Shown piece by piece: positions 1 to 64,000 of a stretch of DNA of 64,000 nt. The stretch is from an uncultured Thermogutta sp. (GTDB lineage Bacteria > Planctomycetota > Planctomycetia > Pirellulales > Thermoguttaceae). Every line of letters starts with the position of its first letter. Positions within the stretch are counted from its first letter, which is position 1. The position numbers and the translations under genes are program-made. The notes beneath the pieces are model-generated. The model searched no databases and had not been told where the DNA came from. It saw only the letters and a list, made by a program, of their open reading frames with translations. The stretch lies in contig CAKZMM010000189.1 in NCBI GenBank assembly GCA_937128505.1, positions 1 to 64,000 of the forward strand. The letters are read 5' to 3'.

Positions 1-43
1 AGGTTGGTTTCTTTACATCGAGGTTGGTTTCTTTACATCGAGG
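1..43. repeat. 20-bp tandem duplication
   Basis: The window opens with two perfect copies of a 20-bp unit (aggttggtttctttacatcg) at 1-20 and 21-40, followed by the first three bases of a third copy. The left edge of the array may lie outside the window. It is one of many short intergenic duplications seen here; no function is visible. Confidence 0.85.
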
Positions 44-671
44 TAAATCTCGCGCAACATCAAGCGAGTTAGCTAATCCCGATCCACGCGGATAAACCAA
101 TCCTGAACCACATTCGTTGCATCTATGTTCCGCGGAAGTTATTGAGACTGGGTTTCCCGAAGTTTAGTCCCCGGGTATTCGTCGTGTTTGCTGGGCAGAC
201 CGAAACAATCATACGCGGTTTGATGTGGCGGGGGCAACCACGTCAGAGGGGCGCCGATTGGTCGCGCCAGAAGACCGATTTTGGCCGAGCACATCCCGGG
301 GCGTTTCTCCACAATGCGACAACGCATATAATTCAGTCACTTACTTGCTGATTTCGCGGTGTAACTGATTGGGATGTGCCTCTGAAGATATCCATAGGAA
401 TCGTGGAATAATCAGTGGTTTTCTCTGTTGGAGTGAGGCACCCGCGACCGGCGAGCAATCTGGGTTTCCATCGGCGTGCGGAGCAATTGGCGGCTTTAGG
501 TGCTCCGAAAGCAAGAAGCGAAAATTGGGCTATGTTATAAGTTCGAATATGCGGCGTTTTAAGTTTGAATATGCTGCCGCTAAGCTGCGAGATTGCGGGA
601 ACGATTGGGCGAAGTTTCTCGCGGGATTTCAGTCCTTTCTGCGGAATTGATTGACCAAAAGGCCGGCTCAT

Positions 672-689
672 TGAGTGGATATCCACTCA
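672..689. promoter_or_regulatory. 18-bp perfect palindrome, possible operator
   Basis: The sequence tgagtggatatccactca is a perfect inverted repeat with no spacer. It ends 33 bases before the preferred ATG (723) of the SDR gene and sits just upstream of its ribosome binding site. A dimeric repressor site here would act on transcription of that gene. The position favours the ATG start, because the alternative GTG (675) lies inside the palindrome. Operator function is inferred from symmetry and position only. Confidence 0.4.
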
Positions 690-722
690 GCAAAACCTGA
701 AGAATTCTTGACCGGAGTTGCG

Positions 723-1511
723 ATGCTCCCTGACGAAAACAATAAGCAGGACGAAAATCAACCACTCCACCCTAAAGTGGCATTGGTCACAGGGGCCGGG
801 CGGCGGCGAATCGGTAATGTGGTGGCTCAAGCTCTTGCAAAGCGCGGTTATAGGGTGGCTTTGCACTACCACCGGTCGGAGTCGGATGCTCGCCAAACTG
901 TGGAAGGCCTTGTGAATCGCGGACATCAAGCGATCGCCCTGGGGGCGGATGTATCCGATGAATCGGAGGTAGCGCGACTGATCCGGGAGGTCGTCGAACG
1001 CTTCGGCCGGTTGGATCTTTTGGTCACGACAGCCGCTATCTGGGAAAAGAAGCCTTTGGAGGAAGTGGCTGCCGCCGATCTCTTGCGGCACTTGGCCGTG
1101 AACGTCATGGGCACCTTCTTGTGCTGTTTGTACGCGGGGCGGGTCATGGTAGCTCAACCCGAAGGTGGGGTGATCGTGACGATCGGGGATTGGGCCACCC
1201 GGCGGCCTTACCGGGACTACCCGGCATACTTCGTGAGCAAGGGCTCAATTCCTACTCTCACGCGGATGTTTGCCGTCGAATTGGCGGCGCGCAATCCCCG
1301 CGTAAGAGTGAACTGCATCTTGCCCGGTCCGGTGATGCTCCCGGAGGATCTCGATGGTGGCGAACGGGAGGAGGCCATTCGCGGTACACTTTTGAAGCGC
1401 GAGGGAGGGCCGGAGAATATTGCGCAAGCGGTTTGCTTTCTGGCGGACAATGACTACATCACCGGTGTGTGCATCGCGGTCGATGGCGGCCGGTCCATCT
1501 GCCCCTTTTGA
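723..1511 (+). CDS. SDR-family oxidoreductase, pteridine-reductase-like
   Basis: A short-chain dehydrogenase/reductase of 262 residues with an NADP(H)-binding TGAGRRRIG loop near the N-terminus and a C-terminal AVDGG motif. Three details point to the pteridine reductase (PTR1/FolM) branch. The arginine-rich glycine loop is followed by VALHYHRS. The usual catalytic serine is replaced by Asp (IGDWATRRP), 13 residues before the Tyr of YFVSK. A WEKKPLEEV stretch follows the TTAA segment. Such enzymes reduce dihydro- or biopterin-type pterins; the substrate here is inferred. ATG 723 is preferred because GGAG precedes it at good spacing; an in-frame GTG at 675 has no good site and overlaps a palindrome. 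RuvX follows 275 bp downstream on the same strand. Confidence 0.85.
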   Translation: MLPDENNKQDENQPLHPKVALVTGAGRRRIGNVVAQALAKRGYRVALHYHRSESDARQTVEGLVNRGHQAIALGADVSDESEVARLIREVVERFGRLDLLVTTAAIWEKKPLEEVAAADLLRHLAVNVMGTFLCCLYAGRVMVAQPEGGVIVTIGDWATRRPYRDYPAYFVSKGSIPTLTRMFAVELAARNPRVRVNCILPGPVMLPEDLDGGEREEAIRGTLLKREGGPENIAQAVCFLADNDYITGVCIAVDGGRSICPF

Positions 1512-1786
1512 GGGGTTGAGTTCCCCAGACAACGCAAGTGCTTGTGGAGGGCGAAAAACCGGGAGAGCAAACCGACGTTTTCCGAGGGTTTCAATGGGCG
1601 AGGAGGGCATTTCGCTTACCCAGAATAACGGGGCAAGCCTCCTACTGCAAACGGCGGGGTTTGCCTCGCGTGTGTCAGCTTGCGGGGGTTGGGCGGGTTT
1701 TTCGGCAGCATGGTCGGGCAGAGTTCTTTAGGGAAGTCGGCGGGAGTCGAAGAGAATCAATGACGGCTTCGGCCTCTGAGGGAAAG

Positions 1787-2230
1787 ATGGGGCGGGTAAT
1801 CGGCGTGGATTTCGGCTTGGCGAGAATCGGACTTGCTGTGAGCGACCCCGACCGTCGGATTGCAAGCCCCTTGGGAACGTATCATCGGATTACTCCGGAA
1901 AAGGATGCTGAGTTCTTTCGGCGATTGGCCCGAGATCATGAGGTCGGTCTTTTCGTTGTCGGTCTGCCTCTTCACTTGAGCGGGGATGAGAGTCCACTAT
2001 CCAAAGAGGCGAGGCGATTTGGCCTATGGCTGGCGGAGCAGACGCAGGTTCCGGTAAGATTTTTCGATGAGCGATTCACAACGCGGGAAGCCACGCAGGC
2101 TTTGGCCGATGCCGGTTTGCGGTCAAAGCGACTTAGGAGACGGGTGGATAAAGTCGCTGCCCAGCTGCTGCTGGCCGCGTACCTCGAAACGGAAGAAAAA
2201 AGCACTCAACGATCCGTCGATCATGAGTAA
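1787..2230 (+). CDS. ruvX: RuvX/YqgF-family Holliday junction resolvase-like nuclease
   Basis: A 147-residue RNase H-fold protein of the YqgF family (putative Holliday junction resolvase; also implicated in pre-16S rRNA 5'-end maturation in E. coli). The N-terminal GVDFGLARIG carries the first acidic metal ligand (Asp8). FVVGLPLH, FDERFTT and the C-terminal RVDKVAAQLLL supply the other conserved motifs. ATG 1787 is chosen because the family begins 4-6 residues before this first strand and GAGGG lies just upstream; ATG 1760 (nine residues longer) is the alternative. The stop overlaps the start of the next gene by 8 bases, so the two are translationally coupled. Confidence 0.88.
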   Translation: MGRVIGVDFGLARIGLAVSDPDRRIASPLGTYHRITPEKDAEFFRRLARDHEVGLFVVGLPLHLSGDESPLSKEARRFGLWLAEQTQVPVRFFDERFTTREATQALADAGLRSKRLRRRVDKVAAQLLLAAYLETEEKSTQRSVDHE

Positions 2231-3119
2231 GTTGATTGTTGGATGCGGCTACCTAGGGCAAAAAGTGGCCGAGCGATGGGTCGCAGAGGGGGAAAAAGTC
2301 TTCGCCACAACGCGGAGTGTCGACCGGGCTCAGGAGCTCAGTCGGCAGGGATTGATCCCGATCTTAATGGATCTTACGCAGCCGGAGTTGCTGCCGGCGT
2401 TGCCGGAAGTAAGCAGCCTGCTTGTGGCCCTAGGTTATGATCGCCGCTCAAGCTATCCACGGAAGGCGCTATTTATCGACGGCATGCGGCGGCTATTGGA
2501 AATCCTTCCTCCTTCTGCCGAGAAATTGATATTGATCAGCTCAACGGGTGTATATGGGAATCACGATGGTCAGTGGATCGACGAGTCCACCCCGTGCATG
2601 CCAAAACGCGAGGCCGGTCAAGTGCTCCTTTCTGCGGAAGACTTGCTGCGAAGCCACCCGTTTGGCTCTAAAACGTTGATTTTGCGTTTGGCGGGGATCT
2701 ATGGGCCGGGCAGAATCCCGCAAGCGAACGATCTGCGCCACGGGCGACCGTTAAAAGGGTCGCCACACCATATGCTGAATCTCATTCATGTGGATGATGC
2801 AGCCACGGCAATTGTGTTGGCCGAGAAAATCGGGCCGTTTCCGGGGCTTTTCGTCCTGAGTGATGGTTGCCCAGTTTTTCGGCAAGACTTTTATGGTTAT
2901 TTGGCAGAGCTTTTGAACTCACCACCACCGGTTTTTGGTGAGCATGGGGGAGGTGGGACCCCAGAAGCCGGTCGCGACGCGGAGCACAAACGGGTCAATA
3001 ATTCCCGGATTGTCCGAGCACTCGGGCTTAATTTTCGTTACCCGGGTTATCGAGAGGGATTGCGGGCCATCGTGGCTGCCGAAGCTGATGGGCAGGAGTC
3101 GGCCCCGTTGGAAGTATGA
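2223..3119 (+). CDS. NAD-dependent epimerase/dehydratase-like protein (YeeZ type)
   Basis: An extended-SDR Rossmann protein of 298 residues. VGCGYLGQKVAERW is the N-terminal nucleotide-binding loop, SSTGVYG the central strand and LRLAGIYGPGR the substrate-side motif, as in the YeeZ/YbjT-like family whose substrates are unknown. The ATG at 2223 lies inside the last codons of ruvX and has no clear Shine-Dalgarno sequence of its own, which suggests re-initiation after ruvX. A hairpin 30 bp after the stop may end the transcript. Function beyond nucleotide-sugar-type SDR chemistry cannot be read from the sequence. Confidence 0.82.
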   Translation: MSKLIVGCGYLGQKVAERWVAEGEKVFATTRSVDRAQELSRQGLIPILMDLTQPELLPALPEVSSLLVALGYDRRSSYPRKALFIDGMRRLLEILPPSAEKLILISSTGVYGNHDGQWIDESTPCMPKREAGQVLLSAEDLLRSHPFGSKTLILRLAGIYGPGRIPQANDLRHGRPLKGSPHHMLNLIHVDDAATAIVLAEKIGPFPGLFVLSDGCPVFRQDFYGYLAELLNSPPPVFGEHGGGGTPEAGRDAEHKRVNNSRIVRALGLNFRYPGYREGLRAIVAAEADGQESAPLEV

Positions 3120-3462
3120 AGTATACGAGGTAATATCCTGCCGGCTTACCCGGAACTTGCCGAGCAAGGCCGGATAGAATTACGAGCTTTTCCGTGGGGC
3201 GAGTTGGAAAGCCGATTGGTGATTCTTGGCTTTCCCGTGATCTTGACGTTGAATTAGGGTGGTTTCAAATTCGCTAGAATCTGCGGAGGTTTTGCCCGCT
3301 CGACCGACAAGCCGCAGGCTTCAGTCACCGTCGCACGGCGAGAAATACGTGTTTAAGATTATTGCGGTATTTTTCAGTGATTGTGCGTCGTTTTTGATTT
3401 GCTTTCCTCCGAGGGGTTTCTCTCGGGGACAAGCCTTTTGAGGTGTGCTTCGAGGGCGACTT
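3120..3462. other. intergenic, no gene seen
   Basis: After the hairpin at 3150-3173 nothing gene-like is seen up to the small altronate-dehydratase subunit. One 60-codon open frame (3259-3441) has no ribosome binding site or family features and is not called. Confidence 0.55.
3150..3173 (+). terminator. hairpin after the ruvX/yeeZ-like pair
   Basis: The stem cttgc/gcaag with loop cga is extended outside by ccgg/ccgg. It begins 30 bp after the stop at 3119. There is no T-run after it, so an intrinsic terminator is possible but not proven. Confidence 0.35.
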
Positions 3463-3783
3463 ATGCAGCCGAATACCCGTTGCAACGTCTTGCGGCTTTC
3501 TCCGGGCGACAATGTGGGTGTGGTAATCCGTGCAGTATCCCCGGGTGAGTTATTAATTTTTGACGGGGGCACAGCCACCGCGATTGATTCCATCCCGTAT
3601 GGGCATAAGGTGGCCATCTGTCCCATCAAATGCGGGGAAAAAGTCCTGAAGTATGCGGCGCCTATCGGTTCGGCAGTTCGCGACATTTCGGTGGGTGAGC
3701 ATGTGCACGTGCACAATATCAAAAGCGACTACCTACCTACTTACTTGCGCGAAGGAGAGGCTCGCTATCACGAGAGGGCTTAA
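3463..3783 (+). CDS. UxaA-family small subunit (SAF domain)
   Basis: A 106-residue protein matching the N-terminal SAF domain of altronate/galactarate dehydratases. Landmarks are DNVGVVIRAVSPGE, the IPYGHKVA strand, IKCGEKVLKYAAPIG and the closing GEHVHVHNIKS. In the family this domain partners the catalytic domain, either fused or as a separate small subunit, in dehydrating sugar acids or the sulfonate analogue sulfolactate. ATG 3463 has GAGG upstream; a GTG six codons earlier (3445) is less likely. The large subunit is encoded 389 bp downstream, an unusually wide gap for the two halves of one enzyme. Confidence 0.85.
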   Translation: MQPNTRCNVLRLSPGDNVGVVIRAVSPGELLIFDGGTATAIDSIPYGHKVAICPIKCGEKVLKYAAPIGSAVRDISVGEHVHVHNIKSDYLPTYLREGEARYHERA

Positions 3784-4172
3784 GCTGAGTCATTGTTTGC
3801 CGAGCTAAGACGAAAGCGAGATATTCGCACTTCGCTCGATGTTTGTTCGGATCTCAAGCAGGTCGCGGTAGATGGATTCTTTCCCCGAAGTTGCGGAAAA
3901 AATTCCCGCCGGAATTCTAGGACTATTCACTGAACCTGACTTCATAAATAAACCTGAATAAATAAACCTGACTTCATAAATAAAAGTGACTTCACGAATT
4001 AACCTGACTTTAAAAGGCATCGAAGAGTCCGCCTAACTCCCCCGAGAGTTGGCGCAAAAGTGAAAAACGAATTACCGGGCTTCGGTGAATTATGGGGTTT
4101 TAACACCGCAAAGCGAGGTTGCCAGCGAGAGTGCCGAACTAATCGTGTCACTAGACGAGACAGGGCTTACCG
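3784..4172. other. gap between the two UxaA-type halves
   Basis: No gene is seen. It contains the AT-rich repeat cluster at 3933-4011 and a hairpin at about 4031-4053 (aactc/gagtt flanked by gcc/ggc). Either could affect expression of the downstream large subunit; neither has a recognised identity. Confidence 0.5.
3933..4011. repeat. degenerate 17-bp AT-rich tandem repeats
   Basis: Five full or partial copies of a unit resembling aacctgacttcataaat begin at about 3933, 3951, 3965, 3984 and 4001. The copies at 3933 and 3965 are identical over 17 bases. The array lies in the gap between the two UxaA-type genes. Confidence 0.8.
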
Positions 4173-5387
4173 ATGCTTAAAGGGTTTTTGCGGGCGGACG
4201 GCCGGAAGGGGATTCGCAACTACTTAGTGGTGGCTTACCTCGTGGAGTGTGCTCACCATGTGGCCGCCGAAATTGTCCGAGCTTTTCCCAATCAGGGTGT
4301 GCATCTCATCGGTTTCCCGGGGTGCTTCCCGAGCGATTATGCCGAGCGGATCATGCAGCGATTATGCACCCATCCCAATGTGGGGGCTTGCTTGATTGTG
4401 TCGCTGGGCTGCGAAAGCTTCAATCGGCGTAATCTGGAGGAGTCGGTAGCAGCCTCGGGACGGCCGGTGGCGACTTTGGTCATCCAGGAATTGGGGGGTA
4501 CCCGGGCCACCGTTCGCGCGGGCCAGGATTGGGTTCGGGAAAACCTTCCCGCGCTGCATGCGGCAGAGCGGGTCCCGATGACGGTGAGCGAGCTTGTCGT
4601 CGGAACCATCTGCGGCGGATCCGATGGCACGAGTGGTCTGACGGCTAATCCGGCAGCAGGTCGTGCCTTTGATCTGTTGGTTGCCGAGGGGGCAACCGCG
4701 ATTTTCGAGGAAACCGGGGAGCTCATCGGGTGCGAATACTTCATGGCCGATCGTGCGGTGACGCCGGAGCTGGGGAAACTTTTAATCGAATGTGTTCAGA
4801 AGGCGGCTCGGTATTACTCCACCTTGGGGCACGGGAGTTTTGCCCCTGGCAATGCCGAAGGCGGCCTGAGCACAATTGAGGAGAAGTCGTTGGGAGCTTA
4901 TTCCAAGAGTGGTCAGTCGCCAATTGCAGGGCTGATCAAACCGGGGGACTTGCCGCCCACGGGGGGCTTATATCTGCTTGATGTCGTTCCCGACGGGGAA
5001 GTAAGATTCGGCTTTCCCAATATCTCGGACAATGCTGAAATTGTGGAGTTAATTGCCTGCGGGTGCCATCTCGTACTATTTACAACCGGGCGGGGGTCTG
5101 TGGTGGGATCGGCCATTTCGCCGGTCATCAAAATCTGCGCAAATCCGGAAACTTATCGGCGAATGCCGGAGGACATGGATGTGAATGCCGGGCGAATTCT
5201 CGAGGGGCAAGCGACACTCGATGAGGTGGGCCGCGAAATTTATGGGCTTGTAATTGAGGCTGCTAATGGCCGGATGACTTGCTCCGAAGCGCTCGGCCAC
5301 CAAGAGTTCATCCTCACTTACAAGTATTTCGAACCGATTTCGCCGGCTTGCCTGCCGCTTGGCGCTCCGCCGGCTTATGCACGATAA
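4173..5387 (+). CDS. UxaA-family dehydratase large (catalytic) subunit
   Basis: A 404-residue homologue of the C-terminal catalytic part of altronate/galactarate dehydratase and the SuyB-like sulfolactate lyase group. Family landmarks are GRKGIRNYL at the start, CGGSDGTSGLTANPA in the middle, and the end block TTGRGSVVGSAISPVIKICA followed by DMDVNAGRI. The family dehydrates hydroxy acids using an iron or other divalent-metal site. Together with the SAF subunit upstream this makes a two-chain enzyme. The substrate is not decided by the sequence, and no uronate-pathway genes are nearby to help. The 3' end of the gene is part of an imperfect duplication continuing into the intergenic DNA. Confidence 0.88.
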   Translation: MLKGFLRADGRKGIRNYLVVAYLVECAHHVAAEIVRAFPNQGVHLIGFPGCFPSDYAERIMQRLCTHPNVGACLIVSLGCESFNRRNLEESVAASGRPVATLVIQELGGTRATVRAGQDWVRENLPALHAAERVPMTVSELVVGTICGGSDGTSGLTANPAAGRAFDLLVAEGATAIFEETGELIGCEYFMADRAVTPELGKLLIECVQKAARYYSTLGHGSFAPGNAEGGLSTIEEKSLGAYSKSGQSPIAGLIKPGDLPPTGGLYLLDVVPDGEVRFGFPNISDNAEIVELIACGCHLVLFTTGRGSVVGSAISPVIKICANPETYRRMPEDMDVNAGRILEGQATLDEVGREIYGLVIEAANGRMTCSEALGHQEFILTYKYFEPISPACLPLGAPPAYAR

Positions 5388-5452
5388 CCCCATGCTGTTT
5401 TTGATTTCTGACCGATCAGATTAGTCTCCGCCGGCTAATGCGCGATACCCCC
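5365..5452. repeat. duplicated 3' end of the UxaA-type gene
   Basis: The 27 bases at 5365-5391, which include the stop codon of the dehydratase gene, recur with few changes at 5426-5452. The offset is 61 bp. It is one of the few duplications here that touches coding DNA. Confidence 0.75.
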
Positions 5453-5629
5453 TTGGAAGTGTGGAAGAGCATTGGTCAACTGAGGAGGCGACACCTGCCG
5501 GTCTTTGCGGACGATATTGTTAATCGGCACGTGCCGTCTCCCTTTTTTCGGGCACCTCCCGGCCTTTGGGGGCGATTTGCCTGAAGAGTCAATTTTTCGA
5601 CAACTAACGGTCAACTTTTCGCCGAGACA

Positions 5630-5989
5630 TCATTCCCGTAAGACAATCTTTGGCGAGGCCCAAACTCCATGCTGATTGCAACAAGCCCGGGCCACCACCT
5701 TGCCGGTCTCTAGGTAAAACACGGCTAACGGGGCTTGGCCGGGACGCAAATAATGCCGGCAGAGGCAGGCTTCGGTCTGTACTTCGATCCATTCGATGTA
5801 GTGGTTGGCGTCCATCGGATGATGAGGAGCCACGCCCACACTTACCGTGAATTCCCGACCCCGCACGGCAACTACGGGTAAGTGCTTGTCATCCGCCATC
5901 GAGGTGTACTCCGTCTTGGGGGTGACAAGCAGCATATTTTGGTTGCAGCCGCAGGAGGCGTGGGAACCCGGCCGAATGATCTCCACCAT
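5630..5989 (-). CDS. desulfoferrodoxin-like superoxide reductase
   Basis: A superoxide reductase (reduces superoxide to hydrogen peroxide without making oxygen; cytoplasmic). Iron-centre II motifs are present: DDKHLP, VAPHHPMDANHYIEW and CCNQHGVW provide the His4Cys ligands. The first ATG (5989) starts at MVEIIRPG. The same frame continues upstream as YRCPKCGA directly before that ATG, exactly like the N-terminal desulforedoxin Cys pair (CxxC) of desulfoferrodoxins, with a second pair present as CGC instead of the usual CC. No ATG, GTG or TTG exists in that extension before a stop at 6068-6070. The true start is therefore probably a rare codon upstream (an ATC at 6014-6016 is one candidate), or there is a base error. 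The coordinates give the conservative ATG start. Confidence 0.82.
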   Translation of the reverse strand: MVEIIRPGSHASCGCNQNMLLVTPKTEYTSMADDKHLPVVAVRGREFTVSVGVAPHHPMDANHYIEWIEVQTEACLCRHYLRPGQAPLAVFYLETGKVVARACCNQHGVWASPKIVLRE

Positions 5990-6800
5990 CGCCCCGCATT
6001 TCGGACATCGATAGATGGGATGATTCCCTGCATAACCCCTGCTGCTGGCTCTGACTTCTCTTGCGTTTTAATGAGAAGAACTTCCCCGAATCGCTACGCC
6101 GTACCCGCGGCGAGGCAGCAAAATCGGTGGTGCCAGAATCTTTGACGCTGCCAGGAATCTTCGACGTTTTTAGGAAAGGTGCGGGTTTGGGAAGTCCCCC
6201 GCATGTCTGAAGACATAATGTTTACCGGGTTGTGGAGACGTAATGTTTACCGGGTTGTGGTACCGGAGTTAATCCACCCCTAGTGATACCCCGTGCTGGA
6301 TTCAGCCTTTTCCATGATATTTCAAGTCTTTGTCGCATCCAATTTGCTAGAAACTAACACGAAATAATTTGCGAGGGATTGGCACGAGTGCCTAGCGTGC
6401 ACGGCTTCGATCGCGCCGACCTCTCTTTTCCAGCAGGACAAAGTCTGTGAATCCCGCGGCGAAGGCGGCGATTGCCTACAGCTCAAGTCCAGCCGCAAAA
6501 TGCGTAAATCTCGCAAACGGCGGCGGCTAGACCGGCCCACCCCACCGCTTAATAAGTTTGTTCATTCACGATTCTCATCTTGAACCGGTCTGCCCAAGCA
6601 GCACAAGCTTAACTTGCTACCACAAATCCCGCTTGGATTCGTCGGCTCCTCGAGTATCGGCTGACGGGAAGCAGCCGGGCGAACCTTAACGCGAGGCCGC
6701 TTCATCGCACCCGCTTCAAGCGATCTGTGATCCAGCTTTTACTTTAGAGTAATAGAGAACTTAATAGAGACGGGCAAAGAGGAGAGTTTTTTACGCAGAA
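5990..6800. other. intergenic between two minus-strand genes
   Basis: The first approximately 30 bases beyond the superoxide reductase ATG encode its probable N-terminal Cys motif. The rest shows no gene. It holds the 25-bp duplication at 6211-6260. A GGAAGCAGCC-like piece near 6670 was considered and rejected as a signal recognition particle RNA. Confidence 0.55.
6211..6260. repeat. 25-bp tandem duplication
   Basis: Two adjacent 25-bp copies (6211-6235 and 6236-6260) differ at one base. The shared core is taatgtttaccgggttgtgg. Tandem short repeats of this form can be the remnant end of an insertion sequence, but no transposase piece is nearby. Confidence 0.88.
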
Positions 6801-7640
6801 TTAGACCCACAAGTGCAGCCGACCGCCCAGCATATCCGGAACCGCTCTTTCCACATGTCGACGGATTTCCCCGTCGTAATAGCGGACGCTAAAGTGAGAG
6901 GCAATAATGAGCTCGTTCTGGAATCGATCGCGGCGTTCCAGTAAATCGTCCAAGTGCATGTGCCCGAACCGATGGATCTTTTCTCGGCGGTGGCGGGGGG
7001 CCACGAAGGTCAGCTCAAGGATCAAGATCTTCGCCTCAAACATGGCGGGGCAATGGTCGAGCCCACCTGGAGCGCTATCGCCCAGGTAGGCTACGATGGG
7101 AATCCGGATTTCTGTGGTGACCTCCGTCCCCGAAAGCCGGAGGTCGCGGATTTGTTCGCCTGTGAGGTGAGAAAACTCCGGGTTCAGCTTGCGGCGGCGC
7201 TCCCAAACAATAAAGCCCAGCGCCGGCACCCGATGCTCCGTTGCGCTACATGTGACGACCAGCTCGCGGGAAAGCTCCACCTCCTCCCCGGGCTTTAGCC
7301 CCACAAGTTCGCAGGGTAAACGTCCCCGGTCCAATCGGCTTACCTCCCTTAGAATCCGCTGAATCCCTCCCACGGCCTGCTCAGGTAGATAGATGGTCGG
7401 AGGAGACATTTTCATCATTCGACGCCGGGCTACATAAGTCGGCAATCCCATAATGTGGTCGATATGGGTGTGCGAGACGAACCAATTTGGTGTTCCCATG
7501 AAGACCCATGGTTGGGCTCCTAAGTCAAATCCCAATTTCAGTTCGGGAATTCGCCAATACGTCTGCACAGCCGCCCGCGAGTACCCCTCGATCGTTAGAT
7601 TACCGTGAGTTATCGAATGGATTGGTTGGTCGGAAAGCAT
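6801..7640 (-). CDS. metallo-beta-lactamase-fold hydrolase, RNase Z-like
   Basis: A 279-residue metallo-beta-lactamase-fold protein. The metal motif HxHxDH is present as SHTHIDH (His57, His59, Asp61, His62), with further ligands in ATEHRVPA, AYLGDSAP and the C-terminal IIASHFSVRYY. The order and the late His resemble RNase Z-type enzymes, which trim tRNA 3' ends, more than classical lactamases or glyoxalases. It could be a diverged tRNase Z or a relative with another phosphodiesterase substrate. No clear Shine-Dalgarno sequence precedes the ATG. It stands alone between two wide gaps. Confidence 0.8.
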   Translation of the reverse strand: MLSDQPIHSITHGNLTIEGYSRAAVQTYWRIPELKLGFDLGAQPWVFMGTPNWFVSHTHIDHIMGLPTYVARRRMMKMSPPTIYLPEQAVGGIQRILREVSRLDRGRLPCELVGLKPGEEVELSRELVVTCSATEHRVPALGFIVWERRRKLNPEFSHLTGEQIRDLRLSGTEVTTEIRIPIVAYLGDSAPGGLDHCPAMFEAKILILELTFVAPRHRREKIHRFGHMHLDDLLERRDRFQNELIIASHFSVRYYDGEIRRHVERAVPDMLGGRLHLWV

Positions 7641-7779
7641 GGACTTAACGGGTTATTGGCACCCTTGTCATCAGGAAGTTAGCAAAACTGCGTGAGCTTT
7701 CATGCCAGTACATTCATTCGAAAGTACGGGGTATCCGACGGGATCATTACCCTCCATGCTCAACAACGATTCTTGGAAC

Positions 7780-7815
7780 CGATCAAACAGAGACTTACGA
7801 TCAAACAGAGACTTA
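7780..7815. repeat. 18-bp perfect tandem duplication
   Basis: The unit cgatcaaacagagactta occurs at 7780-7797 and 7798-7815 without a mismatch. Confidence 0.95.
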
Positions 7816-8089
7816 ATTGGCCTCGCCTAATGGTGCTCAGCTAAACGGCTCAGTTTCAGAGAGTCCTCAAAAATCAAATCACGGTGCTTTCAATAGTCTT
7901 AACCAATTTTATGTTTGGCTTGCTAGGAGCCAATCTTTCGTCCTCGCGGAGTTCAAATTCCTCAAACAGCTTCCCGGGGCTAAAAGCCCTTCAGCAAGTC
8001 AGAAAGGGATTCTTCCGTGTTTCCTATCGGAAAACGCTCGCGTAGCTGACTACCGCCGACGCTTCCTGGTTTTTAAGTTTCCTTGTCAG

Positions 8090-8123
8090 TTGTATTAAAG
8101 GTTCCTTTGTATTAAAGGTTCCT
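8090..8123. repeat. 17-bp perfect tandem duplication
   Basis: The unit ttgtattaaaggttcct occurs at 8090-8106 and 8107-8123. A diverged third copy (ttttaagtttccttgtcag) lies directly before it. Confidence 0.93.
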
Positions 8124-8274
8124 TGTGAGTGTCGAAATCGCCGAGTTTAAGCAAAGCTCGAAAACCTCCGTATTGTCGGCGGCTCAAAGAGGTTGCTTCG
8201 TACTCCTCTGAAGCTTCAGTCCATGAGGCAAGTAAAGCAGGAGGTGTCAGCGGCGCAGGCAAAGTCGGGACTTT

Positions 8275-9030
8275 TTAATCCACCCGAGGTGCCGTTGGCA
8301 AGGGGGCGCCATTAACGCTAGGGGCCTCCACCAACCATATTTCGCCAAATAACCGACTTTGCTCGAGGAGTGCCTCACCTTCCGCCACTAATTCCAGAAT
8401 GGCTAAGAAAATGCTGACGAGAGTAGACTTCGACATCCCGCGGACAAAAAACTCATGAAATGCGACCCGATGCTGCTTTTTTAACCGCGCAGTAATTTGC
8501 TGCATGTAAACTTGAATAGGTGTTTCGTCATAAACGATACTCTCCGGCAGGGCCAAACCCACTTCGTAGATAATGCGGTTGAAAGCGCTGACCAGGTCCC
8601 AGAGTTCGACATCCTGGACCTGTGGATCTTCTTTACCCTCCAAATCGTGGAGCTCGGCGGCCATCCGCGGAAAATGTCGTTGCCACTCCTTCGCACGCTC
8701 CGCCAAGGCCAAGGCAGCCAGCCGATACTCACGATATTGAAGCAATCGCTCGGCAAGCTGCTCCTGCGGTACCTCTAGCTCCGATGAGTCGCCGTCGGTC
8801 TCGGCGGGCAATAATCCCTCTAGCTTCAACTCGAGGAGTAAAGCGGCTAACGCGATGAACTCCCCCGCAGACGCCACATCCACGGTGCTGCACCGTGATA
8901 AATATTCGAGGTACTGGTCCAAAACCTGGGCCGCCGAGACCTCCGCCGGATCTACCTCAGCACGTCGCAAGAGGAAAATCAGCACTTCCAACGGGCCTTG
9001 AAATAGATCAAGTTCGACCCGAAAACTCAT
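8275..9030 (-). CDS. scpA: segregation and condensation protein A
   Basis: A 251-residue kleisin of the bacterial Smc-ScpAB condensin, which organises and separates chromosomes. The N-terminal Smc-neck-binding helix is FRVELDLFQGPLEVLIFLLR followed by AEVDPAEV. The C-terminal winged helix is LVSIFLAILELVAEGEALLE ending FGEIWLVE. Length fits the family. AGGAAG lies upstream of ATG 9030. The usual partner scpB is not adjacent, and no smc gene is in the window. Confidence 0.9.
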   Translation of the reverse strand: MSFRVELDLFQGPLEVLIFLLRRAEVDPAEVSAAQVLDQYLEYLSRCSTVDVASAGEFIALAALLLELKLEGLLPAETDGDSSELEVPQEQLAERLLQYREYRLAALALAERAKEWQRHFPRMAAELHDLEGKEDPQVQDVELWDLVSAFNRIIYEVGLALPESIVYDETPIQVYMQQITARLKKQHRVAFHEFFVRGMSKSTLVSIFLAILELVAEGEALLEQSRLFGEIWLVEAPSVNGAPLPTAPRVD

Positions 9031-9173
9031 CCAACGTCTTCCTGATCAGTAATTAGTATTCCTAATTAGGTAGTCCGCGTCTGGATTAAGTACTTCGCGA
9101 CTCGGCCAGCCCAGCCGGCGAACTTTGTCCTGAAAGCGAGAAGAAGGAGAAAACACAAAACTTCTTTTGCTTT

Positions 9174-9199
9174 AGTATGCTTCGACAGTATGCTTCGAC
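9174..9199. repeat. 13-bp perfect tandem duplication
   Basis: The unit agtatgcttcgac is present at 9174-9186 and 9187-9199. Confidence 0.92.
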
Positions 9200-10008
9200 T
9201 GATTAATGGGCTTTTTGGCATTAGTTAATGGAGTTATGGGCTAGTTGCAATAAATTCCAAGTAAAAAGTCAACAAGCCGCCGGCGTAGAGGCTTCGAGCT
9301 CCATCGCCGTTACCCCGGTAAGAAAGAGGTTTGAACCACGGATTGTTGACAAAATAATAAATGATTTCTTGTGGGATACCCTGCCTCAATGGGCATCTTC
9401 TACCTTCTACCCAGCTCTAAACATCCTGGCCAAATTGATTTAGGGCTCGATTTAGAAATGATCCGAAAACATCACTTTAAGACTGATTTTTCTAAAAAAG
9501 CGAACTTTTTTTCCTTTTTGTTGTTGACCATCCGTTTTAATCGTTCCTGTTATTGTTAGTGATCATCCGTAAGTGTGGGAAGCATGTTTTTGATCTTGGG
9601 AAACATCGTGTCACTCAATAACGGATAAGAATTCTCAGGAAAAAAGAAACCTGCGATGGAGCAATACTTTTGGAAGCTTTGCATTAATTTCCGGCCTTTT
9701 GATAACCTTTCCTTATCTTGTATTTTGCCAAATGTTCCTCGAGAAAAACTTTTCCTGATTCTGGAAAAAATAGGAGCTCTTGTCTCAAAAAATGAAAGTC
9801 AAAAGTCTTAGCATAGAACGCGAACAGCTTATGGTTATCGTCGATAAGCGCTTGAGTTGAGAATTGACGTCGCCTCGGCGCAAACGCTCCAAATTCTCAT
9901 GAAGAGCGCGCGAGCATCCTACCGGCCTTTATGAATCGAAATAAGTCGCTTTGAAGTCGAATATCCAAGAATTGCCTCTGAAAGGCCTTTTACTCGATCA
10001 CTGTACAT

Positions 10009-10043
10009 ATTTTGAGTAAATCAGCTTTATTTTGAGTAAATCA
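10009..10043. repeat. attttgagtaaatca direct repeat
   Basis: The 15-mer attttgagtaaatca occurs at 10009-10023 and 10029-10043. A partial third copy (gtgagtaaat) follows at about 10056. Confidence 0.88.
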
Positions 10044-10398
10044 CTTAACACTTTGTGAGTAAATGGTGTCTATACACACCTTCACATGAAAGTACACTTA
10101 TCAGTAAGCTGATTATTCTATCAGATTTCTCTTTCGGTTTCGTCAATGAGTTATCCATTCTAGTTCCTTTCTTCTATCGTGTTCGTGAAGATTGCAGAAA
10201 AGTGTGATTTAGGGAAGAGTCACAAAAGATTCCAGTTGGGTGACGTGGGGAAGTTTATCAATTAATTCCTCCGGCAACATGATAAGATAACCCCATTTCA
10301 TATCTGGACGATTCAAGTTACCTTGGGCCGGACAATGGAACGTAAGTGCTGACTTTTGTTCTGTATTAAAATCCCGTTGACTGAGGGGAGATTTCACG

Positions 10399-10938
10399 GT
10401 GAGCTTCGGCCAGATTTGGGCCCCGTGGCGAATTGGTTATCTCACTGACTTAAGCTCTCAGGAATCCAAGAATAGCTCGGATAGCACGGGGGGCATTCCC
10501 AGTTGCTTTTTGTGCCAGGCGGTTGAAGGCGACGCACGCTCCCACTGGGTGGTGGCCCAATTTCCGCGATCTTTCATCGTCTTGAACCGATTTCCATACA
10601 ACAACGGTCACCTCCTTTTAGCCCCGTTGCGGCACGAAGGCCGTTTGGAACAGCTTACCGCGGAAGAGCGCATCGAGTTGATCGAGGTAATGGCACGAGT
10701 CATCCCCCGACTCGAGGAATCCCTGCGAGCTGACGGTTTTAACATCGGTTTGAACCTCGGTCACGCGGCCGGGGCCGGTGTGCCCGGGCATCTGCATTGG
10801 CACATCGTCCCCCGGTGGGCAGGCGACACGAACTTTATGCCCGTGGTAGCAGGGGTGAAGGTCATTCCCCAGGCGCTTGAAGCCCTTTGGGAATTGCTAA
10901 ACCGCGAATTGACCCCGGTATCTGATGAATTTCGTTAG
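10399..10938 (+). CDS. HIT-family nucleotide hydrolase/phosphorylase
   Basis: A 179-residue histidine-triad protein. The triad is HLHWHIVPRW near residue 135, and a CFLC pair lies before the core strand. The layout (WAPWR at the start, FPYNNGHLLLAP, then NIGLNLGHAAGAGVPG) is that of the Ap4A phosphorylase-like HIT group that cleaves diadenosine polyphosphates; the exact substrate is inferred. GTG 10399 is supported by a strong GAGGGGAG eight bases upstream. Its stop faces the stop of the CoA-disulfide reductase gene 24 bp away. Confidence 0.88.
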   Translation: MSFGQIWAPWRIGYLTDLSSQESKNSSDSTGGIPSCFLCQAVEGDARSHWVVAQFPRSFIVLNRFPYNNGHLLLAPLRHEGRLEQLTAEERIELIEVMARVIPRLEESLRADGFNIGLNLGHAAGAGVPGHLHWHIVPRWAGDTNFMPVVAGVKVIPQALEALWELLNRELTPVSDEFR

Positions 10939-10962
10939 TCCAGGTTGTCAGCTTTCGTACCG

Positions 10963-12642
10963 CTACTGCGGCTTCTGAGCTTGTCCCTTCACCGCCGAGT
11001 AAAGTGTAATTCCGCCGAGAAGGTTTCGTGCTCGAAAGCCATTCTGTAGGAGTATTCGGGTCGCATAGTAGGCACGTTGCCCGACGCCGCAATGAACCCA
11101 AATTTCCCGATCCTTGGGCAGTTCGTTAAGCCGCGCCCGTAATTCCCCCAGTGGAATGTTGACGGTGCCGGGCACAGCGCGCGCTCGGTAGTCGGTCGGA
11201 CTTCGGACATCAATGGCCAGGATCTGACCCCGTTCGATCATTTCGGGGAGATAGTCCTCCCAATAGGCCGGCAACATGTCTCCGCGAGCGACGTTCGCGG
11301 CCACCGAGCCGGCAATGTTGATGGGGTCCCGAGCAGTACCGAATTGCGGCGCGTACGCCAGCTCTGCTTCTTCGAGGTCGTACACCGTGGCATGCTTCTG
11401 AATGGCGAAAGCAATCACATCCATGCGGCGAGCTACCCCGTCTTTGCCGACGGCTTGCGCCCCGAGAATGCGCCCCGTTTCCGGATCGAAGAGGAGCTTC
11501 ATAGCGATCCGATGAGCGCCTGGGTAATACGAAGCACGATCCATCGAGAATGAGAAAGACTTTGCGTAGCGCATCCCCACCTGGCGTAGGCGCTTTTCGG
11601 TGGCACCCGTGCAGGCGGCCACGGTTTCGAAAACACCTACGATAGCCGTGCCTTGCACGCCGCGATAGCGGGTTGGGCGTCCACAGATGCTTTCTGCCGC
11701 TACTCGCGCTTGTCTACCGGCAGGGCCTGCCAATGGAACAAGTGTCCACTGTCCGGTAATAAAATCGCGAACCTCCACCGCATCTCCCACGGCCCAAATC
11801 GCTGGATCGGAAGTTCGCATTTGTTCGTCTACCCGGATTCCGCCCAGTTCACCGATCTCCAAGCCGAACATTCTTGCTAAGGACACCTCGGGGCGAACCC
11901 CAACGCCTACGACCACCATATCGGCACGGTGTCTTTTACCGTCCGATCCCACGGCGTAGAGCGTGCGATTGCTTCCTTGCTCGACGCCGGTTAAAGCTGC
12001 ATTGAACGCCAAATGGACTCCGTGGTCGCATAAGGCCTGATGGATCGGAGCCACCATCTCGGGGTCCATCTGCGGCAGAACGTGGGGCATTTGCTCCAGC
12101 AAGGTCACCTCAATTTCCCGACGCACAAGGTTCTCGACCATTTCGAGGCCCACGTATCCTGCCCCGACCACCACGGCCTGACGCACGGGGCGCTCTTGAA
12201 GGAAGCGCATCATTTGGTCGGCCTCTTCGAGATGGTGTAGGGTAAATACACCTGGTAGATTCATCCCGGGCAAATTCGGGCGGACCGGCGTCGATCCCGT
12301 AGCCAACACCAGGCAGTCATAATTTTGCTCGAACGTTTCGCCTGTGGATAAATTGCGGACTAAAACGGTTTTGTCGGTTCGATTAATCCCCTCGACTTGA
12401 TGACGGACGCGCACTTCGACGTTAAAGTTGTCCCGAAACGACTCGGGACTAGCTACCATCAATTGCTCGCGCCGATTGATCACGCCACCCACATAATAGG
12501 GGAGGCCACAAATGGCATAAGAAATTGCCGGCCCGCGTTCGTAGATGAAAATTTCCGCGCTTTCGTCCAAACGACGCAGTCGAGTTGCACATGCAGCACC
12601 GCCCGCCACACCACCTACAATCACGATCTTTCGACTACTCAT
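10963..12642 (-). CDS. CoA-disulfide reductase fused to a rhodanese domain
   Basis: A 559-residue FAD- and NAD(P)H-dependent disulfide reductase. GGVAGGAACATRLRR is the FAD loop; SYAICGLPYYVGG carries the single redox Cys (Cys45) typical of CoA-disulfide reductase rather than a CxxxxC pair. VVGAGYVGLEM is the NAD(P)H loop. The last approximately 100 residues are a rhodanese domain with AIDVRSPTDYRA and the loop VHCGVGQRAY. This CoADR-Rhd architecture is known to reduce CoA disulfide, persulfide or polysulfide. AGGAG stands before the ATG. A good promoter lies at 12700-12728. An ATC-hydrolase homologue is encoded upstream on the same strand, giving a sulfur-metabolism flavour. Confidence 0.9.
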   Translation of the reverse strand: MSSRKIVIVGGVAGGAACATRLRRLDESAEIFIYERGPAISYAICGLPYYVGGVINRREQLMVASPESFRDNFNVEVRVRHQVEGINRTDKTVLVRNLSTGETFEQNYDCLVLATGSTPVRPNLPGMNLPGVFTLHHLEEADQMMRFLQERPVRQAVVVGAGYVGLEMVENLVRREIEVTLLEQMPHVLPQMDPEMVAPIHQALCDHGVHLAFNAALTGVEQGSNRTLYAVGSDGKRHRADMVVVGVGVRPEVSLARMFGLEIGELGGIRVDEQMRTSDPAIWAVGDAVEVRDFITGQWTLVPLAGPAGRQARVAAESICGRPTRYRGVQGTAIVGVFETVAACTGATEKRLRQVGMRYAKSFSFSMDRASYYPGAHRIAMKLLFDPETGRILGAQAVGKDGVARRMDVIAFAIQKHATVYDLEEAELAYAPQFGTARDPINIAGSVAANVARGDMLPAYWEDYLPEMIERGQILAIDVRSPTDYRARAVPGTVNIPLGELRARLNELPKDREIWVHCGVGQRAYYATRILLQNGFRARNLLGGITLYSAVKGQAQKPQ

Positions 12643-13003
12643 CGAATTCTCCTAAATTTTTCGGCCCGTTCCCCACGCAAATCATCGCACGCTTGTACCA
12701 CTATATGAAACGCGAATTGATTTGACAAAACCCCAACTGCCGTTTGGTCGAGGGTGCCTTGGGCAATGTTTCACTCCTATCTCGTGCTACTGGAGTTCGG
12801 GCTGTTTGAAGTTGAAAACCTTAGCCCGGCTCTTTCGACGCATCTCAAAGTGTTGCCCGCCTCCGGAAGTACTAGCCGCTGCCCCTGGCCTAAGCCTTTT
12901 GTGTTCGTTTCCAGTCCCGCCGAATGAGTTCTCCTATACCCTGCGAGTTTTTGGGCATCAATGACTCAGATGCTGAAGGGGCTTTACGGAGAGCTGCATC
13001 CGG
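12643..13003. other. intergenic between ATC hydrolase homologue and CoADR
   Basis: No gene seen. The main content is the minus-strand promoter at 12700-12728 that serves the CoA-disulfide reductase gene. Confidence 0.55.
12700..12728 (-). promoter_or_regulatory. sigma70-type promoter of the CoA-disulfide reductase gene
   Basis: On the minus strand TTGTCA (12723-12728) and TATAGT (12700-12705) each match the consensus at 5 of 6 bases and are separated by exactly 17 bp. The -10 box lies about 57 bp before the ATG at 12642. This suggests the gene is transcribed independently of the ATC-hydrolase homologue upstream. Confidence 0.55.
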
Positions 13004-13510
13004 TTAAGCGGGTTTCTCATCCTCTTGCGGTTTTCCCGGGCGAATATGCAGGAGGCAGCATCCCTCGCCACCTGGTTGCCAGGTGTCAGAGGAAAATTGG
13101 AACCCTGCTTCGAGGAATGTGCCGTCGTCTATCTTGGCGGCGATGCGGCACAACGTGGCCACCTCGGCATCCGGTAATCCAAGTTTTTGCCAAGCCTCTC
13201 TGAGGGGACAGGCGTGGAACTTGATGTCCAGGGCTTCCGAGTCGCAGCGGAGAACCTCTGGGCGAAACATCCGGCCTTCGTCGGCCAATCCTCCCACAAA
13301 TGCATCTCGAAGGCCGTGCAGATCGTTAGGCGCGTACGGCGCGTACTTTTCTGACCGCATGGCTCCACGGCGATAGATGGCCCGGCTCATGATTTCCTCT
13401 GCCTTTTCTGCACCAAATTCGCGCCGCAGTTCGTCGTAGATGAGCCAATAGATGATCGCCCGATTCTCGAACGCATCATAAAGTTGACGCCGCAACAATT
13501 GCTCTGACAT
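13004..13510 (-). CDS. L-2-amino-thiazoline-4-carboxylic acid hydrolase family protein
   Basis: A 168-residue protein resembling the ATC hydrolase family, named after the Pseudomonas enzyme that opens L-2-amino-thiazoline-4-carboxylate on the way to cysteine. Landmarks are the N-terminal YWLIYDELRREFG helix, IKFHACPLREAWQKLG in the middle, and the C-terminal GGEGCCLLHIRP. Most relatives are of unknown activity, so cysteine synthesis is only a possibility. AAGGAG lies seven bases before the ATG. It is upstream of the CoA-disulfide reductase gene on the same strand with a 361-bp gap containing a separate promoter. Confidence 0.72.
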   Translation of the reverse strand: MSEQLLRRQLYDAFENRAIIYWLIYDELRREFGAEKAEEIMSRAIYRRGAMRSEKYAPYAPNDLHGLRDAFVGGLADEGRMFRPEVLRCDSEALDIKFHACPLREAWQKLGLPDAEVATLCRIAAKIDDGTFLEAGFQFSSDTWQPGGEGCCLLHIRPGKPQEDEKPA

Positions 13511-14447
13511 CGGTCACTCCTTTTCTTGAACTCTTGGATTCGGGCTGGCCAGAGTGTACACGGAGAATTTATTGTCAGCTTAACGATACCCTGATTTTCC
13601 GTCTTGGGGGATTCCGCTGGTTCGACACCTTGACCATGATGCTTCGAAGGATTGAGCAGCCATCGTATGCCTATTTTCGGGGATCTTGAAAGACAAGATC
13701 GCTACTCATTCCCTGTCCGAGTGATCAGGTCTAAATGATAAGTAAAGCAGTTACACATGGTAGCTGATCGATCTTTAAGAACCGTTGTATAGCAGAGAAC
13801 TTTGAAAAATACTACGACATTATTCCTGGGATCCCTATCCGATAAAGCCAAGCTTCACCCAAGTTTTTTCTGATTTTTTCTGATCGGTGGTTTCTCATCA
13901 GGCAACCAAAACGGCGTCCCAGTTTCCTGACAACACAAAACGAAAATGCTAAGAGAGTTCCGGCGAGACTTGTATCACCAAATCGCTCCGTCCCATACCC
14001 GGGCCGAATTGGCTTATTGATCCGTTTAGTAGCAGTTTTGGCCACCTTGAATCTTAAAGTATCAGGATTGGAAAAGAAGGGACGTTTGCCCTGCCTCCGG
14101 AGTGTGCATTCAACTTGCCGAAGCGAAGGGCGATGTTCCCCCCGCGCTCTTCGCTTTAATGCCGTCGTTTACAGGTGGTCAGGCTTGATGGGTGGTTAAG
14201 GTTTCTGCCCATAAAGCTTGGGCGGGTCTGCTGTGGGGCAAGGTTTTTGGCCTGGAGGATTTCAGCCGGCGCGTGATAGCAAATGATAAGTTTCGCGACC
14301 AGTGCAGCAATTGTCCTTTTTTCCTCCTGAAAGTTCGGATAAACTTCGTTGTTCAATTCGCGGCAAAAGCACAGTCGTGGGGAATGGTTTAACGGCCGTG
14401 GCTCTCGCGTTGTAGGGGATTTAGGTGGAGAAACCCGGAGCTAATTT
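13511..14447. other. intergenic, no convincing gene
   Basis: Divergent upstream space between the ATC-hydrolase homologue and the PAP2 gene. Short open frames on both strands (for example at 14156-14356) overlap and lack family features. A perfect 10-bp duplication (ttttttctga at 13864-13873 and 13874-13883) is present. Confidence 0.5.
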
Positions 14448-15311
14448 GTGACCCGACCTACCGTACACGCTTATCCTGTGCAGCCTGAAGTTTGTGGTAG
14501 TGCCGCCGAGCCTGAGTCACGAAACGCGGAACCTCTAAAGCCAGAATGCTTTGGAGTAATAGGCGCTCGCGAAAGGAACGGCACAGCGGGTATCGACCCT
14601 TCTGGGCTCTTTCAGGTTCATCAGCTCCGGGCTGAACAACAGGTTTGGAAGCTCATCTGGTTGGGGATCATCTTTTTAACCTTGGCTATACCGGCCCTGG
14701 CGGTTGACCGAACATTAGCGCAATGGTGCGTATTGGATTATTTGCCGGATTTGCCCCGCAAAACTCTGGACGCCTGCGAGCCTTTCGGAGATGCCCTTAC
14801 AAATTTGATCATAATGATCGCAATAGCGATCATTGTCCCGGTGTATCGACGAGCCTTAATCCGTGTCGGGACGATCACGTTGGGAGCTGGCATTCTTGCA
14901 AATGTTGTAAAGTATCTGATCCCCCGATTACGGCCCCGTGAGTTCGATTTAAGCTTACCAATTTTGGAAAGTTTCTTCGCGGACTCGGCGGACATGGCTG
15001 GCGATCCGAGCTCGGCAAGCTTCCCCTCGGGGCATACGGCGGCGGCAGTGGGGTTTGCGATCGGGCTAAGCTGGCTTTGGCCCGAGGGACGGTATCTGTT
15101 TTGGACGGTCGCCGCCCTAGTTGCATGCCAGCGGATGGAAGCAGGGGCCCATTTCCTGAGTGATGTCTTGGTAGCGGCCGGGATTGGTTGTCTTGTGGCG
15201 GCCGCATGTTTTTCCTCTCGGTTACTGGGTCCCGTTTTTCGTTGGGCGGAATCGAGTGGAGGACGGGCGGATTCTCTCGGAGCTCCCCGGGGTCCAGCCG
15301 CGCAGCAATAG
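14448..15311 (+). CDS. PAP2-superfamily membrane phosphatase
   Basis: A 287-residue integral-membrane phosphatidic-acid-phosphatase-type enzyme. The three signature motifs are visible: KYLIPRLRP (KX6RP), FPSGHTA (PSGH) and QRMEAGAHFLSD (RX5HX3D, with Gln in place of the usual leading Ser). Hydrophobic segments surround them (KLIWLGIIFLTLAIPALAV, LIIMIAIAIIVPV, FWTVAALVA, VLVAAGIGCLVAAACF). Relatives dephosphorylate undecaprenyl pyrophosphate, phosphatidate or lipid A; the substrate is not set by the sequence. GTG 14448 has GGAG seven bases upstream. The first approximately 65 residues before the first membrane segment are polar and unassigned. Confidence 0.85.
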   Translation: MTRPTVHAYPVQPEVCGSAAEPESRNAEPLKPECFGVIGARERNGTAGIDPSGLFQVHQLRAEQQVWKLIWLGIIFLTLAIPALAVDRTLAQWCVLDYLPDLPRKTLDACEPFGDALTNLIIMIAIAIIVPVYRRALIRVGTITLGAGILANVVKYLIPRLRPREFDLSLPILESFFADSADMAGDPSSASFPSGHTAAAVGFAIGLSWLWPEGRYLFWTVAALVACQRMEAGAHFLSDVLVAAGIGCLVAAACFSSRLLGPVFRWAESSGGRADSLGAPRGPAAQQ

Positions 15312-15967
15312 TAGCTGTGCACCCAACGAGGAGTGAATCCATCCGTTTCGTTCCGGAAATTGGCGATTAGCTGGATGCTCGTCCCGCCTTGCGGCAAGCT
15401 TCCGAAAGTGTGGAGCTTGCTTCTTACGGCTTCCGTGAGTTGCAGTCGCTCGGCGATTAGCCCGGCAAGCCGTGCCTTTTCAATGGCTGAGACGGTGTCT
15501 CCAACAAGTGCATTCTGGCAATATCACCCATGGTGGATCCGCTGGAAAAGCTCGACGTGTACTTCTCGAAGATTTTCATCTTGCGGGTTTGCATCGAGCG
15601 GGGAGTTAGATGGGCGTGTTTATCGGGTCGGAAGCTTCTTGTGAAGGTGAGAACAAGTAGTCTTCTGTTAGCTTAGACACACGCGTCGAGTCTGCTAGAA
15701 GCATGCGTCAAATCCGAAACGTAAGCATCATAGTTTTGAGGTATGAAAGGAAGAGGACGCGGCCGGAGAATTGCCTCTTCATTGCTACACCCCCTTTTTG
15801 CTGTCACACCCCGAGAACTTCCGTGGTTTGAGGATGGAAACTCTTTTCGGCTTTATTCACCGCACCGCGACCGGTTGTGCGAGCCTTAAGTTCTGGTTCG
15901 ATATCCTCCCAAAAGGGTGCGGAACTGCTAAACCGCTAATCGGCGAAGCCGCTAAAGCGCTACTCCG
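15312..15967. other. intergenic with a possible decayed minus-strand gene
   Basis: Between the stops of two convergent genes. On the minus strand, from about 15625 down to 15315, one frame reads like ordinary protein (segments LREVHVELFQRIHHG, then ALVGDTVSAIEKARLAGLIA, then IQLIANFRNETDGF). It has an in-frame TGA after RIHHG at about 15529-15531, no start codon and no stop before it runs into the PAP2 gene. It is most simply a gene remnant; see findings. Confidence 0.35.
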
Positions 15968-16474
15968 CTATTGCCCCGTGCCTTGGTTTGCGGTTGGTGG
16001 ATCTCTTTTTATTCGCCCGACAAAGCGGCATCCGACGAGGGTCATTTGGTGGAAAGCTTTCGGGTCATCGCAGGACAAACACGAGGAAGCTTTGAAATCG
16101 ACGGGTTTTTGGTTCAAATGCCGCACTTGGCCGGTCTGGGGGCAGTATGCAACCGGGTGGGTATGAACCACTTCCGCGAGCAGCTCAATGGGCTGCATCG
16201 TTTCCCCAAGCTGGACCACGAAATGGCGAAAGGGAGGTGGCGTCGGTACTAAGAACGAAAATCCCCCACGATTTACGTCGTAACAAAGTACGTCAAAGAA
16301 TTCTTTCGAATCCGGAAGTGAATTCCCCCAAACTGGAGCAATTCGCTGTCGAACTGTGAAGGGGTGACGCGCCTGAGTGCGCCGCTCGTTGAACCGCTGG
16401 TCCTTGTGAACCTTGGCCAATGAGTGCACAAGGCGGAAGAATTCTGCATCAGCTTCGCTGGGTGTAAGCAGCAT
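15968..16474 (-). CDS. PilZ-domain-like protein
   Basis: A 168-residue protein with a probable PilZ domain. NERRTQARHPF fits the RxxxR cyclic-di-GMP-binding arm, and DVNRGGFSFLVP fits the second motif (D/NxSxxG), here with Arg where Ser is usual. Strands QPIELLAEVVHTHPV and QMTLVGCRFVGRI complete the barrel. PilZ proteins bind cyclic di-GMP and control surface behaviour; whether this one binds is uncertain given the altered second motif. No clear ribosome binding site is seen. No flagellar or cellulose genes are adjacent. Confidence 0.68.
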   Translation of the reverse strand: MLLTPSEADAEFFRLVHSLAKVHKDQRFNERRTQARHPFTVRQRIAPVWGNSLPDSKEFFDVLCYDVNRGGFSFLVPTPPPFRHFVVQLGETMQPIELLAEVVHTHPVAYCPQTGQVRHLNQKPVDFKASSCLSCDDPKAFHQMTLVGCRFVGRIKRDPPTANQGTGQ

Positions 16475-16541
16475 TGGAGACCTGTGCGATCCGGTTCACA
16501 AAATTCACAAACAAAGATGGCATGACAAAATTCAAAAATCG

Positions 16542-16591
16542 ATTTCAAAGCTTCAGTGGCGATCCGACTTTAAATCTTCAGTGGCGATGCG
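16542..16591. repeat. imperfect 25-bp tandem duplication
   Basis: Two adjacent 25-bp copies (16542-16566 and 16567-16591) match at about 21 positions; the shared core is cttcagtggcgat. Confidence 0.8.
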
Positions 16592-17074
16592 CCCCCTGGT
16601 GAACCAGGGGGATTGTGGTGTTTGCACGGCCTCATTTGCCGACCAGTTAAGGATTTGTGTTTAAATAAGTGGCCTATCCTCAGAGTGGACTGTCCCTTGA
16701 GATGGAATCGGCTTTTGATTTTTTTGACCAATTTCTGATTAAGCCGGGGCAATAAAATCACGGGCACTTTCTTGGTGACGTCAAACTTTCAACGCATATG
16801 TCTGTAGGTTTTCCGTGCTGCGAATTTATGTTTCTGGCGCTGCGAGCATTTCGATGAAATTGCCGCTAGTAGCCGTGGTTGCGAAGTACCATTTTCAGAG
16901 TTAAGTCGGGGTATACTCGAAAGAATGCCGGTTTGTCGTGTGGCACCGTCTCATTGCTCTTGTGGTGCGGGCATAGTGCTAGGTCGTCTATCCGAAAGTT
17001 TTCGTGTGTTTCCAAAAAACTTTTGTTCTGAAAATTTTCTTGGGGATCTAGAAAAATATGCTAGCAAAATAACA

Positions 17075-17090
17075 AAAAATAGCTATTTTT
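17075..17090. other. 16-bp perfect AT-rich palindrome
   Basis: aaaaatagctattttt is self-complementary without a loop and lies in the AT-rich middle of the 16.5-18.4 kb gap. It could be a protein-binding site or the base of a terminator, but no adjacent gene supports either. Confidence 0.5.
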
Positions 17091-18434
17091 GCGCTCTGAA
17101 AAAGTTTTGATATTTTGTAAGGTTTGTCGTGCTTAAAGTGATTTTCGCCACGGATTGAACGCTTGGGTATACAAGAAAACTTTTACAAGGGTTGTCAGGA
17201 TTAAGAAGATTCACAGGTTAAGAAAATTTTCAGGTTCAAACGTTTGGACGGACGTAAAACTTTTGTGCTCCTGCTGCAAAACGGAATATCCTTGAGTCGT
17301 AACGTAATGATTTTCGGAGGCTTAGCCCTTGCTGCGGTTGAGGCGACGGGAGCCGGACTGTAATTTTAATTTTGGGTTTTTCTCGGGTTTTTTATTTTGG
17401 GTTTCTTCGAAACTTTGTGCAGCGCTTAAACTCTATCAGCGCACTAGCAAATTGGCCGATCTCCTCTTATCAATAAGCAGCCGTGTGTGCCTCCACAGCC
17501 GAAAGGGAGATCACTTTTTTACTTTTGAAAAAAGTTTAGCTCGCAAAAAACGGTGAGTTCGCTAGCTATCGGTTTTAGCTCCGAGGTCGAAATCCTCCGC
17601 GATGTTGACCCCCGGTTCTGGGAGACCACCACTTCCCCTCTGATAATCACGAGTTTGCGAATAAAGTCTTTTCGAAGGCTTTGAAATTTCACCTCCTGCC
17701 TGAGTGACTTTTTCTGCCCGAGCAGAAGCTCTGCGGTCCGCAATCTGCGCCTGTTATGTGCTTGAGTACGGAAGCCCCGGTGGCCATCGTTCTAGGAGTG
17801 CTGCTTCCCCGAACCCACGCCCTGATGCAACCTAAGGCACCGCCGATGCGATTGTGCCCCTGAGAGCCGCAAGCGGGTCCGTCAAGTTAGGTTCAATGGG
17901 CTAGCAGAAAAAGAGGCACATGGAAGCTTCCCTGAACTTGGAGACGGATGATTTCCGGCTCCGCTTCGATGTAGGCAAAACTGCAAAATACACGAGATCC
18001 CAACGCTGGGAACCAACTCCTGCTAAGAGCGGGATGGACCGCCCAGGTGACGATTACGCGCGGGATGACCGTCAAAGACCCTATCTTCCCGGCGGGCCCC
18101 GTGCGCGCCTTGGGTCCTTGAAATGCGCTTTTTGCGAATGAATCGATCGTAAACTTATCCCCCGCATCTTGCGAATGTGCAGACGACCGGTTTTGCAGCA
18201 TGTCAGTCGTCTGTATCTGTGCAGCATCTGCGCCGTGTGGGCTAAACCCATCGTCAGGTGGGGCGTTCAGTTCGCCGGCAACAAGCGGCGGCCGGCCCGG
18301 CAAAATCGACGTGAGCCGTTCACCAGCGGGTTATCCTGGCGTCAGGATCTTAGGTTCCTGATGCGCTTGCAGGCTGCAAAACCATCAGTCACAATGGCCA
18401 AAGCTTGTGCTGGATGCTTTGAGGGGGGTTCAGA

Positions 18435-19973
18435 ATGTTGGCTCGGCTCAAAACGTTTTCCTTATTAGGGATCGATGCGATTCCGGTGGACGTCGAGGTT
18501 GACGTTTCCCCCTCAGGGATGATTAAAACCGTGTTAGTGGGTTTACCGGAGGCGGCCGTCCGCGAGAGTACTCACCGTGTGGAGCGGGCCTTGGCCAATT
18601 CGGGCTTCCAGCCGATTAATTGCCGCGTGGTCATCAATCTTGCCCCCGCAGAATTGCCGAAGCAGGCTGCTTCCTTCGACCTGCCGATGAGCGTCGGGCT
18701 ATTGGTGGCCAGCGGCCAACTGCCAAGCGATCGATTGAATGAGTATGCCCTAACCGGCGAGTTGGCCCTCGATGGTTCGACACGAGCCACAAAAGGAGTG
18801 CTGTCGATGGCCATAGCGGCCTCGCAGCAAAAAGGACTGCGGGGTTTGTTGGTGCCCACTTCCAATGCGCCGGAGGGGGCAGTGGTGGAATCGATCGAGG
18901 TGATTCCCGTGGGCAGTTTGAGTGAAGCGGTGGCTTTTTTGGCAGGCGAACTGGAAATTGAACCGGCCCCTTCGCGATGTCAAGAGCTTTTCGGACAACT
19001 GGACCGCTATGATGTTGATTTTTCCGACGTGCGCGGTCAAGAAATGGCCAAACGGGCCATGTTGGTGGCGGCCGCGGGCGGCCACAATCTTCTGATGATC
19101 GGACCGCCCGGTTCGGGCAAAACCATGCTTGCGAAGCGGCTGCCCACGATTTTGCCGCCGATGACCGCCGAAGAGGCGATCGAAACTACCCGAATCTACA
19201 GTGCTTGCGGACGCTTGGAAGGAAGCAAGCCGCTGATGGTTACCCGGCCGTTTCGGGCCCCTCATCACACGATTAGCGAGGCGGGGCTGGTGGGCGGTGG
19301 TTCGATCCCAATTCCCGGCGAAATTAGCTTGGCCCATAATGGGGTGCTTTTCCTCGATGAGCTGCCTGAGTTTAATCGGCGGACTCTCGAGGTCCTTCGC
19401 CAGCCGCTGGAGGACGGCACGGTGACGATTTCCCGGGCTCTTTCGAGCACGACCTTTCCGGCCAATTTCATGCTTTTAGCTGCATTGAATCCTTGCCCGT
19501 GCGGCTATCGGAACGATCCCCGCCGTCAGTGCCATTGTACGATCCCCCAAATCGAGCGGTACATGTCGAAGATTTCGGGGCCCCTCTTGGACCGGATCGA
19601 TATCCACATCGAAGTTCCGGCCGTGCCCTTTCGCGACCTTGTATCGGCCAGGCCGGGTGCCGGAAGTGCGGAGCTTCGTGAGCGGGTAGCCGAGGCTCGG
19701 CGGATTCAAGCATCGCGGTTTCAAGGGGCAAAGACGCGATACAACGGCGATATGAGTCATCGGCAAATCCGTAAGTTCTGTGCGCTGAACGAGGCTTGTC
19801 AGCAGTTGCTTCGACAAGCCGTAACGGAGCTGGGCCTTTCGGCTCGGGCTCATGATAAGATCCTCCGCGTGGCTCGGACGATCGCCGACTTGGAGGGGAG
19901 TGCGGATATCCGTTTGCCACATCTCAGCGAAGCGATCAACTATCGCATGCTTGATCGGCAGTTATGGACTTAG
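18435..19973 (+). CDS. comM: YifB/ComM-family Mg-chelatase-like AAA+ ATPase
   Basis: A 512-residue AAA+ protein of the YifB/ComM family. In Haemophilus and Vibrio ComM is a hexameric helicase that drives branch migration during natural transformation. The N-terminal Lon-like domain starts at [11 protein letters not shown] and includes [19 protein letters not shown]. Walker A is GPPGSGKTM, Walker [11 protein letters not shown], followed by the family's Cys-rich [17 protein letters not shown] and the sensor region [15 protein letters not shown]. Length is normal. Two in-frame codon blocks upstream do not matter, since [13 protein letters not shown] is the usual family start. Glycerol dehydrogenase follows 208 bp downstream. 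Confidence 0.92.
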
Positions 19974-20181
19974 CAAACTCTTCCGGAATCTTTCGAGGTG
20001 TTCAATTTTCATTTGTCCTCTAGAAAAGCAGACGAGGTGCGAGCCTCGGTCCTCTAGCACCGGGAGTTGGGATTATCGTGGCCGCTACGGTTTTTCCTCC
20101 CGGGGCACTGGGTAGCATAGGGATGTGATCTGAGAGTTTCGCTTGAAAACTTCCCACTTTGCTGAAGAAGGAGTATCCGCC

Positions 20182-21291
20182 ATGAAGCGCGTGCTAATTG
20201 CTCCGCACAAGTACGTGCAAGGCCGGGATGTTTTGGATGAGATCGGTTCCTACCTTGGTATGTTGGGCAAAAACCCCCTAATCCTCTGGGACCAGACTGT
20301 TCAAGCGATTGTGGGGGAGCGGGTTCGGCGGAGTATTCAGGCGGCACAACTGAATTGGTCGGAGGCGGAGTTTGCGGGAGAGGCAACGCGCGCGGAGTGT
20401 GATCGGGTGGTGGAAACGGCGCGGAACCGCAGCGCCGACTGTGTTGCCGGGATTGGTGGGGGAAAAGTACTCGATATCGCCAAAGCGGCAGCGGTGAAAT
20501 TAGGGGTGCGACTGATGACGTGTCCCACGCTGGCCTCCACCGATGCTCCGACAAGTGCCGCCACCGTTTGGTACGATGAGGAGCACAATTTTGTCGGGTT
20601 CGATTGCTGGCCCTTCAATCCCGATATTGTGTTGGTCGACACGGGGGTCATCGCCCAAGCTCCTGTTCGGACCTTTGTGGCTGGCATGGGCGACGCCCTG
20701 TCAACCTGGATTGAGGCCCGGGCCGCTTTCGAGTCGCGTGCTCCGAATATCGCTGGTGGAAGACCCACCATGGCGGCCATGACTTTGGCACGACTTTGCT
20801 TCGATACCCTGGTTGAACATGGGCGCGAGGCCAAAAGGGCGGTGGAATTGGGCTTGGTCACCCCGGCGGTGGAAAAAGTGGTGGAGGCCAATGTATTGCT
20901 TTCGGGCTTAGGGTTTGAAAGTGGCGGTTTGGCGACTGCCCATATGGTTGCGAATTTGCTTTCGAATCTTCCGGAGTGTCGCACGTCGCTGCTTCACGGG
21001 GAGAAGGTCGGATTCGGGATTGTGACCCAGATGTGTCTGGAGGATGAATTCGATCCGGATCAACGAGCCCTTATTGTGGATTTCGAAATCGATATCGGTC
21101 TTCCTGTGACTTTCAGCGAGCTGAATTTGGGCGAAATTTCGCGGGAGCGGCTTCGGCGGATCGCGGAGGCTTGCGCGGCGGAGGGATCGCTTTGCCGGAA
21201 TCACCCCTTCCCCGTAGGCGCCGAGGATGTCTTAGACGCCATGATCGATGCGGACGCCTTGGGTCGGGAGCGGCATTGCATCCGGGGCTAA
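20182..21291 (+). CDS. gldA: glycerol dehydrogenase family protein
   Basis: A 369-residue iron-type alcohol dehydrogenase close to GldA, which oxidises glycerol to dihydroxyacetone with NAD+ and a divalent metal. GIGGGKVLDIAK is the NAD-binding block and CPTLASTDAPTSA the following loop. The metal ligands fit GMGDALSTWIEA (Asp), GLATAHMVANLL (His) and LLHGEKVGFG (His). ATG 20182 has AAGGAG at good spacing; an upstream in-frame start at 20143 has none. A hairpin follows the stop. Related enzymes act on other polyols or as glycerol-1-phosphate dehydrogenases, but the DAPTSA-type loop favours GldA. Confidence 0.9.
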   Translation: MKRVLIAPHKYVQGRDVLDEIGSYLGMLGKNPLILWDQTVQAIVGERVRRSIQAAQLNWSEAEFAGEATRAECDRVVETARNRSADCVAGIGGGKVLDIAKAAAVKLGVRLMTCPTLASTDAPTSAATVWYDEEHNFVGFDCWPFNPDIVLVDTGVIAQAPVRTFVAGMGDALSTWIEARAAFESRAPNIAGGRPTMAAMTLARLCFDTLVEHGREAKRAVELGLVTPAVEKVVEANVLLSGLGFESGGLATAHMVANLLSNLPECRTSLLHGEKVGFGIVTQMCLEDEFDPDQRALIVDFEIDIGLPVTFSELNLGEISRERLRRIAEACAAEGSLCRNHPFPVGAEDVLDAMIDADALGRERHCIRG

Positions 21292-21739
21292 AGCCGATTT
21301 TCCCGGCACCGTGATGGCTTGGGCGGGGTTTTATAGCAGGGGGCTTGGATTAAGCCCCCAGAATTCGGAGTCGGCTGTCAACGACGTTTCTCGAGGTCAA
21401 GGCCCCCAAAAGTAGCAGATCCCCTCGGTTTTGATTTTTGATTGCGCGGGACCCGCTTCCCTTAGAGAATGACCACTTTCCGTACCCCAATATCACCTAA
21501 ACGACTCGGATGATTGGCTAATTTAAGCAATCTGGGATGAATACACAGGTCAGCGACTTGATTTTTATCGGTTCGGCGATTTGAATAGAATCGATTGCGG
21601 AGTACGTGTATTTGACGTCACCGATAAAGTCGGTTAAACATGAAAATTGAGGAAGGTCAGCTATCGTCGCTAAATCCTCTCCGCGCGGACAGATAAATCG
21701 CCTTGGGCCAGCATGATTTGGCTTTCTAGGAGTTGATCC
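21292..21739. other. leader region of the giant protein gene
   Basis: After the hairpin at 21339-21359 no gene is seen. Weak -35/-10-like pairs exist (for example ttgacg near 21613), but none is good enough to call. The last bases carry AGGAG eight bases before the ATG at 21740. Confidence 0.5.
21339..21359 (+). terminator. strong hairpin after gldA
   Basis: gggggctt and aagccccc form a perfect 8-bp GC-rich stem around a 5-base loop, 47 bp after the gldA stop. There is no following T-run, so it may act as an mRNA 3' end stabiliser or a factor-assisted terminator. Confidence 0.45.
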
Positions 21740-24700
21740 ATGGGGATCTTTTCATCGTTGGGCCTTTTTTCGCGCAAAGCTAGCGGTCGAAAAGAGTTGC
21801 AAAAATCCGGAGGCAAAGCCGGGAAGGATCGGAAACTTCGGCCCCGTGCCCTTCGATTGGAGAAGTTCGAATCGAGGGAATTGCTCAGCATTGGTGCCGG
21901 GGTAGATGATCAAACGATCCTTTCTTGGTCCGCTGCGCCGGGCTTAGGGCAGACGCTACCGACCTTACCCGTCGGGCAGTTGCCCTACGCTGGCACCGGC
22001 AGGCAATGGGTGGATTTCAATTTGGCCGACGGGCTCAACCCTGGAGCGGTCCCCCAGGTTCAAATTGTTTCTGCTAGCCAATCGCAGCTGACCGCCCAGG
22101 TGGTGCTTGCCGGGGCTTGGCTTGACCAAACCACGGTGGCAGGTCGAGTATTTTCCGCCCTGACTTTGCCCGGGTACGGTTCTGCCGGCGCCCTGGGGAA
22201 GCCGGAAATGCCGGCCATTCGGGCGATGTTTGAAGCCCCGTTGGGAGCCCAAATTACGGCGACCGTCTCGGGCTCGCCCAAGCAGTTTAACCTCGCCCAG
22301 GTGGGGATCAGGGAGCCGATTGTCCCGGTTCAACCCCCCGTGGTGAAGGTTCCGGGAGCGCGCGAGTCCGCCCCGCTGGTGCAGGATGGCGGTACTTATG
22401 CTACCGACGCCTTCGTTGCTCAGGCGGGAGTGCGGGTCGTGGAGGCCGGGATGTTCGCCGGTCGCCGGCTGGTCATGGTCGAAGTGCTGCCGGCGGCCTA
22501 CAACCCGGTCAAGGGGGTTGTAGCGGTTTATGACACTCTGAATTTCACCTTGCAGTTTAGCGGCGGGCAATGGTCGCAGTCGGTTTTGACGACGAAGGAG
22601 CAGGCTCACCTTGCTCAGCTTGTTTTGAACGCTTCGTCGGGCACCCAGGGGCAACCTCAGACCCAGCAAACTAAGCAACCCGGGAATTTGCTGATCATTG
22701 TGCACAGGGATTTCGCAGGGCAGATCGGCTCGTTTGTCACTCACAAGGAATCGCTGGGCTGGACGGTGCAGGTTGTCGACACCGCCAGGGCAGGGACCAC
22801 GGCCACCGCGATCCGGAGTTTCATCCAGAGTCAATACGCCAATCCCGCCACTCGGCCCGATGCCGTGCTGTTGATCGGCGATACGGATCGCATCCCCACG
22901 TTTGTCGGGCAAGCGATGGTTTACGGCGATACGGCGCCGCCGAACACCGACCTGTATTATGCCTGCATGGACCCGGGCGATGATTGGTTCCCGGAATTTC
23001 CCGTGGGGCGGATTAGCGTGGCGGATGGAGCTCAACTGCGTGACGTGCTGCAAAAGATCATCACCTACGAAAGCTCGTCTCCGGCGGGTTGGACCAGTCG
23101 GGCGGCGTTCATGGCCGGGGTCGACAACTACACAATCACGGAAGGAACCCACGAGTGGGTGATCACCACCCACATGGATCCTTTGGGGTTCACCAGTGAT
23201 CGACTTTACGTCGTCAGCCAGGGGGCAACCACGCAGGATGTGATCGACGCCATCAATCAGGGGCGATTGTGGGCGGTTTATTCTGGGCATGGGATCGAGA
23301 CGGCTTGGACGGATGGGCCGCCCCTGACGGCCGCCGATGTCATGGCGCTCACCAACAACGGCATGTATCCGGTGGTTGCCAGTTTCGCATGCCTGACCGG
23401 CAATTTCGCTTATCCGGAAGCGTTCTTGGAAACTTGGTTGCGGATTTCCGATCGCGGGGCAGTGGCCGCATTCGGTTCATCGGTCACGAGCTTCTGGGAT
23501 GAGGACGACATCTTACAGAAGCGGCTTTTCGACGCAATTTACGGCGAAAACCAATTTCACGTTGGTACGGCCATTTATCGGGCAAAGGAGCTGTATCAGA
23601 TTCACTTTGGTCCGACGACGACCACCCGGCGCTATTTCGAGCAGTATAACCTCCTGGGAGATCCCACGGTTCGATTGCTGGCTCCGGGGGAGGATGTCGG
23701 GCCGGTGGGTCCGGAGTTGGTGGCGATCATTCCCAATGAGGGGCAAATCCTCGACATTGATCAGTTCTACACTTTGAATGTTGCCCCACGGGACTTGTTG
23801 TTGCGGTTCAACGAAGGTCAGCAGCTCGATCCGGCGACCCTGGGTGCCATTCTGTTTGTCCGCAGCGTTGACGGCACCTTTGGCAATGGGAACGATCAAC
23901 TGGTGCCGGTGGGTTACGTGGGGTTGGCAGACCGCCCAAATGAGGTGATCGTACGCTTTGCTGGGCGATTGGAGGACGATCTTTATAGACTCATCATCGT
24001 GGGCCGGGACGATTATGTCGATGTCAACGGAAATCCTGTGGCTCCCTTGAGGAATACATTGGGAATTCCGTTCCGGGCGGGAATGGATCCGGAAGAACAA
24101 GTCCTCGAGTACGAATTCGAGCTGGACTTAGGGCCGCTGGTCACGGCGGTAGTGCCGCAACCTGTGATCCGTGGGCCGCAAATCACCGTGCAATCACTGC
24201 CGGTGGATGGGGAGGTTTTTGCGGTTAATGACGGCACGCAGCAAGTGCTTTTCGAATTCGAAAATACGGCGATCGGCAATGGTGTCGCCCCCGGCCGCGT
24301 GGCTGTGCCGTTTCATCCTACCAACACACCGGCGGTTGTGGCGGCGAGCATCCAGGAAGCTATTCAGTCGCAGATAAGCGGTGGGGCACTTCGGGGTTTG
24401 CGGGGTGTGAACGTCGCCGGTGCGGTGGTAACCATCGATGGGCCACGAGCGCTCGTGCAAACGGGTTCGGCGGCCTTACGGGTGCAACATTTGCGACAAC
24501 TCCGGGATGTCATTGAGGTCTACTTCAACAAAGATGATCTGGCGGATACGCCCCAGGCCGCTGAGAACCGGAATTTCTATCAACTTTTCGTGACGCGGAA
24601 TTCCGCCGATCCTAACGACGACTTGATGGTTTTACCTCAGCGTGTGGAATACGATGCGGCCTTGGATAAGGCCACGCTGTACTTTGCTCAGGATTTGGCT

Positions 24701-27700
24701 CTTTACGGAACCGGGGCATTTCGGCTGCGGGTAGGAAATGCTTATCAGCCTACGCTGAGTGATTTCCGTGTCGTCACGACCGATCCGGGGACGACCTTCT
24801 GGACGGCTCTTGACATTCGCAGCGTGGGCGGAAGTTTGGCCCCGATTTTCGGCAACGGCAGCGGCCCCCAGAGTTTGATTCTCACCGGGACGATCGATGC
24901 TCATCCGTTGGATTTCACCTTGGAATGGCCGGGGGCTGTGGATGAACCGGGTCATCGCGATCTTCCCAATCATCCGGCCCTTATGATCGAAGACCATTTT
25001 TCGGGCGAATCCGCGCCGGATCAGACCGCTGGGGTGACCACCATACCGTATTACTTCCCCGAGGCGGGTTGGAACCTAATCACAGAGGCCCAAAAGCAAC
25101 GGGCTCGCGAAATCTTCACTCTGTTTGGCTATTACCTCGGCGTTCAATTTTATGAAAACCCCAGGGGGGGGTTGGCGATCGTCACGGGCGATCTTGCTTT
25201 GGCCGGCTTGCAATCTGCGCCCGGCGGGGTTGCGGGTGTGGCCACAGGTGGTGGGGCCATCATGGACTACGCTGAGAACTGGGGTGCCAGCGAATATGGC
25301 GGTGCTTGGTTCTTGGTGGCAATGCACGAAATAGGCCACTTGCTCGGTTATGGCCACGCCTATGATCAGCTTGCGATCATGGGCAGCGGCGAGACGTTGA
25401 CGTTCCTCCCGCTGGAACCGGTTTTCCCGTATGATCACGATTTAATCCACGGCCAACATATGCACCGGCCGGATAGTATCGATATCGACATGTACCGCGT
25501 CCAACTGGACGAGCGGGGGCTTTTCAGCGTGGAAATTTTGGCCGAGCGCGGGCCCCATTCTTCATTACTAGATGCCGTGGTTACCCTGTATCAAGAGTAT
25601 ACCGAAAATGGCATCAAGAAGTATCGTGTCCTTGCCCGCAATGACGATTATTACAGCGATGACCCGGCCCTGGAAATGTACCTCCAGCCGGGTGTGTACT
25701 ATGTCGGGGTCACGGCGAAGGGTAACACGCAGTACGATCCAAATATTTATGACACGGGGGTCGGAGGCGTCTCGCAGGGTGATTATCAGTTGCGATTAAC
25801 CTTCAAACCGCGCGGTGTCGACCCGAATAATCCCGAGACTTTCAAAGATGTCAGCCCGACTCCGTGGCATCTGGTGGATTCGACGGGCACACTTTTGGAC
25901 GGTGATGCGGACGGCGTTCCCGGTGGGGTTTACAACTTCTGGTTCAATGTTCAGCCGGAAAGTCGCACCGTTTTCGTGGACAAACTCTCTCCCGTCCCCG
26001 GCAGTCAGCAGGACGGATCTTTAAGGGCTCCTTACAGCACGATCTCGGCCGCGTTAGCTGCCGTCGCCCCGGGATCGGTCCTGCGGATTGTCGGCAATAA
26101 TTTCGATAACGATGACCCCAGTGTGCCGGCAAGTCTTCGCGACAACGTGCCGTATGAGATTGGCTACAATCTCTTCGGGGCTCCCTTGGCGGATGGGCCG
26201 CGCTTCGAGGTCCCGCGGGGTGTGACGGTGATGATCGATGCCGGCGCAGTGTTTAAGCTCTCGAAGGCGAATATCGATGTGGGGAGCTCCTCAGAGGGTG
26301 TTGATCGAAGCGGAAGCGCACTTCAAGTATTGGGCACTCCGTATAACAAGGTTTATTTCACCTCGTACTTCGACGAGACATTGGGTCGTGACGGCGACCC
26401 ACTAATGAAGACCATACCGAGGAAGGGTGATTGGGGTGGGTTGGTCATTCGAAATAATCTCGATTATGACTTCATTGAAACTTATAATCCGGCCTCGGGC
26501 TTACCTGCACGCGAAGTTCTCGAGACTCAGGGTATCTTCCTCAACTATATCAACCAGGCAGATATTCGCTTCGGTGGTGGCGAGGTAATCGTGGACGGCG
26601 TGCGGGGCGTCTACGCGCCGATTTGTCTTTTCGAAGCCCGGCCGACCATCACGTTCAACACGATCACCAACAGTGCTGACGCTGCTATTTCGGCCGACCC
26701 GAATAGCTTCGCCGATACGAAGATTCAAAACTGGGATCGCACGCGTCCCTTCATGGCGGATTACGATCGGGTTGGCCCTCAGCTCCGTTACAACCAGCTT
26801 GCGGCAAGTTATGCCGTCTCCACCGATGTCGGTGCACCGGTGCAGGCCCACAGCAACACGGTCAACGGCATTTTGGTCCGCGTGCGCACGGCCGCCGGCG
26901 AAAGGACGGAAGTGCTCGAGATCGCGGCGCGGTTTGACGATTGGGACATTGTGCACGTCATTCCTGAAAACCTCGTCATTCGGGGAACTCCCGGTGGTCC
27001 GATTGTCAGCCCGCAAACCACGAACTTGCAGCGGATCGACGATTTTCGCCTGCAAGTGCCTTTGGGTGGGGGGGATGCGATCCGCGATGGCGAAACCTTT
27101 TCGATTTTTGACGGCAGTACTCGGGTAGTGTTCGAGTTCAATCTCCGCTCCGACTGGATGAATCGGGGCACGGGGAGCTTTATCCCGGGTAGGGTGGAAA
27201 TCCGTTATGACCGCTCGAATGATCCTAATCCGGGGGATCCCCCGAGCACCCAGAGCCAGCTGGCCGGTTTGATCGTCAATGCCATCAATTGGGCTCGAGA
27301 TAACCGTGGCTTGGATGTTACGGCGGTTCACTTGGGTGGGGGTCTAATCGAGCTGCGAAGCACGGCCCCGGTCTGGAAGCTTGAGGGATTTGGCACGTGG
27401 GATGCGCGAATCGATGCCCGGCTTCAGATTGACCCCGGGTTGGTGGTGAAGCTGGGCGGTTCGCGAATTGAAGTGGGGATGGGGGCTCAACTTATTGCGG
27501 AGGGGCGACCCGGTCTAAACGAAACGGCCCCGAGCTACAAGGTCATCCTCACTTCGTTGTTAGACACGCGATATGGGGCTGGTGGTACCTTCGACACGGT
27601 TAGTCAGACGGGTGGCCGGGCGGCAACGCCGGGGGATTGGGGTGGAATCTATTTCGCACCCGCTTCTTCAGGAAGTATCGATCAAGCCGTGATCGCCTAT

Positions 27701-30700
27701 GGCGGCGGAAATACGGCGATCGAGGGAGGTTTTGCTCGTTTCAGCCCCGTGGAGATTTATCAGGCCGAAGTGCGTGTGGTAGGCACCCGCTTCGAATTCA
27801 ATGATGCGGTGGCAGTCGCCGGCACCCGCGGGGGCCGAGGTACGCTTAGCTCTCCGGCGACGATTTTCGTCCGCGGTGCACAGCCGATCATTGTGGCCAA
27901 CGACTTCCTGGGAAATCGTGGCTTCGTAATCAGTATCGACGCCGGGGCACTGAAAGCGTGGAACGTACCGGATTGGGGACGGAGCACCGGGCCGCTTTCT
28001 TCCTACGAGGAGTATGCGGATAACTTCGGGCCGATGGTCCGGAAGAATCGATTCGGTTTGGTGGACAATCTGTCGCTGAGCAACCAGTTCAGTGGAATGG
28101 AGGTCCGCGGTGGCCAGCTCACCACTGAGTCGATTTGGGACGATACGGATATTGTTCACATCCTGCGAAATGAAATCATAATCAGCAATTACCACCACGT
28201 CGGCGGGTTGCGATTACAGAGCAATGCTGCGGGAAGCTTGGTGGTGAAGCTTACCGGCTCCAATGCCGGTTTCACGGCGACGGGTCAAACCGGCGAAATG
28301 GATGATCGCATCGGCGGTATTCTGCAAATTGTGGGAATGCCGGGTCGGCCGGTAATCCTGACGGATTTGGCCGATGATTCGGTCGGAGCCGGCTTCGACA
28401 TTCTGGGCCGGCCTGTGTTCGACACCAATGGAAATGGCCCCAGCGAGGGCTCTCCCGGGGCATGGCGGAGTGTGCGGTTCGATCGCTATGCCCACGACCG
28501 GAATGTGGCTGTGGTTCTCGAACATGAGCCGGGCAGCGGCGTTGCGGTCGATCAGAACGCCAATCCGCTCCTTTCGCAACGGCTGGGAGTGTTGGCTCCC
28601 GAGGAAAAGGCGGGTGATGATATTCAGCGGCTCGGATTTCAAATCGTCGGCTTCATCCGCTTCGACGATCCGGGCGATGTGGACGTCTATCAATTCGACG
28701 CTCGTGCCGGGACAGAAATTTGGGTTGATATCGATTGGAGTAGCTTCGCCCTGGACACGATTGTCGAGTTGGTGACCGTGGATGGGCAAGTTCTGGCCTG
28801 GAGCGACAATTCTCACGAGTACGGCCGCTATGAACACAAGACCGATCCGGACGGTGCCCTTCTCGGTCTCGCCATGGACCGGGATGTCTACCTGCGACAC
28901 GACTTTTACACCATGAATCCGCGCGATGCAGGGTTCCGGGTAGTTCTCCCGGGACCTGCCGGCCAAGTGCGGACGTATTATCTACGCGTTCGCAGCACGT
29001 TGGGAATCGGCAATATCGTTCCGGGCAGTCAGATTACGGAGGGGCAGCAATTCCGCATCACCGATCAAAACGGAACAAGCATTCTCTTTGAGTTTGATCG
29101 AGACGGAGTTTACGCAGCCGGCGCCATACCGGTGGCTTATCAGGGGCTTAACAACTCTCAAGTAGCCCAGGCCATTGTCGATGCCGTCACTACTGCTCGG
29201 CTAACTCGGGGGCTACAGGTTTCGGCGCGAATCCGGGTTGATCAGGTCCTTCAAAACGGCGTTTACGTCGCCACGCCGCACGTCATGTTGGATGGGGTGC
29301 GGGCGAGGTTCGAGCCGGAGACCACTCCGTTCGTTCGGCTTGCTAATACCGCCGGTAAGTATCAATTGCAGGTTCGCCTGCGGGAGATGCAGGAACTTGC
29401 CGGATGCACGGTGGAATATGCGGATATTCGTTATGCCACAAACGGGATTGAGATTCGCGGATTCCCGCAGCATTCACCGCTACTAGGTGAGTCGGCGGAA
29501 ATTCCCGGCGACAATCAAAGCTTCGGCAATGCCCAGGAGCTGGGCAACTTACTGTCGAGCGAGCGAAACGCGATCTCCGTCGTCGGTTATCTCAGTGGTC
29601 GGACAGACGTCGACTGGTATCGGATCGAAATCGATTACGAGGGGATCCAGTCGATCGGTGGTATTAACGACGGGGGGAGTGTCTGGTCGGCTATCTTCGA
29701 TATCGACTATGCAGACGGCATGGCCCGGCCAGACCTTTCGATGTGGGTCTTTGATAGTGCCGGAAGACTGATTTATTTCGGCACCAACTCCAGTGTGGTC
29801 GATGATCTTGCCCTGCCACAAGGCCCCAGTTTGGAAGACTTGGCTCGGGGGTCGATTTGGTCGCGCGATCCGTACATCGGCCCTGTTTACTTGGCGGAGA
29901 GAAACGAAGTTTATTATGTTGCCATAACTTCCGTGCTGGCAACTCCGAGGGTGCTTTCCTCGGTTTTGGGAGGGGATTGGTGCGAAGATAAAACGGCTTA
30001 TCCGCTAGTTCGCGTCGAGCCGATCAATGCGATTGCCCGAGTGGTAGAAGAGCACGTGGAGAGTGGTCCGCGGTCTTTCGTCTCGGCGTTTAACCCGAAT
30101 GCTGACCCCAATCCAAGCAGTAGTCCCGACGGTAACCAACGACTCAGTTTGGTGCCGGATGAGTTCATGCTGGGTGATGTTGTCTTTTATGTTCTGACCG
30201 GTACCGACCTCTATACGGTGGACCCGTTCACGGGTGCCGTCGAGACCGACGTGACCGACTGGGCAGATCCTTATTTGCCGGGGAGCCCCTCGATCTATTA
30301 TCGCGACATTGCGATGCGAAACGACGGGAGACTGATGACGGTCTCCATCGGTCCCGGCGCGAATTTCAATCCGCGGTATCGCGAGTTTGATCTGGGGAAC
30401 GCGAACACTTTAGTGATTGATGTCGATACGGGGATCGACGTAATCCGCCGCGATCCGGCGAATCCCGCGAGCCTTCAAGCGGACCCGAACAATAGCGTCT
30501 ATGTCCAGGCTTTGGTGCATGATTTCCGCAACACAGGGGATCGGGGGCGCCACGTTTTGATCGTAGGCTATATCCCGAACCCCGACCTTGGCGGAACCGG
30601 GGCCACATCGGGCGAGAATTTGGTGTGGCTGCTCAGCTCCGGTGGAACCGCTGTCAACCACCCGCTCATCAATAACGGACAACGTACCTCCGGAAACCGT

Positions 30701-33700
30701 CTGTTTAGCAACATCGTGCCGATTGGCCAACTGTTCACGGCTCCCACCATTCTCGCCAACCCGGCGACGCAGACGGAGGCTCCCTACGGATCACCTGGGG
30801 TTCAGGAGCTGGACTTCGAGGACGGGGATTGGTTCTCCGTTACCTCGGCTGGCGGGACGACTCAAGAATTCGAATTTGATCTAGGGATCGATGTGCGGAT
30901 GGATGTGCAAGGTGCCGCGGCATTCCGCGATGGTCAGTTTTTCAGTATCCGGAATGTCAATAACGGAGTAACTTACACATTCGAGTTCGATAGTGGTCCG
31001 GTAATCGTCGTTCCTGCAACGGCCACGGCGGCTTTAGACGGCGTTTACGTGGTAATCCCCGGTACAGCCCCCGGAGGTGGAAACGTCGACATTATTTTTG
31101 AGTTCGATCGGGATGGAAACCTAACAAATAGCTCCCACGTGCGGGTGCCGTTCACGACGGGGGCTCCTGGAAGTGTGTTGGCCCAGAACTTGGTGGCAGC
31201 GATTAACGCGCAGACTTCGTTCACCGTCGTGGCGACTGCCGTTGGCCGGCGCGTTTCGCTTGTCAACGATCGGACGGATAACACACACGCTTCCAGCGAT
31301 ACTGCCCAAGTGCAGATCGAGGGAAGTCATGGTGTGAGTGGTTTCCGCACCCGGATTGCGTTCGAAGAATCGTGGAGCTCGCAGCAACTCGGTCTGGAAA
31401 TCGAAAGAGTTGTGGACGCTAGCCAAACGTTCGTATTCCCGGCTGCAAACCGGATCGATGCGAGCTATGCGTACCGAACCCCTGGAGGGAGTCCACCTTC
31501 GAGCCCCGGCGATCGGCTGAGTTTCTTTAATGCCGACACATTTACTCGTGGGGGAGGAGTACCGCTCTATTACGTCGAAGGCTCGCCCGGAGTGACCCCT
31601 GGCCGCCAAGTCGTGAGATTTGGCGCGGGGTATACCGGGTCAGAAATGGCGCAGGTTGTTGCTTCGGCTATCAATGCGTCAGGGATCGGTGTCTCGGCGT
31701 CAGCCAGCGGTTACACCGTCGTTCTCTCGGGAGTTGCCGGGACGAATCCGGTGAACCTATCGGGTGCGCCTAATCTTAGTTTCACTGGGGAAGGTGGAGG
31801 AGGGCGAATCACTGGCTTGGCATACCTGCGTGTGCCGGGATTCGTATCCGGACAGGAGTATGTCCTCTTTGCCGTCTCCGATCAGGGTGGACTATTTTAC
31901 GTCACTGGCGAGCAAAGTGCTTATGCGAACGGCGGCTCGTGGGGCTTTATCCCGATAGATCCGCAAGGGGCTCCCCCGTATTTCGCTCGAAACCCGGGTG
32001 CAGGTCCTCAACTCCGGTACATCACTCAGGTCCGCGATCCGCAGGGCAACCCTATCAGCTTCTCCGGCTTGTCGGCCGGTCCTGCAAATGTGGAATTCGG
32101 CGGCTATGCTCAGACGCTGTTCGCTTCGGATTCTTCGGGCCGAGTGTGGGCCATGGATATTTTGGGGAATTTGCTCGGGGTGTTCGCCAATGGCAGCACG
32201 AATATAGATCCGCCAAGTCCTGTGGGCGCGGTGCACGGGGTTGCATTTTCACCGATTGACTACAACCTATGGCATTGGACCTTGCGGCGTAGGGATGATG
32301 CCGGCCATGGAATCTATTCCACGTTGGATACCTCCCGAGTCTCCGCCGAAGGGTACGACCCGTTGATGGAGGGGTTGCGCAGTTATTACTTCGGGTTGGA
32401 TGATCCGACCGATGCCTGGGGCAACCAGAGCCAACCGGGTGCATCGAATTTCACCTCGGGGGAAGGATCCGACGGCAGCCGACTGATGACTTACAACTTG
32501 CCCGGCGGTGCGATCGGGAGCCTTACTACGGGTACCTTCAGCCTGAAAGGCTACACCGCGGCCGATCGCCCCATGCTTTACTTTACTTACTATGCCCATA
32601 CGGAAAATAGCAACGATTTCGACGGGCTCCGGGTGTATGTCTCCAACGACGGTGCCAATTGGACCTTGATAGCCACGAACACCGATCTGAACGATCCTGG
32701 TTTCATCCGCGATGGGATCGAACAGCCCGGGTATGGTGGCTACATCCGCGAAATCCATGACCTGGGAGGCAATTGGCGGCAGGCACGTATCGATTTGAGC
32801 CAATTCGCCGGGTTGGATAAGTTGCGGATTCGCTTCGACTTCAGCACGGCCAGCGATATGGATGTTGGCGATCCGCAAACCGGGGGCTCGTACTTGGTAG
32901 CCCCGGCGGCCGCTCAGCTCCGCGATGGGCAAACCTTCGTACTCGGCAATTCGAGCTTGAATATCGCCGATGTTACGTTCGAGATCGATATGGGCTATGC
33001 CTTGGTGTTCCCCAATGCAGCCGGGGTTCAAATCAAGGAAAGCCCGACTACCGGACTCGGAGAGTACGTCGATATTGGGGACGGTGGTTCAACGATCCGC
33101 TTCGAGTTTGATAAAGATGGCAGGGTGGGGCCGGCCGTGCCCGGAATTTCACGGGTGGTACCCGTGAGGATCACCGATGCCATGACGACACGGCAAGTGG
33201 CCGATCTGTTGGCTGCGGCCATCAATGCAGAGCGTACTGCTGGTCGATTGGCCGTGCAGGCATTTGTGCCGGAGGATGCAATCTTCCAGGGCTCCGCGGG
33301 AAATCGTGTCTTCTTGATCGGCGCCCAATCGGTTGCTCGCGGGACTCACTATACGGGGGCACCGATTGCGCTGGCAGTCGAAGGAAGTGCGCCGGGACAA
33401 TACACGGCGGGCAGAACGCCGGTTTATTTGCGGCCCGATATGACCCAGCTTGAAGTCTCTAGAGTCATCACGGCGACGGTAAACCGGCGATTCCGTGTGG
33501 TGCCCGATCAGATTTACATTCGCCCCTTGACCACGGCAGCAAGCCTGAATAACACGGTCTTCACGATTACCGGTTTGGACGGTGGAAACGTTCCGCGATA
33601 TGCCGTCTTTGGCTTCACCACAGTGCTGAGCGCTCCGCAGATTGTCCCGCCGAGTTCGCTACCCGCCTTGCCCCCCGGTGTCCGAGTCGATTATGCCGTA

Positions 33701-36700
33701 TTGGTGGGGCTACAAGGCGCAACCACGCCGGCGGCCATTGCCTCGCGAATTGCCGCGGCCATCAATCTACTGCGGACAAGCGTGGGATTCCAAGTTACGG
33801 CAGCCAGTACCCCTGAGGGATTGGTGCAGCTTTCCGGGCCGCAAACGGCCTTCGATGGGCTAAACCTTGTCAGTCCGACCAATAGCCCGCTGCGGGCAAG
33901 CGACCTCAATCAGACGACGATCAAGCTTGATGAGCGATTGTCGGATACCCGTCGACAGGTCGAACCGCTCATGCGGGTATTCCAGGTAAGGGCTTCAGAC
34001 CCTGGGCCTCTTTACTACTCAGAAACGCTGCAGGGGGATTCGCCCGACAAGAGCTTTGGGACTACGGCGCGGAACAACAATCGTTTCTTCGATTATCGCC
34101 GCGGACAAAATAACAACTTCGAAGGGTGGTACATTGATGATATCGTTATCGGCTTTGCGGAACGCGGTGAGATGGTCACCAATGCCCCTGCGGGGGTAAC
34201 CGACTTCGATTTTCTCCGCGCCCCCCTGATAACCGATCCGATCGTGATTACAGGAAGTTACCAGTTAGAAATTCGGCGCGGCGACGAGTTTGGCGTGCTA
34301 CTCACCCCGCCGGACAGCCCGTATAAAGTTTTGCGTTTAACAGGCTCGGCCGATACGAACGATCGTTGGGCCCAGGCCATCACGATCCGGATACCCGCCG
34401 CAGCAGATTTGGGGCACGGAGATCGGTTCTGGATCGAAGACGGAGTGAACCGGCAAGAGTTCGTCTTCCTGGATCAGACAATCGGCGGTGCGACCGGCAA
34501 TGCGCTCCCGGTCTATTTCACCACAGCACAGGCGCCGGGGACTATAGCGTCTCGTGTCGCTGCGGCAATCAACCAGGCTTACAGTCTGGGCCGATTGAAA
34601 GTGACGGCCTTGTCCATGGGTACCAGCGACCGGGTGAACCTTTGGGGCGCCACTTATGTGGGCGGTACCCTGGGAGGCGAATCCGCGGTTACCGGCACCA
34701 AGCCGGCCGGTCCGATCAACCAGATCGTATTCGGTTCGGTGGAAGCACCGACGATTCAGCGCGTGCGACTGCTGATGTCCGCCGGCTTTGGGATCCGGCA
34801 CCGCGATACTTTCCGCTTGGAGGATGGAACGAATGCGGTGGACTTCATCTTCCTGCACTACCTCAGCGGCGAGACGCCGGAACCCGGGGTTTACGGAATC
34901 GTCTTTGACTTCGGGATGTCGGCCGAGCGGATTGGCGCTCTGGTCGTCCAAGCCATCAACCAGGCGTATGCCGACGGACGGCTGACCTTACGAGCCAGCC
35001 CCGGTCCGGTCACAGGTATGGTCGATTTGACCGCTGAGGACCCGCAGATGCGGATCACAGTAACCGGTCTCCAGTACACGACGTTCTTCGACCCGGTTGC
35101 GGTACCCGGGGTGACTCAATTCTACCCCAACCCGGCGGGTCATCCGATTGTGGGAGATCGGAATCACTTCCGCGAGAAGGGTCAGATCATCATTAATGGC
35201 GTGAATATTATGTATGCCCAGGGTTGGGGTATCCGGGTCGAGCCGGCGGCCCGAGATGCAGACGGCAATTGGCCCTTCCCCGCGTCGGGCCGGTGGATGA
35301 ACGCGGCCTATCCCACCGCAACTCCTGGCGCGATGTGGGTGCCCGGGGTCTCGTTGATTAACAATATCGTCGCATACAGCGGCTCCGGCGGGATTTATTT
35401 TGGCGGTGACACGGGGCAGCCTGTGGGGGCGATCCCCTTTGGTCGGATTGTGAACAACACGGTCGTAGGACCGATTTTGGCCGGGGATGACCCAGCCGGT
35501 GTGGGCATCCAAGTGGGTCCGAATGCGACCCCAACGCTCCTCAACAACATCATCGCCGGTTGGCAGATCGGGGTTCAGGTCCACCCCACTTCTTCCAGCA
35601 CGGTCCTTGGGGCCAACACGTTCCAACTGAACGCAGTGAACACGGTAGGGACGACGCCGGGGAGTTTTGCGGATATCCTCAGTGCCACCGATCCACTATT
35701 TGTCAATGCGGCACGGGGGAATTTCTACCCGGATCACGGCTCTCGCGTGATCGATAGCTCGTTGGATGCCCTCCAAGAGCGAGCCGATTACTACAGTGCC
35801 GTGCTCCAACCGCTGGGAATCCCGCCGTCACCGATCCTGGCGCCCACGCTGGATATCTTCGGGCAATTGCGGCAGGATGATCCGCGCGTGGCCCCACCGC
35901 CTGGCTTGGGTGCCAACGTGTTCAAAGACCGCGGGGCGGTGGACCGGGTCGATTTCTTCGGACCCACGGCCGCGATTCTCATTCCGGCGGATAACGGCCC
36001 CGATGATCGCAACCCGAGTTTGAACGATGTCACACTTGCCGGTATTCGGGTAATGCAATTTGTCATCGGGCTTTCTGATATTGGAGTGGGCATCGATGAT
36101 GCTACGGTCGTAGCGCAAGCTGTTCGGGTGTGGCGAGATGATCGCACGCGGCCGCTCCAAGAGGGAGTTGATTATCTCTTCAGCTACAATGCGACGAATA
36201 ATGAGATCTACCTCTACCCGGCTGCGGGCGTGTGGCGCACCGGTTACCTCTACACCGTCGAATTGGATCGCAATTTGATCCGCGACTTGGCGAATAATCC
36301 TCTCCAACCGAATCGGCCGCAGCCACATCCGCAGTTTGGCGATTGCTACTTCCAACTCAATCTCGCGGGGATCGATTACGGCGATGCCCCCGATGCACCG
36401 TATCCATCGCTTTTGGCCAATAACGGTGCTCGACACTTGATCATGTCCGGCTATTACCTGGGGACTGGCGCGACCACAGAACTCGACTCCTCCCAGGCAA
36501 CTCCTGACCGATTTGATGACGGTGTGCAGTTCCAATTCGGCGGTGTAGTTCGGGTGGAGCGAAACCCGGCCAATCCCGCAGAGCGGCACGGCGTCAATGT
36601 GTATGTGAGCGTGCCCACCACTTGGAATGTAGGCCCCACCGACACGGTGGGCTATCTGAACGCCTGGATAGATTTCAATCGCGACGGCGATTGGGCCGAT

Positions 36701-39700
36701 CCGGGCGAGCAAATCTTCGCGAACTTGCCGCTCAACGCCGGACAGAATAATTATGATTTCGGCACCGGAAAGCTGGTGTTCACGGTGCCGCACACGGCTC
36801 AGTTGGGTGTAACTTGGGCCCGCTTCCGGCTTTCAACCTATCCGTTTACGCCGGAAAACGCACTGAGCTATGTCGGCGAAGCCAATGACGGCGAAGTTGA
36901 AGATTACGAAATCGAGCTCGTCTCCGCCTACCGTGATTGGGGTGATGCGCCGGCCAGCTATCCGGTCACGCGGGTCAACAATGGCGCTTATCACGCGATT
37001 GTCGGCCCGAACAACCCGCATTTGGCTTTCCCCGACCAAAATAATCCGGGCCGGTTCTTGGCCGCACCGGACGCCGAGCGTGAGGGGCAAGCGACGGCCG
37101 AGGCTTTAGGTGACGATCGGGCTGGTGACGATGACGAAAACGGCGTGCGGATAGTGTTCATTAGCCCCGGTTATGTGCCGCAAATCACGGTTTATGCGGC
37201 AGCCCCGGGTTGGCTGAATGCATGGATCGACCTAAACGTTGATGGCGATTGGGACGATCCGGGTGAAAAAATCGTGGATGGGGTCTGGCTGACCGCCGGT
37301 GAGCACCGCTTGCATGATGAACTGGTGCTCAGCCCGATACCCGATACGATTCCGTTGGGCTACACCTTCGTCCGATTCCGCTTCAGCGACAATGTGCGAT
37401 ACCTGAATCCGGGCGGCGGGAATCCAGACCCACTGGGGCCCGATCCGAACGGTGAGGTGGAAGATTACCGAGTGCCGGTCATAATCGCTCCGGAAGATTT
37501 CGGCGATGCTCCGGCAACCTATGGCACCGTGGTTGCCGACAATGGGGCGCGGCATGTGATCGTGCCGGGGATCCATCTCGGGTTTGTGGCTCCGGATCTG
37601 GATCTGGATGGCCAGCCTGATCCCGTGGCTCAAGGCGATGATACCGATCTTGACGGGGATGACGAAGATGGGTTGATCGCCTATGGCCGCATCGTGCCGG
37701 GTGAGCCGCTGGATTCGCGGCTTGTTCCGGGCGAGCTTGCGCGATTGGTTGTGCGGGTAACCGGCGTGGGTTATCTGAGTGCGTGGATCGACTTTAACCG
37801 CGACGGGCAATTTGCCGACTATATCGACCCGGCAAGCGGCCTTGTGGTGCGTGAGCAAGTTTTGGCGGGGCAGTTTATCTCCGATGATAGCGCGCCGTTT
37901 GAATTCGATATCGCAGTTCCCTCCGGTTTGACGGCGGGGCCCACCTTCTTGCGGCTGCGGTATAGCAGCGCTCAATACGCGGTGATGAGCCCCATCGGAC
38001 CGGCGCCGGACGGTGAAGTCGAAGATCATCAGGTCCGAATCGAGATTGGCAATTCAACGATTCGCGGTTGGAAGTTTAACGACCGGAATGCCAATACCCG
38101 TTGGGATACCCAGCTGGCCGGTATTGTGCCTGCCATCCAACCTGCCCCGTTGGGTAGCGGGACCACGGTGCTTCTGCTGACCAACAATGGAACATATGGG
38201 CCTGTATCGTTCGGCTTCAACTTCGAGTTCTATGGCGGAACTTACCAACAGTTTTACATTAGCAATAACGGGGCCATATCGTTCGGCTCGCCGGTGGCCA
38301 CTTTCGACCCGGCCGGCTTCCCGCAATCCGTGCCGATGATTGCGCCGTTCTGGGCGGACGTGGATACCCGGTTGGCCGGCGGCCTAGTGGAACTGGTCCA
38401 CGGTACGAATCCCTTCAACGGAAACCCGTTTGTTCAGGTCAACTGGGTGAATGTCGGTTACTTCGATCGTACCAATCCGGCAAACGTGCCGAATTTGAGC
38501 AAACGGAATAGCTTCTCGCTGTATATCGAGGATGATCCGCTGGGGGATGTTGTTGCCTTCATTTACCACGGACTCCAGTGGACCACCGGCGATCCTCAAG
38601 GCGTAAATGGCTTGGGTGCCCCGGGGGCGGAGATTGGGTTCAATGCCGGTGACGGGGCGAATTTCGCCCGGTTGATGCGGCCCACCACTACTGCCGACCT
38701 GAACGAGTTGGTTACCCGGCAGACGCACGGCTTCCGGATGGATCCGAGCACCGGCACACCGAGCGGTCGCGAGCCCGGCTTGCCGGGGGTGGTGGTGTAC
38801 ATTGACCAAAACAATAACGGAGTGCGAGATCCCGGTGAACGCTGGACCGTAAGCCGGAGCGATGATCCGAATACTCCACAGGATGAAGCCGGATACTTCG
38901 AATTCACGGGGTTGTTCCCCGGGAATTATCTGGTCCGTGAGGAACTGGCCGGTGCCTGGAACGAATGGGTGCAAACTTATCCGCAACAAGGGGTTCGCAC
39001 TTATCGTGGGACCAACGTCCTCGGTCTGGTGGCAGTGGCCCCGAGCCGAATCGCCGACGGGGACCAGTTCGCTCTATCGGATGGCTCGGTACGTGTGAAC
39101 TTCGAATTTGACAACGATTTCTCGCTACGGGATCCGAGCGCGGTCCGGATCAGCCTGACGGGTCTGGTCAATGCTCCGCAGGTAGCCAATGCGATCGTGG
39201 GGGCCGTGAATAGTGCTCGGCTTACCCGCGGGTTGAATATCACGCCGGCGGCGATCGGCGATCTGGTGCAACTGACCGCGCCGCAGATCTTCGTAACGCC
39301 CACGAGCTATCCGTGGTCGCATCGCTTCAGCGCTCCGGCAGGGGCTCAACTACCGGATGGTCGCACCTTCGCCGTGGGTGACGGCAATGTGCGGGTAGTG
39401 TTCGAATTCGACCACGACGGCACACCCACGAACCCCGGCAGCGGTAATGTGCTGGTTAACGTTGCTGGCCTTACCGCCGACCAAGTTGCGGCCGCAATAG
39501 CCGCGGCGGTCAACAACGCCGCTTCCTCTGCCGGGATGAACGTCTGGGCCAGTGCGCTGGGATCTTCCGTCACTTTGAGCGGGCGAACCTTGATCTTCGA
39601 AGCTCTCAGCAGTGGTTTGCCGCCTGGGCCGGTACGAATTAATCCCGATGGTTCGTACAGCATCCAGTTGGCTGCCGCGCAAACGGTAAGCGACATCAAT

Positions 39701-42700
39701 TTCGGTAACTATCTGCGGCCGCGGGTGCAGGTGACCGGGGCGCGAATCACCGAGGGGAACCACGGAGATTTGCGAGAGGTTGAGATCACCTTCAGCATGA
39801 CGCGGTCGTTCGGTGCCCCGGTAGACATTACTTTCAGCACGGTTGATGGTACGGCCACCTCGGACGACGACTATTTGCTGCGATCCGGCGCATTGCGGCT
39901 GCAAGCGGAAGGGGTACCACGAGGAGTTTGGACGTATCGGCCCATCACCTCGAATGAGGATAACGATTACGACTTCCAAATCTCGGGTCAAAGCATTGTG
40001 ATTCAGGCGATTGACCCGGCAGCCGAAGGCGGCGACTGGGAAATCTTCCTATATGACTTGAGCACGGAGACCTTGGTCCGGGTCACAAATAACACCAGTG
40101 ATGATCGCTTTAGCGCCGTGCACCGCCGAGGGGACTTGACGTATATCGTGTGGGTCGGCGCTGATCCAGTCGCTGGCCAGAGAGACACGGAAATTTTCCT
40201 GCGGGTCTATCGCTCGGGGGTCGGCTTCCTGTCGCCAGTAATCCAACTGACAAATAATGCCTATGACGACGGTGGTCCGCAGATCTCCGACGCCTACATC
40301 ACATGGTGGGGGCGGGTCACTACCACTAATACGGAGATTTTTGCCTTCGACCTGATCGGTGGTTTGAACAGCTCGTATCAGGTCGTGTCGGCTCCCATCA
40401 ACATTTCCAACAATATTTACAGCGATTACGAACCTCAGGTCTCTGGCAGCAACATCGTCTGGTACGGTTTCGATGGCTTTGATACCGAGATCTTCCACTG
40501 GAGTCCCATCACCGGCACGAGCCGGCTCACCAGCAACGGAATAACCGACGTAGGACCGCGGATCGACGGAAGCAACATCGTGTGGCGGGGGTTTGACGGT
40601 CAAGATTACGAGCTATTCCACTATAGCTTGACAACGGGCGTGGTCACCCAAATTACCGACAACACCACGGCGGATAATGCGCCGGCTATTTCGGGAAATC
40701 ATTTGGTTTGGCAAGGGCAAGTCGGCGGCCAGTGGGAGATTCTGTACTACAACCTTGCGAACTTGGGTACCGGGGTGCCGCCTCAGAATATTTCTGCCAA
40801 TGCTTTGTATGATGCGTACCCGCAAATTTCGGGGAACCGCGTCGTTTGGCACACCTGGGACGGCAACGACTGGGAAGTGTTCTATTTCGAAATCGGCAGC
40901 GGTATGATCGCCCAAAACATATCCAGCAATACCGTCTACGACTGGTACCCACAGGTTTCGGGCGACTCGATCGTCTGGCGAAGTTACGACGGTGATGATT
41001 ATGAAATCATGGTCGCCAGTTATCAGGAACCGCGGGTGACCGCCTCGGTTCGGGTGACCATCGTCGGCGATAATCACCGCGAGCCGGACGAGTATTTCTT
41101 GATGCGGATTTTGAGCGCTTCGATTCCGGGACTCGGTCCTGGCGCGGCGATCATCTCGCAGCCGGATGCTCCTATTTGGATCCTAAATGATGACCACCGC
41201 GGTTATGGGATTGACTTCGGCGATGCCCCCAACAGCTATCGTACTGTAGTGGCGGATAACGGGGCCCGACATCTCATCGACCCCGCGGTGTACCTCGGCA
41301 GTCGCATCGATAGCGAAGTGGATGGTCAGCCGAGGAGCGACGGCCTGGGTGACGACCTCGCCGGTTTGGCCGACGAAGATGGTGTGCTCTTCATCTCGCC
41401 GCTGATTCCCGGTCAGCGAGCCCAGGTGGTGGTGACGGCTTCGGTGCCCGGCTATTTGAGTGCTTGGATTGACTTCAATCGCGATGGCAATTGGGGTGAT
41501 CCAAACAATCCACTTAACCCCGTGGACCTTAACGAACAGATCTTCACCGATCAGCGGCTTTCAGCAGGTCCGAACGTTCTGAGCTTCACCGTGCCAGCCG
41601 ACGCGATGCTGGGCACGACCTTTGCCCGATTCCGCTTTAGCACCGCACAAGGGCTGAGCTACGTGGGGACGGCTTTGGACGGCGAGGTGGAAGATTATCA
41701 GGTGACGCTCGTGCCCACCCGGCCCACGGGTATTTGGCAGCGGGGGAAAGTAGTCTTCTTCGAGGGAACCGGTGCTAACGACACCTTCGAGTTCAGCCCC
41801 GGCAGCCCCGGCGGCCGACATGTGGTGGTCTTTAACGGCACCCGGTATGAGTATCTCGCTAGCGCGGTCGATACGATTGTGTTCAATGGGGCGGGCGGCC
41901 GCGACTCCGCCGTGCTCAACGGTACCAGCGGTGCGGAGGAGGCTGAACTTCGACCTGGTATCGGAGTGCTTAAAGGCTCGTACTTCTTGGTTTGTGTCAC
42001 CGATGCGGAGACCGTCACGGTCAATGGCCGGGGCGGTGCTGACACGGGTAGAATGTACGCCTTGGCCGGCACCAAGGATAAGTTTACCGGCACTTCCACC
42101 TACGCTAGCCTGGCCGCCGGGATCTACACCAATCGGCTAAACAACTTCCCGCGTGTCCAAGTCTTCGGTAATCCGGGAGAAACCAGCGACGAAGCCCGGT
42201 TGTACGGTTCGGCGGCGATCTCCGAGACCTTCATCGGCACCCCGGATTCTGTGGTCATGAACGGCGGGAGCTATCGGATTCAGGTCGATTCCTTCCGCTG
42301 GAATTACGCCTACGGTAACGGTGCGGGGGATAAAGCCGAACTGTATGATCGGCCCACGACCCGCGATTGGCTGGTTGCGGATCCGACATACGCGAGACTA
42401 TCGGGCAGTGGCTTTTACATCTGGGCTCGGGATTTTGCCCAAGTGTTTGCCCAAGCGAGGGGCGGCACCGACGGCGTTACCCTGTATGATAATCCGTCCG
42501 GCGTGGATACCTTCCTGGCTTCGCCGACCGAGGCCGTGCTCTCCGGCAGCGGCTATGTGATCCGCGCGGAAGGATTCCGAACTGTCACGGCCCAGTCGCG
42601 AGGCGGCAATGATACGGCGTCCTTGTATGACGACCCGACCACGTTCGATCGGCTCGAGACCACGCCCGAATATGCCGTCTACTACGGCAGCAGGTTCAAT

Positions 42701-43249
42701 AACCGGGTATTCAGTTTCCCGAACGTGTTCGCGTACTCGCGGGGTGGTGATGATCGGGCGCGGATTTACGATAACCGAATATTCCAGGAAACGTTCATCA
42801 GCTATCCGAGCTATAGTCGGCTTATTGGCCCGACTTATCAGCGCCAGGTCGAGGGCTTCCGCTATGTGACGGCTTACTCGAGCGGTGGCGAGGACATTGC
42901 CCTGCTGTATGACTCGCCGGGTAATGACGTCTTCACAGGCCGGTTTGGTGAAAGCACACTATCGGGCACCGGGTTCCAGAATCAGGTAATGGGCTTCACA
43001 TGGGTGTCGGCCTACGCTACCGCAGGCGGGTATGATCGAGCGACCATGCACGATTTGGCGTTGAGCTGGGCACCCGATCATCTCTCTGCACGGGACAATT
43101 GGGCCCAGGTGTCGAACTCCCTGATTTCTTACATCCTTTGGGCTGTCGATTTCGATCGCGTCGACGCGTACGGAAGCGATCACGGTGTCGACACCAAAGA
43201 GATCATTGGCGTTCTAGACTTCTTGTTCACGCACGGATCCTGGGCGTGA
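21740..43249 (+). CDS. giant 7169-aa C25-peptidase surface protein
   Basis: One unbroken frame of 21.5 kb; AGGAG precedes the ATG. There is no hydrophobic signal, but residues 40-51 (LEKFESRELLSI) match the planctomycete LEPR-XLL-type motif. Order of parts, by residue: C25 propeptide-like region; gingipain-type C25 peptidase 316-650 (His517 in SGHG, Cys551 in ACLTG); metzincin-like site 1196-1206 (HEIGHLLGYGH) with Met-turn Met1214; pre-peptidase domains near 1245, 2312 and 2600; beta-helix regions from 1411 and 4471; jelly-roll pieces near 3575-3716 and 4128; GEVED modules at about 4877-5059, 5066-5247, 5253-5437 and 6493-6657; nidogen-like domain 5459-5677; SdrD_B-like pieces; Calx-beta split around an 8-bladed TolB-like propeller (6055-6434); and nine C-terminal repeats (6724-7150). 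About 12 FEFDxDG-type modules are scattered through 838-5888. It is presumably a secreted or cell-surface adhesin-protease; its target is unknown. Confidence 0.88.
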   Translation: MGIFSSLGLFSRKASGRKELQKSGGKAGKDRKLRPRALRLEKFESRELLSIGAGVDDQTILSWSAAPGLGQTLPTLPVGQLPYAGTGRQWVDFNLADGLNPGAVPQVQIVSASQSQLTAQVVLAGAWLDQTTVAGRVFSALTLPGYGSAGALGKPEMPAIRAMFEAPLGAQITATVSGSPKQFNLAQVGIREPIVPVQPPVVKVPGARESAPLVQDGGTYATDAFVAQAGVRVVEAGMFAGRRLVMVEVLPAAYNPVKGVVAVYDTLNFTLQFSGGQWSQSVLTTKEQAHLAQLVLNASSGTQGQPQTQQTKQPGNLLIIVHRDFAGQIGSFVTHKESLGWTVQVVDTARAGTTATAIRSFIQSQYANPATRPDAVLLIGDTDRIPTFVGQAMVYGDTAPPNTDLYYACMDPGDDWFPEFPVGRISVADGAQLRDVLQKIITYESSSPAGWTSRAAFMAGVDNYTITEGTHEWVITTHMDPLGFTSDRLYVVSQGATTQDVIDAINQGRLWAVYSGHGIETAWTDGPPLTAADVMALTNNGMYPVVASFACLTGNFAYPEAFLETWLRISDRGAVAAFGSSVTSFWDEDDILQKRLFDAIYGENQFHVGTAIYRAKELYQIHFGPTTTTRRYFEQYNLLGDPTVRLLAPGEDVGPVGPELVAIIPNEGQILDIDQFYTLNVAPRDLLLRFNEGQQLDPATLGAILFVRSVDGTFGNGNDQLVPVGYVGLADRPNEVIVRFAGRLEDDLYRLIIVGRDDYVDVNGNPVAPLRNTLGIPFRAGMDPEEQVLEYEFELDLGPLVTAVVPQPVIRGPQITVQSLPVDGEVFAVNDGTQQVLFEFENTAIGNGVAPGRVAVPFHPTNTPAVVAASIQEAIQSQISGGALRGLRGVNVAGAVVTIDGPRALVQTGSAALRVQHLRQLRDVIEVYFNKDDLADTPQAAENRNFYQLFVTRNSADPNDDLMVLPQRVEYDAALDKATLYFAQDLALYGTGAFRLRVGNAYQPTLSDFRVVTTDPGTTFWTALDIRSVGGSLAPIFGNGSGPQSLILTGTIDAHPLDFTLEWPGAVDEPGHRDLPNHPALMIEDHFSGESAPDQTAGVTTIPYYFPEAGWNLITEAQKQRAREIFTLFGYYLGVQFYENPRGGLAIVTGDLALAGLQSAPGGVAGVATGGGAIMDYAENWGASEYGGAWFLVAMHEIGHLLGYGHAYDQLAIMGSGETLTFLPLEPVFPYDHDLIHGQHMHRPDSIDIDMYRVQLDERGLFSVEILAERGPHSSLLDAVVTLYQEYTENGIKKYRVLARNDDYYSDDPALEMYLQPGVYYVGVTAKGNTQYDPNIYDTGVGGVSQGDYQLRLTFKPRGVDPNNPETFKDVSPTPWHLVDSTGTLLDGDADGVPGGVYNFWFNVQPESRTVFVDKLSPVPGSQQDGSLRAPYSTISAALAAVAPGSVLRIVGNNFDNDDPSVPASLRDNVPYEIGYNLFGAPLADGPRFEVPRGVTVMIDAGAVFKLSKANIDVGSSSEGVDRSGSALQVLGTPYNKVYFTSYFDETLGRDGDPLMKTIPRKGDWGGLVIRNNLDYDFIETYNPASGLPAREVLETQGIFLNYINQADIRFGGGEVIVDGVRGVYAPICLFEARPTITFNTITNSADAAISADPNSFADTKIQNWDRTRPFMADYDRVGPQLRYNQLAASYAVSTDVGAPVQAHSNTVNGILVRVRTAAGERTEVLEIAARFDDWDIVHVIPENLVIRGTPGGPIVSPQTTNLQRIDDFRLQVPLGGGDAIRDGETFSIFDGSTRVVFEFNLRSDWMNRGTGSFIPGRVEIRYDRSNDPNPGDPPSTQSQLAGLIVNAINWARDNRGLDVTAVHLGGGLIELRSTAPVWKLEGFGTWDARIDARLQIDPGLVVKLGGSRIEVGMGAQLIAEGRPGLNETAPSYKVILTSLLDTRYGAGGTFDTVSQTGGRAATPGDWGGIYFAPASSGSIDQAVIAYGGGNTAIEGGFARFSPVEIYQAEVRVVGTRFEFNDAVAVAGTRGGRGTLSSPATIFVRGAQPIIVANDFLGNRGFVISIDAGALKAWNVPDWGRSTGPLSSYEEYADNFGPMVRKNRFGLVDNLSLSNQFSGMEVRGGQLTTESIWDDTDIVHILRNEIIISNYHHVGGLRLQSNAAGSLVVKLTGSNAGFTATGQTGEMDDRIGGILQIVGMPGRPVILTDLADDSVGAGFDILGRPVFDTNGNGPSEGSPGAWRSVRFDRYAHDRNVAVVLEHEPGSGVAVDQNANPLLSQRLGVLAPEEKAGDDIQRLGFQIVGFIRFDDPGDVDVYQFDARAGTEIWVDIDWSSFALDTIVELVTVDGQVLAWSDNSHEYGRYEHKTDPDGALLGLAMDRDVYLRHDFYTMNPRDAGFRVVLPGPAGQVRTYYLRVRSTLGIGNIVPGSQITEGQQFRITDQNGTSILFEFDRDGVYAAGAIPVAYQGLNNSQVAQAIVDAVTTARLTRGLQVSARIRVDQVLQNGVYVATPHVMLDGVRARFEPETTPFVRLANTAGKYQLQVRLREMQELAGCTVEYADIRYATNGIEIRGFPQHSPLLGESAEIPGDNQSFGNAQELGNLLSSERNAISVVGYLSGRTDVDWYRIEIDYEGIQSIGGINDGGSVWSAIFDIDYADGMARPDLSMWVFDSAGRLIYFGTNSSVVDDLALPQGPSLEDLARGSIWSRDPYIGPVYLAERNEVYYVAITSVLATPRVLSSVLGGDWCEDKTAYPLVRVEPINAIARVVEEHVESGPRSFVSAFNPNADPNPSSSPDGNQRLSLVPDEFMLGDVVFYVLTGTDLYTVDPFTGAVETDVTDWADPYLPGSPSIYYRDIAMRNDGRLMTVSIGPGANFNPRYREFDLGNANTLVIDVDTGIDVIRRDPANPASLQADPNNSVYVQALVHDFRNTGDRGRHVLIVGYIPNPDLGGTGATSGENLVWLLSSGGTAVNHPLINNGQRTSGNRLFSNIVPIGQLFTAPTILANPATQTEAPYGSPGVQELDFEDGDWFSVTSAGGTTQEFEFDLGIDVRMDVQGAAAFRDGQFFSIRNVNNGVTYTFEFDSGPVIVVPATATAALDGVYVVIPGTAPGGGNVDIIFEFDRDGNLTNSSHVRVPFTTGAPGSVLAQNLVAAINAQTSFTVVATAVGRRVSLVNDRTDNTHASSDTAQVQIEGSHGVSGFRTRIAFEESWSSQQLGLEIERVVDASQTFVFPAANRIDASYAYRTPGGSPPSSPGDRLSFFNADTFTRGGGVPLYYVEGSPGVTPGRQVVRFGAGYTGSEMAQVVASAINASGIGVSASASGYTVVLSGVAGTNPVNLSGAPNLSFTGEGGGGRITGLAYLRVPGFVSGQEYVLFAVSDQGGLFYVTGEQSAYANGGSWGFIPIDPQGAPPYFARNPGAGPQLRYITQVRDPQGNPISFSGLSAGPANVEFGGYAQTLFASDSSGRVWAMDILGNLLGVFANGSTNIDPPSPVGAVHGVAFSPIDYNLWHWTLRRRDDAGHGIYSTLDTSRVSAEGYDPLMEGLRSYYFGLDDPTDAWGNQSQPGASNFTSGEGSDGSRLMTYNLPGGAIGSLTTGTFSLKGYTAADRPMLYFTYYAHTENSNDFDGLRVYVSNDGANWTLIATNTDLNDPGFIRDGIEQPGYGGYIREIHDLGGNWRQARIDLSQFAGLDKLRIRFDFSTASDMDVGDPQTGGSYLVAPAAAQLRDGQTFVLGNSSLNIADVTFEIDMGYALVFPNAAGVQIKESPTTGLGEYVDIGDGGSTIRFEFDKDGRVGPAVPGISRVVPVRITDAMTTRQVADLLAAAINAERTAGRLAVQAFVPEDAIFQGSAGNRVFLIGAQSVARGTHYTGAPIALAVEGSAPGQYTAGRTPVYLRPDMTQLEVSRVITATVNRRFRVVPDQIYIRPLTTAASLNNTVFTITGLDGGNVPRYAVFGFTTVLSAPQIVPPSSLPALPPGVRVDYAVLVGLQGATTPAAIASRIAAAINLLRTSVGFQVTAASTPEGLVQLSGPQTAFDGLNLVSPTNSPLRASDLNQTTIKLDERLSDTRRQVEPLMRVFQVRASDPGPLYYSETLQGDSPDKSFGTTARNNNRFFDYRRGQNNNFEGWYIDDIVIGFAERGEMVTNAPAGVTDFDFLRAPLITDPIVITGSYQLEIRRGDEFGVLLTPPDSPYKVLRLTGSADTNDRWAQAITIRIPAAADLGHGDRFWIEDGVNRQEFVFLDQTIGGATGNALPVYFTTAQAPGTIASRVAAAINQAYSLGRLKVTALSMGTSDRVNLWGATYVGGTLGGESAVTGTKPAGPINQIVFGSVEAPTIQRVRLLMSAGFGIRHRDTFRLEDGTNAVDFIFLHYLSGETPEPGVYGIVFDFGMSAERIGALVVQAINQAYADGRLTLRASPGPVTGMVDLTAEDPQMRITVTGLQYTTFFDPVAVPGVTQFYPNPAGHPIVGDRNHFREKGQIIINGVNIMYAQGWGIRVEPAARDADGNWPFPASGRWMNAAYPTATPGAMWVPGVSLINNIVAYSGSGGIYFGGDTGQPVGAIPFGRIVNNTVVGPILAGDDPAGVGIQVGPNATPTLLNNIIAGWQIGVQVHPTSSSTVLGANTFQLNAVNTVGTTPGSFADILSATDPLFVNAARGNFYPDHGSRVIDSSLDALQERADYYSAVLQPLGIPPSPILAPTLDIFGQLRQDDPRVAPPPGLGANVFKDRGAVDRVDFFGPTAAILIPADNGPDDRNPSLNDVTLAGIRVMQFVIGLSDIGVGIDDATVVAQAVRVWRDDRTRPLQEGVDYLFSYNATNNEIYLYPAAGVWRTGYLYTVELDRNLIRDLANNPLQPNRPQPHPQFGDCYFQLNLAGIDYGDAPDAPYPSLLANNGARHLIMSGYYLGTGATTELDSSQATPDRFDDGVQFQFGGVVRVERNPANPAERHGVNVYVSVPTTWNVGPTDTVGYLNAWIDFNRDGDWADPGEQIFANLPLNAGQNNYDFGTGKLVFTVPHTAQLGVTWARFRLSTYPFTPENALSYVGEANDGEVEDYEIELVSAYRDWGDAPASYPVTRVNNGAYHAIVGPNNPHLAFPDQNNPGRFLAAPDAEREGQATAEALGDDRAGDDDENGVRIVFISPGYVPQITVYAAAPGWLNAWIDLNVDGDWDDPGEKIVDGVWLTAGEHRLHDELVLSPIPDTIPLGYTFVRFRFSDNVRYLNPGGGNPDPLGPDPNGEVEDYRVPVIIAPEDFGDAPATYGTVVADNGARHVIVPGIHLGFVAPDLDLDGQPDPVAQGDDTDLDGDDEDGLIAYGRIVPGEPLDSRLVPGELARLVVRVTGVGYLSAWIDFNRDGQFADYIDPASGLVVREQVLAGQFISDDSAPFEFDIAVPSGLTAGPTFLRLRYSSAQYAVMSPIGPAPDGEVEDHQVRIEIGNSTIRGWKFNDRNANTRWDTQLAGIVPAIQPAPLGSGTTVLLLTNNGTYGPVSFGFNFEFYGGTYQQFYISNNGAISFGSPVATFDPAGFPQSVPMIAPFWADVDTRLAGGLVELVHGTNPFNGNPFVQVNWVNVGYFDRTNPANVPNLSKRNSFSLYIEDDPLGDVVAFIYHGLQWTTGDPQGVNGLGAPGAEIGFNAGDGANFARLMRPTTTADLNELVTRQTHGFRMDPSTGTPSGREPGLPGVVVYIDQNNNGVRDPGERWTVSRSDDPNTPQDEAGYFEFTGLFPGNYLVREELAGAWNEWVQTYPQQGVRTYRGTNVLGLVAVAPSRIADGDQFALSDGSVRVNFEFDNDFSLRDPSAVRISLTGLVNAPQVANAIVGAVNSARLTRGLNITPAAIGDLVQLTAPQIFVTPTSYPWSHRFSAPAGAQLPDGRTFAVGDGNVRVVFEFDHDGTPTNPGSGNVLVNVAGLTADQVAAAIAAAVNNAASSAGMNVWASALGSSVTLSGRTLIFEALSSGLPPGPVRINPDGSYSIQLAAAQTVSDINFGNYLRPRVQVTGARITEGNHGDLREVEITFSMTRSFGAPVDITFSTVDGTATSDDDYLLRSGALRLQAEGVPRGVWTYRPITSNEDNDYDFQISGQSIVIQAIDPAAEGGDWEIFLYDLSTETLVRVTNNTSDDRFSAVHRRGDLTYIVWVGADPVAGQRDTEIFLRVYRSGVGFLSPVIQLTNNAYDDGGPQISDAYITWWGRVTTTNTEIFAFDLIGGLNSSYQVVSAPINISNNIYSDYEPQVSGSNIVWYGFDGFDTEIFHWSPITGTSRLTSNGITDVGPRIDGSNIVWRGFDGQDYELFHYSLTTGVVTQITDNTTADNAPAISGNHLVWQGQVGGQWEILYYNLANLGTGVPPQNISANALYDAYPQISGNRVVWHTWDGNDWEVFYFEIGSGMIAQNISSNTVYDWYPQVSGDSIVWRSYDGDDYEIMVASYQEPRVTASVRVTIVGDNHREPDEYFLMRILSASIPGLGPGAAIISQPDAPIWILNDDHRGYGIDFGDAPNSYRTVVADNGARHLIDPAVYLGSRIDSEVDGQPRSDGLGDDLAGLADEDGVLFISPLIPGQRAQVVVTASVPGYLSAWIDFNRDGNWGDPNNPLNPVDLNEQIFTDQRLSAGPNVLSFTVPADAMLGTTFARFRFSTAQGLSYVGTALDGEVEDYQVTLVPTRPTGIWQRGKVVFFEGTGANDTFEFSPGSPGGRHVVVFNGTRYEYLASAVDTIVFNGAGGRDSAVLNGTSGAEEAELRPGIGVLKGSYFLVCVTDAETVTVNGRGGADTGRMYALAGTKDKFTGTSTYASLAAGIYTNRLNNFPRVQVFGNPGETSDEARLYGSAAISETFIGTPDSVVMNGGSYRIQVDSFRWNYAYGNGAGDKAELYDRPTTRDWLVADPTYARLSGSGFYIWARDFAQVFAQARGGTDGVTLYDNPSGVDTFLASPTEAVLSGSGYVIRAEGFRTVTAQSRGGNDTASLYDDPTTFDRLETTPEYAVYYGSRFNNRVFSFPNVFAYSRGGDDRARIYDNRIFQETFISYPSYSRLIGPTYQRQVEGFRYVTAYSSGGEDIALLYDSPGNDVFTGRFGESTLSGTGFQNQVMGFTWVSAYATAGGYDRATMHDLALSWAPDHLSARDNWAQVSNSLISYILWAVDFDRVDAYGSDHGVDTKEIIGVLDFLFTHGSWA
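39902..41041 (+). repeat. eight TolB-like propeller blades within the giant protein
   Basis: Residues 6055-6434 contain eight units of about 45 residues. Each ends in a pattern such as YPQVSGDSIVW followed by D-x-E-I-F and a TNN- or ISNN-type turn. They resemble TolB/PD40-type beta-propeller blades. The block sits between the two halves of a Calx-beta domain. Confidence 0.75.
41909..43191 (+). repeat. nine C-terminal ~47-residue repeats of the giant protein
   Basis: Residues 6724-7150 divide into nine units of about 47 residues with the consensus LYDxPxxDxFxAxPxYAxLSG, then xGFxxxxxGFxxVxAxxxGGxD. The best copies are units 4-8; the outer ones are diverged. The second large protein ends in the same kind of array. 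The repeats may form an elongated or cell-wall-associated beta structure; their function is unknown. Confidence 0.85.
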
Positions 43250-43289
43250 TGCCGTCGTGGGCATGCTGTTGCGAAGTATTCAGTGATCC

Positions 43290-43320
43290 ATTGGCTCGCA
43301 CGCTGTTTTAAGGAGCCAAT
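43290..43320 (+). terminator. hairpin after the giant gene
   Basis: attggctc (43290-43297) and gagccaat (43313-43320) form a perfect 8-bp stem with a 15-base loop, 40 bp after the stop codon. There is no T-run downstream. Confidence 0.4.
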
Positions 43321-43650
43321 CTCAGAACAACCCCGGCAATGAGCCGGTTGATTGCCCGGGCGGAAGATCGGGTTGCGCTTTGCCCGGCAATCGTGCTACT
43401 TTTTTCCTCGGTATGCGGATGGGATAGCGGATCGGCCGGAGGAGGTCCGCCACCTCCAATATGCTGCATCCTGCGTGGTGGCTCGAGGTTCAATAGCCCG
43501 AGGGTGGGGGGGCAGAGTGCGGCTTAATTTTTTGCCGCGCTACAAAGGCACCTTTGTTGCGCGGACTCGGCGCCGGTTCCGCCGCCTGCTTCCCGTCAAG
43601 TTTTTCTGAAAATTCCATGCTCCCGGCAATCCCTGGGCCCGATCTGTGCG

Positions 43651-43699
43651 AAGGTGTACAGGGGGCACCCTAAGAAGGTGTGCAGGGGGCAATATTAAG
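43651..43699. repeat. 24-bp tandem duplication
   Basis: Two adjacent copies beginning aaggtgt at 43651 and 43675 share the core caggggggca-like block and the ending taag, with few mismatches. Confidence 0.8.
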
Positions 43700-43753
43700 T
43701 CCGGCATTCAGTCTTATTCGTCGCCGGTTCATGGCCCCGTCTGAAATATCACT

Positions 43754-43843
43754 TGCCGGTTATAGCCCCGCTGCAATTTTACCTGCCGGTTGTAGCTCCA
43801 CTCCGACATCAATTGCCGTTTATAACCCCGCTGCAATTATGAC
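43754..43843. repeat. threefold 30-bp tandem repeat
   Basis: Three units of exactly 30 bp (43754-43783, 43784-43813, 43814-43843), each starting with tgccg followed by g/ttt. Units 1 and 3 share ccccgctgcaatt; unit 2 is more diverged. A partial copy (ctgctgcaatgac) follows. Confidence 0.85.
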
Positions 43844-44360
43844 TCCTGCTGCAATGACACAGGGCAAGCAAGAAAGGCTTGCCGTCCGCAGGGTCAGACG
43901 CCGGTCAATCCCCCTCCGCAATTATGGAGTTCTAGGGCACACGTGGATGCCCCCTAAATATTCCGCTTGTTCATGCCCAGATTCCCCGGGTGTCTTGATT
44001 TGAGGCTGCTCCTCTGAAACTAACATCGGGTCCTTGCCTCCCGCGGGTAAATCGTGGCGGCTTGAAGTTCAACGGTAGCCCCGGAAGCCCTATCAGCACT
44101 GGAAAAGCCCCTTCATCACGGCGGGAAGCGCAAGTGTTGCGCGTGAATGGTTCGGTCTTTTGGAGTGGTGTATCCCAAATGCTACACCGTTGCTTATGGG
44201 CAGCAATACGCAGCGGTTTTCAAACACCATTTCTGGGGGCAATAGGCATTGAGCATTGTGGGCGATGCGAGGACATAAACCCGGGAAAATACCCCACAGG
44301 CGTTTTCTCATAACGGTTGGCGAGCGAGGTACGGTTTTTGCCACGAGGATTACCATCTTT

Positions 44361-44397
44361 AAAAGAGCACTCCCGCCTGAAAAGAGCACTCCCGCAT
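44361..44397. repeat. 19-bp tandem duplication
   Basis: aaaagagcactcccgc is repeated at 44361-44376 and 44380-44395, giving a 19-bp period. Confidence 0.9.
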
Positions 44398-44888
44398 ACA
44401 CACTCCGTCAAACCGAAGCCTTCAAGACATTTGCTCTTACCGATGGTTTAACGGCCGGTTTGCCCACGTTCCTTCATCCCCATTTGCGCGGATCTCCAAG
44501 TGGCGACTAAGCCACCGAGCGTACCCGGCATTTTTGACCTATACTTTTCATGAGCGGCAGATTGAACGAGGATGCCGTGCTGATCCTGAGGCGTCTTGTC
44601 CACGCCTTTTCTTTTGGTCTCGTTTGAGTTGAAGCAGCGGTGTTTTGTTTGCGGGTCAGTAACGATACAGGGATGGTCCTGTTAGAGTGTCCTGACCCGC
44701 AGAGTGCGAGTTTTCCAGAGAGTATAAACAGCCCCTCAGGGATGGCTTCATGCATCCCGGGGGAAAGCTCTCGAAACGGCCGAGCGTGTAGGCGCCTTTC
44801 GGTCGCCTCCAATAACTCGTTTCAGAACGCAAATCTAGTCCTACGATTTTCCGTCTGATAATTTTCGGACCTCGCACGGGGAGCCATC

Positions 44889-47800
44889 ATGCCTGGAGCT
44901 TGCAGCCTGGGGCAGCTTTTGCATGTGGGAGAGGCCCGTCCTCAGCGAAGTTCCTCCAAAGGCCGTAGCTTTTCCTCCGGACTCACCGCTGCTTCCATGC
45001 GCCGGAGGTGTGCTTCGGCTACTTTTCCCACGCGAAAACTCCTCAGGCAACCGAAGTTCGAATCACTGGAAGTCCGTACACTATTTTCAATTACCGGCTC
45101 TACCGAATTCCTGAAGAATCTTCTTCCTTGGTCCGGAGGAGATGTGGCGGTAACAGGCAGCTATGCGGCGGCCGATTATTCCGCAAATCCTCTTTTCGAG
45201 GGCGAAGCAATCGGCCCCCTCTTGAGCGCAACGACGACCGGTGATGCTAGAAGCGGTCCGGACCGGATAGAACCCTTTCAGCCAATCGGGACACAGCAGA
45301 CCGCCGCGCTCAGTTTCGTATTCCCGGAACAACCCACGGTCCAGTGGTACGGAGCGGGTGCTTGGGTCACCTTGGCTGGCGAGCAGACCTGGCTTAGCCC
45401 CGGAGAGCCGGTGGTACCGGTCCGCTCCGCGGCTATTGCTCTACCTCAATTTAGCGAGCTTGTGGGACTGGAGGTTCAATACAGGGGGCAAGGAATTTCA
45501 CTGGCCAAGGATATCGATGCGTTCTTGGCTCCGGCCGCAGTCGCCATTGGGGCAGGCCCCCTTAGCGATGAGTCGGTCTCCCCGTGGCAGATCGTTTCAA
45601 GAGACTCCTGGCGCGATTTCCAAACGGTCCGATATCAAACCCACACCTATCGCGGCTATCAAATCCTCACACTTCAAGTGTTTCCCGTTTCCTATGACGA
45701 AGCCTCAAAGGGGCTTGTCTACCATGACGAAATTGATCTCTCGCTGACCGTTGCACACCCGCGCGGCGTCGACCTGGTTGCAACACAGCGGTCAAATAAT
45801 TCGCTCATTGACTATTCGCCTCCCTCATTGGCAGCGAACCTTGGAGTGCGAGGTCTGGCCAAAGATCGCGCCTTGGTGGCCGCGATGGTTGCCAATCCGG
45901 AGATTCTTCAAACATACGAACCGGTTCAAGTGCTTCCCCTCGCTCAGTTGCCCGAATCGGGGCGCTATGAGTACGTCGTGGTCACGTCGGCCGCACTGGA
46001 ACCGACCTTCGCGCAGCTTGTCGCCCACAAGCGGGCACGCGGCATTTCGGCCCGGGTCGTTACCACCGAATACATCGCAGCGCACTACTCGGGTACCGAA
46101 ACGGGCGATCTTGCCGACCGCATCCGGCAATTCATCACCGAGGCTTATCTGCATTGGGGCACCCAATGGGTCCTCCTCGGTGGTGACACGGAGATCATCC
46201 CCGAACGCGGCGTTTTGGTCCAAGTGGGATCAACGATCGACACGAAGCTTGCCACCGATCTTTACTACGCGTGTCTCGATGGACCATGGAACGGTGATGC
46301 CGACGGGATTTGGGGTGAGCCCACCGATGGACTTGGTGGGCGAGACATCGATTTGGCCCCAGAGGTATTCATCGGCCGAGCGCCGGTAAGCACAGTGGCT
46401 GAGGCCGGTCATTTCGTCAGAAAAACCATTCTTTATGAAACCACCCCCCATCCTAATCGGCTTACCGCCTTATGGTTGGGGGAGCGGCTCGACAGTCAAA
46501 CCGAGGCAAGCTACTCCGGCAATATTATTCGCGATCGCACCGTGCCGGATGGATGGAATCTGATCGAACGCTACGACGCCACCGGCGGCTGGGCAGGCTC
46601 ACAACTCATTCAAGACCTGAATCAAAACCCCCATTTGATCAACCATTTAGGTCATTCCAACGTCGGCTATAATGCTCGGCTTTACACCGCCGATGTGGCC
46701 CGGCTCCAGAATAGTTTTCCCTATTTTGTGTATTCTCAGGGGTGCTTATCTGGAGGATTTGACCTAAGGGACGTTGCCATCGGCGAACAGCACGTCGTAG
46801 GGGCGACGGGAGCTTTCGCGGTGATTATGAATAGCCGCTACGGCTGGTATGTCCCGGGCAATGTCCCGGGCGCAAGCCACTTCTACGCCCTGGAGTTTTG
46901 GGATGCGGTTTTTAACGAGGGGTTGCATCACGTTGGCCTGGCCAATCACGACTCGAAAATAGATAATCTTTTCCGCGTCCAAACCACGGGTGTCTACCGG
47001 TGGATCCACATGGAAACAAATCTTTTAGGAGATCCGGAGACCCCCTTACAAATCACTTCTACCCCCAGTATTTCGCCATGGCAAATTGCCGGCCGAGTGG
47101 CCGAGGATCTCAACCGTGATTCCCAAGTTCAGCCGAGCGAACCGGGAATTGGTGGTGTTCCCGTTTGGCTGGATTTTAATGGAGATGGCCGGTGGAACCA
47201 GGGGAGCTACGCCGTCGTAGCCGACCATTTGCCCACGGCAATCCCCGATGCGGCCATACTCCGCAGTACGGTCGAGCTGCCCAATTGGGGTCGGGTCACT
47301 GATCTCAGCGTATCGCTCGATCTTACCCATAACTATCTTAACGACCTGGAAGTGTACTTGATTAGTCCGGCAGGAACCCGGGTTCAGCTTTTTAGCAGAC
47401 TTCCGGCCGCAAATGGTCGATTAGCCAACGTGCGGTTTGATGATCAGTCGTCGCGGCCCATCCACCTGGGAAGCCCCGTCTTCGAGGGGACTTACCGGCC
47501 CGGCGAGCCCCTGAGCCGCTTTTACGGCGAATCGATGGGGGGAAGGTGGGTATTGGAAATCCGCGATGTGAACCTGATGGATACAGGTACACTTACGGCG
47601 TGGACGGTGGAGGTCGGATATGCAGAACCCTCCGTTCAAACCGACGCAAGCGGCTACTTTCGTTTCACGGGGCTGGTTACCGGGGATTACACCCTGCGGG
47701 TGGGGCCGCCCGTGGGCTGGCAGGTAATTTCCCCCGCTTCCGGGTACTATCAAATCGGCTTGACGGAGTCGAATTCCGGCTGGCAAGGCGACTTTAGTTT

Positions 47801-49472
47801 GGTCCGGCACCGGTGGCCGCCGGAGGCTGTTGACTGGGGCACCTTAGCATATCGCTCGGTTGCCGACGCCGGTATCTCCGAGCAGGGAACATGGTACCGA
47901 CTTGTCAGCTCCCGGTCCGGATACCTGACGATTGAGGCGAAAAGCAAGCAAGGTACGGGGAATTTCGAGATTTCTCTTCACGACAAGGATGGAGGGCTGC
48001 TTGCCCGGGCACGATCCGATGGAGGTTTGGCGCGTGTCGACTATGTGACCACCCGGCAGGAGGAACTCTATTTCCTTGTTCGTGGTAGGTCTGAACCAGT
48101 TCGCTTGGTTGCCGCGAATTTGGTGGCGGTTTCCGGGTCGACCGTAGGAATTGCCGGAACAACAGGCGACGACCGGTTCCGGTTCCGTGTGGGCGAGCAA
48201 TGCGAGCTTACGATCAATGATCTGACGTACCGATTCGATACCGCGGCATTTTCGCGGTATGTGCTGGCGGGTGCAGACGGAACAGATGGACTGGTGCTTG
48301 AGGGCTCGGCTGCTTCAGAGCGGCTGACAGCCTCGGGCTCAACCATTCGTTTCTTGGGGGGGCGTTGGTCGTTTGTGGCAACCGAGGTGGAGAATCTTTT
48401 GGCCCGGTCTCACGGCGGAAACGACGTCGCTTGGGTTTACGATTCCCCCGGTAACGATCGGCTGGTCGCCTCACCGAACAAAGCAGAGTTATGGCATCCG
48501 AATCAATATTTTTGCCTCGAGGGTTTCAAGTCCGTTCATGTTCTGGGGGTCAACTCGGGGCAAGACGAAGCACGACTGACCGACTCACCGGCGAATGATA
48601 TCTTTTTGGCTACCCCCAATTATGCGGTGCTTTACAACCCGAATTTCCAAATCAGAGTTGTGGGCTTTGACAAAGTTGTCGCATCGAGTACTGCCGGCGG
48701 AACGGATAGCGCGTATTTGTACGACGGGGCCGGGGACGATGTATTCCTAGCGACGCCGCAATACGGTGTTCTTTCGGGCGCCGGCTACGAGAATCGTGCG
48801 GTGGGATTCCGATTCGTGGTGGCTTTCGCTTCCACGGGGCAAGACGTGGCTAAGCTGTACGATTCCGCAGGGGCGGACACACTGTATGCGACGCCGACCT
48901 ATGTGGTGTTATCCGGTTCCGGTTTCTACTTGAAAGCAAATCGCTTCCGCCATGTGTCGGCGACTGCAAGCAGCGGCGCGGACTTGGCCAAGCTTTATGA
49001 TTCCAGCGGAGACGACTTTCTTCGCATCACGCCAAGTTACTCTCAACTTTCCGGTGCCGGATACAACGTGGTCGCAAAGGGATTCGGCCGCGTAAGGGCC
49101 TATGCCAGTGCCGGTGGAAACGATGATGCGGTGCTTGTCGGCTCGGATCGCTCGCCCAACATCTTGCGTGCTTCGGGTTCCTGGCTTGCCCTCCAGAACG
49201 CGGATTTGGACAGCCAGCTTAGCGGTTTCCGACGCATTCGGGTCAATGGGGCGAATACCGTCGGTAGCCGAGCCGTGATCTACGACTCCCCTCTGGACGA
49301 CCTCCTTTTTGCAAGCCGTAACGTATCGCGGGTGACCAACCGGCTTTTCAGCCTGTGGATCGAGGACTTTGCCGTGGTGCAAGCACATGCCCGGAATGGC
49401 GGAGAAAACCGCTTGCAACTAGGAGATATCGATTACTTGCTGGAAACTACGGGCAACTGGCGTTTCGTATAA
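44889..49472 (+). CDS. 1527-aa C25-peptidase surface protein
   Basis: A second large exported protein of the same style as the giant. FESLEVRTLFSI (57-68) is a LEPR-XLL-type motif after a basic N-terminus without a hydrophobic signal. A C25 propeptide-like region precedes the peptidase (about 360-723), with His589 in LGHSN and Cys619 in SQGCLSGG. Then comes an SdrD_B-like calcium domain (735-772) that breaks off after NGDGRWNQG, a proprotein-convertase P-domain (about 773-912), and the rest of the SdrD_B domain from Glu913 (EPSVQTDASGYFRF). A pre-peptidase-like stretch follows (about 975-1080), and eight repeats of about 47 residues close the protein (1134-1510). GGGAG lies upstream of the ATG. 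It is presumably an extracellular or surface cysteine protease; the target is unknown. Confidence 0.88.
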   Translation: MPGACSLGQLLHVGEARPQRSSSKGRSFSSGLTAASMRRRCASATFPTRKLLRQPKFESLEVRTLFSITGSTEFLKNLLPWSGGDVAVTGSYAAADYSANPLFEGEAIGPLLSATTTGDARSGPDRIEPFQPIGTQQTAALSFVFPEQPTVQWYGAGAWVTLAGEQTWLSPGEPVVPVRSAAIALPQFSELVGLEVQYRGQGISLAKDIDAFLAPAAVAIGAGPLSDESVSPWQIVSRDSWRDFQTVRYQTHTYRGYQILTLQVFPVSYDEASKGLVYHDEIDLSLTVAHPRGVDLVATQRSNNSLIDYSPPSLAANLGVRGLAKDRALVAAMVANPEILQTYEPVQVLPLAQLPESGRYEYVVVTSAALEPTFAQLVAHKRARGISARVVTTEYIAAHYSGTETGDLADRIRQFITEAYLHWGTQWVLLGGDTEIIPERGVLVQVGSTIDTKLATDLYYACLDGPWNGDADGIWGEPTDGLGGRDIDLAPEVFIGRAPVSTVAEAGHFVRKTILYETTPHPNRLTALWLGERLDSQTEASYSGNIIRDRTVPDGWNLIERYDATGGWAGSQLIQDLNQNPHLINHLGHSNVGYNARLYTADVARLQNSFPYFVYSQGCLSGGFDLRDVAIGEQHVVGATGAFAVIMNSRYGWYVPGNVPGASHFYALEFWDAVFNEGLHHVGLANHDSKIDNLFRVQTTGVYRWIHMETNLLGDPETPLQITSTPSISPWQIAGRVAEDLNRDSQVQPSEPGIGGVPVWLDFNGDGRWNQGSYAVVADHLPTAIPDAAILRSTVELPNWGRVTDLSVSLDLTHNYLNDLEVYLISPAGTRVQLFSRLPAANGRLANVRFDDQSSRPIHLGSPVFEGTYRPGEPLSRFYGESMGGRWVLEIRDVNLMDTGTLTAWTVEVGYAEPSVQTDASGYFRFTGLVTGDYTLRVGPPVGWQVISPASGYYQIGLTESNSGWQGDFSLVRHRWPPEAVDWGTLAYRSVADAGISEQGTWYRLVSSRSGYLTIEAKSKQGTGNFEISLHDKDGGLLARARSDGGLARVDYVTTRQEELYFLVRGRSEPVRLVAANLVAVSGSTVGIAGTTGDDRFRFRVGEQCELTINDLTYRFDTAAFSRYVLAGADGTDGLVLEGSAASERLTASGSTIRFLGGRWSFVATEVENLLARSHGGNDVAWVYDSPGNDRLVASPNKAELWHPNQYFCLEGFKSVHVLGVNSGQDEARLTDSPANDIFLATPNYAVLYNPNFQIRVVGFDKVVASSTAGGTDSAYLYDGAGDDVFLATPQYGVLSGAGYENRAVGFRFVVAFASTGQDVAKLYDSAGADTLYATPTYVVLSGSGFYLKANRFRHVSATASSGADLAKLYDSSGDDFLRITPSYSQLSGAGYNVVAKGFGRVRAYASAGGNDDAVLVGSDRSPNILRASGSWLALQNADLDSQLSGFRRIRVNGANTVGSRAVIYDSPLDDLLFASRNVSRVTNRLFSLWIEDFAVVQAHARNGGENRLQLGDIDYLLETTGNWRFV
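48288..49420 (+). repeat. eight C-terminal ~47-residue repeats
   Basis: Residues 1134-1510 contain eight units with the pattern LYDSxGxDxFxATPxYxVLSG, then xGFxxxxxxFxxVxAxASxGxD. They match the array that ends the 7169-residue protein in length and motif, showing a shared C-terminal module family. Confidence 0.86.
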
Positions 49473-49582
49473 AAGGAGGGATTTTAATCCCTGCAACACG
49501 GAGGCTACTTGCCATCTGCCCTAAGGCCACGTTCGTTTTTCGGGGGTAGCTCATTGCATCAAAAAACTCGATAGCGTTATAG

Positions 49583-49704
49583 CGTTAGAAAGGGTTCCGG
49601 ATCCCCCTAAATCAGACAGGTCTCGAATGCTTAAATCAGAAAGGTTGTGAATCTTTGAATCTCAGAAAGGTCATCAATCCTTAAATCAGAAAGGTCGCGA
49701 ACCC
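49583..49704. repeat. array of five degenerate 24-26-bp tandem repeats
   Basis: Units start at about 49583 (partial), 49607, 49631, 49655 and 49681. They share aaatcagaaaggt followed by a g-rich or c-rich variable stretch and gaatc. Units at 49631 and 49681 are nearly identical over their first 15 bases. There are no unique spacers, so this is not a CRISPR array. Confidence 0.82.
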
Positions 49705-50297
49705 TTCAAGAAAACAGTACCGCAGAGCTAAGCAATCGACGGAGGAACTCAATCCGCGCCGTTTCGGCCCCAGACAGCGATAAGCTGAAAAGGCCGCCGG
49801 CAATCGGATCAATAAGCAGCTTGGTGGGCCACGAACTCAAATTACGTGTCTCAAATTATCTGTGTTTTGTGCATCGATCATCGGTTGGGCCGAAATTGCC
49901 CTGGCAATTTCTGAGCTGATCATCAGGTAGCTCAGACCGCGTAGTTCCCTCCGCGGTAATCCTCGGCTTGTGGTAGGGCAAGTTTCCGACAAAAGCTCTG
50001 CGCGGCTCCCCGGTTTTTCGCGATCTATAACCTGCCTTGGCCTCCGTCTCGCTTGTGGCCGAAGTGTGTGCTTGCGAAGATCGGCCCTTGTTGACCTGCC
50101 CTAATTCAACACAAAAATAAAAGGGCTTTACGGACCGGCATGACTAGTTCATAGAGGCGTTAAGAGGTATTTTACACAGGTGGAAGCAGAGGCACGTGCA
50201 AGGAAGGTTGACCGGTTCGATGAAGCTTCGTTGTTGCTTGCTGCTGCCTCGGTAAAAACTTCTTTGGCAAAGGGCACCTAAAGCAAGCTTTTTAATA

Positions 50298-50336
50298 CTC
50301 GGCGTTTTAATGAACCGAGAGAATCCTGTAATTCTC
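50298..50336 (+). promoter_or_regulatory. two stacked hairpins in the bioB leader
   Basis: ctcgg/ccgag (50298-50302 and 50315-50319) and gagaat/attctc (50319-50324 and 50331-50336) lie 45-80 bp before the bioB ATG and share one base. They could fold in the mRNA leader. No BirA-type operator or known riboswitch was recognised; a regulatory role is inferred only. Confidence 0.25.
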
Positions 50337-50380
50337 CGGTGAAAGTCGCAAGTTGCTCTACCCGTGGAAGGAGACAAAAT

Positions 50381-51523
50381 ATGAATCCGTTGAATATCAA
50401 TCCGTTAAAAACACAGGATACGCATCCCATGGAAATACCGAATTCGCAAGCCTGCAAGGTTAGCGTACCGATTTCGGAACAGGGAGAGCACTGCCTTTAT
50501 GCCAATTTCTGCCTTCCGGCAGGATTGTTTTGGCAACTTGCAGATCGAGTCTTACAGGGGCATCGATTAACTTCAGATGAGGCTGCTACGATTCTCCATT
50601 GCGCCGACGAGAATCTGCCGGAGCTCGTCGCTGCCGCTCATCGCATTCGGCATCAGTTCTTCGGTCGTCGGGTTCAACTGAATGTTTTGATCAACGCAAA
50701 AAGCGGGTACTGTCCCGAAGATTGTTCCTACTGTTCTCAGTCGAGAATCTCTCGGGCAGAAATCAACAAGTACGATCTATTGGACGACGAACATATCTTG
50801 GCCGGCGCGGAATTGGCACACGACCGGCAGGCGAAAACGTATTGCATCGTTCTTTCCGGCCGCAAACCGCGGGAGCGCGACCTGAAAGCCCTCGAGCGCA
50901 TCGTACCGGAAATTCGCCAAAGGTGGGGATTGCAGATCTGCATCTCGGCAGGTTTTTTATCTCCATCCGAAGCGAAACGACTGAAAGACTGCGGTGTGAA
51001 CCGCGTCAACCACAACCTCAATACGAGCGAACGCTTTTACCCGCAAATCTGCACGACTCATCTTTACGAGGATCGCTTAGCCACCTTGCGAGCGGTGCGC
51101 GAGGCTGGTTTGGAGCTTTGCTCGGGAGGAATAATCGGAATGGGGGAAAGCCCTGAGGATGTTGCCACCCTCGCCTTGACCTTGGCAGAATTTCAGCCGG
51201 AAGCGGTTCCGATTAATTTTCTGATCCCTATCCCCGGAACTCCCCTGGAGGCCGACTGGAATCTGAATCCGCGATACTGCCTGAAAGTCCTCTGCCTATT
51301 TCGATTTGCTTTGCCGCGGACGGAGTTGCGAATTGCCGCGGGCCGCGAGCTCCATCTACGCAGCCTTCAGCCGCTGGGGTTGTGGGTAGCTAATTCCATC
51401 TTTGTCGGCGACTACTTGACGACAAAAGGACAGGCTCCGGAGGCGGACTATCAAATGCTGCAGGACCTCGGTCTGGAGCCGGAAATCGACGGTTCGACCG
51501 TTCCAGGTCACGACACCGCGTGA
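50381..51523 (+). CDS. bioB: biotin synthase
   Basis: A 380-residue radical-SAM enzyme that inserts sulfur into dethiobiotin. The [4Fe-4S] motif is CPEDCSYC (Cys111, Cys115, Cys118). AKTYCIVLSGRKP, CISAGFLSPSEAKRLKDCGV, NHNLNT and the end block INFLIPIPGTPLE plus AAGRELHLRSLQPLGL fit BioB, with the Arg that ligates the auxiliary [2Fe-2S] cluster in the AAGRE region. ATG 50381 has AAGGAG seven bases upstream; the GTG at 50339 in the same frame is unlikely. The N-terminal approximately 45 residues are longer than in E. coli BioB. No other bio genes are near. Convergent with truD. Confidence 0.92.
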   Translation: MNPLNINPLKTQDTHPMEIPNSQACKVSVPISEQGEHCLYANFCLPAGLFWQLADRVLQGHRLTSDEAATILHCADENLPELVAAAHRIRHQFFGRRVQLNVLINAKSGYCPEDCSYCSQSRISRAEINKYDLLDDEHILAGAELAHDRQAKTYCIVLSGRKPRERDLKALERIVPEIRQRWGLQICISAGFLSPSEAKRLKDCGVNRVNHNLNTSERFYPQICTTHLYEDRLATLRAVREAGLELCSGGIIGMGESPEDVATLALTLAEFQPEAVPINFLIPIPGTPLEADWNLNPRYCLKVLCLFRFALPRTELRIAAGRELHLRSLQPLGLWVANSIFVGDYLTTKGQAPEADYQMLQDLGLEPEIDGSTVPGHDTA

Positions 51524-51661
51524 GAGCTTCGGGAGCTTTCGCCGGTAGGGATCATGTCCGCCACTTTGCGGCAAAAATTTTCTCCCTCATCGGATGCCTC
51601 ATCGCTAATTCACCGGATGCTTTTCGCGCAAAGCCCCGCTCGGTGCGAGTTTTTTCGGGGA

Positions 51662-52837
51662 TCAACCGCTTTGCTGGATGGCGGCCGCAAGACGCTTGAC
51701 AAGGATGGTAGCATAGGCACCCGGCGGAAGGCGAAAGCGGAGGATGAGCTTCTTGCGGTTTGGATAAAGCTCATCGCGGTGAATGCCGAAGTTCAAATCA
51801 CTCGGCATGAAGATCACCGGTCGCCAGGTGAGAGAAAAAAACGTATCGCGGGGATATCGCAAACGGAGTTGCTGCCTTTGGAGGCCTAGCGGCTGGAGAA
51901 CTTCTGCGATCAGCTCCTCTGTGGCGGCGTCCAAATTATGCAATCGGCTGGAAGGCAGGGGTAACTTCTCCGAGAAAACTTGTTGTCGCGCGGCAGAGTC
52001 TAGATGACGATAAAAAAGCACTTGCTCTTTCGCCAGCCGAATGCTGATCAAGTTCTCCGCTGCCAAACGCCGTTTCAGGAATCGAACCAGCATTCGGTTC
52101 CAGAGGAAACTTTGGAAGGCCGAGAGGTACAGTCGTCTGAGAAGCGGGTCTATTTTTGTGAGGGCACGTTTGAAATCGCGGCTATGCCTCATCAGGAAGC
52201 CAACGACCTGCCGCAATTGAAGGCTTTGCAGGTGTCGGAGGCATGCCTCCCAATTGCCCCAGTTTTCCCGAAGGATGCTCTTCTCTCGCCGCTGGCCGGG
52301 CCGGTCGTGAGGATGCGGGTCCGCAATGGCCAACCACAAGGCGCGTTCGTAATCGCCCCGAATCCACGCTTGGGCCACAAACTCGCCGGATTGTCCCACG
52401 GAGCCAAACCGCTGCTCATCGAAATAGTTTGCGACACCATCCTGCTGAATGACTCGCAAACAACCGACCGCTGCTTGGGCCCCACGATTCGTAAGGTCGC
52501 GAATCGCAATCTTGAAAAGATTGGCCTCGATGTCTTTCGGGCCGAAGGGGCGATCCGTTTGCCCGAGATATTCGAGCCGGATCCCTTTGGTATCCAGCGA
52601 CTCTCTGGGGCCCTGCTCGATAGTCACAAATTGCTGCGTAAGGGCATGTCGGTCCTTAAGGCCGCCGTAGCTGATTCGTTCCGGCGGGATCTTCCACCGG
52701 CGGGCAATGATGCGCAATGCCTCCAGTGTGCCCAAGGAGCGTTTGGTTAGTCGATAAAAGGCAAATGGGCCGTCGCTGGCCACGCGGTTTGTCAACTCGA
52801 CCACTCGAAAATCGCTCGGACGACATTTGATTTTCAT
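51662..52837 (-). CDS. truD: tRNA pseudouridine(13) synthase TruD
   Basis: A 391-residue pseudouridine synthase of the TruD family, which modifies U13 of tRNA-Glu-type tRNAs. The catalytic Asp62 lies in SYGGLKDRHALTQQF. The N-terminal DFRVVELTNRVASDGPFAFY strand, the NLFKIAIRDL segment and NYFDEQRFGSVGQSGEFV are all family landmarks. Length is in the usual range. The ATG is taken at 52837; the ribosome binding site is weak. The gene faces bioB (138 bp between stops). Confidence 0.9.
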   Translation of the reverse strand: MKIKCRPSDFRVVELTNRVASDGPFAFYRLTKRSLGTLEALRIIARRWKIPPERISYGGLKDRHALTQQFVTIEQGPRESLDTKGIRLEYLGQTDRPFGPKDIEANLFKIAIRDLTNRGAQAAVGCLRVIQQDGVANYFDEQRFGSVGQSGEFVAQAWIRGDYERALWLAIADPHPHDRPGQRREKSILRENWGNWEACLRHLQSLQLRQVVGFLMRHSRDFKRALTKIDPLLRRLYLSAFQSFLWNRMLVRFLKRRLAAENLISIRLAKEQVLFYRHLDSAARQQVFSEKLPLPSSRLHNLDAATEELIAEVLQPLGLQRQQLRLRYPRDTFFSLTWRPVIFMPSDLNFGIHRDELYPNRKKLILRFRLPPGAYATILVKRLAAAIQQSG

Positions 52838-53044
52838 GGAGTCTCATGAAATCATAAGGATTATCTTAGCAATGTCGCGGACCATCGCTCCTCTAACCCC
52901 TTATTCCTGTCTGCTGGGTTATCGGGCTTAAATGGGCATATGACGCTTTGCCCTCGCACCCCGATTCGCGAAGGATGCAAAACTTACCGGCTAAGGACTT
53001 GCTAGGTAACTATCGCCCTTGATTGAGTGAGGGGGCTGTGCTTC

Positions 53045-53776
53045 TCACCTTTTGGTCTGGGGGCTATTACGGCCGGCGACCCTCCGAGCAGGTTCTCTTT
53101 TCCGCCCGGAGGATCGCCTTTTTTGCTGAGATGAGCTTGAGGGGCCGAGGGCAGCTTCGGAAACATCGCGAAGGATGACGCGCTTCCGGCCCGCCGGGAG
53201 TAGTGCCTCCGCATATTCGCGGACTTGTTCCGCCGTTTCGAAAAGCATTTCATAAACCCAATCATCTTCATACTCGCAACGGCGTGTGTTGTAGGACCGG
53301 CAAATCATGGGGCGACGCTCGTAGATACCGCATCGGTTGTCCGCCCGTAAGTGTTGGCACGGGGTATACACCAGCAGGTACCAGCTTCCGCGTTCTACAA
53401 ACACGGCAGTTTTTTCGTGGAGAAGGAACCACTCCAAGTAATCAAATTGTCGACGCGAGGTGGGTTTGTCGATCTGCACGGCAAGATAACGGCAGCATTT
53501 GGCCGAGCAAAACATGCAGGGGCTTACGCCCGGGGGGATCTCCTTGCGGCTAGGTTTGTGCGGCAATATCGGTAGAAAATTTTCTGATTGACCGACACTG
53601 CCATCCGAATTTGCCTTCCCGAGACGGTCGGCCGGCAATAACTTTTCGGCTTTCCGCACAGTTATCGGCAAACTATTAGCCGCATTTTGCGATTTTGGGC
53701 GTAGAACGCTTGATGAATGCCCGGCCCCCCTTTTCAGTCTTTTGTCACCGTTTGAAGACATGCTCACGATCCTCAT
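53045..53776 (-). CDS. YkgJ-family cysteine-cluster protein
   Basis: The second half is a YkgJ-type zinc- or iron-binding cluster: CMFCSAKCCRYLAVQID, then YTPCQHLRADNRCGIYERRP and ICRSYNTRRCEYE, giving the typical eight or nine Cys in CxxCxxxCC...C...C...C...C order. The first approximately 90 residues are polar, variable and unassigned, and the tail is Arg/Ser-rich. The molecular role of the family is unknown. ATG 53776 is used; ATG 53761, five codons on, has a better GAGG at its upstream side and is an alternative. Confidence 0.8.
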   Translation of the reverse strand: MRIVSMSSNGDKRLKRGAGHSSSVLRPKSQNAANSLPITVRKAEKLLPADRLGKANSDGSVGQSENFLPILPHKPSRKEIPPGVSPCMFCSAKCCRYLAVQIDKPTSRRQFDYLEWFLLHEKTAVFVERGSWYLLVYTPCQHLRADNRCGIYERRPMICRSYNTRRCEYEDDWVYEMLFETAEQVREYAEALLPAGRKRVILRDVSEAALGPSSSSQQKRRSSGRKREPARRVAGRNSPQTKR

Positions 53777-54641
53777 GAACCCAGAGATACACCGGCTACC
53801 CGGACTATAAGAACACCGGAGAGGCCAGGATAAAAAGGCTTGCCGGTTTTGCTTGGAAATTTTCAGCAGCTACGTGCTGTGTCAGGTTCGCTAATCCGCA
53901 TTGGATAGTTTGAAAGTTAGCCTCCTACCCTAGGTACAAAAAGAATGCGCACGTTTCCTCGGCTCAAATCAAGCGTTTTACCAAAAGCACTTGATATAGC
54001 CTAAGCCTTTTAATTTGTTATCGTTTCTATTGTTCGGGTAAGCTTGGAGCAACTCAAGGTCCTGGGCAACTGACTTAAACGGTTTTTCGCGTGTGTGGTC
54101 GTTGGGTGGCGGGGGGCGTAAGTCGGGGCCAAAGCCAAAAATAAGTGAAAAATACGGAATGGGAGTTTTTGCCGTCCCAGGGAAATTCCCGCCTGGCCGG
54201 GAGCATTCCTGAATAGTAATCGCTGCGTCCCACTGGAGAATGGAAATTCCCGCCAGGCGGGGAGCATTCCGCAACTACGGAAATAGCGATACAAGCGTGA
54301 CAGAAAGGACGCAGATCGGGAAAAAACCTAAGTCAGGGCACAATCGTGTTTGCCCGGCGACCGGAACTCAATGCCAGACAAAGACTTTCGAATCATGCAG
54401 GCCGAACGAATTAACCCATCCCAGTTTCGCGGAACGGCGTTGCCGGGATAAGAGAGCTCCACAAAAGTTGGCCAAGGAGAGCGCCACAGCAGCTATTGCT
54501 CTTCGGATAACCCGCCTCTAGCCTAGATACTGTGTTGCGAATTGTGATTTTTGCTCGTTGCGGTCGACGCGGCCAATACGGAGTCGTTAATCATTCGTGG
54601 GTCCATTCGGTCGAATCTTTTTCAAGCTACGGAGGCGGCCC
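53777..54641. other. divergent gap with a 29-bp repeated palindromic element
   Basis: Upstream space of two divergent genes. Short frames are featureless. The main content is the repeated element at 54181-54270. Confidence 0.5.
54181..54270. repeat. 29-bp element repeated with 61-bp offset
   Basis: Copies at 54181-54209 and 54242-54270 share ggaaattcccgcc and gggagcattcc, with two differing bases between them. Each contains an inverted repeat (cccgcc..ggcggg in the second copy), so the unit may be a small palindromic repeat element of this genome rather than a simple slippage duplicate. Confidence 0.8.
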
Positions 54642-57600
54642 ATGAACAGTCCCACCGGTATCCCGGCCCGTTTATCCCGTTTTCCGAGGGGCGTCGCAGC
54701 TTTGTCGGTAGTCGCCCTGGGCTTGCTTCTGATGGTCACTGTTTGCGGCGGAGATTGGCGGCCAAGTATCCCTCGAACCTCGGGTTTATGGTATGCCTTT
54801 CTCGTCGACGGAAAGCCTCTCGGCAGGCTTCCTTCCCGAACAGATTGCATTTCGGAAAGCCCCGTTGAGGGAGCTCACGAGTGGAATTATGAACGGTGGA
54901 TCCCAACCTTTTGCGCAGAGGACGTGTGCGAATCCGGTGGCGTAAAGCCCGCAACGATAAGCAGCAGACGGTCGGCAGGCAGTCCGGCAAGTAGCCCTGG
55001 GACGACTTCCGGGGATCATCAGAGTTCCGAGGGTTGTGGAGCTTCGTCGTACGTGCGTTTTGTTTCCTATGAAGCCTCAGATAATTTGCCGGAAGCGGGC
55101 GAAAACGCTTTTCCGGAAAAAGCACTCAGTGATGTACGCCGTTTGTTGGGTGGTCGACCGGGGTTGTGTGCCGTTTTGGGAGACGCTCCTGCGACGGGGG
55201 TAAAGGCGGTTTTGAAACTGGCGGAAGAAACTCAAGCCCAGATATTTTTCCAATCCCCGGTCGAAGAAGTTGTCCAAGCGGTCCGCCCGGAGGCCGAGCG
55301 GCGCAACCTGCTTGGAACCCGAGTCTTCGTCGATCGCGGGCCCTACGACCGGATTCATCTGGCGGATAACCTCGCCGATGCCGTCATTGTGCTATCGTCT
55401 GGGCAGACGGCGGGAGCGGTTCCCAGCGAAGACGAACTTCTGCGGGTTATTCGGCCCCATGGATTCGCTTTTCTTGCTTCGCAGTCGCTCACAAAGCCGA
55501 CACCCGAGGGAGTGGATTGGTGGACACATCCTTATCACAGGGCAGATAACAACCCGCTTTCCACGGATAAGTTGGCCCGATGGCCGTACCGGACGCAATT
55601 TCTGGCGGAACCGCTGTTTGTGCCGATGCCGGAGGTTTCGGTGGCGGCCGGGGGAAAAGTCTATCGCGCCTTTGGGCATATTGCTCACAAAGCCAACCAG
55701 AACGCGATGCTCAATACCTTGCTTTGTATCAATGCCTTTAATGGTACCATCTTGTGGCGAAGACCCTTGCGGGAAAACTTCATGATCCACCGCAATAGCA
55801 TGGTGGCCACGCCGGAAGCGCTCTACCTTGCGGATAGCGAATCCTGCAAAAAGCTCGATCCTGAAACCGGCGAGGTGCTCGATGAAATCGTCATTCCCGA
55901 AGGGGTCGCGGATGGAAAAATTTGGAAATGGATGGCGTTGGAGGAGGGCACCTTGTATGCCCTCGTAGGGGGGCCTGAGGTGAATTGCCCCACGCAGCCT
56001 TCGGATACACCGGGTCTAGGTCATTGGCCGTGGGGAATGTGGCCCGGTCATGACTACGCGGACCCAAAAACCAACTTCGCTTTCGGCCGCACGTTCCTGG
56101 CTATCGATCCGACCACGAAGCAGATCCTTTGGCGGCATCACGAGGACGAGTATATCGATGGCCGTGGCGTATGCATGAATAGCCGGCATATTTTCTTCTT
56201 TGTTCCTGAGAAACTGCTTGCCGCTTTGGATCGCACAACGGGACAGGTGGCATGGAGAACCAGCGATCCGGAATTGCTCGGGGTGATCGGGCCAAATGGC
56301 CGCGCCCAACTTTGGGAAACCGGCTATGCCACTTCCGTGTATTTGAAATGCACGGAGGATATGCTGTTTTTCGCTGGTCCGCAGCGGAGTCGGCTCGTGG
56401 TGATCTCGGCCAAGGACGGCAAGCTGCTGTGGCATCGTCAACCGGGGAATTATCAGCTAGTTCTTCACCGCAAGGCGATTTACGCGGTGGGCCCGCAGAC
56501 GGCGGACGAAGGATGTCTGCTGGATTATTTGACCGGCCAAAAAATCGGTCATCTCCACTCGCGGCGTGCTTGTACCCGAGCGACCGGAACGATGGACAGC
56601 ATCTTTTACCGAGCCGCGGAGGGAACAATTCGCGTTGACCTGGCCACGCACACCACACAGCATATCGCCCCGATGCGTCCGCCGTGCCAGGACGGTGTGA
56701 TCGTCTCGGATGGTCACCTTTTCTGGGGCCCCTGGATGTGCGGTTGCCAGTTGTCGTTGTACGGGCATATCTGCTTGGCGCCTGCGGACCCGAGGGAGTC
56801 GACCTCCGGAGCGAATGCTCCGCAGCGAGAGGTCTTTGGAACGCCCGTGGATTCGGGAGCCGGATTTGACGTTCGCCCCGGCGATTGGCCCACCTATTGC
56901 GGCGATAACAGACGTTCGTGCGTGGCAAAGGTAGATATCCCGCAGCAGGTGCAGCCGGCATGGGTCTTTCAGCCGCCCTCGGCCGTTATGCCGACTGCCC
57001 CGGTGATAGCCGGTTCGACGGTGTTCGTCGGGGACCGGGCCGGGGTTCTTCGAGCCCTCGATGCGCACAGCGGTCAATTGCGATGGAAGGCCTACACCGG
57101 TAGCGCTATTTTCTTCCCACCAGGGGTCGAGTCGGGTCGGGTTTTCGTCGGTTCCGCGGATGGCCGCGTCTATGCATTCGAAGCGGCATCGGGGCGAAAA
57201 CTTTGGAGTTACCGTGTGGCACCCGGGCGCCGTTGGATCCCCGTGTATGGAAAATTGATGTCCTCGTGGCCTGTTGCCGGAGGCGTGGTGGTTCAAGACG
57301 GCGTGGTTTACGCGGCAGCAGGCATTACTCATTATGATGGGACGTACGTGGTGGCTTTGGACGCGCGTAGCGGGGAGCCGCGCTGGGTCAACGCTCGGAC
57401 CGGAGTCCTCAGCCAAACCGCGCAAAGTGGGATTAGTCTCCAGGGCGAATTATTCATCGAACAAGGGGAGTTGCGGTTTTTGGGTGGCGGCCTCTATGAG
57501 TTAGCGCGATTTGACCTGGCCACGGGCCAGTGCCTTAACGAGCCCAATCATCGGCCCGGGTCTCAGTACCACACGGCCTTTTACGCCTACTACCCGGATT

Positions 57601-58046
57601 ATGGTAAGTACCTGGGGATTGATTACCCTGTAGCTGGGGGCCGGACACTTCGTTACGAAGTCACCTACGAGGGGAGCGTCCACTGGCCCGTGGCCCTGCT
57701 CGAAGCACTTCCTCCCGGCGTGAAGGAGCCGCAACTACCGATATCGCGATGGCCCCCGCAGCGGCCTTCCGTGCAACGAAAGGCCGTTTGGCAAGATAAA
57801 GAGAATCATCGATTCCGGGCCTGGATACTTAGCCCTGAAATCGTGGTTGGGGCGGCTGAGCAGCCGGCAACCAATCCGCCCAGGCATTTCCTGGTGGCTT
57901 TCCGCGTGAGCGACGGATCGGCCGTTTGGTCGCGAACCGTTCCGGCCGGAGTCGTAAAAGGCGGGCTGGCCATCGATCAAGATCAGCGCATCGTTGCCGC
58001 GCTTGAGGACGGTCGAATCGTTTGTCTCGATCCACAAAAGCCTTGA
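54642..58046 (+). CDS. exported PQQ-type beta-propeller protein with methyltransferase-like region
   Basis: A 1134-residue exported protein. The N-terminus has a basic start and a hydrophobic stretch (VAALSVVALGLLLMVTVC). Residues about 165-290 look like a degenerate Rossmann methyltransferase (LCAVLGDAPATGVKAVL, YDRIHLADNLADAVIV, ELLRVIRPHGFAFLAS). The rest carries PQQ-type propeller repeats, for example LYLADSESCKKLDPETGEVL, GRVYAFEAASGRKLWSY and VVALDARSGEPRWV. This combination recurs in planctomycetes and is of unknown function. No cofactor ligands of true quinoprotein dehydrogenases were recognised. ATG 54642 has GGAGG upstream; 54597 in the same frame is less likely. A large hairpin follows the stop. 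Confidence 0.8.
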   Translation: MNSPTGIPARLSRFPRGVAALSVVALGLLLMVTVCGGDWRPSIPRTSGLWYAFLVDGKPLGRLPSRTDCISESPVEGAHEWNYERWIPTFCAEDVCESGGVKPATISSRRSAGSPASSPGTTSGDHQSSEGCGASSYVRFVSYEASDNLPEAGENAFPEKALSDVRRLLGGRPGLCAVLGDAPATGVKAVLKLAEETQAQIFFQSPVEEVVQAVRPEAERRNLLGTRVFVDRGPYDRIHLADNLADAVIVLSSGQTAGAVPSEDELLRVIRPHGFAFLASQSLTKPTPEGVDWWTHPYHRADNNPLSTDKLARWPYRTQFLAEPLFVPMPEVSVAAGGKVYRAFGHIAHKANQNAMLNTLLCINAFNGTILWRRPLRENFMIHRNSMVATPEALYLADSESCKKLDPETGEVLDEIVIPEGVADGKIWKWMALEEGTLYALVGGPEVNCPTQPSDTPGLGHWPWGMWPGHDYADPKTNFAFGRTFLAIDPTTKQILWRHHEDEYIDGRGVCMNSRHIFFFVPEKLLAALDRTTGQVAWRTSDPELLGVIGPNGRAQLWETGYATSVYLKCTEDMLFFAGPQRSRLVVISAKDGKLLWHRQPGNYQLVLHRKAIYAVGPQTADEGCLLDYLTGQKIGHLHSRRACTRATGTMDSIFYRAAEGTIRVDLATHTTQHIAPMRPPCQDGVIVSDGHLFWGPWMCGCQLSLYGHICLAPADPRESTSGANAPQREVFGTPVDSGAGFDVRPGDWPTYCGDNRRSCVAKVDIPQQVQPAWVFQPPSAVMPTAPVIAGSTVFVGDRAGVLRALDAHSGQLRWKAYTGSAIFFPPGVESGRVFVGSADGRVYAFEAASGRKLWSYRVAPGRRWIPVYGKLMSSWPVAGGVVVQDGVVYAAAGITHYDGTYVVALDARSGEPRWVNARTGVLSQTAQSGISLQGELFIEQGELRFLGGGLYELARFDLATGQCLNEPNHRPGSQYHTAFYAYYPDYGKYLGIDYPVAGGRTLRYEVTYEGSVHWPVALLEALPPGVKEPQLPISRWPPQRPSVQRKAVWQDKENHRFRAWILSPEIVVGAAEQPATNPPRHFLVAFRVSDGSAVWSRTVPAGVVKGGLAIDQDQRIVAALEDGRIVCLDPQKP

Positions 58047-58462
58047 AATCATCTTCGACCATCGCTGCAGCACGCGGACTTAAGGCGGCGCTACCGCGGC
58101 AGCGTGGTGCAAAGCGGGAAGCGGAAAAGAGTAATACTGGAGCCCCGGATTTTCAGATACACGGCCCGGCACCCTTGTGCCTCTGGTGCAAATAGCTCGT
58201 ATTTAAGCTTGCTGTCCGCCGGGGACAGGGTGGCAGATGGTCACGTTTTGTCCTTTGCAGCGATCTCATTCCAAGGGGCGAGCGCTCGGCCTGCCTTTGT
58301 CAAATGCTCTTGTCCGGCAAGCCGAAATTCTAGCTGAGCTCCAGCGTTTGTCCCGGCGATGGAAGCACACGGCCCTTGTCCATGGGACGAATAGAGCGCA
58401 GAAGGAATCGGCATTAAAAAAATTTTTCGCGGTGCCAGAACAGATTCCGGTGCACGAGAGGA
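58047..58462. other. intergenic after the PQQ-propeller gene
   Basis: Convergent space. It contains the hairpin at 58058-58108; the remaining sequence shows only featureless short frames. Confidence 0.5.
58058..58108 (+). terminator. long hairpin after the PQQ-propeller gene
   Basis: acca-cgctgc pairs with gcagcg-tggt (one bulged t), and an inner cgcgg/ccgcg stem forms inside. It starts 12 bp after the stop. No T-run is seen. Confidence 0.38.
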
Positions 58463-58942
58463 TCAATTCGCCGGCGGAATCCGATGTTTGCCGTTGGATT
58501 GCTCGGGATGCTCCGAGGGTGTAGGCTCCTCTTTCGGTCGGCGTTTCAAAAGACGCATTTGGGCCCGCAGCTTGGTCTGTTCCAACATCACTTCCTGACG
58601 CTGCCGACCGAAATAAGCCTGGGTAGCCAAAATATCCGCTAGGGCAAGCAGGCAAAGCCATAACAGTAGGATTAAGATGATTCCCCATGTCCCCACGGAA
58701 AGCCAAGGAGCAACGCGGAGGCTCATGAGGACCTGAGCAACTACGATCAGCAGTCCGATAACCCCCAACATGCCGCTGCTTTGCATCCGCCGGCGGAATT
58801 GCCGCTGTCGAAAGTCGCGTTCTGCGGCATTCAGCGTGGTATCCCGAGACGCCATCCGCCAAACGCGGACGTGCTGAACGAGCATCGCCGCCGCTATTCC
58901 CGAGAGTGCGAGTCCGAAAAGAATCGTGATTGACTCGCCCAC
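58463..58942 (-). CDS. small integral-membrane protein, unknown function
   Basis: A 159-residue protein with three hydrophobic segments: residues about 5-25 (ILFGLALSGIAAAMLV), 58-75 (GMLGVIGLLIVVAQVLM) and 84-105 (GIILILLLWLCLLALADIL). Between and after them are basic, Glu/Gln-rich stretches that could form short coiled coils (RDFRQRQFRRRMQ; RQEVMLEQTKLRAQMRLLKR). The start is a GTG at 58942 preceded by AAAGGG. I do not recognise the family and propose no function. Confidence 0.65.
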   Translation of the reverse strand: MGESITILFGLALSGIAAAMLVQHVRVWRMASRDTTLNAAERDFRQRQFRRRMQSSGMLGVIGLLIVVAQVLMSLRVAPWLSVGTWGIILILLLWLCLLALADILATQAYFGRQRQEVMLEQTKLRAQMRLLKRRPKEEPTPSEHPEQSNGKHRIPPAN

Positions 58943-59278
58943 TGCCGCTACCCTTTAACCGAAGGAGCCATCGGATGAATCATTGAAATCGTATCGATGA
59001 TTGAATAAGTCTTCGAAAGGCCTTCGACCAAATTAGAAAACGGAGTTAGCCATCGGCCGTGTTTCCCCTCAATCGTGGTGAGACGTTTCAGGTGCCGCCC
59101 CAATGATGTAGCCATCGACGTGCTTCGCCTCAAGCGTGGTGGCACGACCGTTGCGCTGCGGGCTATGGCTAGTATAAAAACGGCCTGTGACTAATGCATC
59201 TAACCGTGGTATTTCCGCGAAACACGTTTATAGGCAAGATTTCGCAGCCAAGATCTCGCCGGTTCGTTCGGCGTCAAC
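58943..59278. other. intergenic with a 62-bp-offset direct repeat
   Basis: No gene. Copies at 59047-59085 and 59109-59146 share tagccatcg, ctcaa and cgtggtg with several mismatches; a shorter third piece (ctaaccgtggt) follows at about 59190. Confidence 0.55.
59047..59146. repeat. imperfect ~38-bp direct repeat, 62-bp offset
   Basis: The two copies start with tagccatcg and end with cgtggtg plus acg. They lie in the gap between the membrane-protein gene and the M28 peptidase gene. Confidence 0.75.
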
Positions 59279-60256
59279 TCATTTAGCCTCGACTAACCAT
59301 TGGCGGACAACGGTTCCTACTTTTGCTAGGCTTGCTGCCGAACATTGGTCCGGGGTGTCCCCCTGAGTATGCCACGGCGGGTAATCGAAATCGATGATCA
59401 CGCAAGCCGGAATTCCGCCTTCATTCCGCAGCATCAGATGGTCATCACGAATCTCATACTTCTGACGGGGGATGAATTCTCGCACTCCCAACCGCCGCGC
59501 AATCGACCAAATGTGCTCCACCAAAGGACGCACTTCTCGCCACCACATGCTGTTGCGCTCCTGGTAGATATCCAAATCCTTATCGCCCACCATATCCAGT
59601 AGCACGGCCCAGCGGTATTTGGCCTGATACGGTAAGCGACCTTCCCGATATGAGCGGGCAAAATACTCGGAGCCGATAAAGTAGCGATCTGTCGGGCGAA
59701 AAATGAATTCCTCGGCATCGAAAAGTACAAAATCTATCCCGTACCGCACGGGCAAATTCGGTATGTGGTGAGCCATTTCCATCAGGATGGCCACGCCGCT
59801 AGCACCATCATTCGCACCGACGAATATCCCACGCGGATCGACCGGGTCTAACATCGGATACGGGAGTGTATCATAGTGGGCACAAAGCATGAGCCGTTCC
59901 GTGCGATCCGGGAACCATTCCACGATTAGATTCGCCAGCGGAACCGGCGAGCGATCCACGGGATGAAGAATCTCAAATCGTTGCAAGGTCACCTTTCCCC
60001 CGAGGTTTGTGAAATGCCGCTCAAGGAGCTCCTGCTGTGCTTTCATGCCGGGCGAACCGCTCGGCCTTGGTCCGATGGCACAAAGCTGCTTTAAATAGCC
60101 ATAAGCTCGTTCGCCGTCGAAAGGCTTCGCATGAGCCACGGAAACGGAGCTTGCTTCGCCGGCCGAAATCATCGGATTTTCTGCGATGGTGCCCCCGCAG
60201 GACAGACCGAAAGCCGCCAAAACTCCTGAGCAGATCAACCAGCAAACGTTTTTCAT
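59279..60256 (-). CDS. M28-family zinc peptidase / glutaminyl cyclase-like exported protein
   Basis: A 325-residue M28-type metallohydrolase, close to the glutaminyl-peptide cyclotransferase group by its architecture. It has a signal peptide (WLICSGVLAAFGLSCGGT). Metal ligands fit CAHYDTLPY (His, Asp), GANDGASG (Asp), FDAEEF (Glu pair) and WHTQGDTPDQC (His). ATG 60256 gives a normal signal peptide; the same frame runs 23 codons further up but without reason to start there. It acts outside the cytoplasm, either as an aminopeptidase or as an enzyme forming N-terminal pyroglutamate; the sequence does not settle which. Confidence 0.82.
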   Translation of the reverse strand: MKNVCWLICSGVLAAFGLSCGGTIAENPMISAGEASSVSVAHAKPFDGERAYGYLKQLCAIGPRPSGSPGMKAQQELLERHFTNLGGKVTLQRFEILHPVDRSPVPLANLIVEWFPDRTERLMLCAHYDTLPYPMLDPVDPRGIFVGANDGASGVAILMEMAHHIPNLPVRYGIDFVLFDAEEFIFRPTDRYFIGSEYFARSYREGRLPYQAKYRWAVLLDMVGDKDLDIYQERNSMWWREVRPLVEHIWSIARRLGVREFIPRQKYEIRDDHLMLRNEGGIPACVIIDFDYPPWHTQGDTPDQCSAASLAKVGTVVRQWLVEAK

Positions 60257-60751
60257 AGCGAACCCTGCATTAAGATGGTGTCGCGCTGAATCGGTTAGGC
60301 GCGCCGGATAGGGTGTTTCCCGCAATCTAGCGTTATTGATCGTAGAAAGGTTCGAATGTTAAACTCTCAGAGTTGTATTCGCCTTTCGCTTCTTCTGAAG
60401 CGCTCCACATTGTACGTGTTTTATTTGGGTTAAACCACCAGCAGCATTCTAAGCTTAGGACGTTATTCGCACTCCGAACCGATGGACACGGCATTCCGTA
60501 CCGTTAAACAAGCCACCCGCATGCCCGGTGGAAAGCTAAAGTGAAAAAGCAAACAAAAAGGCGGCAAGACCTTGTTTTGTTACCGGTGAAAGCTGCGGAG
60601 ACAATATCCTCAATGGGGTGAGATTTCTCACGCAGATAAAATCGAACCTAAATTTCGGCACGAAACCGGCGGAGGCCTGTCCGGTTTCCCAAAATCATCA
60701 AAGGCTTATCGGGAAATCCGTTAGCTTAAGGCATCGCGAGGCCAAAAACGC
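60257..60751. other. divergent gap, M28 peptidase / UbiD
   Basis: Upstream region of two divergent genes, AT-richer than the genes. I see no clear promoter pair, repeat array or small gene in it. Confidence 0.5.
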
Positions 60752-62596
60752 ATGGGGTACCGAACACTTGCCGAGTGTATCGCCGATCTTCGGGCAATCG
60801 GGCAACTCATCCAAATAGATGAGCCGATTGACGCCAATTTGGAGGCAGCGGCTATTCAGCGACGGGTCTTTGCGGCCGGGGGGCCGGCGATCTACTTTGC
60901 CAATGTCAAGAATTGCCGCTTTCCCATGGTCAGCAATCTGTTTGGAACCATGGAGCGAATTCGATACATCTTTCGTGATACCATCGACGGTTTGGCCCGG
61001 ATCGTGGAGCTGGGAATCGACCCGAAAGACATTATGCGGCGTCCCCGGTTATGGGTCAAAGCCCCGTTTTGGCTCTGGCGTATGCGCCCGCGAAAGACCC
61101 GCTGGGGGCCGGTACTTGCCTGCGAAACCACGATCGATCAACTACCCCAATTGCGATCCTGGCCCAAAGATGGGGGCGCGTACATCACGTTGCCGCAAGT
61201 TTATACGGAGGACCCCGATCGACCCGGATTTGCCCATTCAAACCTCGGGATGTACCGAGTCCAGATCTCGGGCGGCAAGTACGTCCCGAATTGTCAAATT
61301 GGTCTTCATTACCAGATTCATCGTCATATTGCCGTCCATCATGCGGCTGCAATTCGGCGGGGAGCATCTTTGAAAGTGAACATCTTCGTGGGCGGCCCCC
61401 CTGCGATGACCGTGGCCGCCGTGATGCCGCTACCACCGGATATTAGTGAGGTATCGTTTGCGGGACTCTTGGCAGGCCACCGTATCCCGATGATTTGCCG
61501 ACCGGGTGAGCTCCCGATTTCTGCCCAGGCCGACTTTTGCATTACCGGCTATATCGAGCGCGATTTGCTCCCTGAGGGCCCCTTCGGCGACCATCTGGGC
61601 TATTACAGCTTGCAACACGATTTTCCCGTGCTCCGCGTACAGCACGTCTATCATCGGAAGAATGCTATTTGGCCTTTCACGGTCGTCGGTCGACCTCCCC
61701 AAGAGGATTCCATTTTTGGTGCCTTTATCCACGAATTGGTCGGGCCTGTTGTCCCCAAAGCAATTCCTGGGGTAAAAGCTGTGCATGCTGTGGATGCTGC
61801 CGGGGTACATCCGCTCATGTTGGCGATCGGTAGCGAACGCTACATCCCCTACGAGGATCCCCGACGCCCACGAGAGCTTTTGACCTTAGCGAATGCCTTG
61901 CTGGGTTTCGGCCAGATCTCGTTGACCAAATACCTTTTCATCGTGGCACAAGAGGATAACCCGGAACTCGATGTTCGAGATGTGAAGGAATTTCTCAGAT
62001 GTTTGTTGGAAAGGGTCGATTGGCGCCGGAACCTTCACTTTCATACTTGCACCACCATGGACACGCTGGATTACACGGGCGAGGCCCTACATGAGGGGTC
62101 GAAGCTTGTTGTGGTTGCCGCCGGTCCACCGCGTCGAACTTTACCCGTGGGGATCGATCCGCGAATCTCCCTGCCGGCAGAATTAGGTTTTCGAAAACCC
62201 CGGGTAGTGCTTCCGGGTATCCTTGTCGTGGAAGGGCCGCGCTACAGTCCCGAACGGGGGGGGCCTGACCTGGCAGTGTCACGATTCGCTGCCGCGTACA
62301 AACGAACCGATGCGATCAACCTTTTTCCGCTTATTGTGGTTGTCGATGACAGCGAGTTTGCAAGCCGCAATTTGAACAATTTCCTCTGGGTCACTTTTAC
62401 CCGGAGCAACCCCGCAGCGGATATTTTCGGGATCGAATCCTTCATCGCATATAAACATTGGGGCTGCTTCGGGTCGCTGGTGATTGATGCCCGCAGTAAA
62501 CCGCATCATGCTCCGACTTTGGAAGAAGACCCTAATGTGGTGCGGCGGGTCGAGGAACTTGCGGCCCCAGGACGCCCGCTGCACGGAATCATCTGA
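60752..62596 (+). CDS. UbiD-family decarboxylase
   Basis: A 614-residue prenylated-FMN-dependent decarboxylase of the UbiD family. Landmarks are MVSNLFGTMERIRYIF near residue 55, QISGGKYVPNCQIGLHYQIH, PEGPFGDHLGYYSLQHDFPV, IWPFTVVGRPPQED, KAVHAVDAAGVHPLMLAIGS and FTRSNPAADIFGIESF. The version with GYYSLQHDFPV and VGRPPQED resembles the menaquinone (futalosine-pathway) decarboxylases rather than E. coli UbiD; that assignment is inferred. The required UbiX-type flavin prenyltransferase is not in the window. GAGG precedes ATG 60752. A hairpin begins at the stop codon itself. Confidence 0.87.
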   Translation: MGYRTLAECIADLRAIGQLIQIDEPIDANLEAAAIQRRVFAAGGPAIYFANVKNCRFPMVSNLFGTMERIRYIFRDTIDGLARIVELGIDPKDIMRRPRLWVKAPFWLWRMRPRKTRWGPVLACETTIDQLPQLRSWPKDGGAYITLPQVYTEDPDRPGFAHSNLGMYRVQISGGKYVPNCQIGLHYQIHRHIAVHHAAAIRRGASLKVNIFVGGPPAMTVAAVMPLPPDISEVSFAGLLAGHRIPMICRPGELPISAQADFCITGYIERDLLPEGPFGDHLGYYSLQHDFPVLRVQHVYHRKNAIWPFTVVGRPPQEDSIFGAFIHELVGPVVPKAIPGVKAVHAVDAAGVHPLMLAIGSERYIPYEDPRRPRELLTLANALLGFGQISLTKYLFIVAQEDNPELDVRDVKEFLRCLLERVDWRRNLHFHTCTTMDTLDYTGEALHEGSKLVVVAAGPPRRTLPVGIDPRISLPAELGFRKPRVVLPGILVVEGPRYSPERGGPDLAVSRFAAAYKRTDAINLFPLIVVVDDSEFASRNLNNFLWVTFTRSNPAADIFGIESFIAYKHWGCFGSLVIDARSKPHHAPTLEEDPNVVRRVEELAAPGRPLHGII

Positions 62597-62613
62597 TGCC
62601 TTTAGCGGCATCA
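62594..62613 (+). terminator. hairpin starting at the ubiD-family stop codon
   Basis: tgatgcc (containing the stop TGA) and ggcatca form a perfect 7-bp stem with a 6-base loop (tttagc). No T-run follows. Confidence 0.4.
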
Positions 62614-63477
62614 TGCGAAAATATTGGTGGGTGGTCTCGCCGCAACTCATGTGCTGATCATCGGGGAATTATGCGACGCGGTTTTTCGCAAATTTTGGGG
62701 AGAAGTGCCTCCAAGGACGGGGTTAAAAAAAAGAGGATTTAAGAGAAAGGGTGATAGGCGGAAGCTGCGATCGAGGCGCGGAAGCTTCGTACGAGGCAGA
62801 AGTTTTGTTCCCTGGGGGTGCTAAAGTTCAGAGTAAGGTTCGTTGGGGCCTCCCCAAGCCTCCCCACAAAGGTTGGCCCGCGACAGACTGGCAAGAAAAC
62901 ACCCCCTTTGCCTTCATTAATACTCGCACGGCAAATGGAAAGAAACCGAAACACGCTGTCGGTCGCGAATTGCTCAGGAATTCCTTAAATCTATGAATCT
63001 ATGTCGACCGCATTTGGTTGCGGAGTAGCATTCATGTTTCGGGGGGTGTCCCATTCTGTTACGATTGTATGACTGCGAGTGTGTAATGCTTACTACAATT
63101 ATTAGATAATGATTCTTTGTGATACAATTACAAAAAACTTATCCCTTTGCTTGCCTCAATTACCGGGCGAGGAGGTTTGTAAGAAATGCTATTATGTTGG
63201 TAAATGAATGGTTGATTTTTCAGCTGACTTCAAGTAACCTACTGAAAGATTTCTGTAAACGAGTGCAAGAATAAGAAACATTTGTTTTCGGTAGACCAGG
63301 TGAATTTCAGTTTGAATCGAGTTTATGGATCTTTTTTTACTGGGAGTTAGAGGATTCTTCCGGTACTGATGGCAGGAGATCCTTCGCCCCAGGATTTCCT
63401 TAACTCTAAGAACGATGGCGATCCCATCGTACACCACGGTGTTGTCAGCAGTTTGTTAGTAGAAAGGTTGTGTTTCC
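62597..63477. other. AT-rich gap before cysC
   Basis: No gene is supported. The right half (63040-63330) is clearly AT-rich, as expected for a promoter region, but no well-spaced -35/-10 pair was found. Short duplications (gcctcccca twice at about 62858; aatctatg twice at 62988) are present. Confidence 0.5.
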
Positions 63478-64000
63478 GTGGAAAAGCAGTCAGTTTCGTG
63501 GCCCAAAGACGACGTCTTGCTTCATTGGCATGAGCATGCCGTTTCGCGCGAAGAGCGCGAGGCTTTGAATGGTCACCGGGGGTGTGTGATTTGGCTTACC
63601 GGGCTAAGTGGTAGCGGTAAAAGCACTTTGGCCAATGTTCTGGACCACCGGCTGTACAGCATGGGCGTCCGAAGCTTTGTACTGGATGGGGATAACATAC
63701 GTCATGGACTGAATGCAAGTCCGGCAATCCTCAAGCCTGTGCACGGTGAGGAATTCGCGATGCGTTTCGGGCTAGGCTTTTCCGCCCAAGACCGTGAGGA
63801 GAATATTCGCCGAATCGGTGCCGTGGCCAAGCTTTTCTGTGAGGCCGGCATTATAGCCATCACGGCATTCATCAGTCCGTATCGTCGAGACCGCGACCGC
63901 GTTCGCGCTACCCTCCGTGAAGGGGATTTTGTTGAGGTGTATTTGAACGCACCCTTGGAAGTGTGCGAAGCTAGAGATCCGAAAGGGCTGTATCAGAAGG
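63478..64000 (+). CDS. cysC: adenylylsulfate (APS) kinase, 5' part
   Basis: The frame starts at GTG 63478 and runs off the window end (174 complete codons visible). It phosphorylates adenylylsulfate to PAPS, the second step of sulfate activation. Walker A is TGLSGSGKST (Lys48). LDGDNIRHGLN is the APS-binding motif, and FSAQDREENIRRIGAVAKLF and FISPYRRDRDRVR follow as in CysC. About 19 extra residues (beginning ASPAILKPVHGEEF) stand between HGLN and LGFS compared with the E. coli enzyme. The C-terminus is missing, so a fusion cannot be excluded. The ribosome binding site is weak. Confidence 0.9.
   Translation, partial: MEKQSVSWPKDDVLLHWHEHAVSREEREALNGHRGCVIWLTGLSGSGKSTLANVLDHRLYSMGVRSFVLDGDNIRHGLNASPAILKPVHGEEFAMRFGLGFSAQDREENIRRIGAVAKLFCEAGIIAITAFISPYRRDRDRVRATLREGDFVEVYLNAPLEVCEARDPKGLYQK

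Follow-up and report, generated by a model that had tools for sequence, protein, structure and literature searches.

We find that two neighboring surface proteins, a giant of 7169 residues and a protein of 1527 residues, each carry a guest domain that interrupts an SdrD_B host domain in the window, i.e. the whole 64,000-nucleotide stretch of DNA from an uncultured Thermogutta sp. that was analysed here. Judged from sequence, we regard the nesting as real in both proteins. The motifs on which the original prediction was built all lie at the residues it gave, namely DFNGDGRWNQG at 762–772 and EPSVQTDASGYF at 913 of the 1527-aa protein, and GWKFNDRNANTRWDTQ at 5443–5458 and EPGLPGVVVYID at 5678 of the giant. 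The guests it named are both matched by Pfam above the cut-off, the P-domain of the 1527-aa protein with 54 bits (PF01483, cut-off 21) and the nidogen-like domain of the giant with 77.2 bits (PF06119, cut-off 25). The features are collected in Table 1.

Table 1. Host and guest segments of the two proteins, with positions in the window.
Protein	Feature	Residues	Position	Strand	Basis or remark
Giant	Beta-helix port, empty (PILAGDDPAGV, 11 residues)	4578–4588	35471..35503	+	Nidogen-like or vWA domain there in relatives
Giant	SdrD_B host, first part; strand A and positions 1–11 of the first EF-hand-like loop	5441–5458	38060..38113	+	Profile positions 1–17
Giant	Guest 1, nidogen-like (NIDO) domain with C-terminal FRxDPxTGxP tail	5459–5677	38114..38770	+	PF06119
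Giant	SdrD_B host, middle part; first residue is E, the 12th of the loop	5678–5751	38771..38992	+	Profile positions 19–77
Giant	Pair of DGQ-type repeat domains with linkers (guests 2 and 3, post-E port)	5770–5845; 5868–5946	38993..39637	+	Repeat profile
Giant	SdrD_B host, last part, INPDGSYSIQLAAAQTVSDINFGNY	5967–5991	39638..39712	+	Profile positions 75–103
Giant	Calx-beta host, first part	5993–6058	39716..39913	+	Calx-beta profile splice test
Giant	Guest in Calx-beta, beta-propeller	6059–6429	39914..41026	+	TIGR04275 beta-propeller repeats
Giant	Calx-beta host, last part; ILNDD at end	6430–6485	41027..41194	+	Splice test
1527-aa	SdrD_B host, first part; ends at positions 1–11 of the second EF-hand-like loop	733–772	47085..47204	+	Profile positions 1–38, 26.1 bits
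1527-aa	Guest, P-domain	773–912	47205..47624	+	PF01483
1527-aa	SdrD_B host, last part; EP first	913 to ~975	47625..47813	+	Profile positions 46–100

Splicing out the guests restores the hosts. Against the Pfam SdrD_B family (PF17210, curated cut-off 29.7 bits) the interrupted hosts score 23.8 bits (1527-aa protein) and 19.6 bits (giant), both under the cut-off, and the spliced hosts 38.6 and 30.7 bits, both over it. As the interrupted hosts fall below the cut-off, standard annotation will tend to miss such nesting. With a planctomycete SdrD_B profile the score rises from 24 to 57 bits in the 1527-aa protein and from 38.5 to 64 bits in the giant; taken part by part, the last part of the 1527-aa host goes from 22.9 bits alone to 57.3 bits when joined with the first part, and the C-part of the giant host from 41.5 to 64.3 bits with the same planctomycete profile. 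The boundaries 5459–5677 gave the top score among about 2600 tried for the giant, and no same-length deletion nearby beat them. In the 1527-aa protein the splice was bettered solely by a one-residue shift (+0.4 bits), the best computed boundaries being 774–776 to 910–912. A scan for split pairs returned 31 pairs against 12 in a reverse-order control, which is a weak control because tandem composites naturally give such pairs, and the splice test was therefore used instead.

One could also read the halves as two truncated or separate domains on either side of an ordinary tandem domain, as the first part of the giant host has just 18 residues and scores 9.2 bits by itself (planctomycete profile), and as a nidogen domain followed by SdrD_B in tandem is seen in the Bacteroidota protein L166. 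We consider this highly improbable, since the halves in both proteins cover complementary profile positions, the splice optimum of the giant falls exactly at the reported boundaries and uninterrupted orthologues run on across the site; the splice test already contradicts such a reading.

Structure prediction gave an AlphaFold2 model of giant residues 5430–5995 with a mean pLDDT of 83 but a pTM of only 0.53, and the isolated N-part of this host is predicted as a strand. In the model of the P-domain construct, made from a two-sequence alignment, the host halves are unreliable (pLDDT about 25–60). A search of the giant model against PDB structures, for which a multi-domain query is ill-suited, returned no significant match. 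A profile built from seven uninterrupted planctomycete hosts matches SdrD 10ps_A at 3.9e-18, while the spliced window host as a single query found no match to solved SdrD B domains.

Two further interruptions had been overlooked in the original prediction. The SdrD_B host of the giant is broken a second time after strand E (about 5752–5966), where two DGQ-type repeats (E 4.8e-24 and 7.6e-24, repeat profile) are followed by YSIQLAAAQTVSDINFGNY; about 11 copies of this repeat are dispersed through the giant. With both interruptions spliced out the host is complete from position 1 to 103 and scores 77.6 bits. The domain that comes next, a Calx-beta domain (PF03160, cut-off 27), is itself split by a beta-propeller, which scores 62.6 bits against TIGR04275, under that model's cut-off of 85. 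This Calx-beta domain rises from 20.6 bits interrupted to 32.7 bits spliced and passes its cut-off solely with the propeller removed.

It had been proposed that the guests enter the same loop in both proteins. This did not hold, as the giant uses the first host loop (A–B, behind strand A) and the 1527-aa protein the second (B–C, behind VPVWLD, strand B). What the two proteins do have in common is the predicted entry just before the E of the calcium-loop motif, that is, between residues 11 and 12 of a 12-residue EF-hand-like loop. A guest at this point leaves metal ligands on both its sides, in the giant D1, N3, N5 and D9 ahead of it and E12 behind. Among nested hosts, loop 1 has both D1 and the acidic exit residue in 17 of 17, and the acidic exit residue is kept in all 35 that were tabulated, although it is common in uninterrupted loops too, so that its retention is no proof of metal binding. 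Neither window guest is flanked by direct repeats. Duplication of the EF-hand loop was considered as a driver of the insertions and dropped, with a doubled second-loop motif in just 1 of 282 uninterrupted hosts.

Guests might simply be tolerated in loops that are long and exposed on a stable sandwich, the calcium ligands being kept by host conservation with no metal pinning, and we give this close to an even chance. Insertion sites are usually long surface loops, and in loop 1 the exit is no more often acidic in nested than in uninterrupted hosts (17/17 vs 206/225, p 0.37). The post-E port has no EF-hand motif, and where FG-GAP propellers occupy loop 2 the entry loop is degenerate and without EF-hand ligands. 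In Staphylococcus aureus SdrD, moreover, the EF-hand-like Ca2+ site in the A–B loop fixes the loop and is not directly involved in core folding, and the core is kept without Ca2+ (PMC13174682). Mere tolerance accounts less well for the EF-hand-like cases sharing their entry point to the residue, and nested hosts have the acidic exit more often in loop 2 (18/18 vs 32/49, p 0.003, for related sequences that are not independent).

From the comparison of orthologous sequences we find whole domains in host loops that are empty or otherwise filled in relatives. Across planctomycetes, the guests are nidogen or vWA domains at loop 1, P-domains or FG-GAP propellers at loop 2, and DGQ repeats or LamG at the post-E port; these loci were recruited in part with host–guest queries, which biases the port frequencies. 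At the exact pre-E point, nidogen, vWA and one unassigned domain occur in loop 1, and the P-domain in loop 2. The idea that the calcium loop is a preferred insertion port thus stands as far as unrelated guests reuse the pre-E point, and has to be amended from one EF-hand-like loop to two. A restriction of the port to this loop does not stand, as the kinds of guest at the post-E site are no fewer and there are beta-helix and Calx-beta ports as well.

The nidogen domain is found at the identical loop 1 point in seven related genomes and in further named planctomycetes, including L110, an SdrD_B array that is mostly uninterrupted. The uninterrupted homologues expected from the original prediction thus exist, both as at least six neighbors within that array and as the orthologous SdrD_B domains of G029 and G088, in which loop 1 is empty. 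The orthologous post-E port is empty in G003, G012, G029 and G088, and orthologues carry 0, 1 or 2 DGQ repeats there. A single host in G007 has a vWA-like domain (assigned by eye) in loop 1 and LamG in the post-E loop. The beta-helix port measures 6–11 residues in eight orthologues, holds a nidogen segment of 208–229 residues in five and a 223-residue vWA domain in one (G012; PF00092, 28.9 bits). In the orthologous giants, the nidogen domain has one of two seats, the SdrD_B loop or this one beta-helix turn, and both helix-port orthologues with a readable SdrD_B loop have that loop empty. About 14 other genomes have the P-domain in loop 2, and in different proteins. Among the C25 loci, five and that of G001 all have the P-domain, three further ones (L263, L265 and L272) lack SdrD_B at that place, and no C25 peptidase was found with an uninterrupted SdrD_B where the 1527-aa protein has its host.

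It might be argued that a few ancient insertions, one of nidogen and one of a P-domain into SdrD_B, were inherited or copied as composites, with no recurrent port. P-domain composites do align end to end at 33–40% identity, with tandem copies in G012, and in the nidogen tree the free-standing domains form one group (100/100) apart from the nested ones. We find this unlikely, since separate insertions are needed for at least three guest types in loop 1, two in loop 2 and several at the post-E port, and orthologous sites are empty or hold different guests.

We favor, as the probable explanation, that SdrD_B serves as a small socket. In this CnaB-type beta-sandwich the core would be formed by strands far apart in sequence, so that its loops could accommodate whole domains tethered at either end, at three ports (A–B, B–C and post-E). 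Bound Ca2+ could still pin the two ends of a guest together, and a guest pinned in this way (nidogen-like, P-domain, vWA or LamG) may stand out from the stalk as a rigid side arm. The ports would be filled and emptied in evolution through in-frame gain or loss of domain-sized segments; we infer both which way these moves ran and a role in adhesion or ligand binding. The nidogen tree does not separate the two nidogen ports, nor is a common clade of the helix-port copies rejected (p-AU 0.10). Only tentatively, and as a rather doubtful extension, do we suggest a standard set of sockets (in SdrD_B the post-E loop and both EF-hand-like loops, besides one beta-helix turn and one loop of Calx-beta) that share a pool of guests exchanged or relocated between species, with calcium pinning the guest ends in the EF-hand sockets.

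Nested domains are already known, and what is new here is the system of several ports and several guests. In the Gram-positive pilus tip adhesins RrgA and GBS104 and in Porphyromonas gingivalis Mfa5, an Ig-like (Cna-type) stalk domain hosts a vWA domain that binds ligand; in Mfa5 it is flanked by strands B and C (PMC7835359). The window system resembles these in having a domain inserted in an Ig-like stalk domain and works like them, but is not a member, as its guests are nidogen-like and P-domains and vWA guests occur solely in relatives. Those proteins have one kind of guest, one port and a CnaA-like host with an isopeptide lock, whereas here the host is SdrD_B with several ports and guests. 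The B domains of S. aureus SdrD (PF17210) are members of the host family itself, with profile matches to 10ps and 4jdz, and have an EF-hand-like Ca2+ site in the A–B loop (PMC13174682). That loop is without guests, however, and loop 2 of the aligned SdrD domains is short and lacks an EF-hand-like motif. Interruption of one domain by another is common, being seen in about 20% of multidomain proteins (PMC13114784), and surveys have collected 48,551 and 174,872 natural insertions (PMC13114784, PMC12328240). The insertions surveyed in PMC13114784 are mostly single-level, with guests smaller than hosts (median 115 vs 199 residues), whereas here guests of about 140–375 residues exceed a host of about 100 residues, sometimes with two ports occupied at once. 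The text of PMC13114784 does not mention SdrD, Cna or nidogen, and in the collection of papers that was searched we found none on nested domains in planctomycetes.

With its exact entry point, the calcium loop of this small beta-sandwich is a naturally occurring site for insertions that can be reused and may interest protein engineers. Domain shuffling is usually pictured as beads on a string. As the ports are empty or differently filled in relatives, these giants seem to be assembled through exchange of the domains that sit in fixed sockets, which would be a way in which giant proteins are built. Since related genomes preserve one and the same socket without a guest, with a single guest or with a different one, the origin, movement and tolerance of nested domains can be studied directly.

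Judged from their sequences, the giant 7169-aa protein and its 1527-aa neighbour, both with intact reading frames, each carry a domain nested in an SdrD_B host. Contig C189, which contains the window, belongs to a 5.6 Mb planctomycete genome; the closest matches among named contigs are Thermogutta, Thermoguttaceae and other Pirellulales. In Pfam the guests score 54 bits (P-domain) and 77 bits (nidogen-like), and the interrupted hosts appear as weak fragments (23.8 and 19.6 bits, cut-off 29.7); in an HMM search with joined host halves both pass the cut-off (38.6 and 30.7 bits). On our own SdrD_B profile (103 positions, built on 250 uninterrupted planctomycete domains) the host parts are complementary, covering positions 1–38 and 46–100 in the 1527-aa protein (57.3 bits joined) and 1–17, 19–77 and 75–103 in the giant, which reaches 64.3 bits without the first guest and 77.6 bits over 1–103 without both. 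Of all nearby deletions of equal length, the reported one scores highest in the giant and at most 0.4 bits below the best in the 1527-aa protein, and the giant guest boundaries (residues 5459–5677) are the optimum among about 2600 choices. The rescoring and complementary positions bear out the nesting originally predicted, and every motif quoted for it was found in place. An AlphaFold2 model of giant residues 5430–5995 (14 sequences, mean pLDDT 83, pTM 0.53) predicts a strand (residues 10–18) for the isolated N-part, which would imply a partner strand. In the model of the P-domain construct the host halves have low confidence (pLDDT about 25–60).

The original prediction placed both guests in the same loop. 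The giant host is split at profile position 17/19, in the first loop, whereas the 1527-aa host is split at about 41/45, in the second; this claim was therefore wrong. Both loops share the pattern D1-x-N3-x-N/D5-x-x-x-D/N9-x-x-E12, and both guests enter between residues 11 and 12, just before the E of EP as predicted. The 17 loop-1 and 18 loop-2 nested hosts examined all have D at the first motif position. Directly behind the guest comes E in 30 of them and D in 5, this exit residue being placed by the host register (by E-P-G-L-x-G, or as lying six residues ahead of the D/G of TDxxG) and not by the guest.

The ports are reused by different guests (table). Among 1837 reading frames we found 31 ordered complementary pairs, nearly all split at positions 17–30 and 30–51, although loci were partly recruited by host–guest queries, which biases frequencies and makes the count of guest kinds the safer measure. 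More interruptions after strand E were located by sequence; the strand names of loop 2 and the post-E loop come from alignment to SdrD. One host in a relative (G007) holds vWA-like and LamG guests simultaneously. The giant SdrD_B host is itself broken again, after strand E, by two DGQ-type repeats (~80 residues each), of which the giant has about 11 copies and one relative up to 26. This unnamed ~80-residue domain, without a Pfam match, is scattered over giant residues 822–5946; copy number is 1 to 26 among orthologues, some orthologues or copies being incomplete. The next domain, a Calx-beta, rises from 20.6 to 32.7 bits (cut-off 27) when its guest is spliced out; orthologues read there have the same arrangement, and at one locus (L107) a subtilase additionally lies inside the same host.

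Guests at SdrD_B ports, the Calx-beta guest, and other features of the two neighbouring proteins and the stretch between their genes
Feature	Description	Position in window (nt)	Basis
Loop 1 (A-B) guests	nidogen; vWA-like (G007); one domain without family (L112)		vWA-like by eye
Loop 2 (B-C) guests	P-domain; FG-GAP propeller (four copies in a single G012 protein)		
Post-E guests	DGQ repeats; LamG; Lamin-tail-like; propeller-like repeats		LamG 67 bits; Lamin-tail-like 24.8 bits, below cut-off 34.3
Beta-propeller guest in giant Calx-beta	~370 residues	39914-41026	splice test
C-terminal arrays, alike in both proteins	~45-residue repeats, xLYDSPxxDxFxATPxYAxLSGxGYxxxAxGFxxVxAxAxxGGxD	~47900-49472; ~41900-43249	
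C25 (gingipain-like) peptidase domains, near N-terminus of both	preceded by KFESxELLS/KFESLEVRTLFS-type motif	~21740-23680; ~45970-47050	
Intergenic repeats between both genes	degenerate, TTGCCGGTTATAGCCCCGCTGCAATT-like	43700-43860	

The C-terminal arrays may serve both proteins for anchoring or sorting. A GEVED domain in the giant of G088 (L252, L255; residues ~5228–5511) and one in G012 (L015) apparently contain an extra repeat domain (NNxLRLxAxxxGxxxNGVxVxxxx...VVxAINAEGTFxAxxDxSAxPxNDGSG), which suggests that GEVED is a further host.

Among relatives, P-domains occupy loop 2 in about 14 other genomes, which span several families of this order; the proteins concerned are C25 peptidases and others, and G012 has the nesting in tandem. 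The nidogen domain sits in loop 1 of the orthologous giant in 7 of the 60 nearest genomes. In an eighth (G029), and likewise in G088, it lies inside a beta-helix, with no interruption in the orthologous SdrD_B; orthologous sites are thus empty in some relatives. A Phycisphaeraceae SdrD_B array (L110) has nidogen in two members and at least six uninterrupted, so that uninterrupted host homologues exist, as the prediction required. The beta-helix turn measures 6–11 residues in eight orthologues and holds a nidogen segment of 208–229 residues in five; in G012, whose SdrD_B also holds nidogen, a vWA domain lies there in a segment of 223 residues. We infer that nidogen was relocated, not independently gained and lost; the host tree is compatible with a single move (one-clade test, p-AU 0.10). 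Two nidogen domains share a single port in L109 (= G145). In Bacteroidota and others the nidogen domain mostly stands free, close to the N-terminus, and in the tree these free-standing domains group separately.

Our literature search found no paper describing nested domains of this kind in planctomycetes. In RrgA, GBS104 and Mfa5 a Cna-type Ig domain holds an inserted vWA domain (PMC7835359). Domain insertion is frequent in proteins at large, with guests as a rule smaller than hosts (PMC13114784), whereas the planctomycete case is the reverse. Solved SdrD B domains match the planctomycete hosts (10ps_A, E 3.9e-18). In the SdrD domains the A-B loop forms an EF-hand-like Ca2+ site, which fixes this loop and has no direct part in core folding (PMC13174682); this is plausibly why the loop tolerates a guest. 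We suggest that bound calcium would pin the guest in the EF-hand-like loop, and that the guest may be presented as a side branch of these putative surface proteins.
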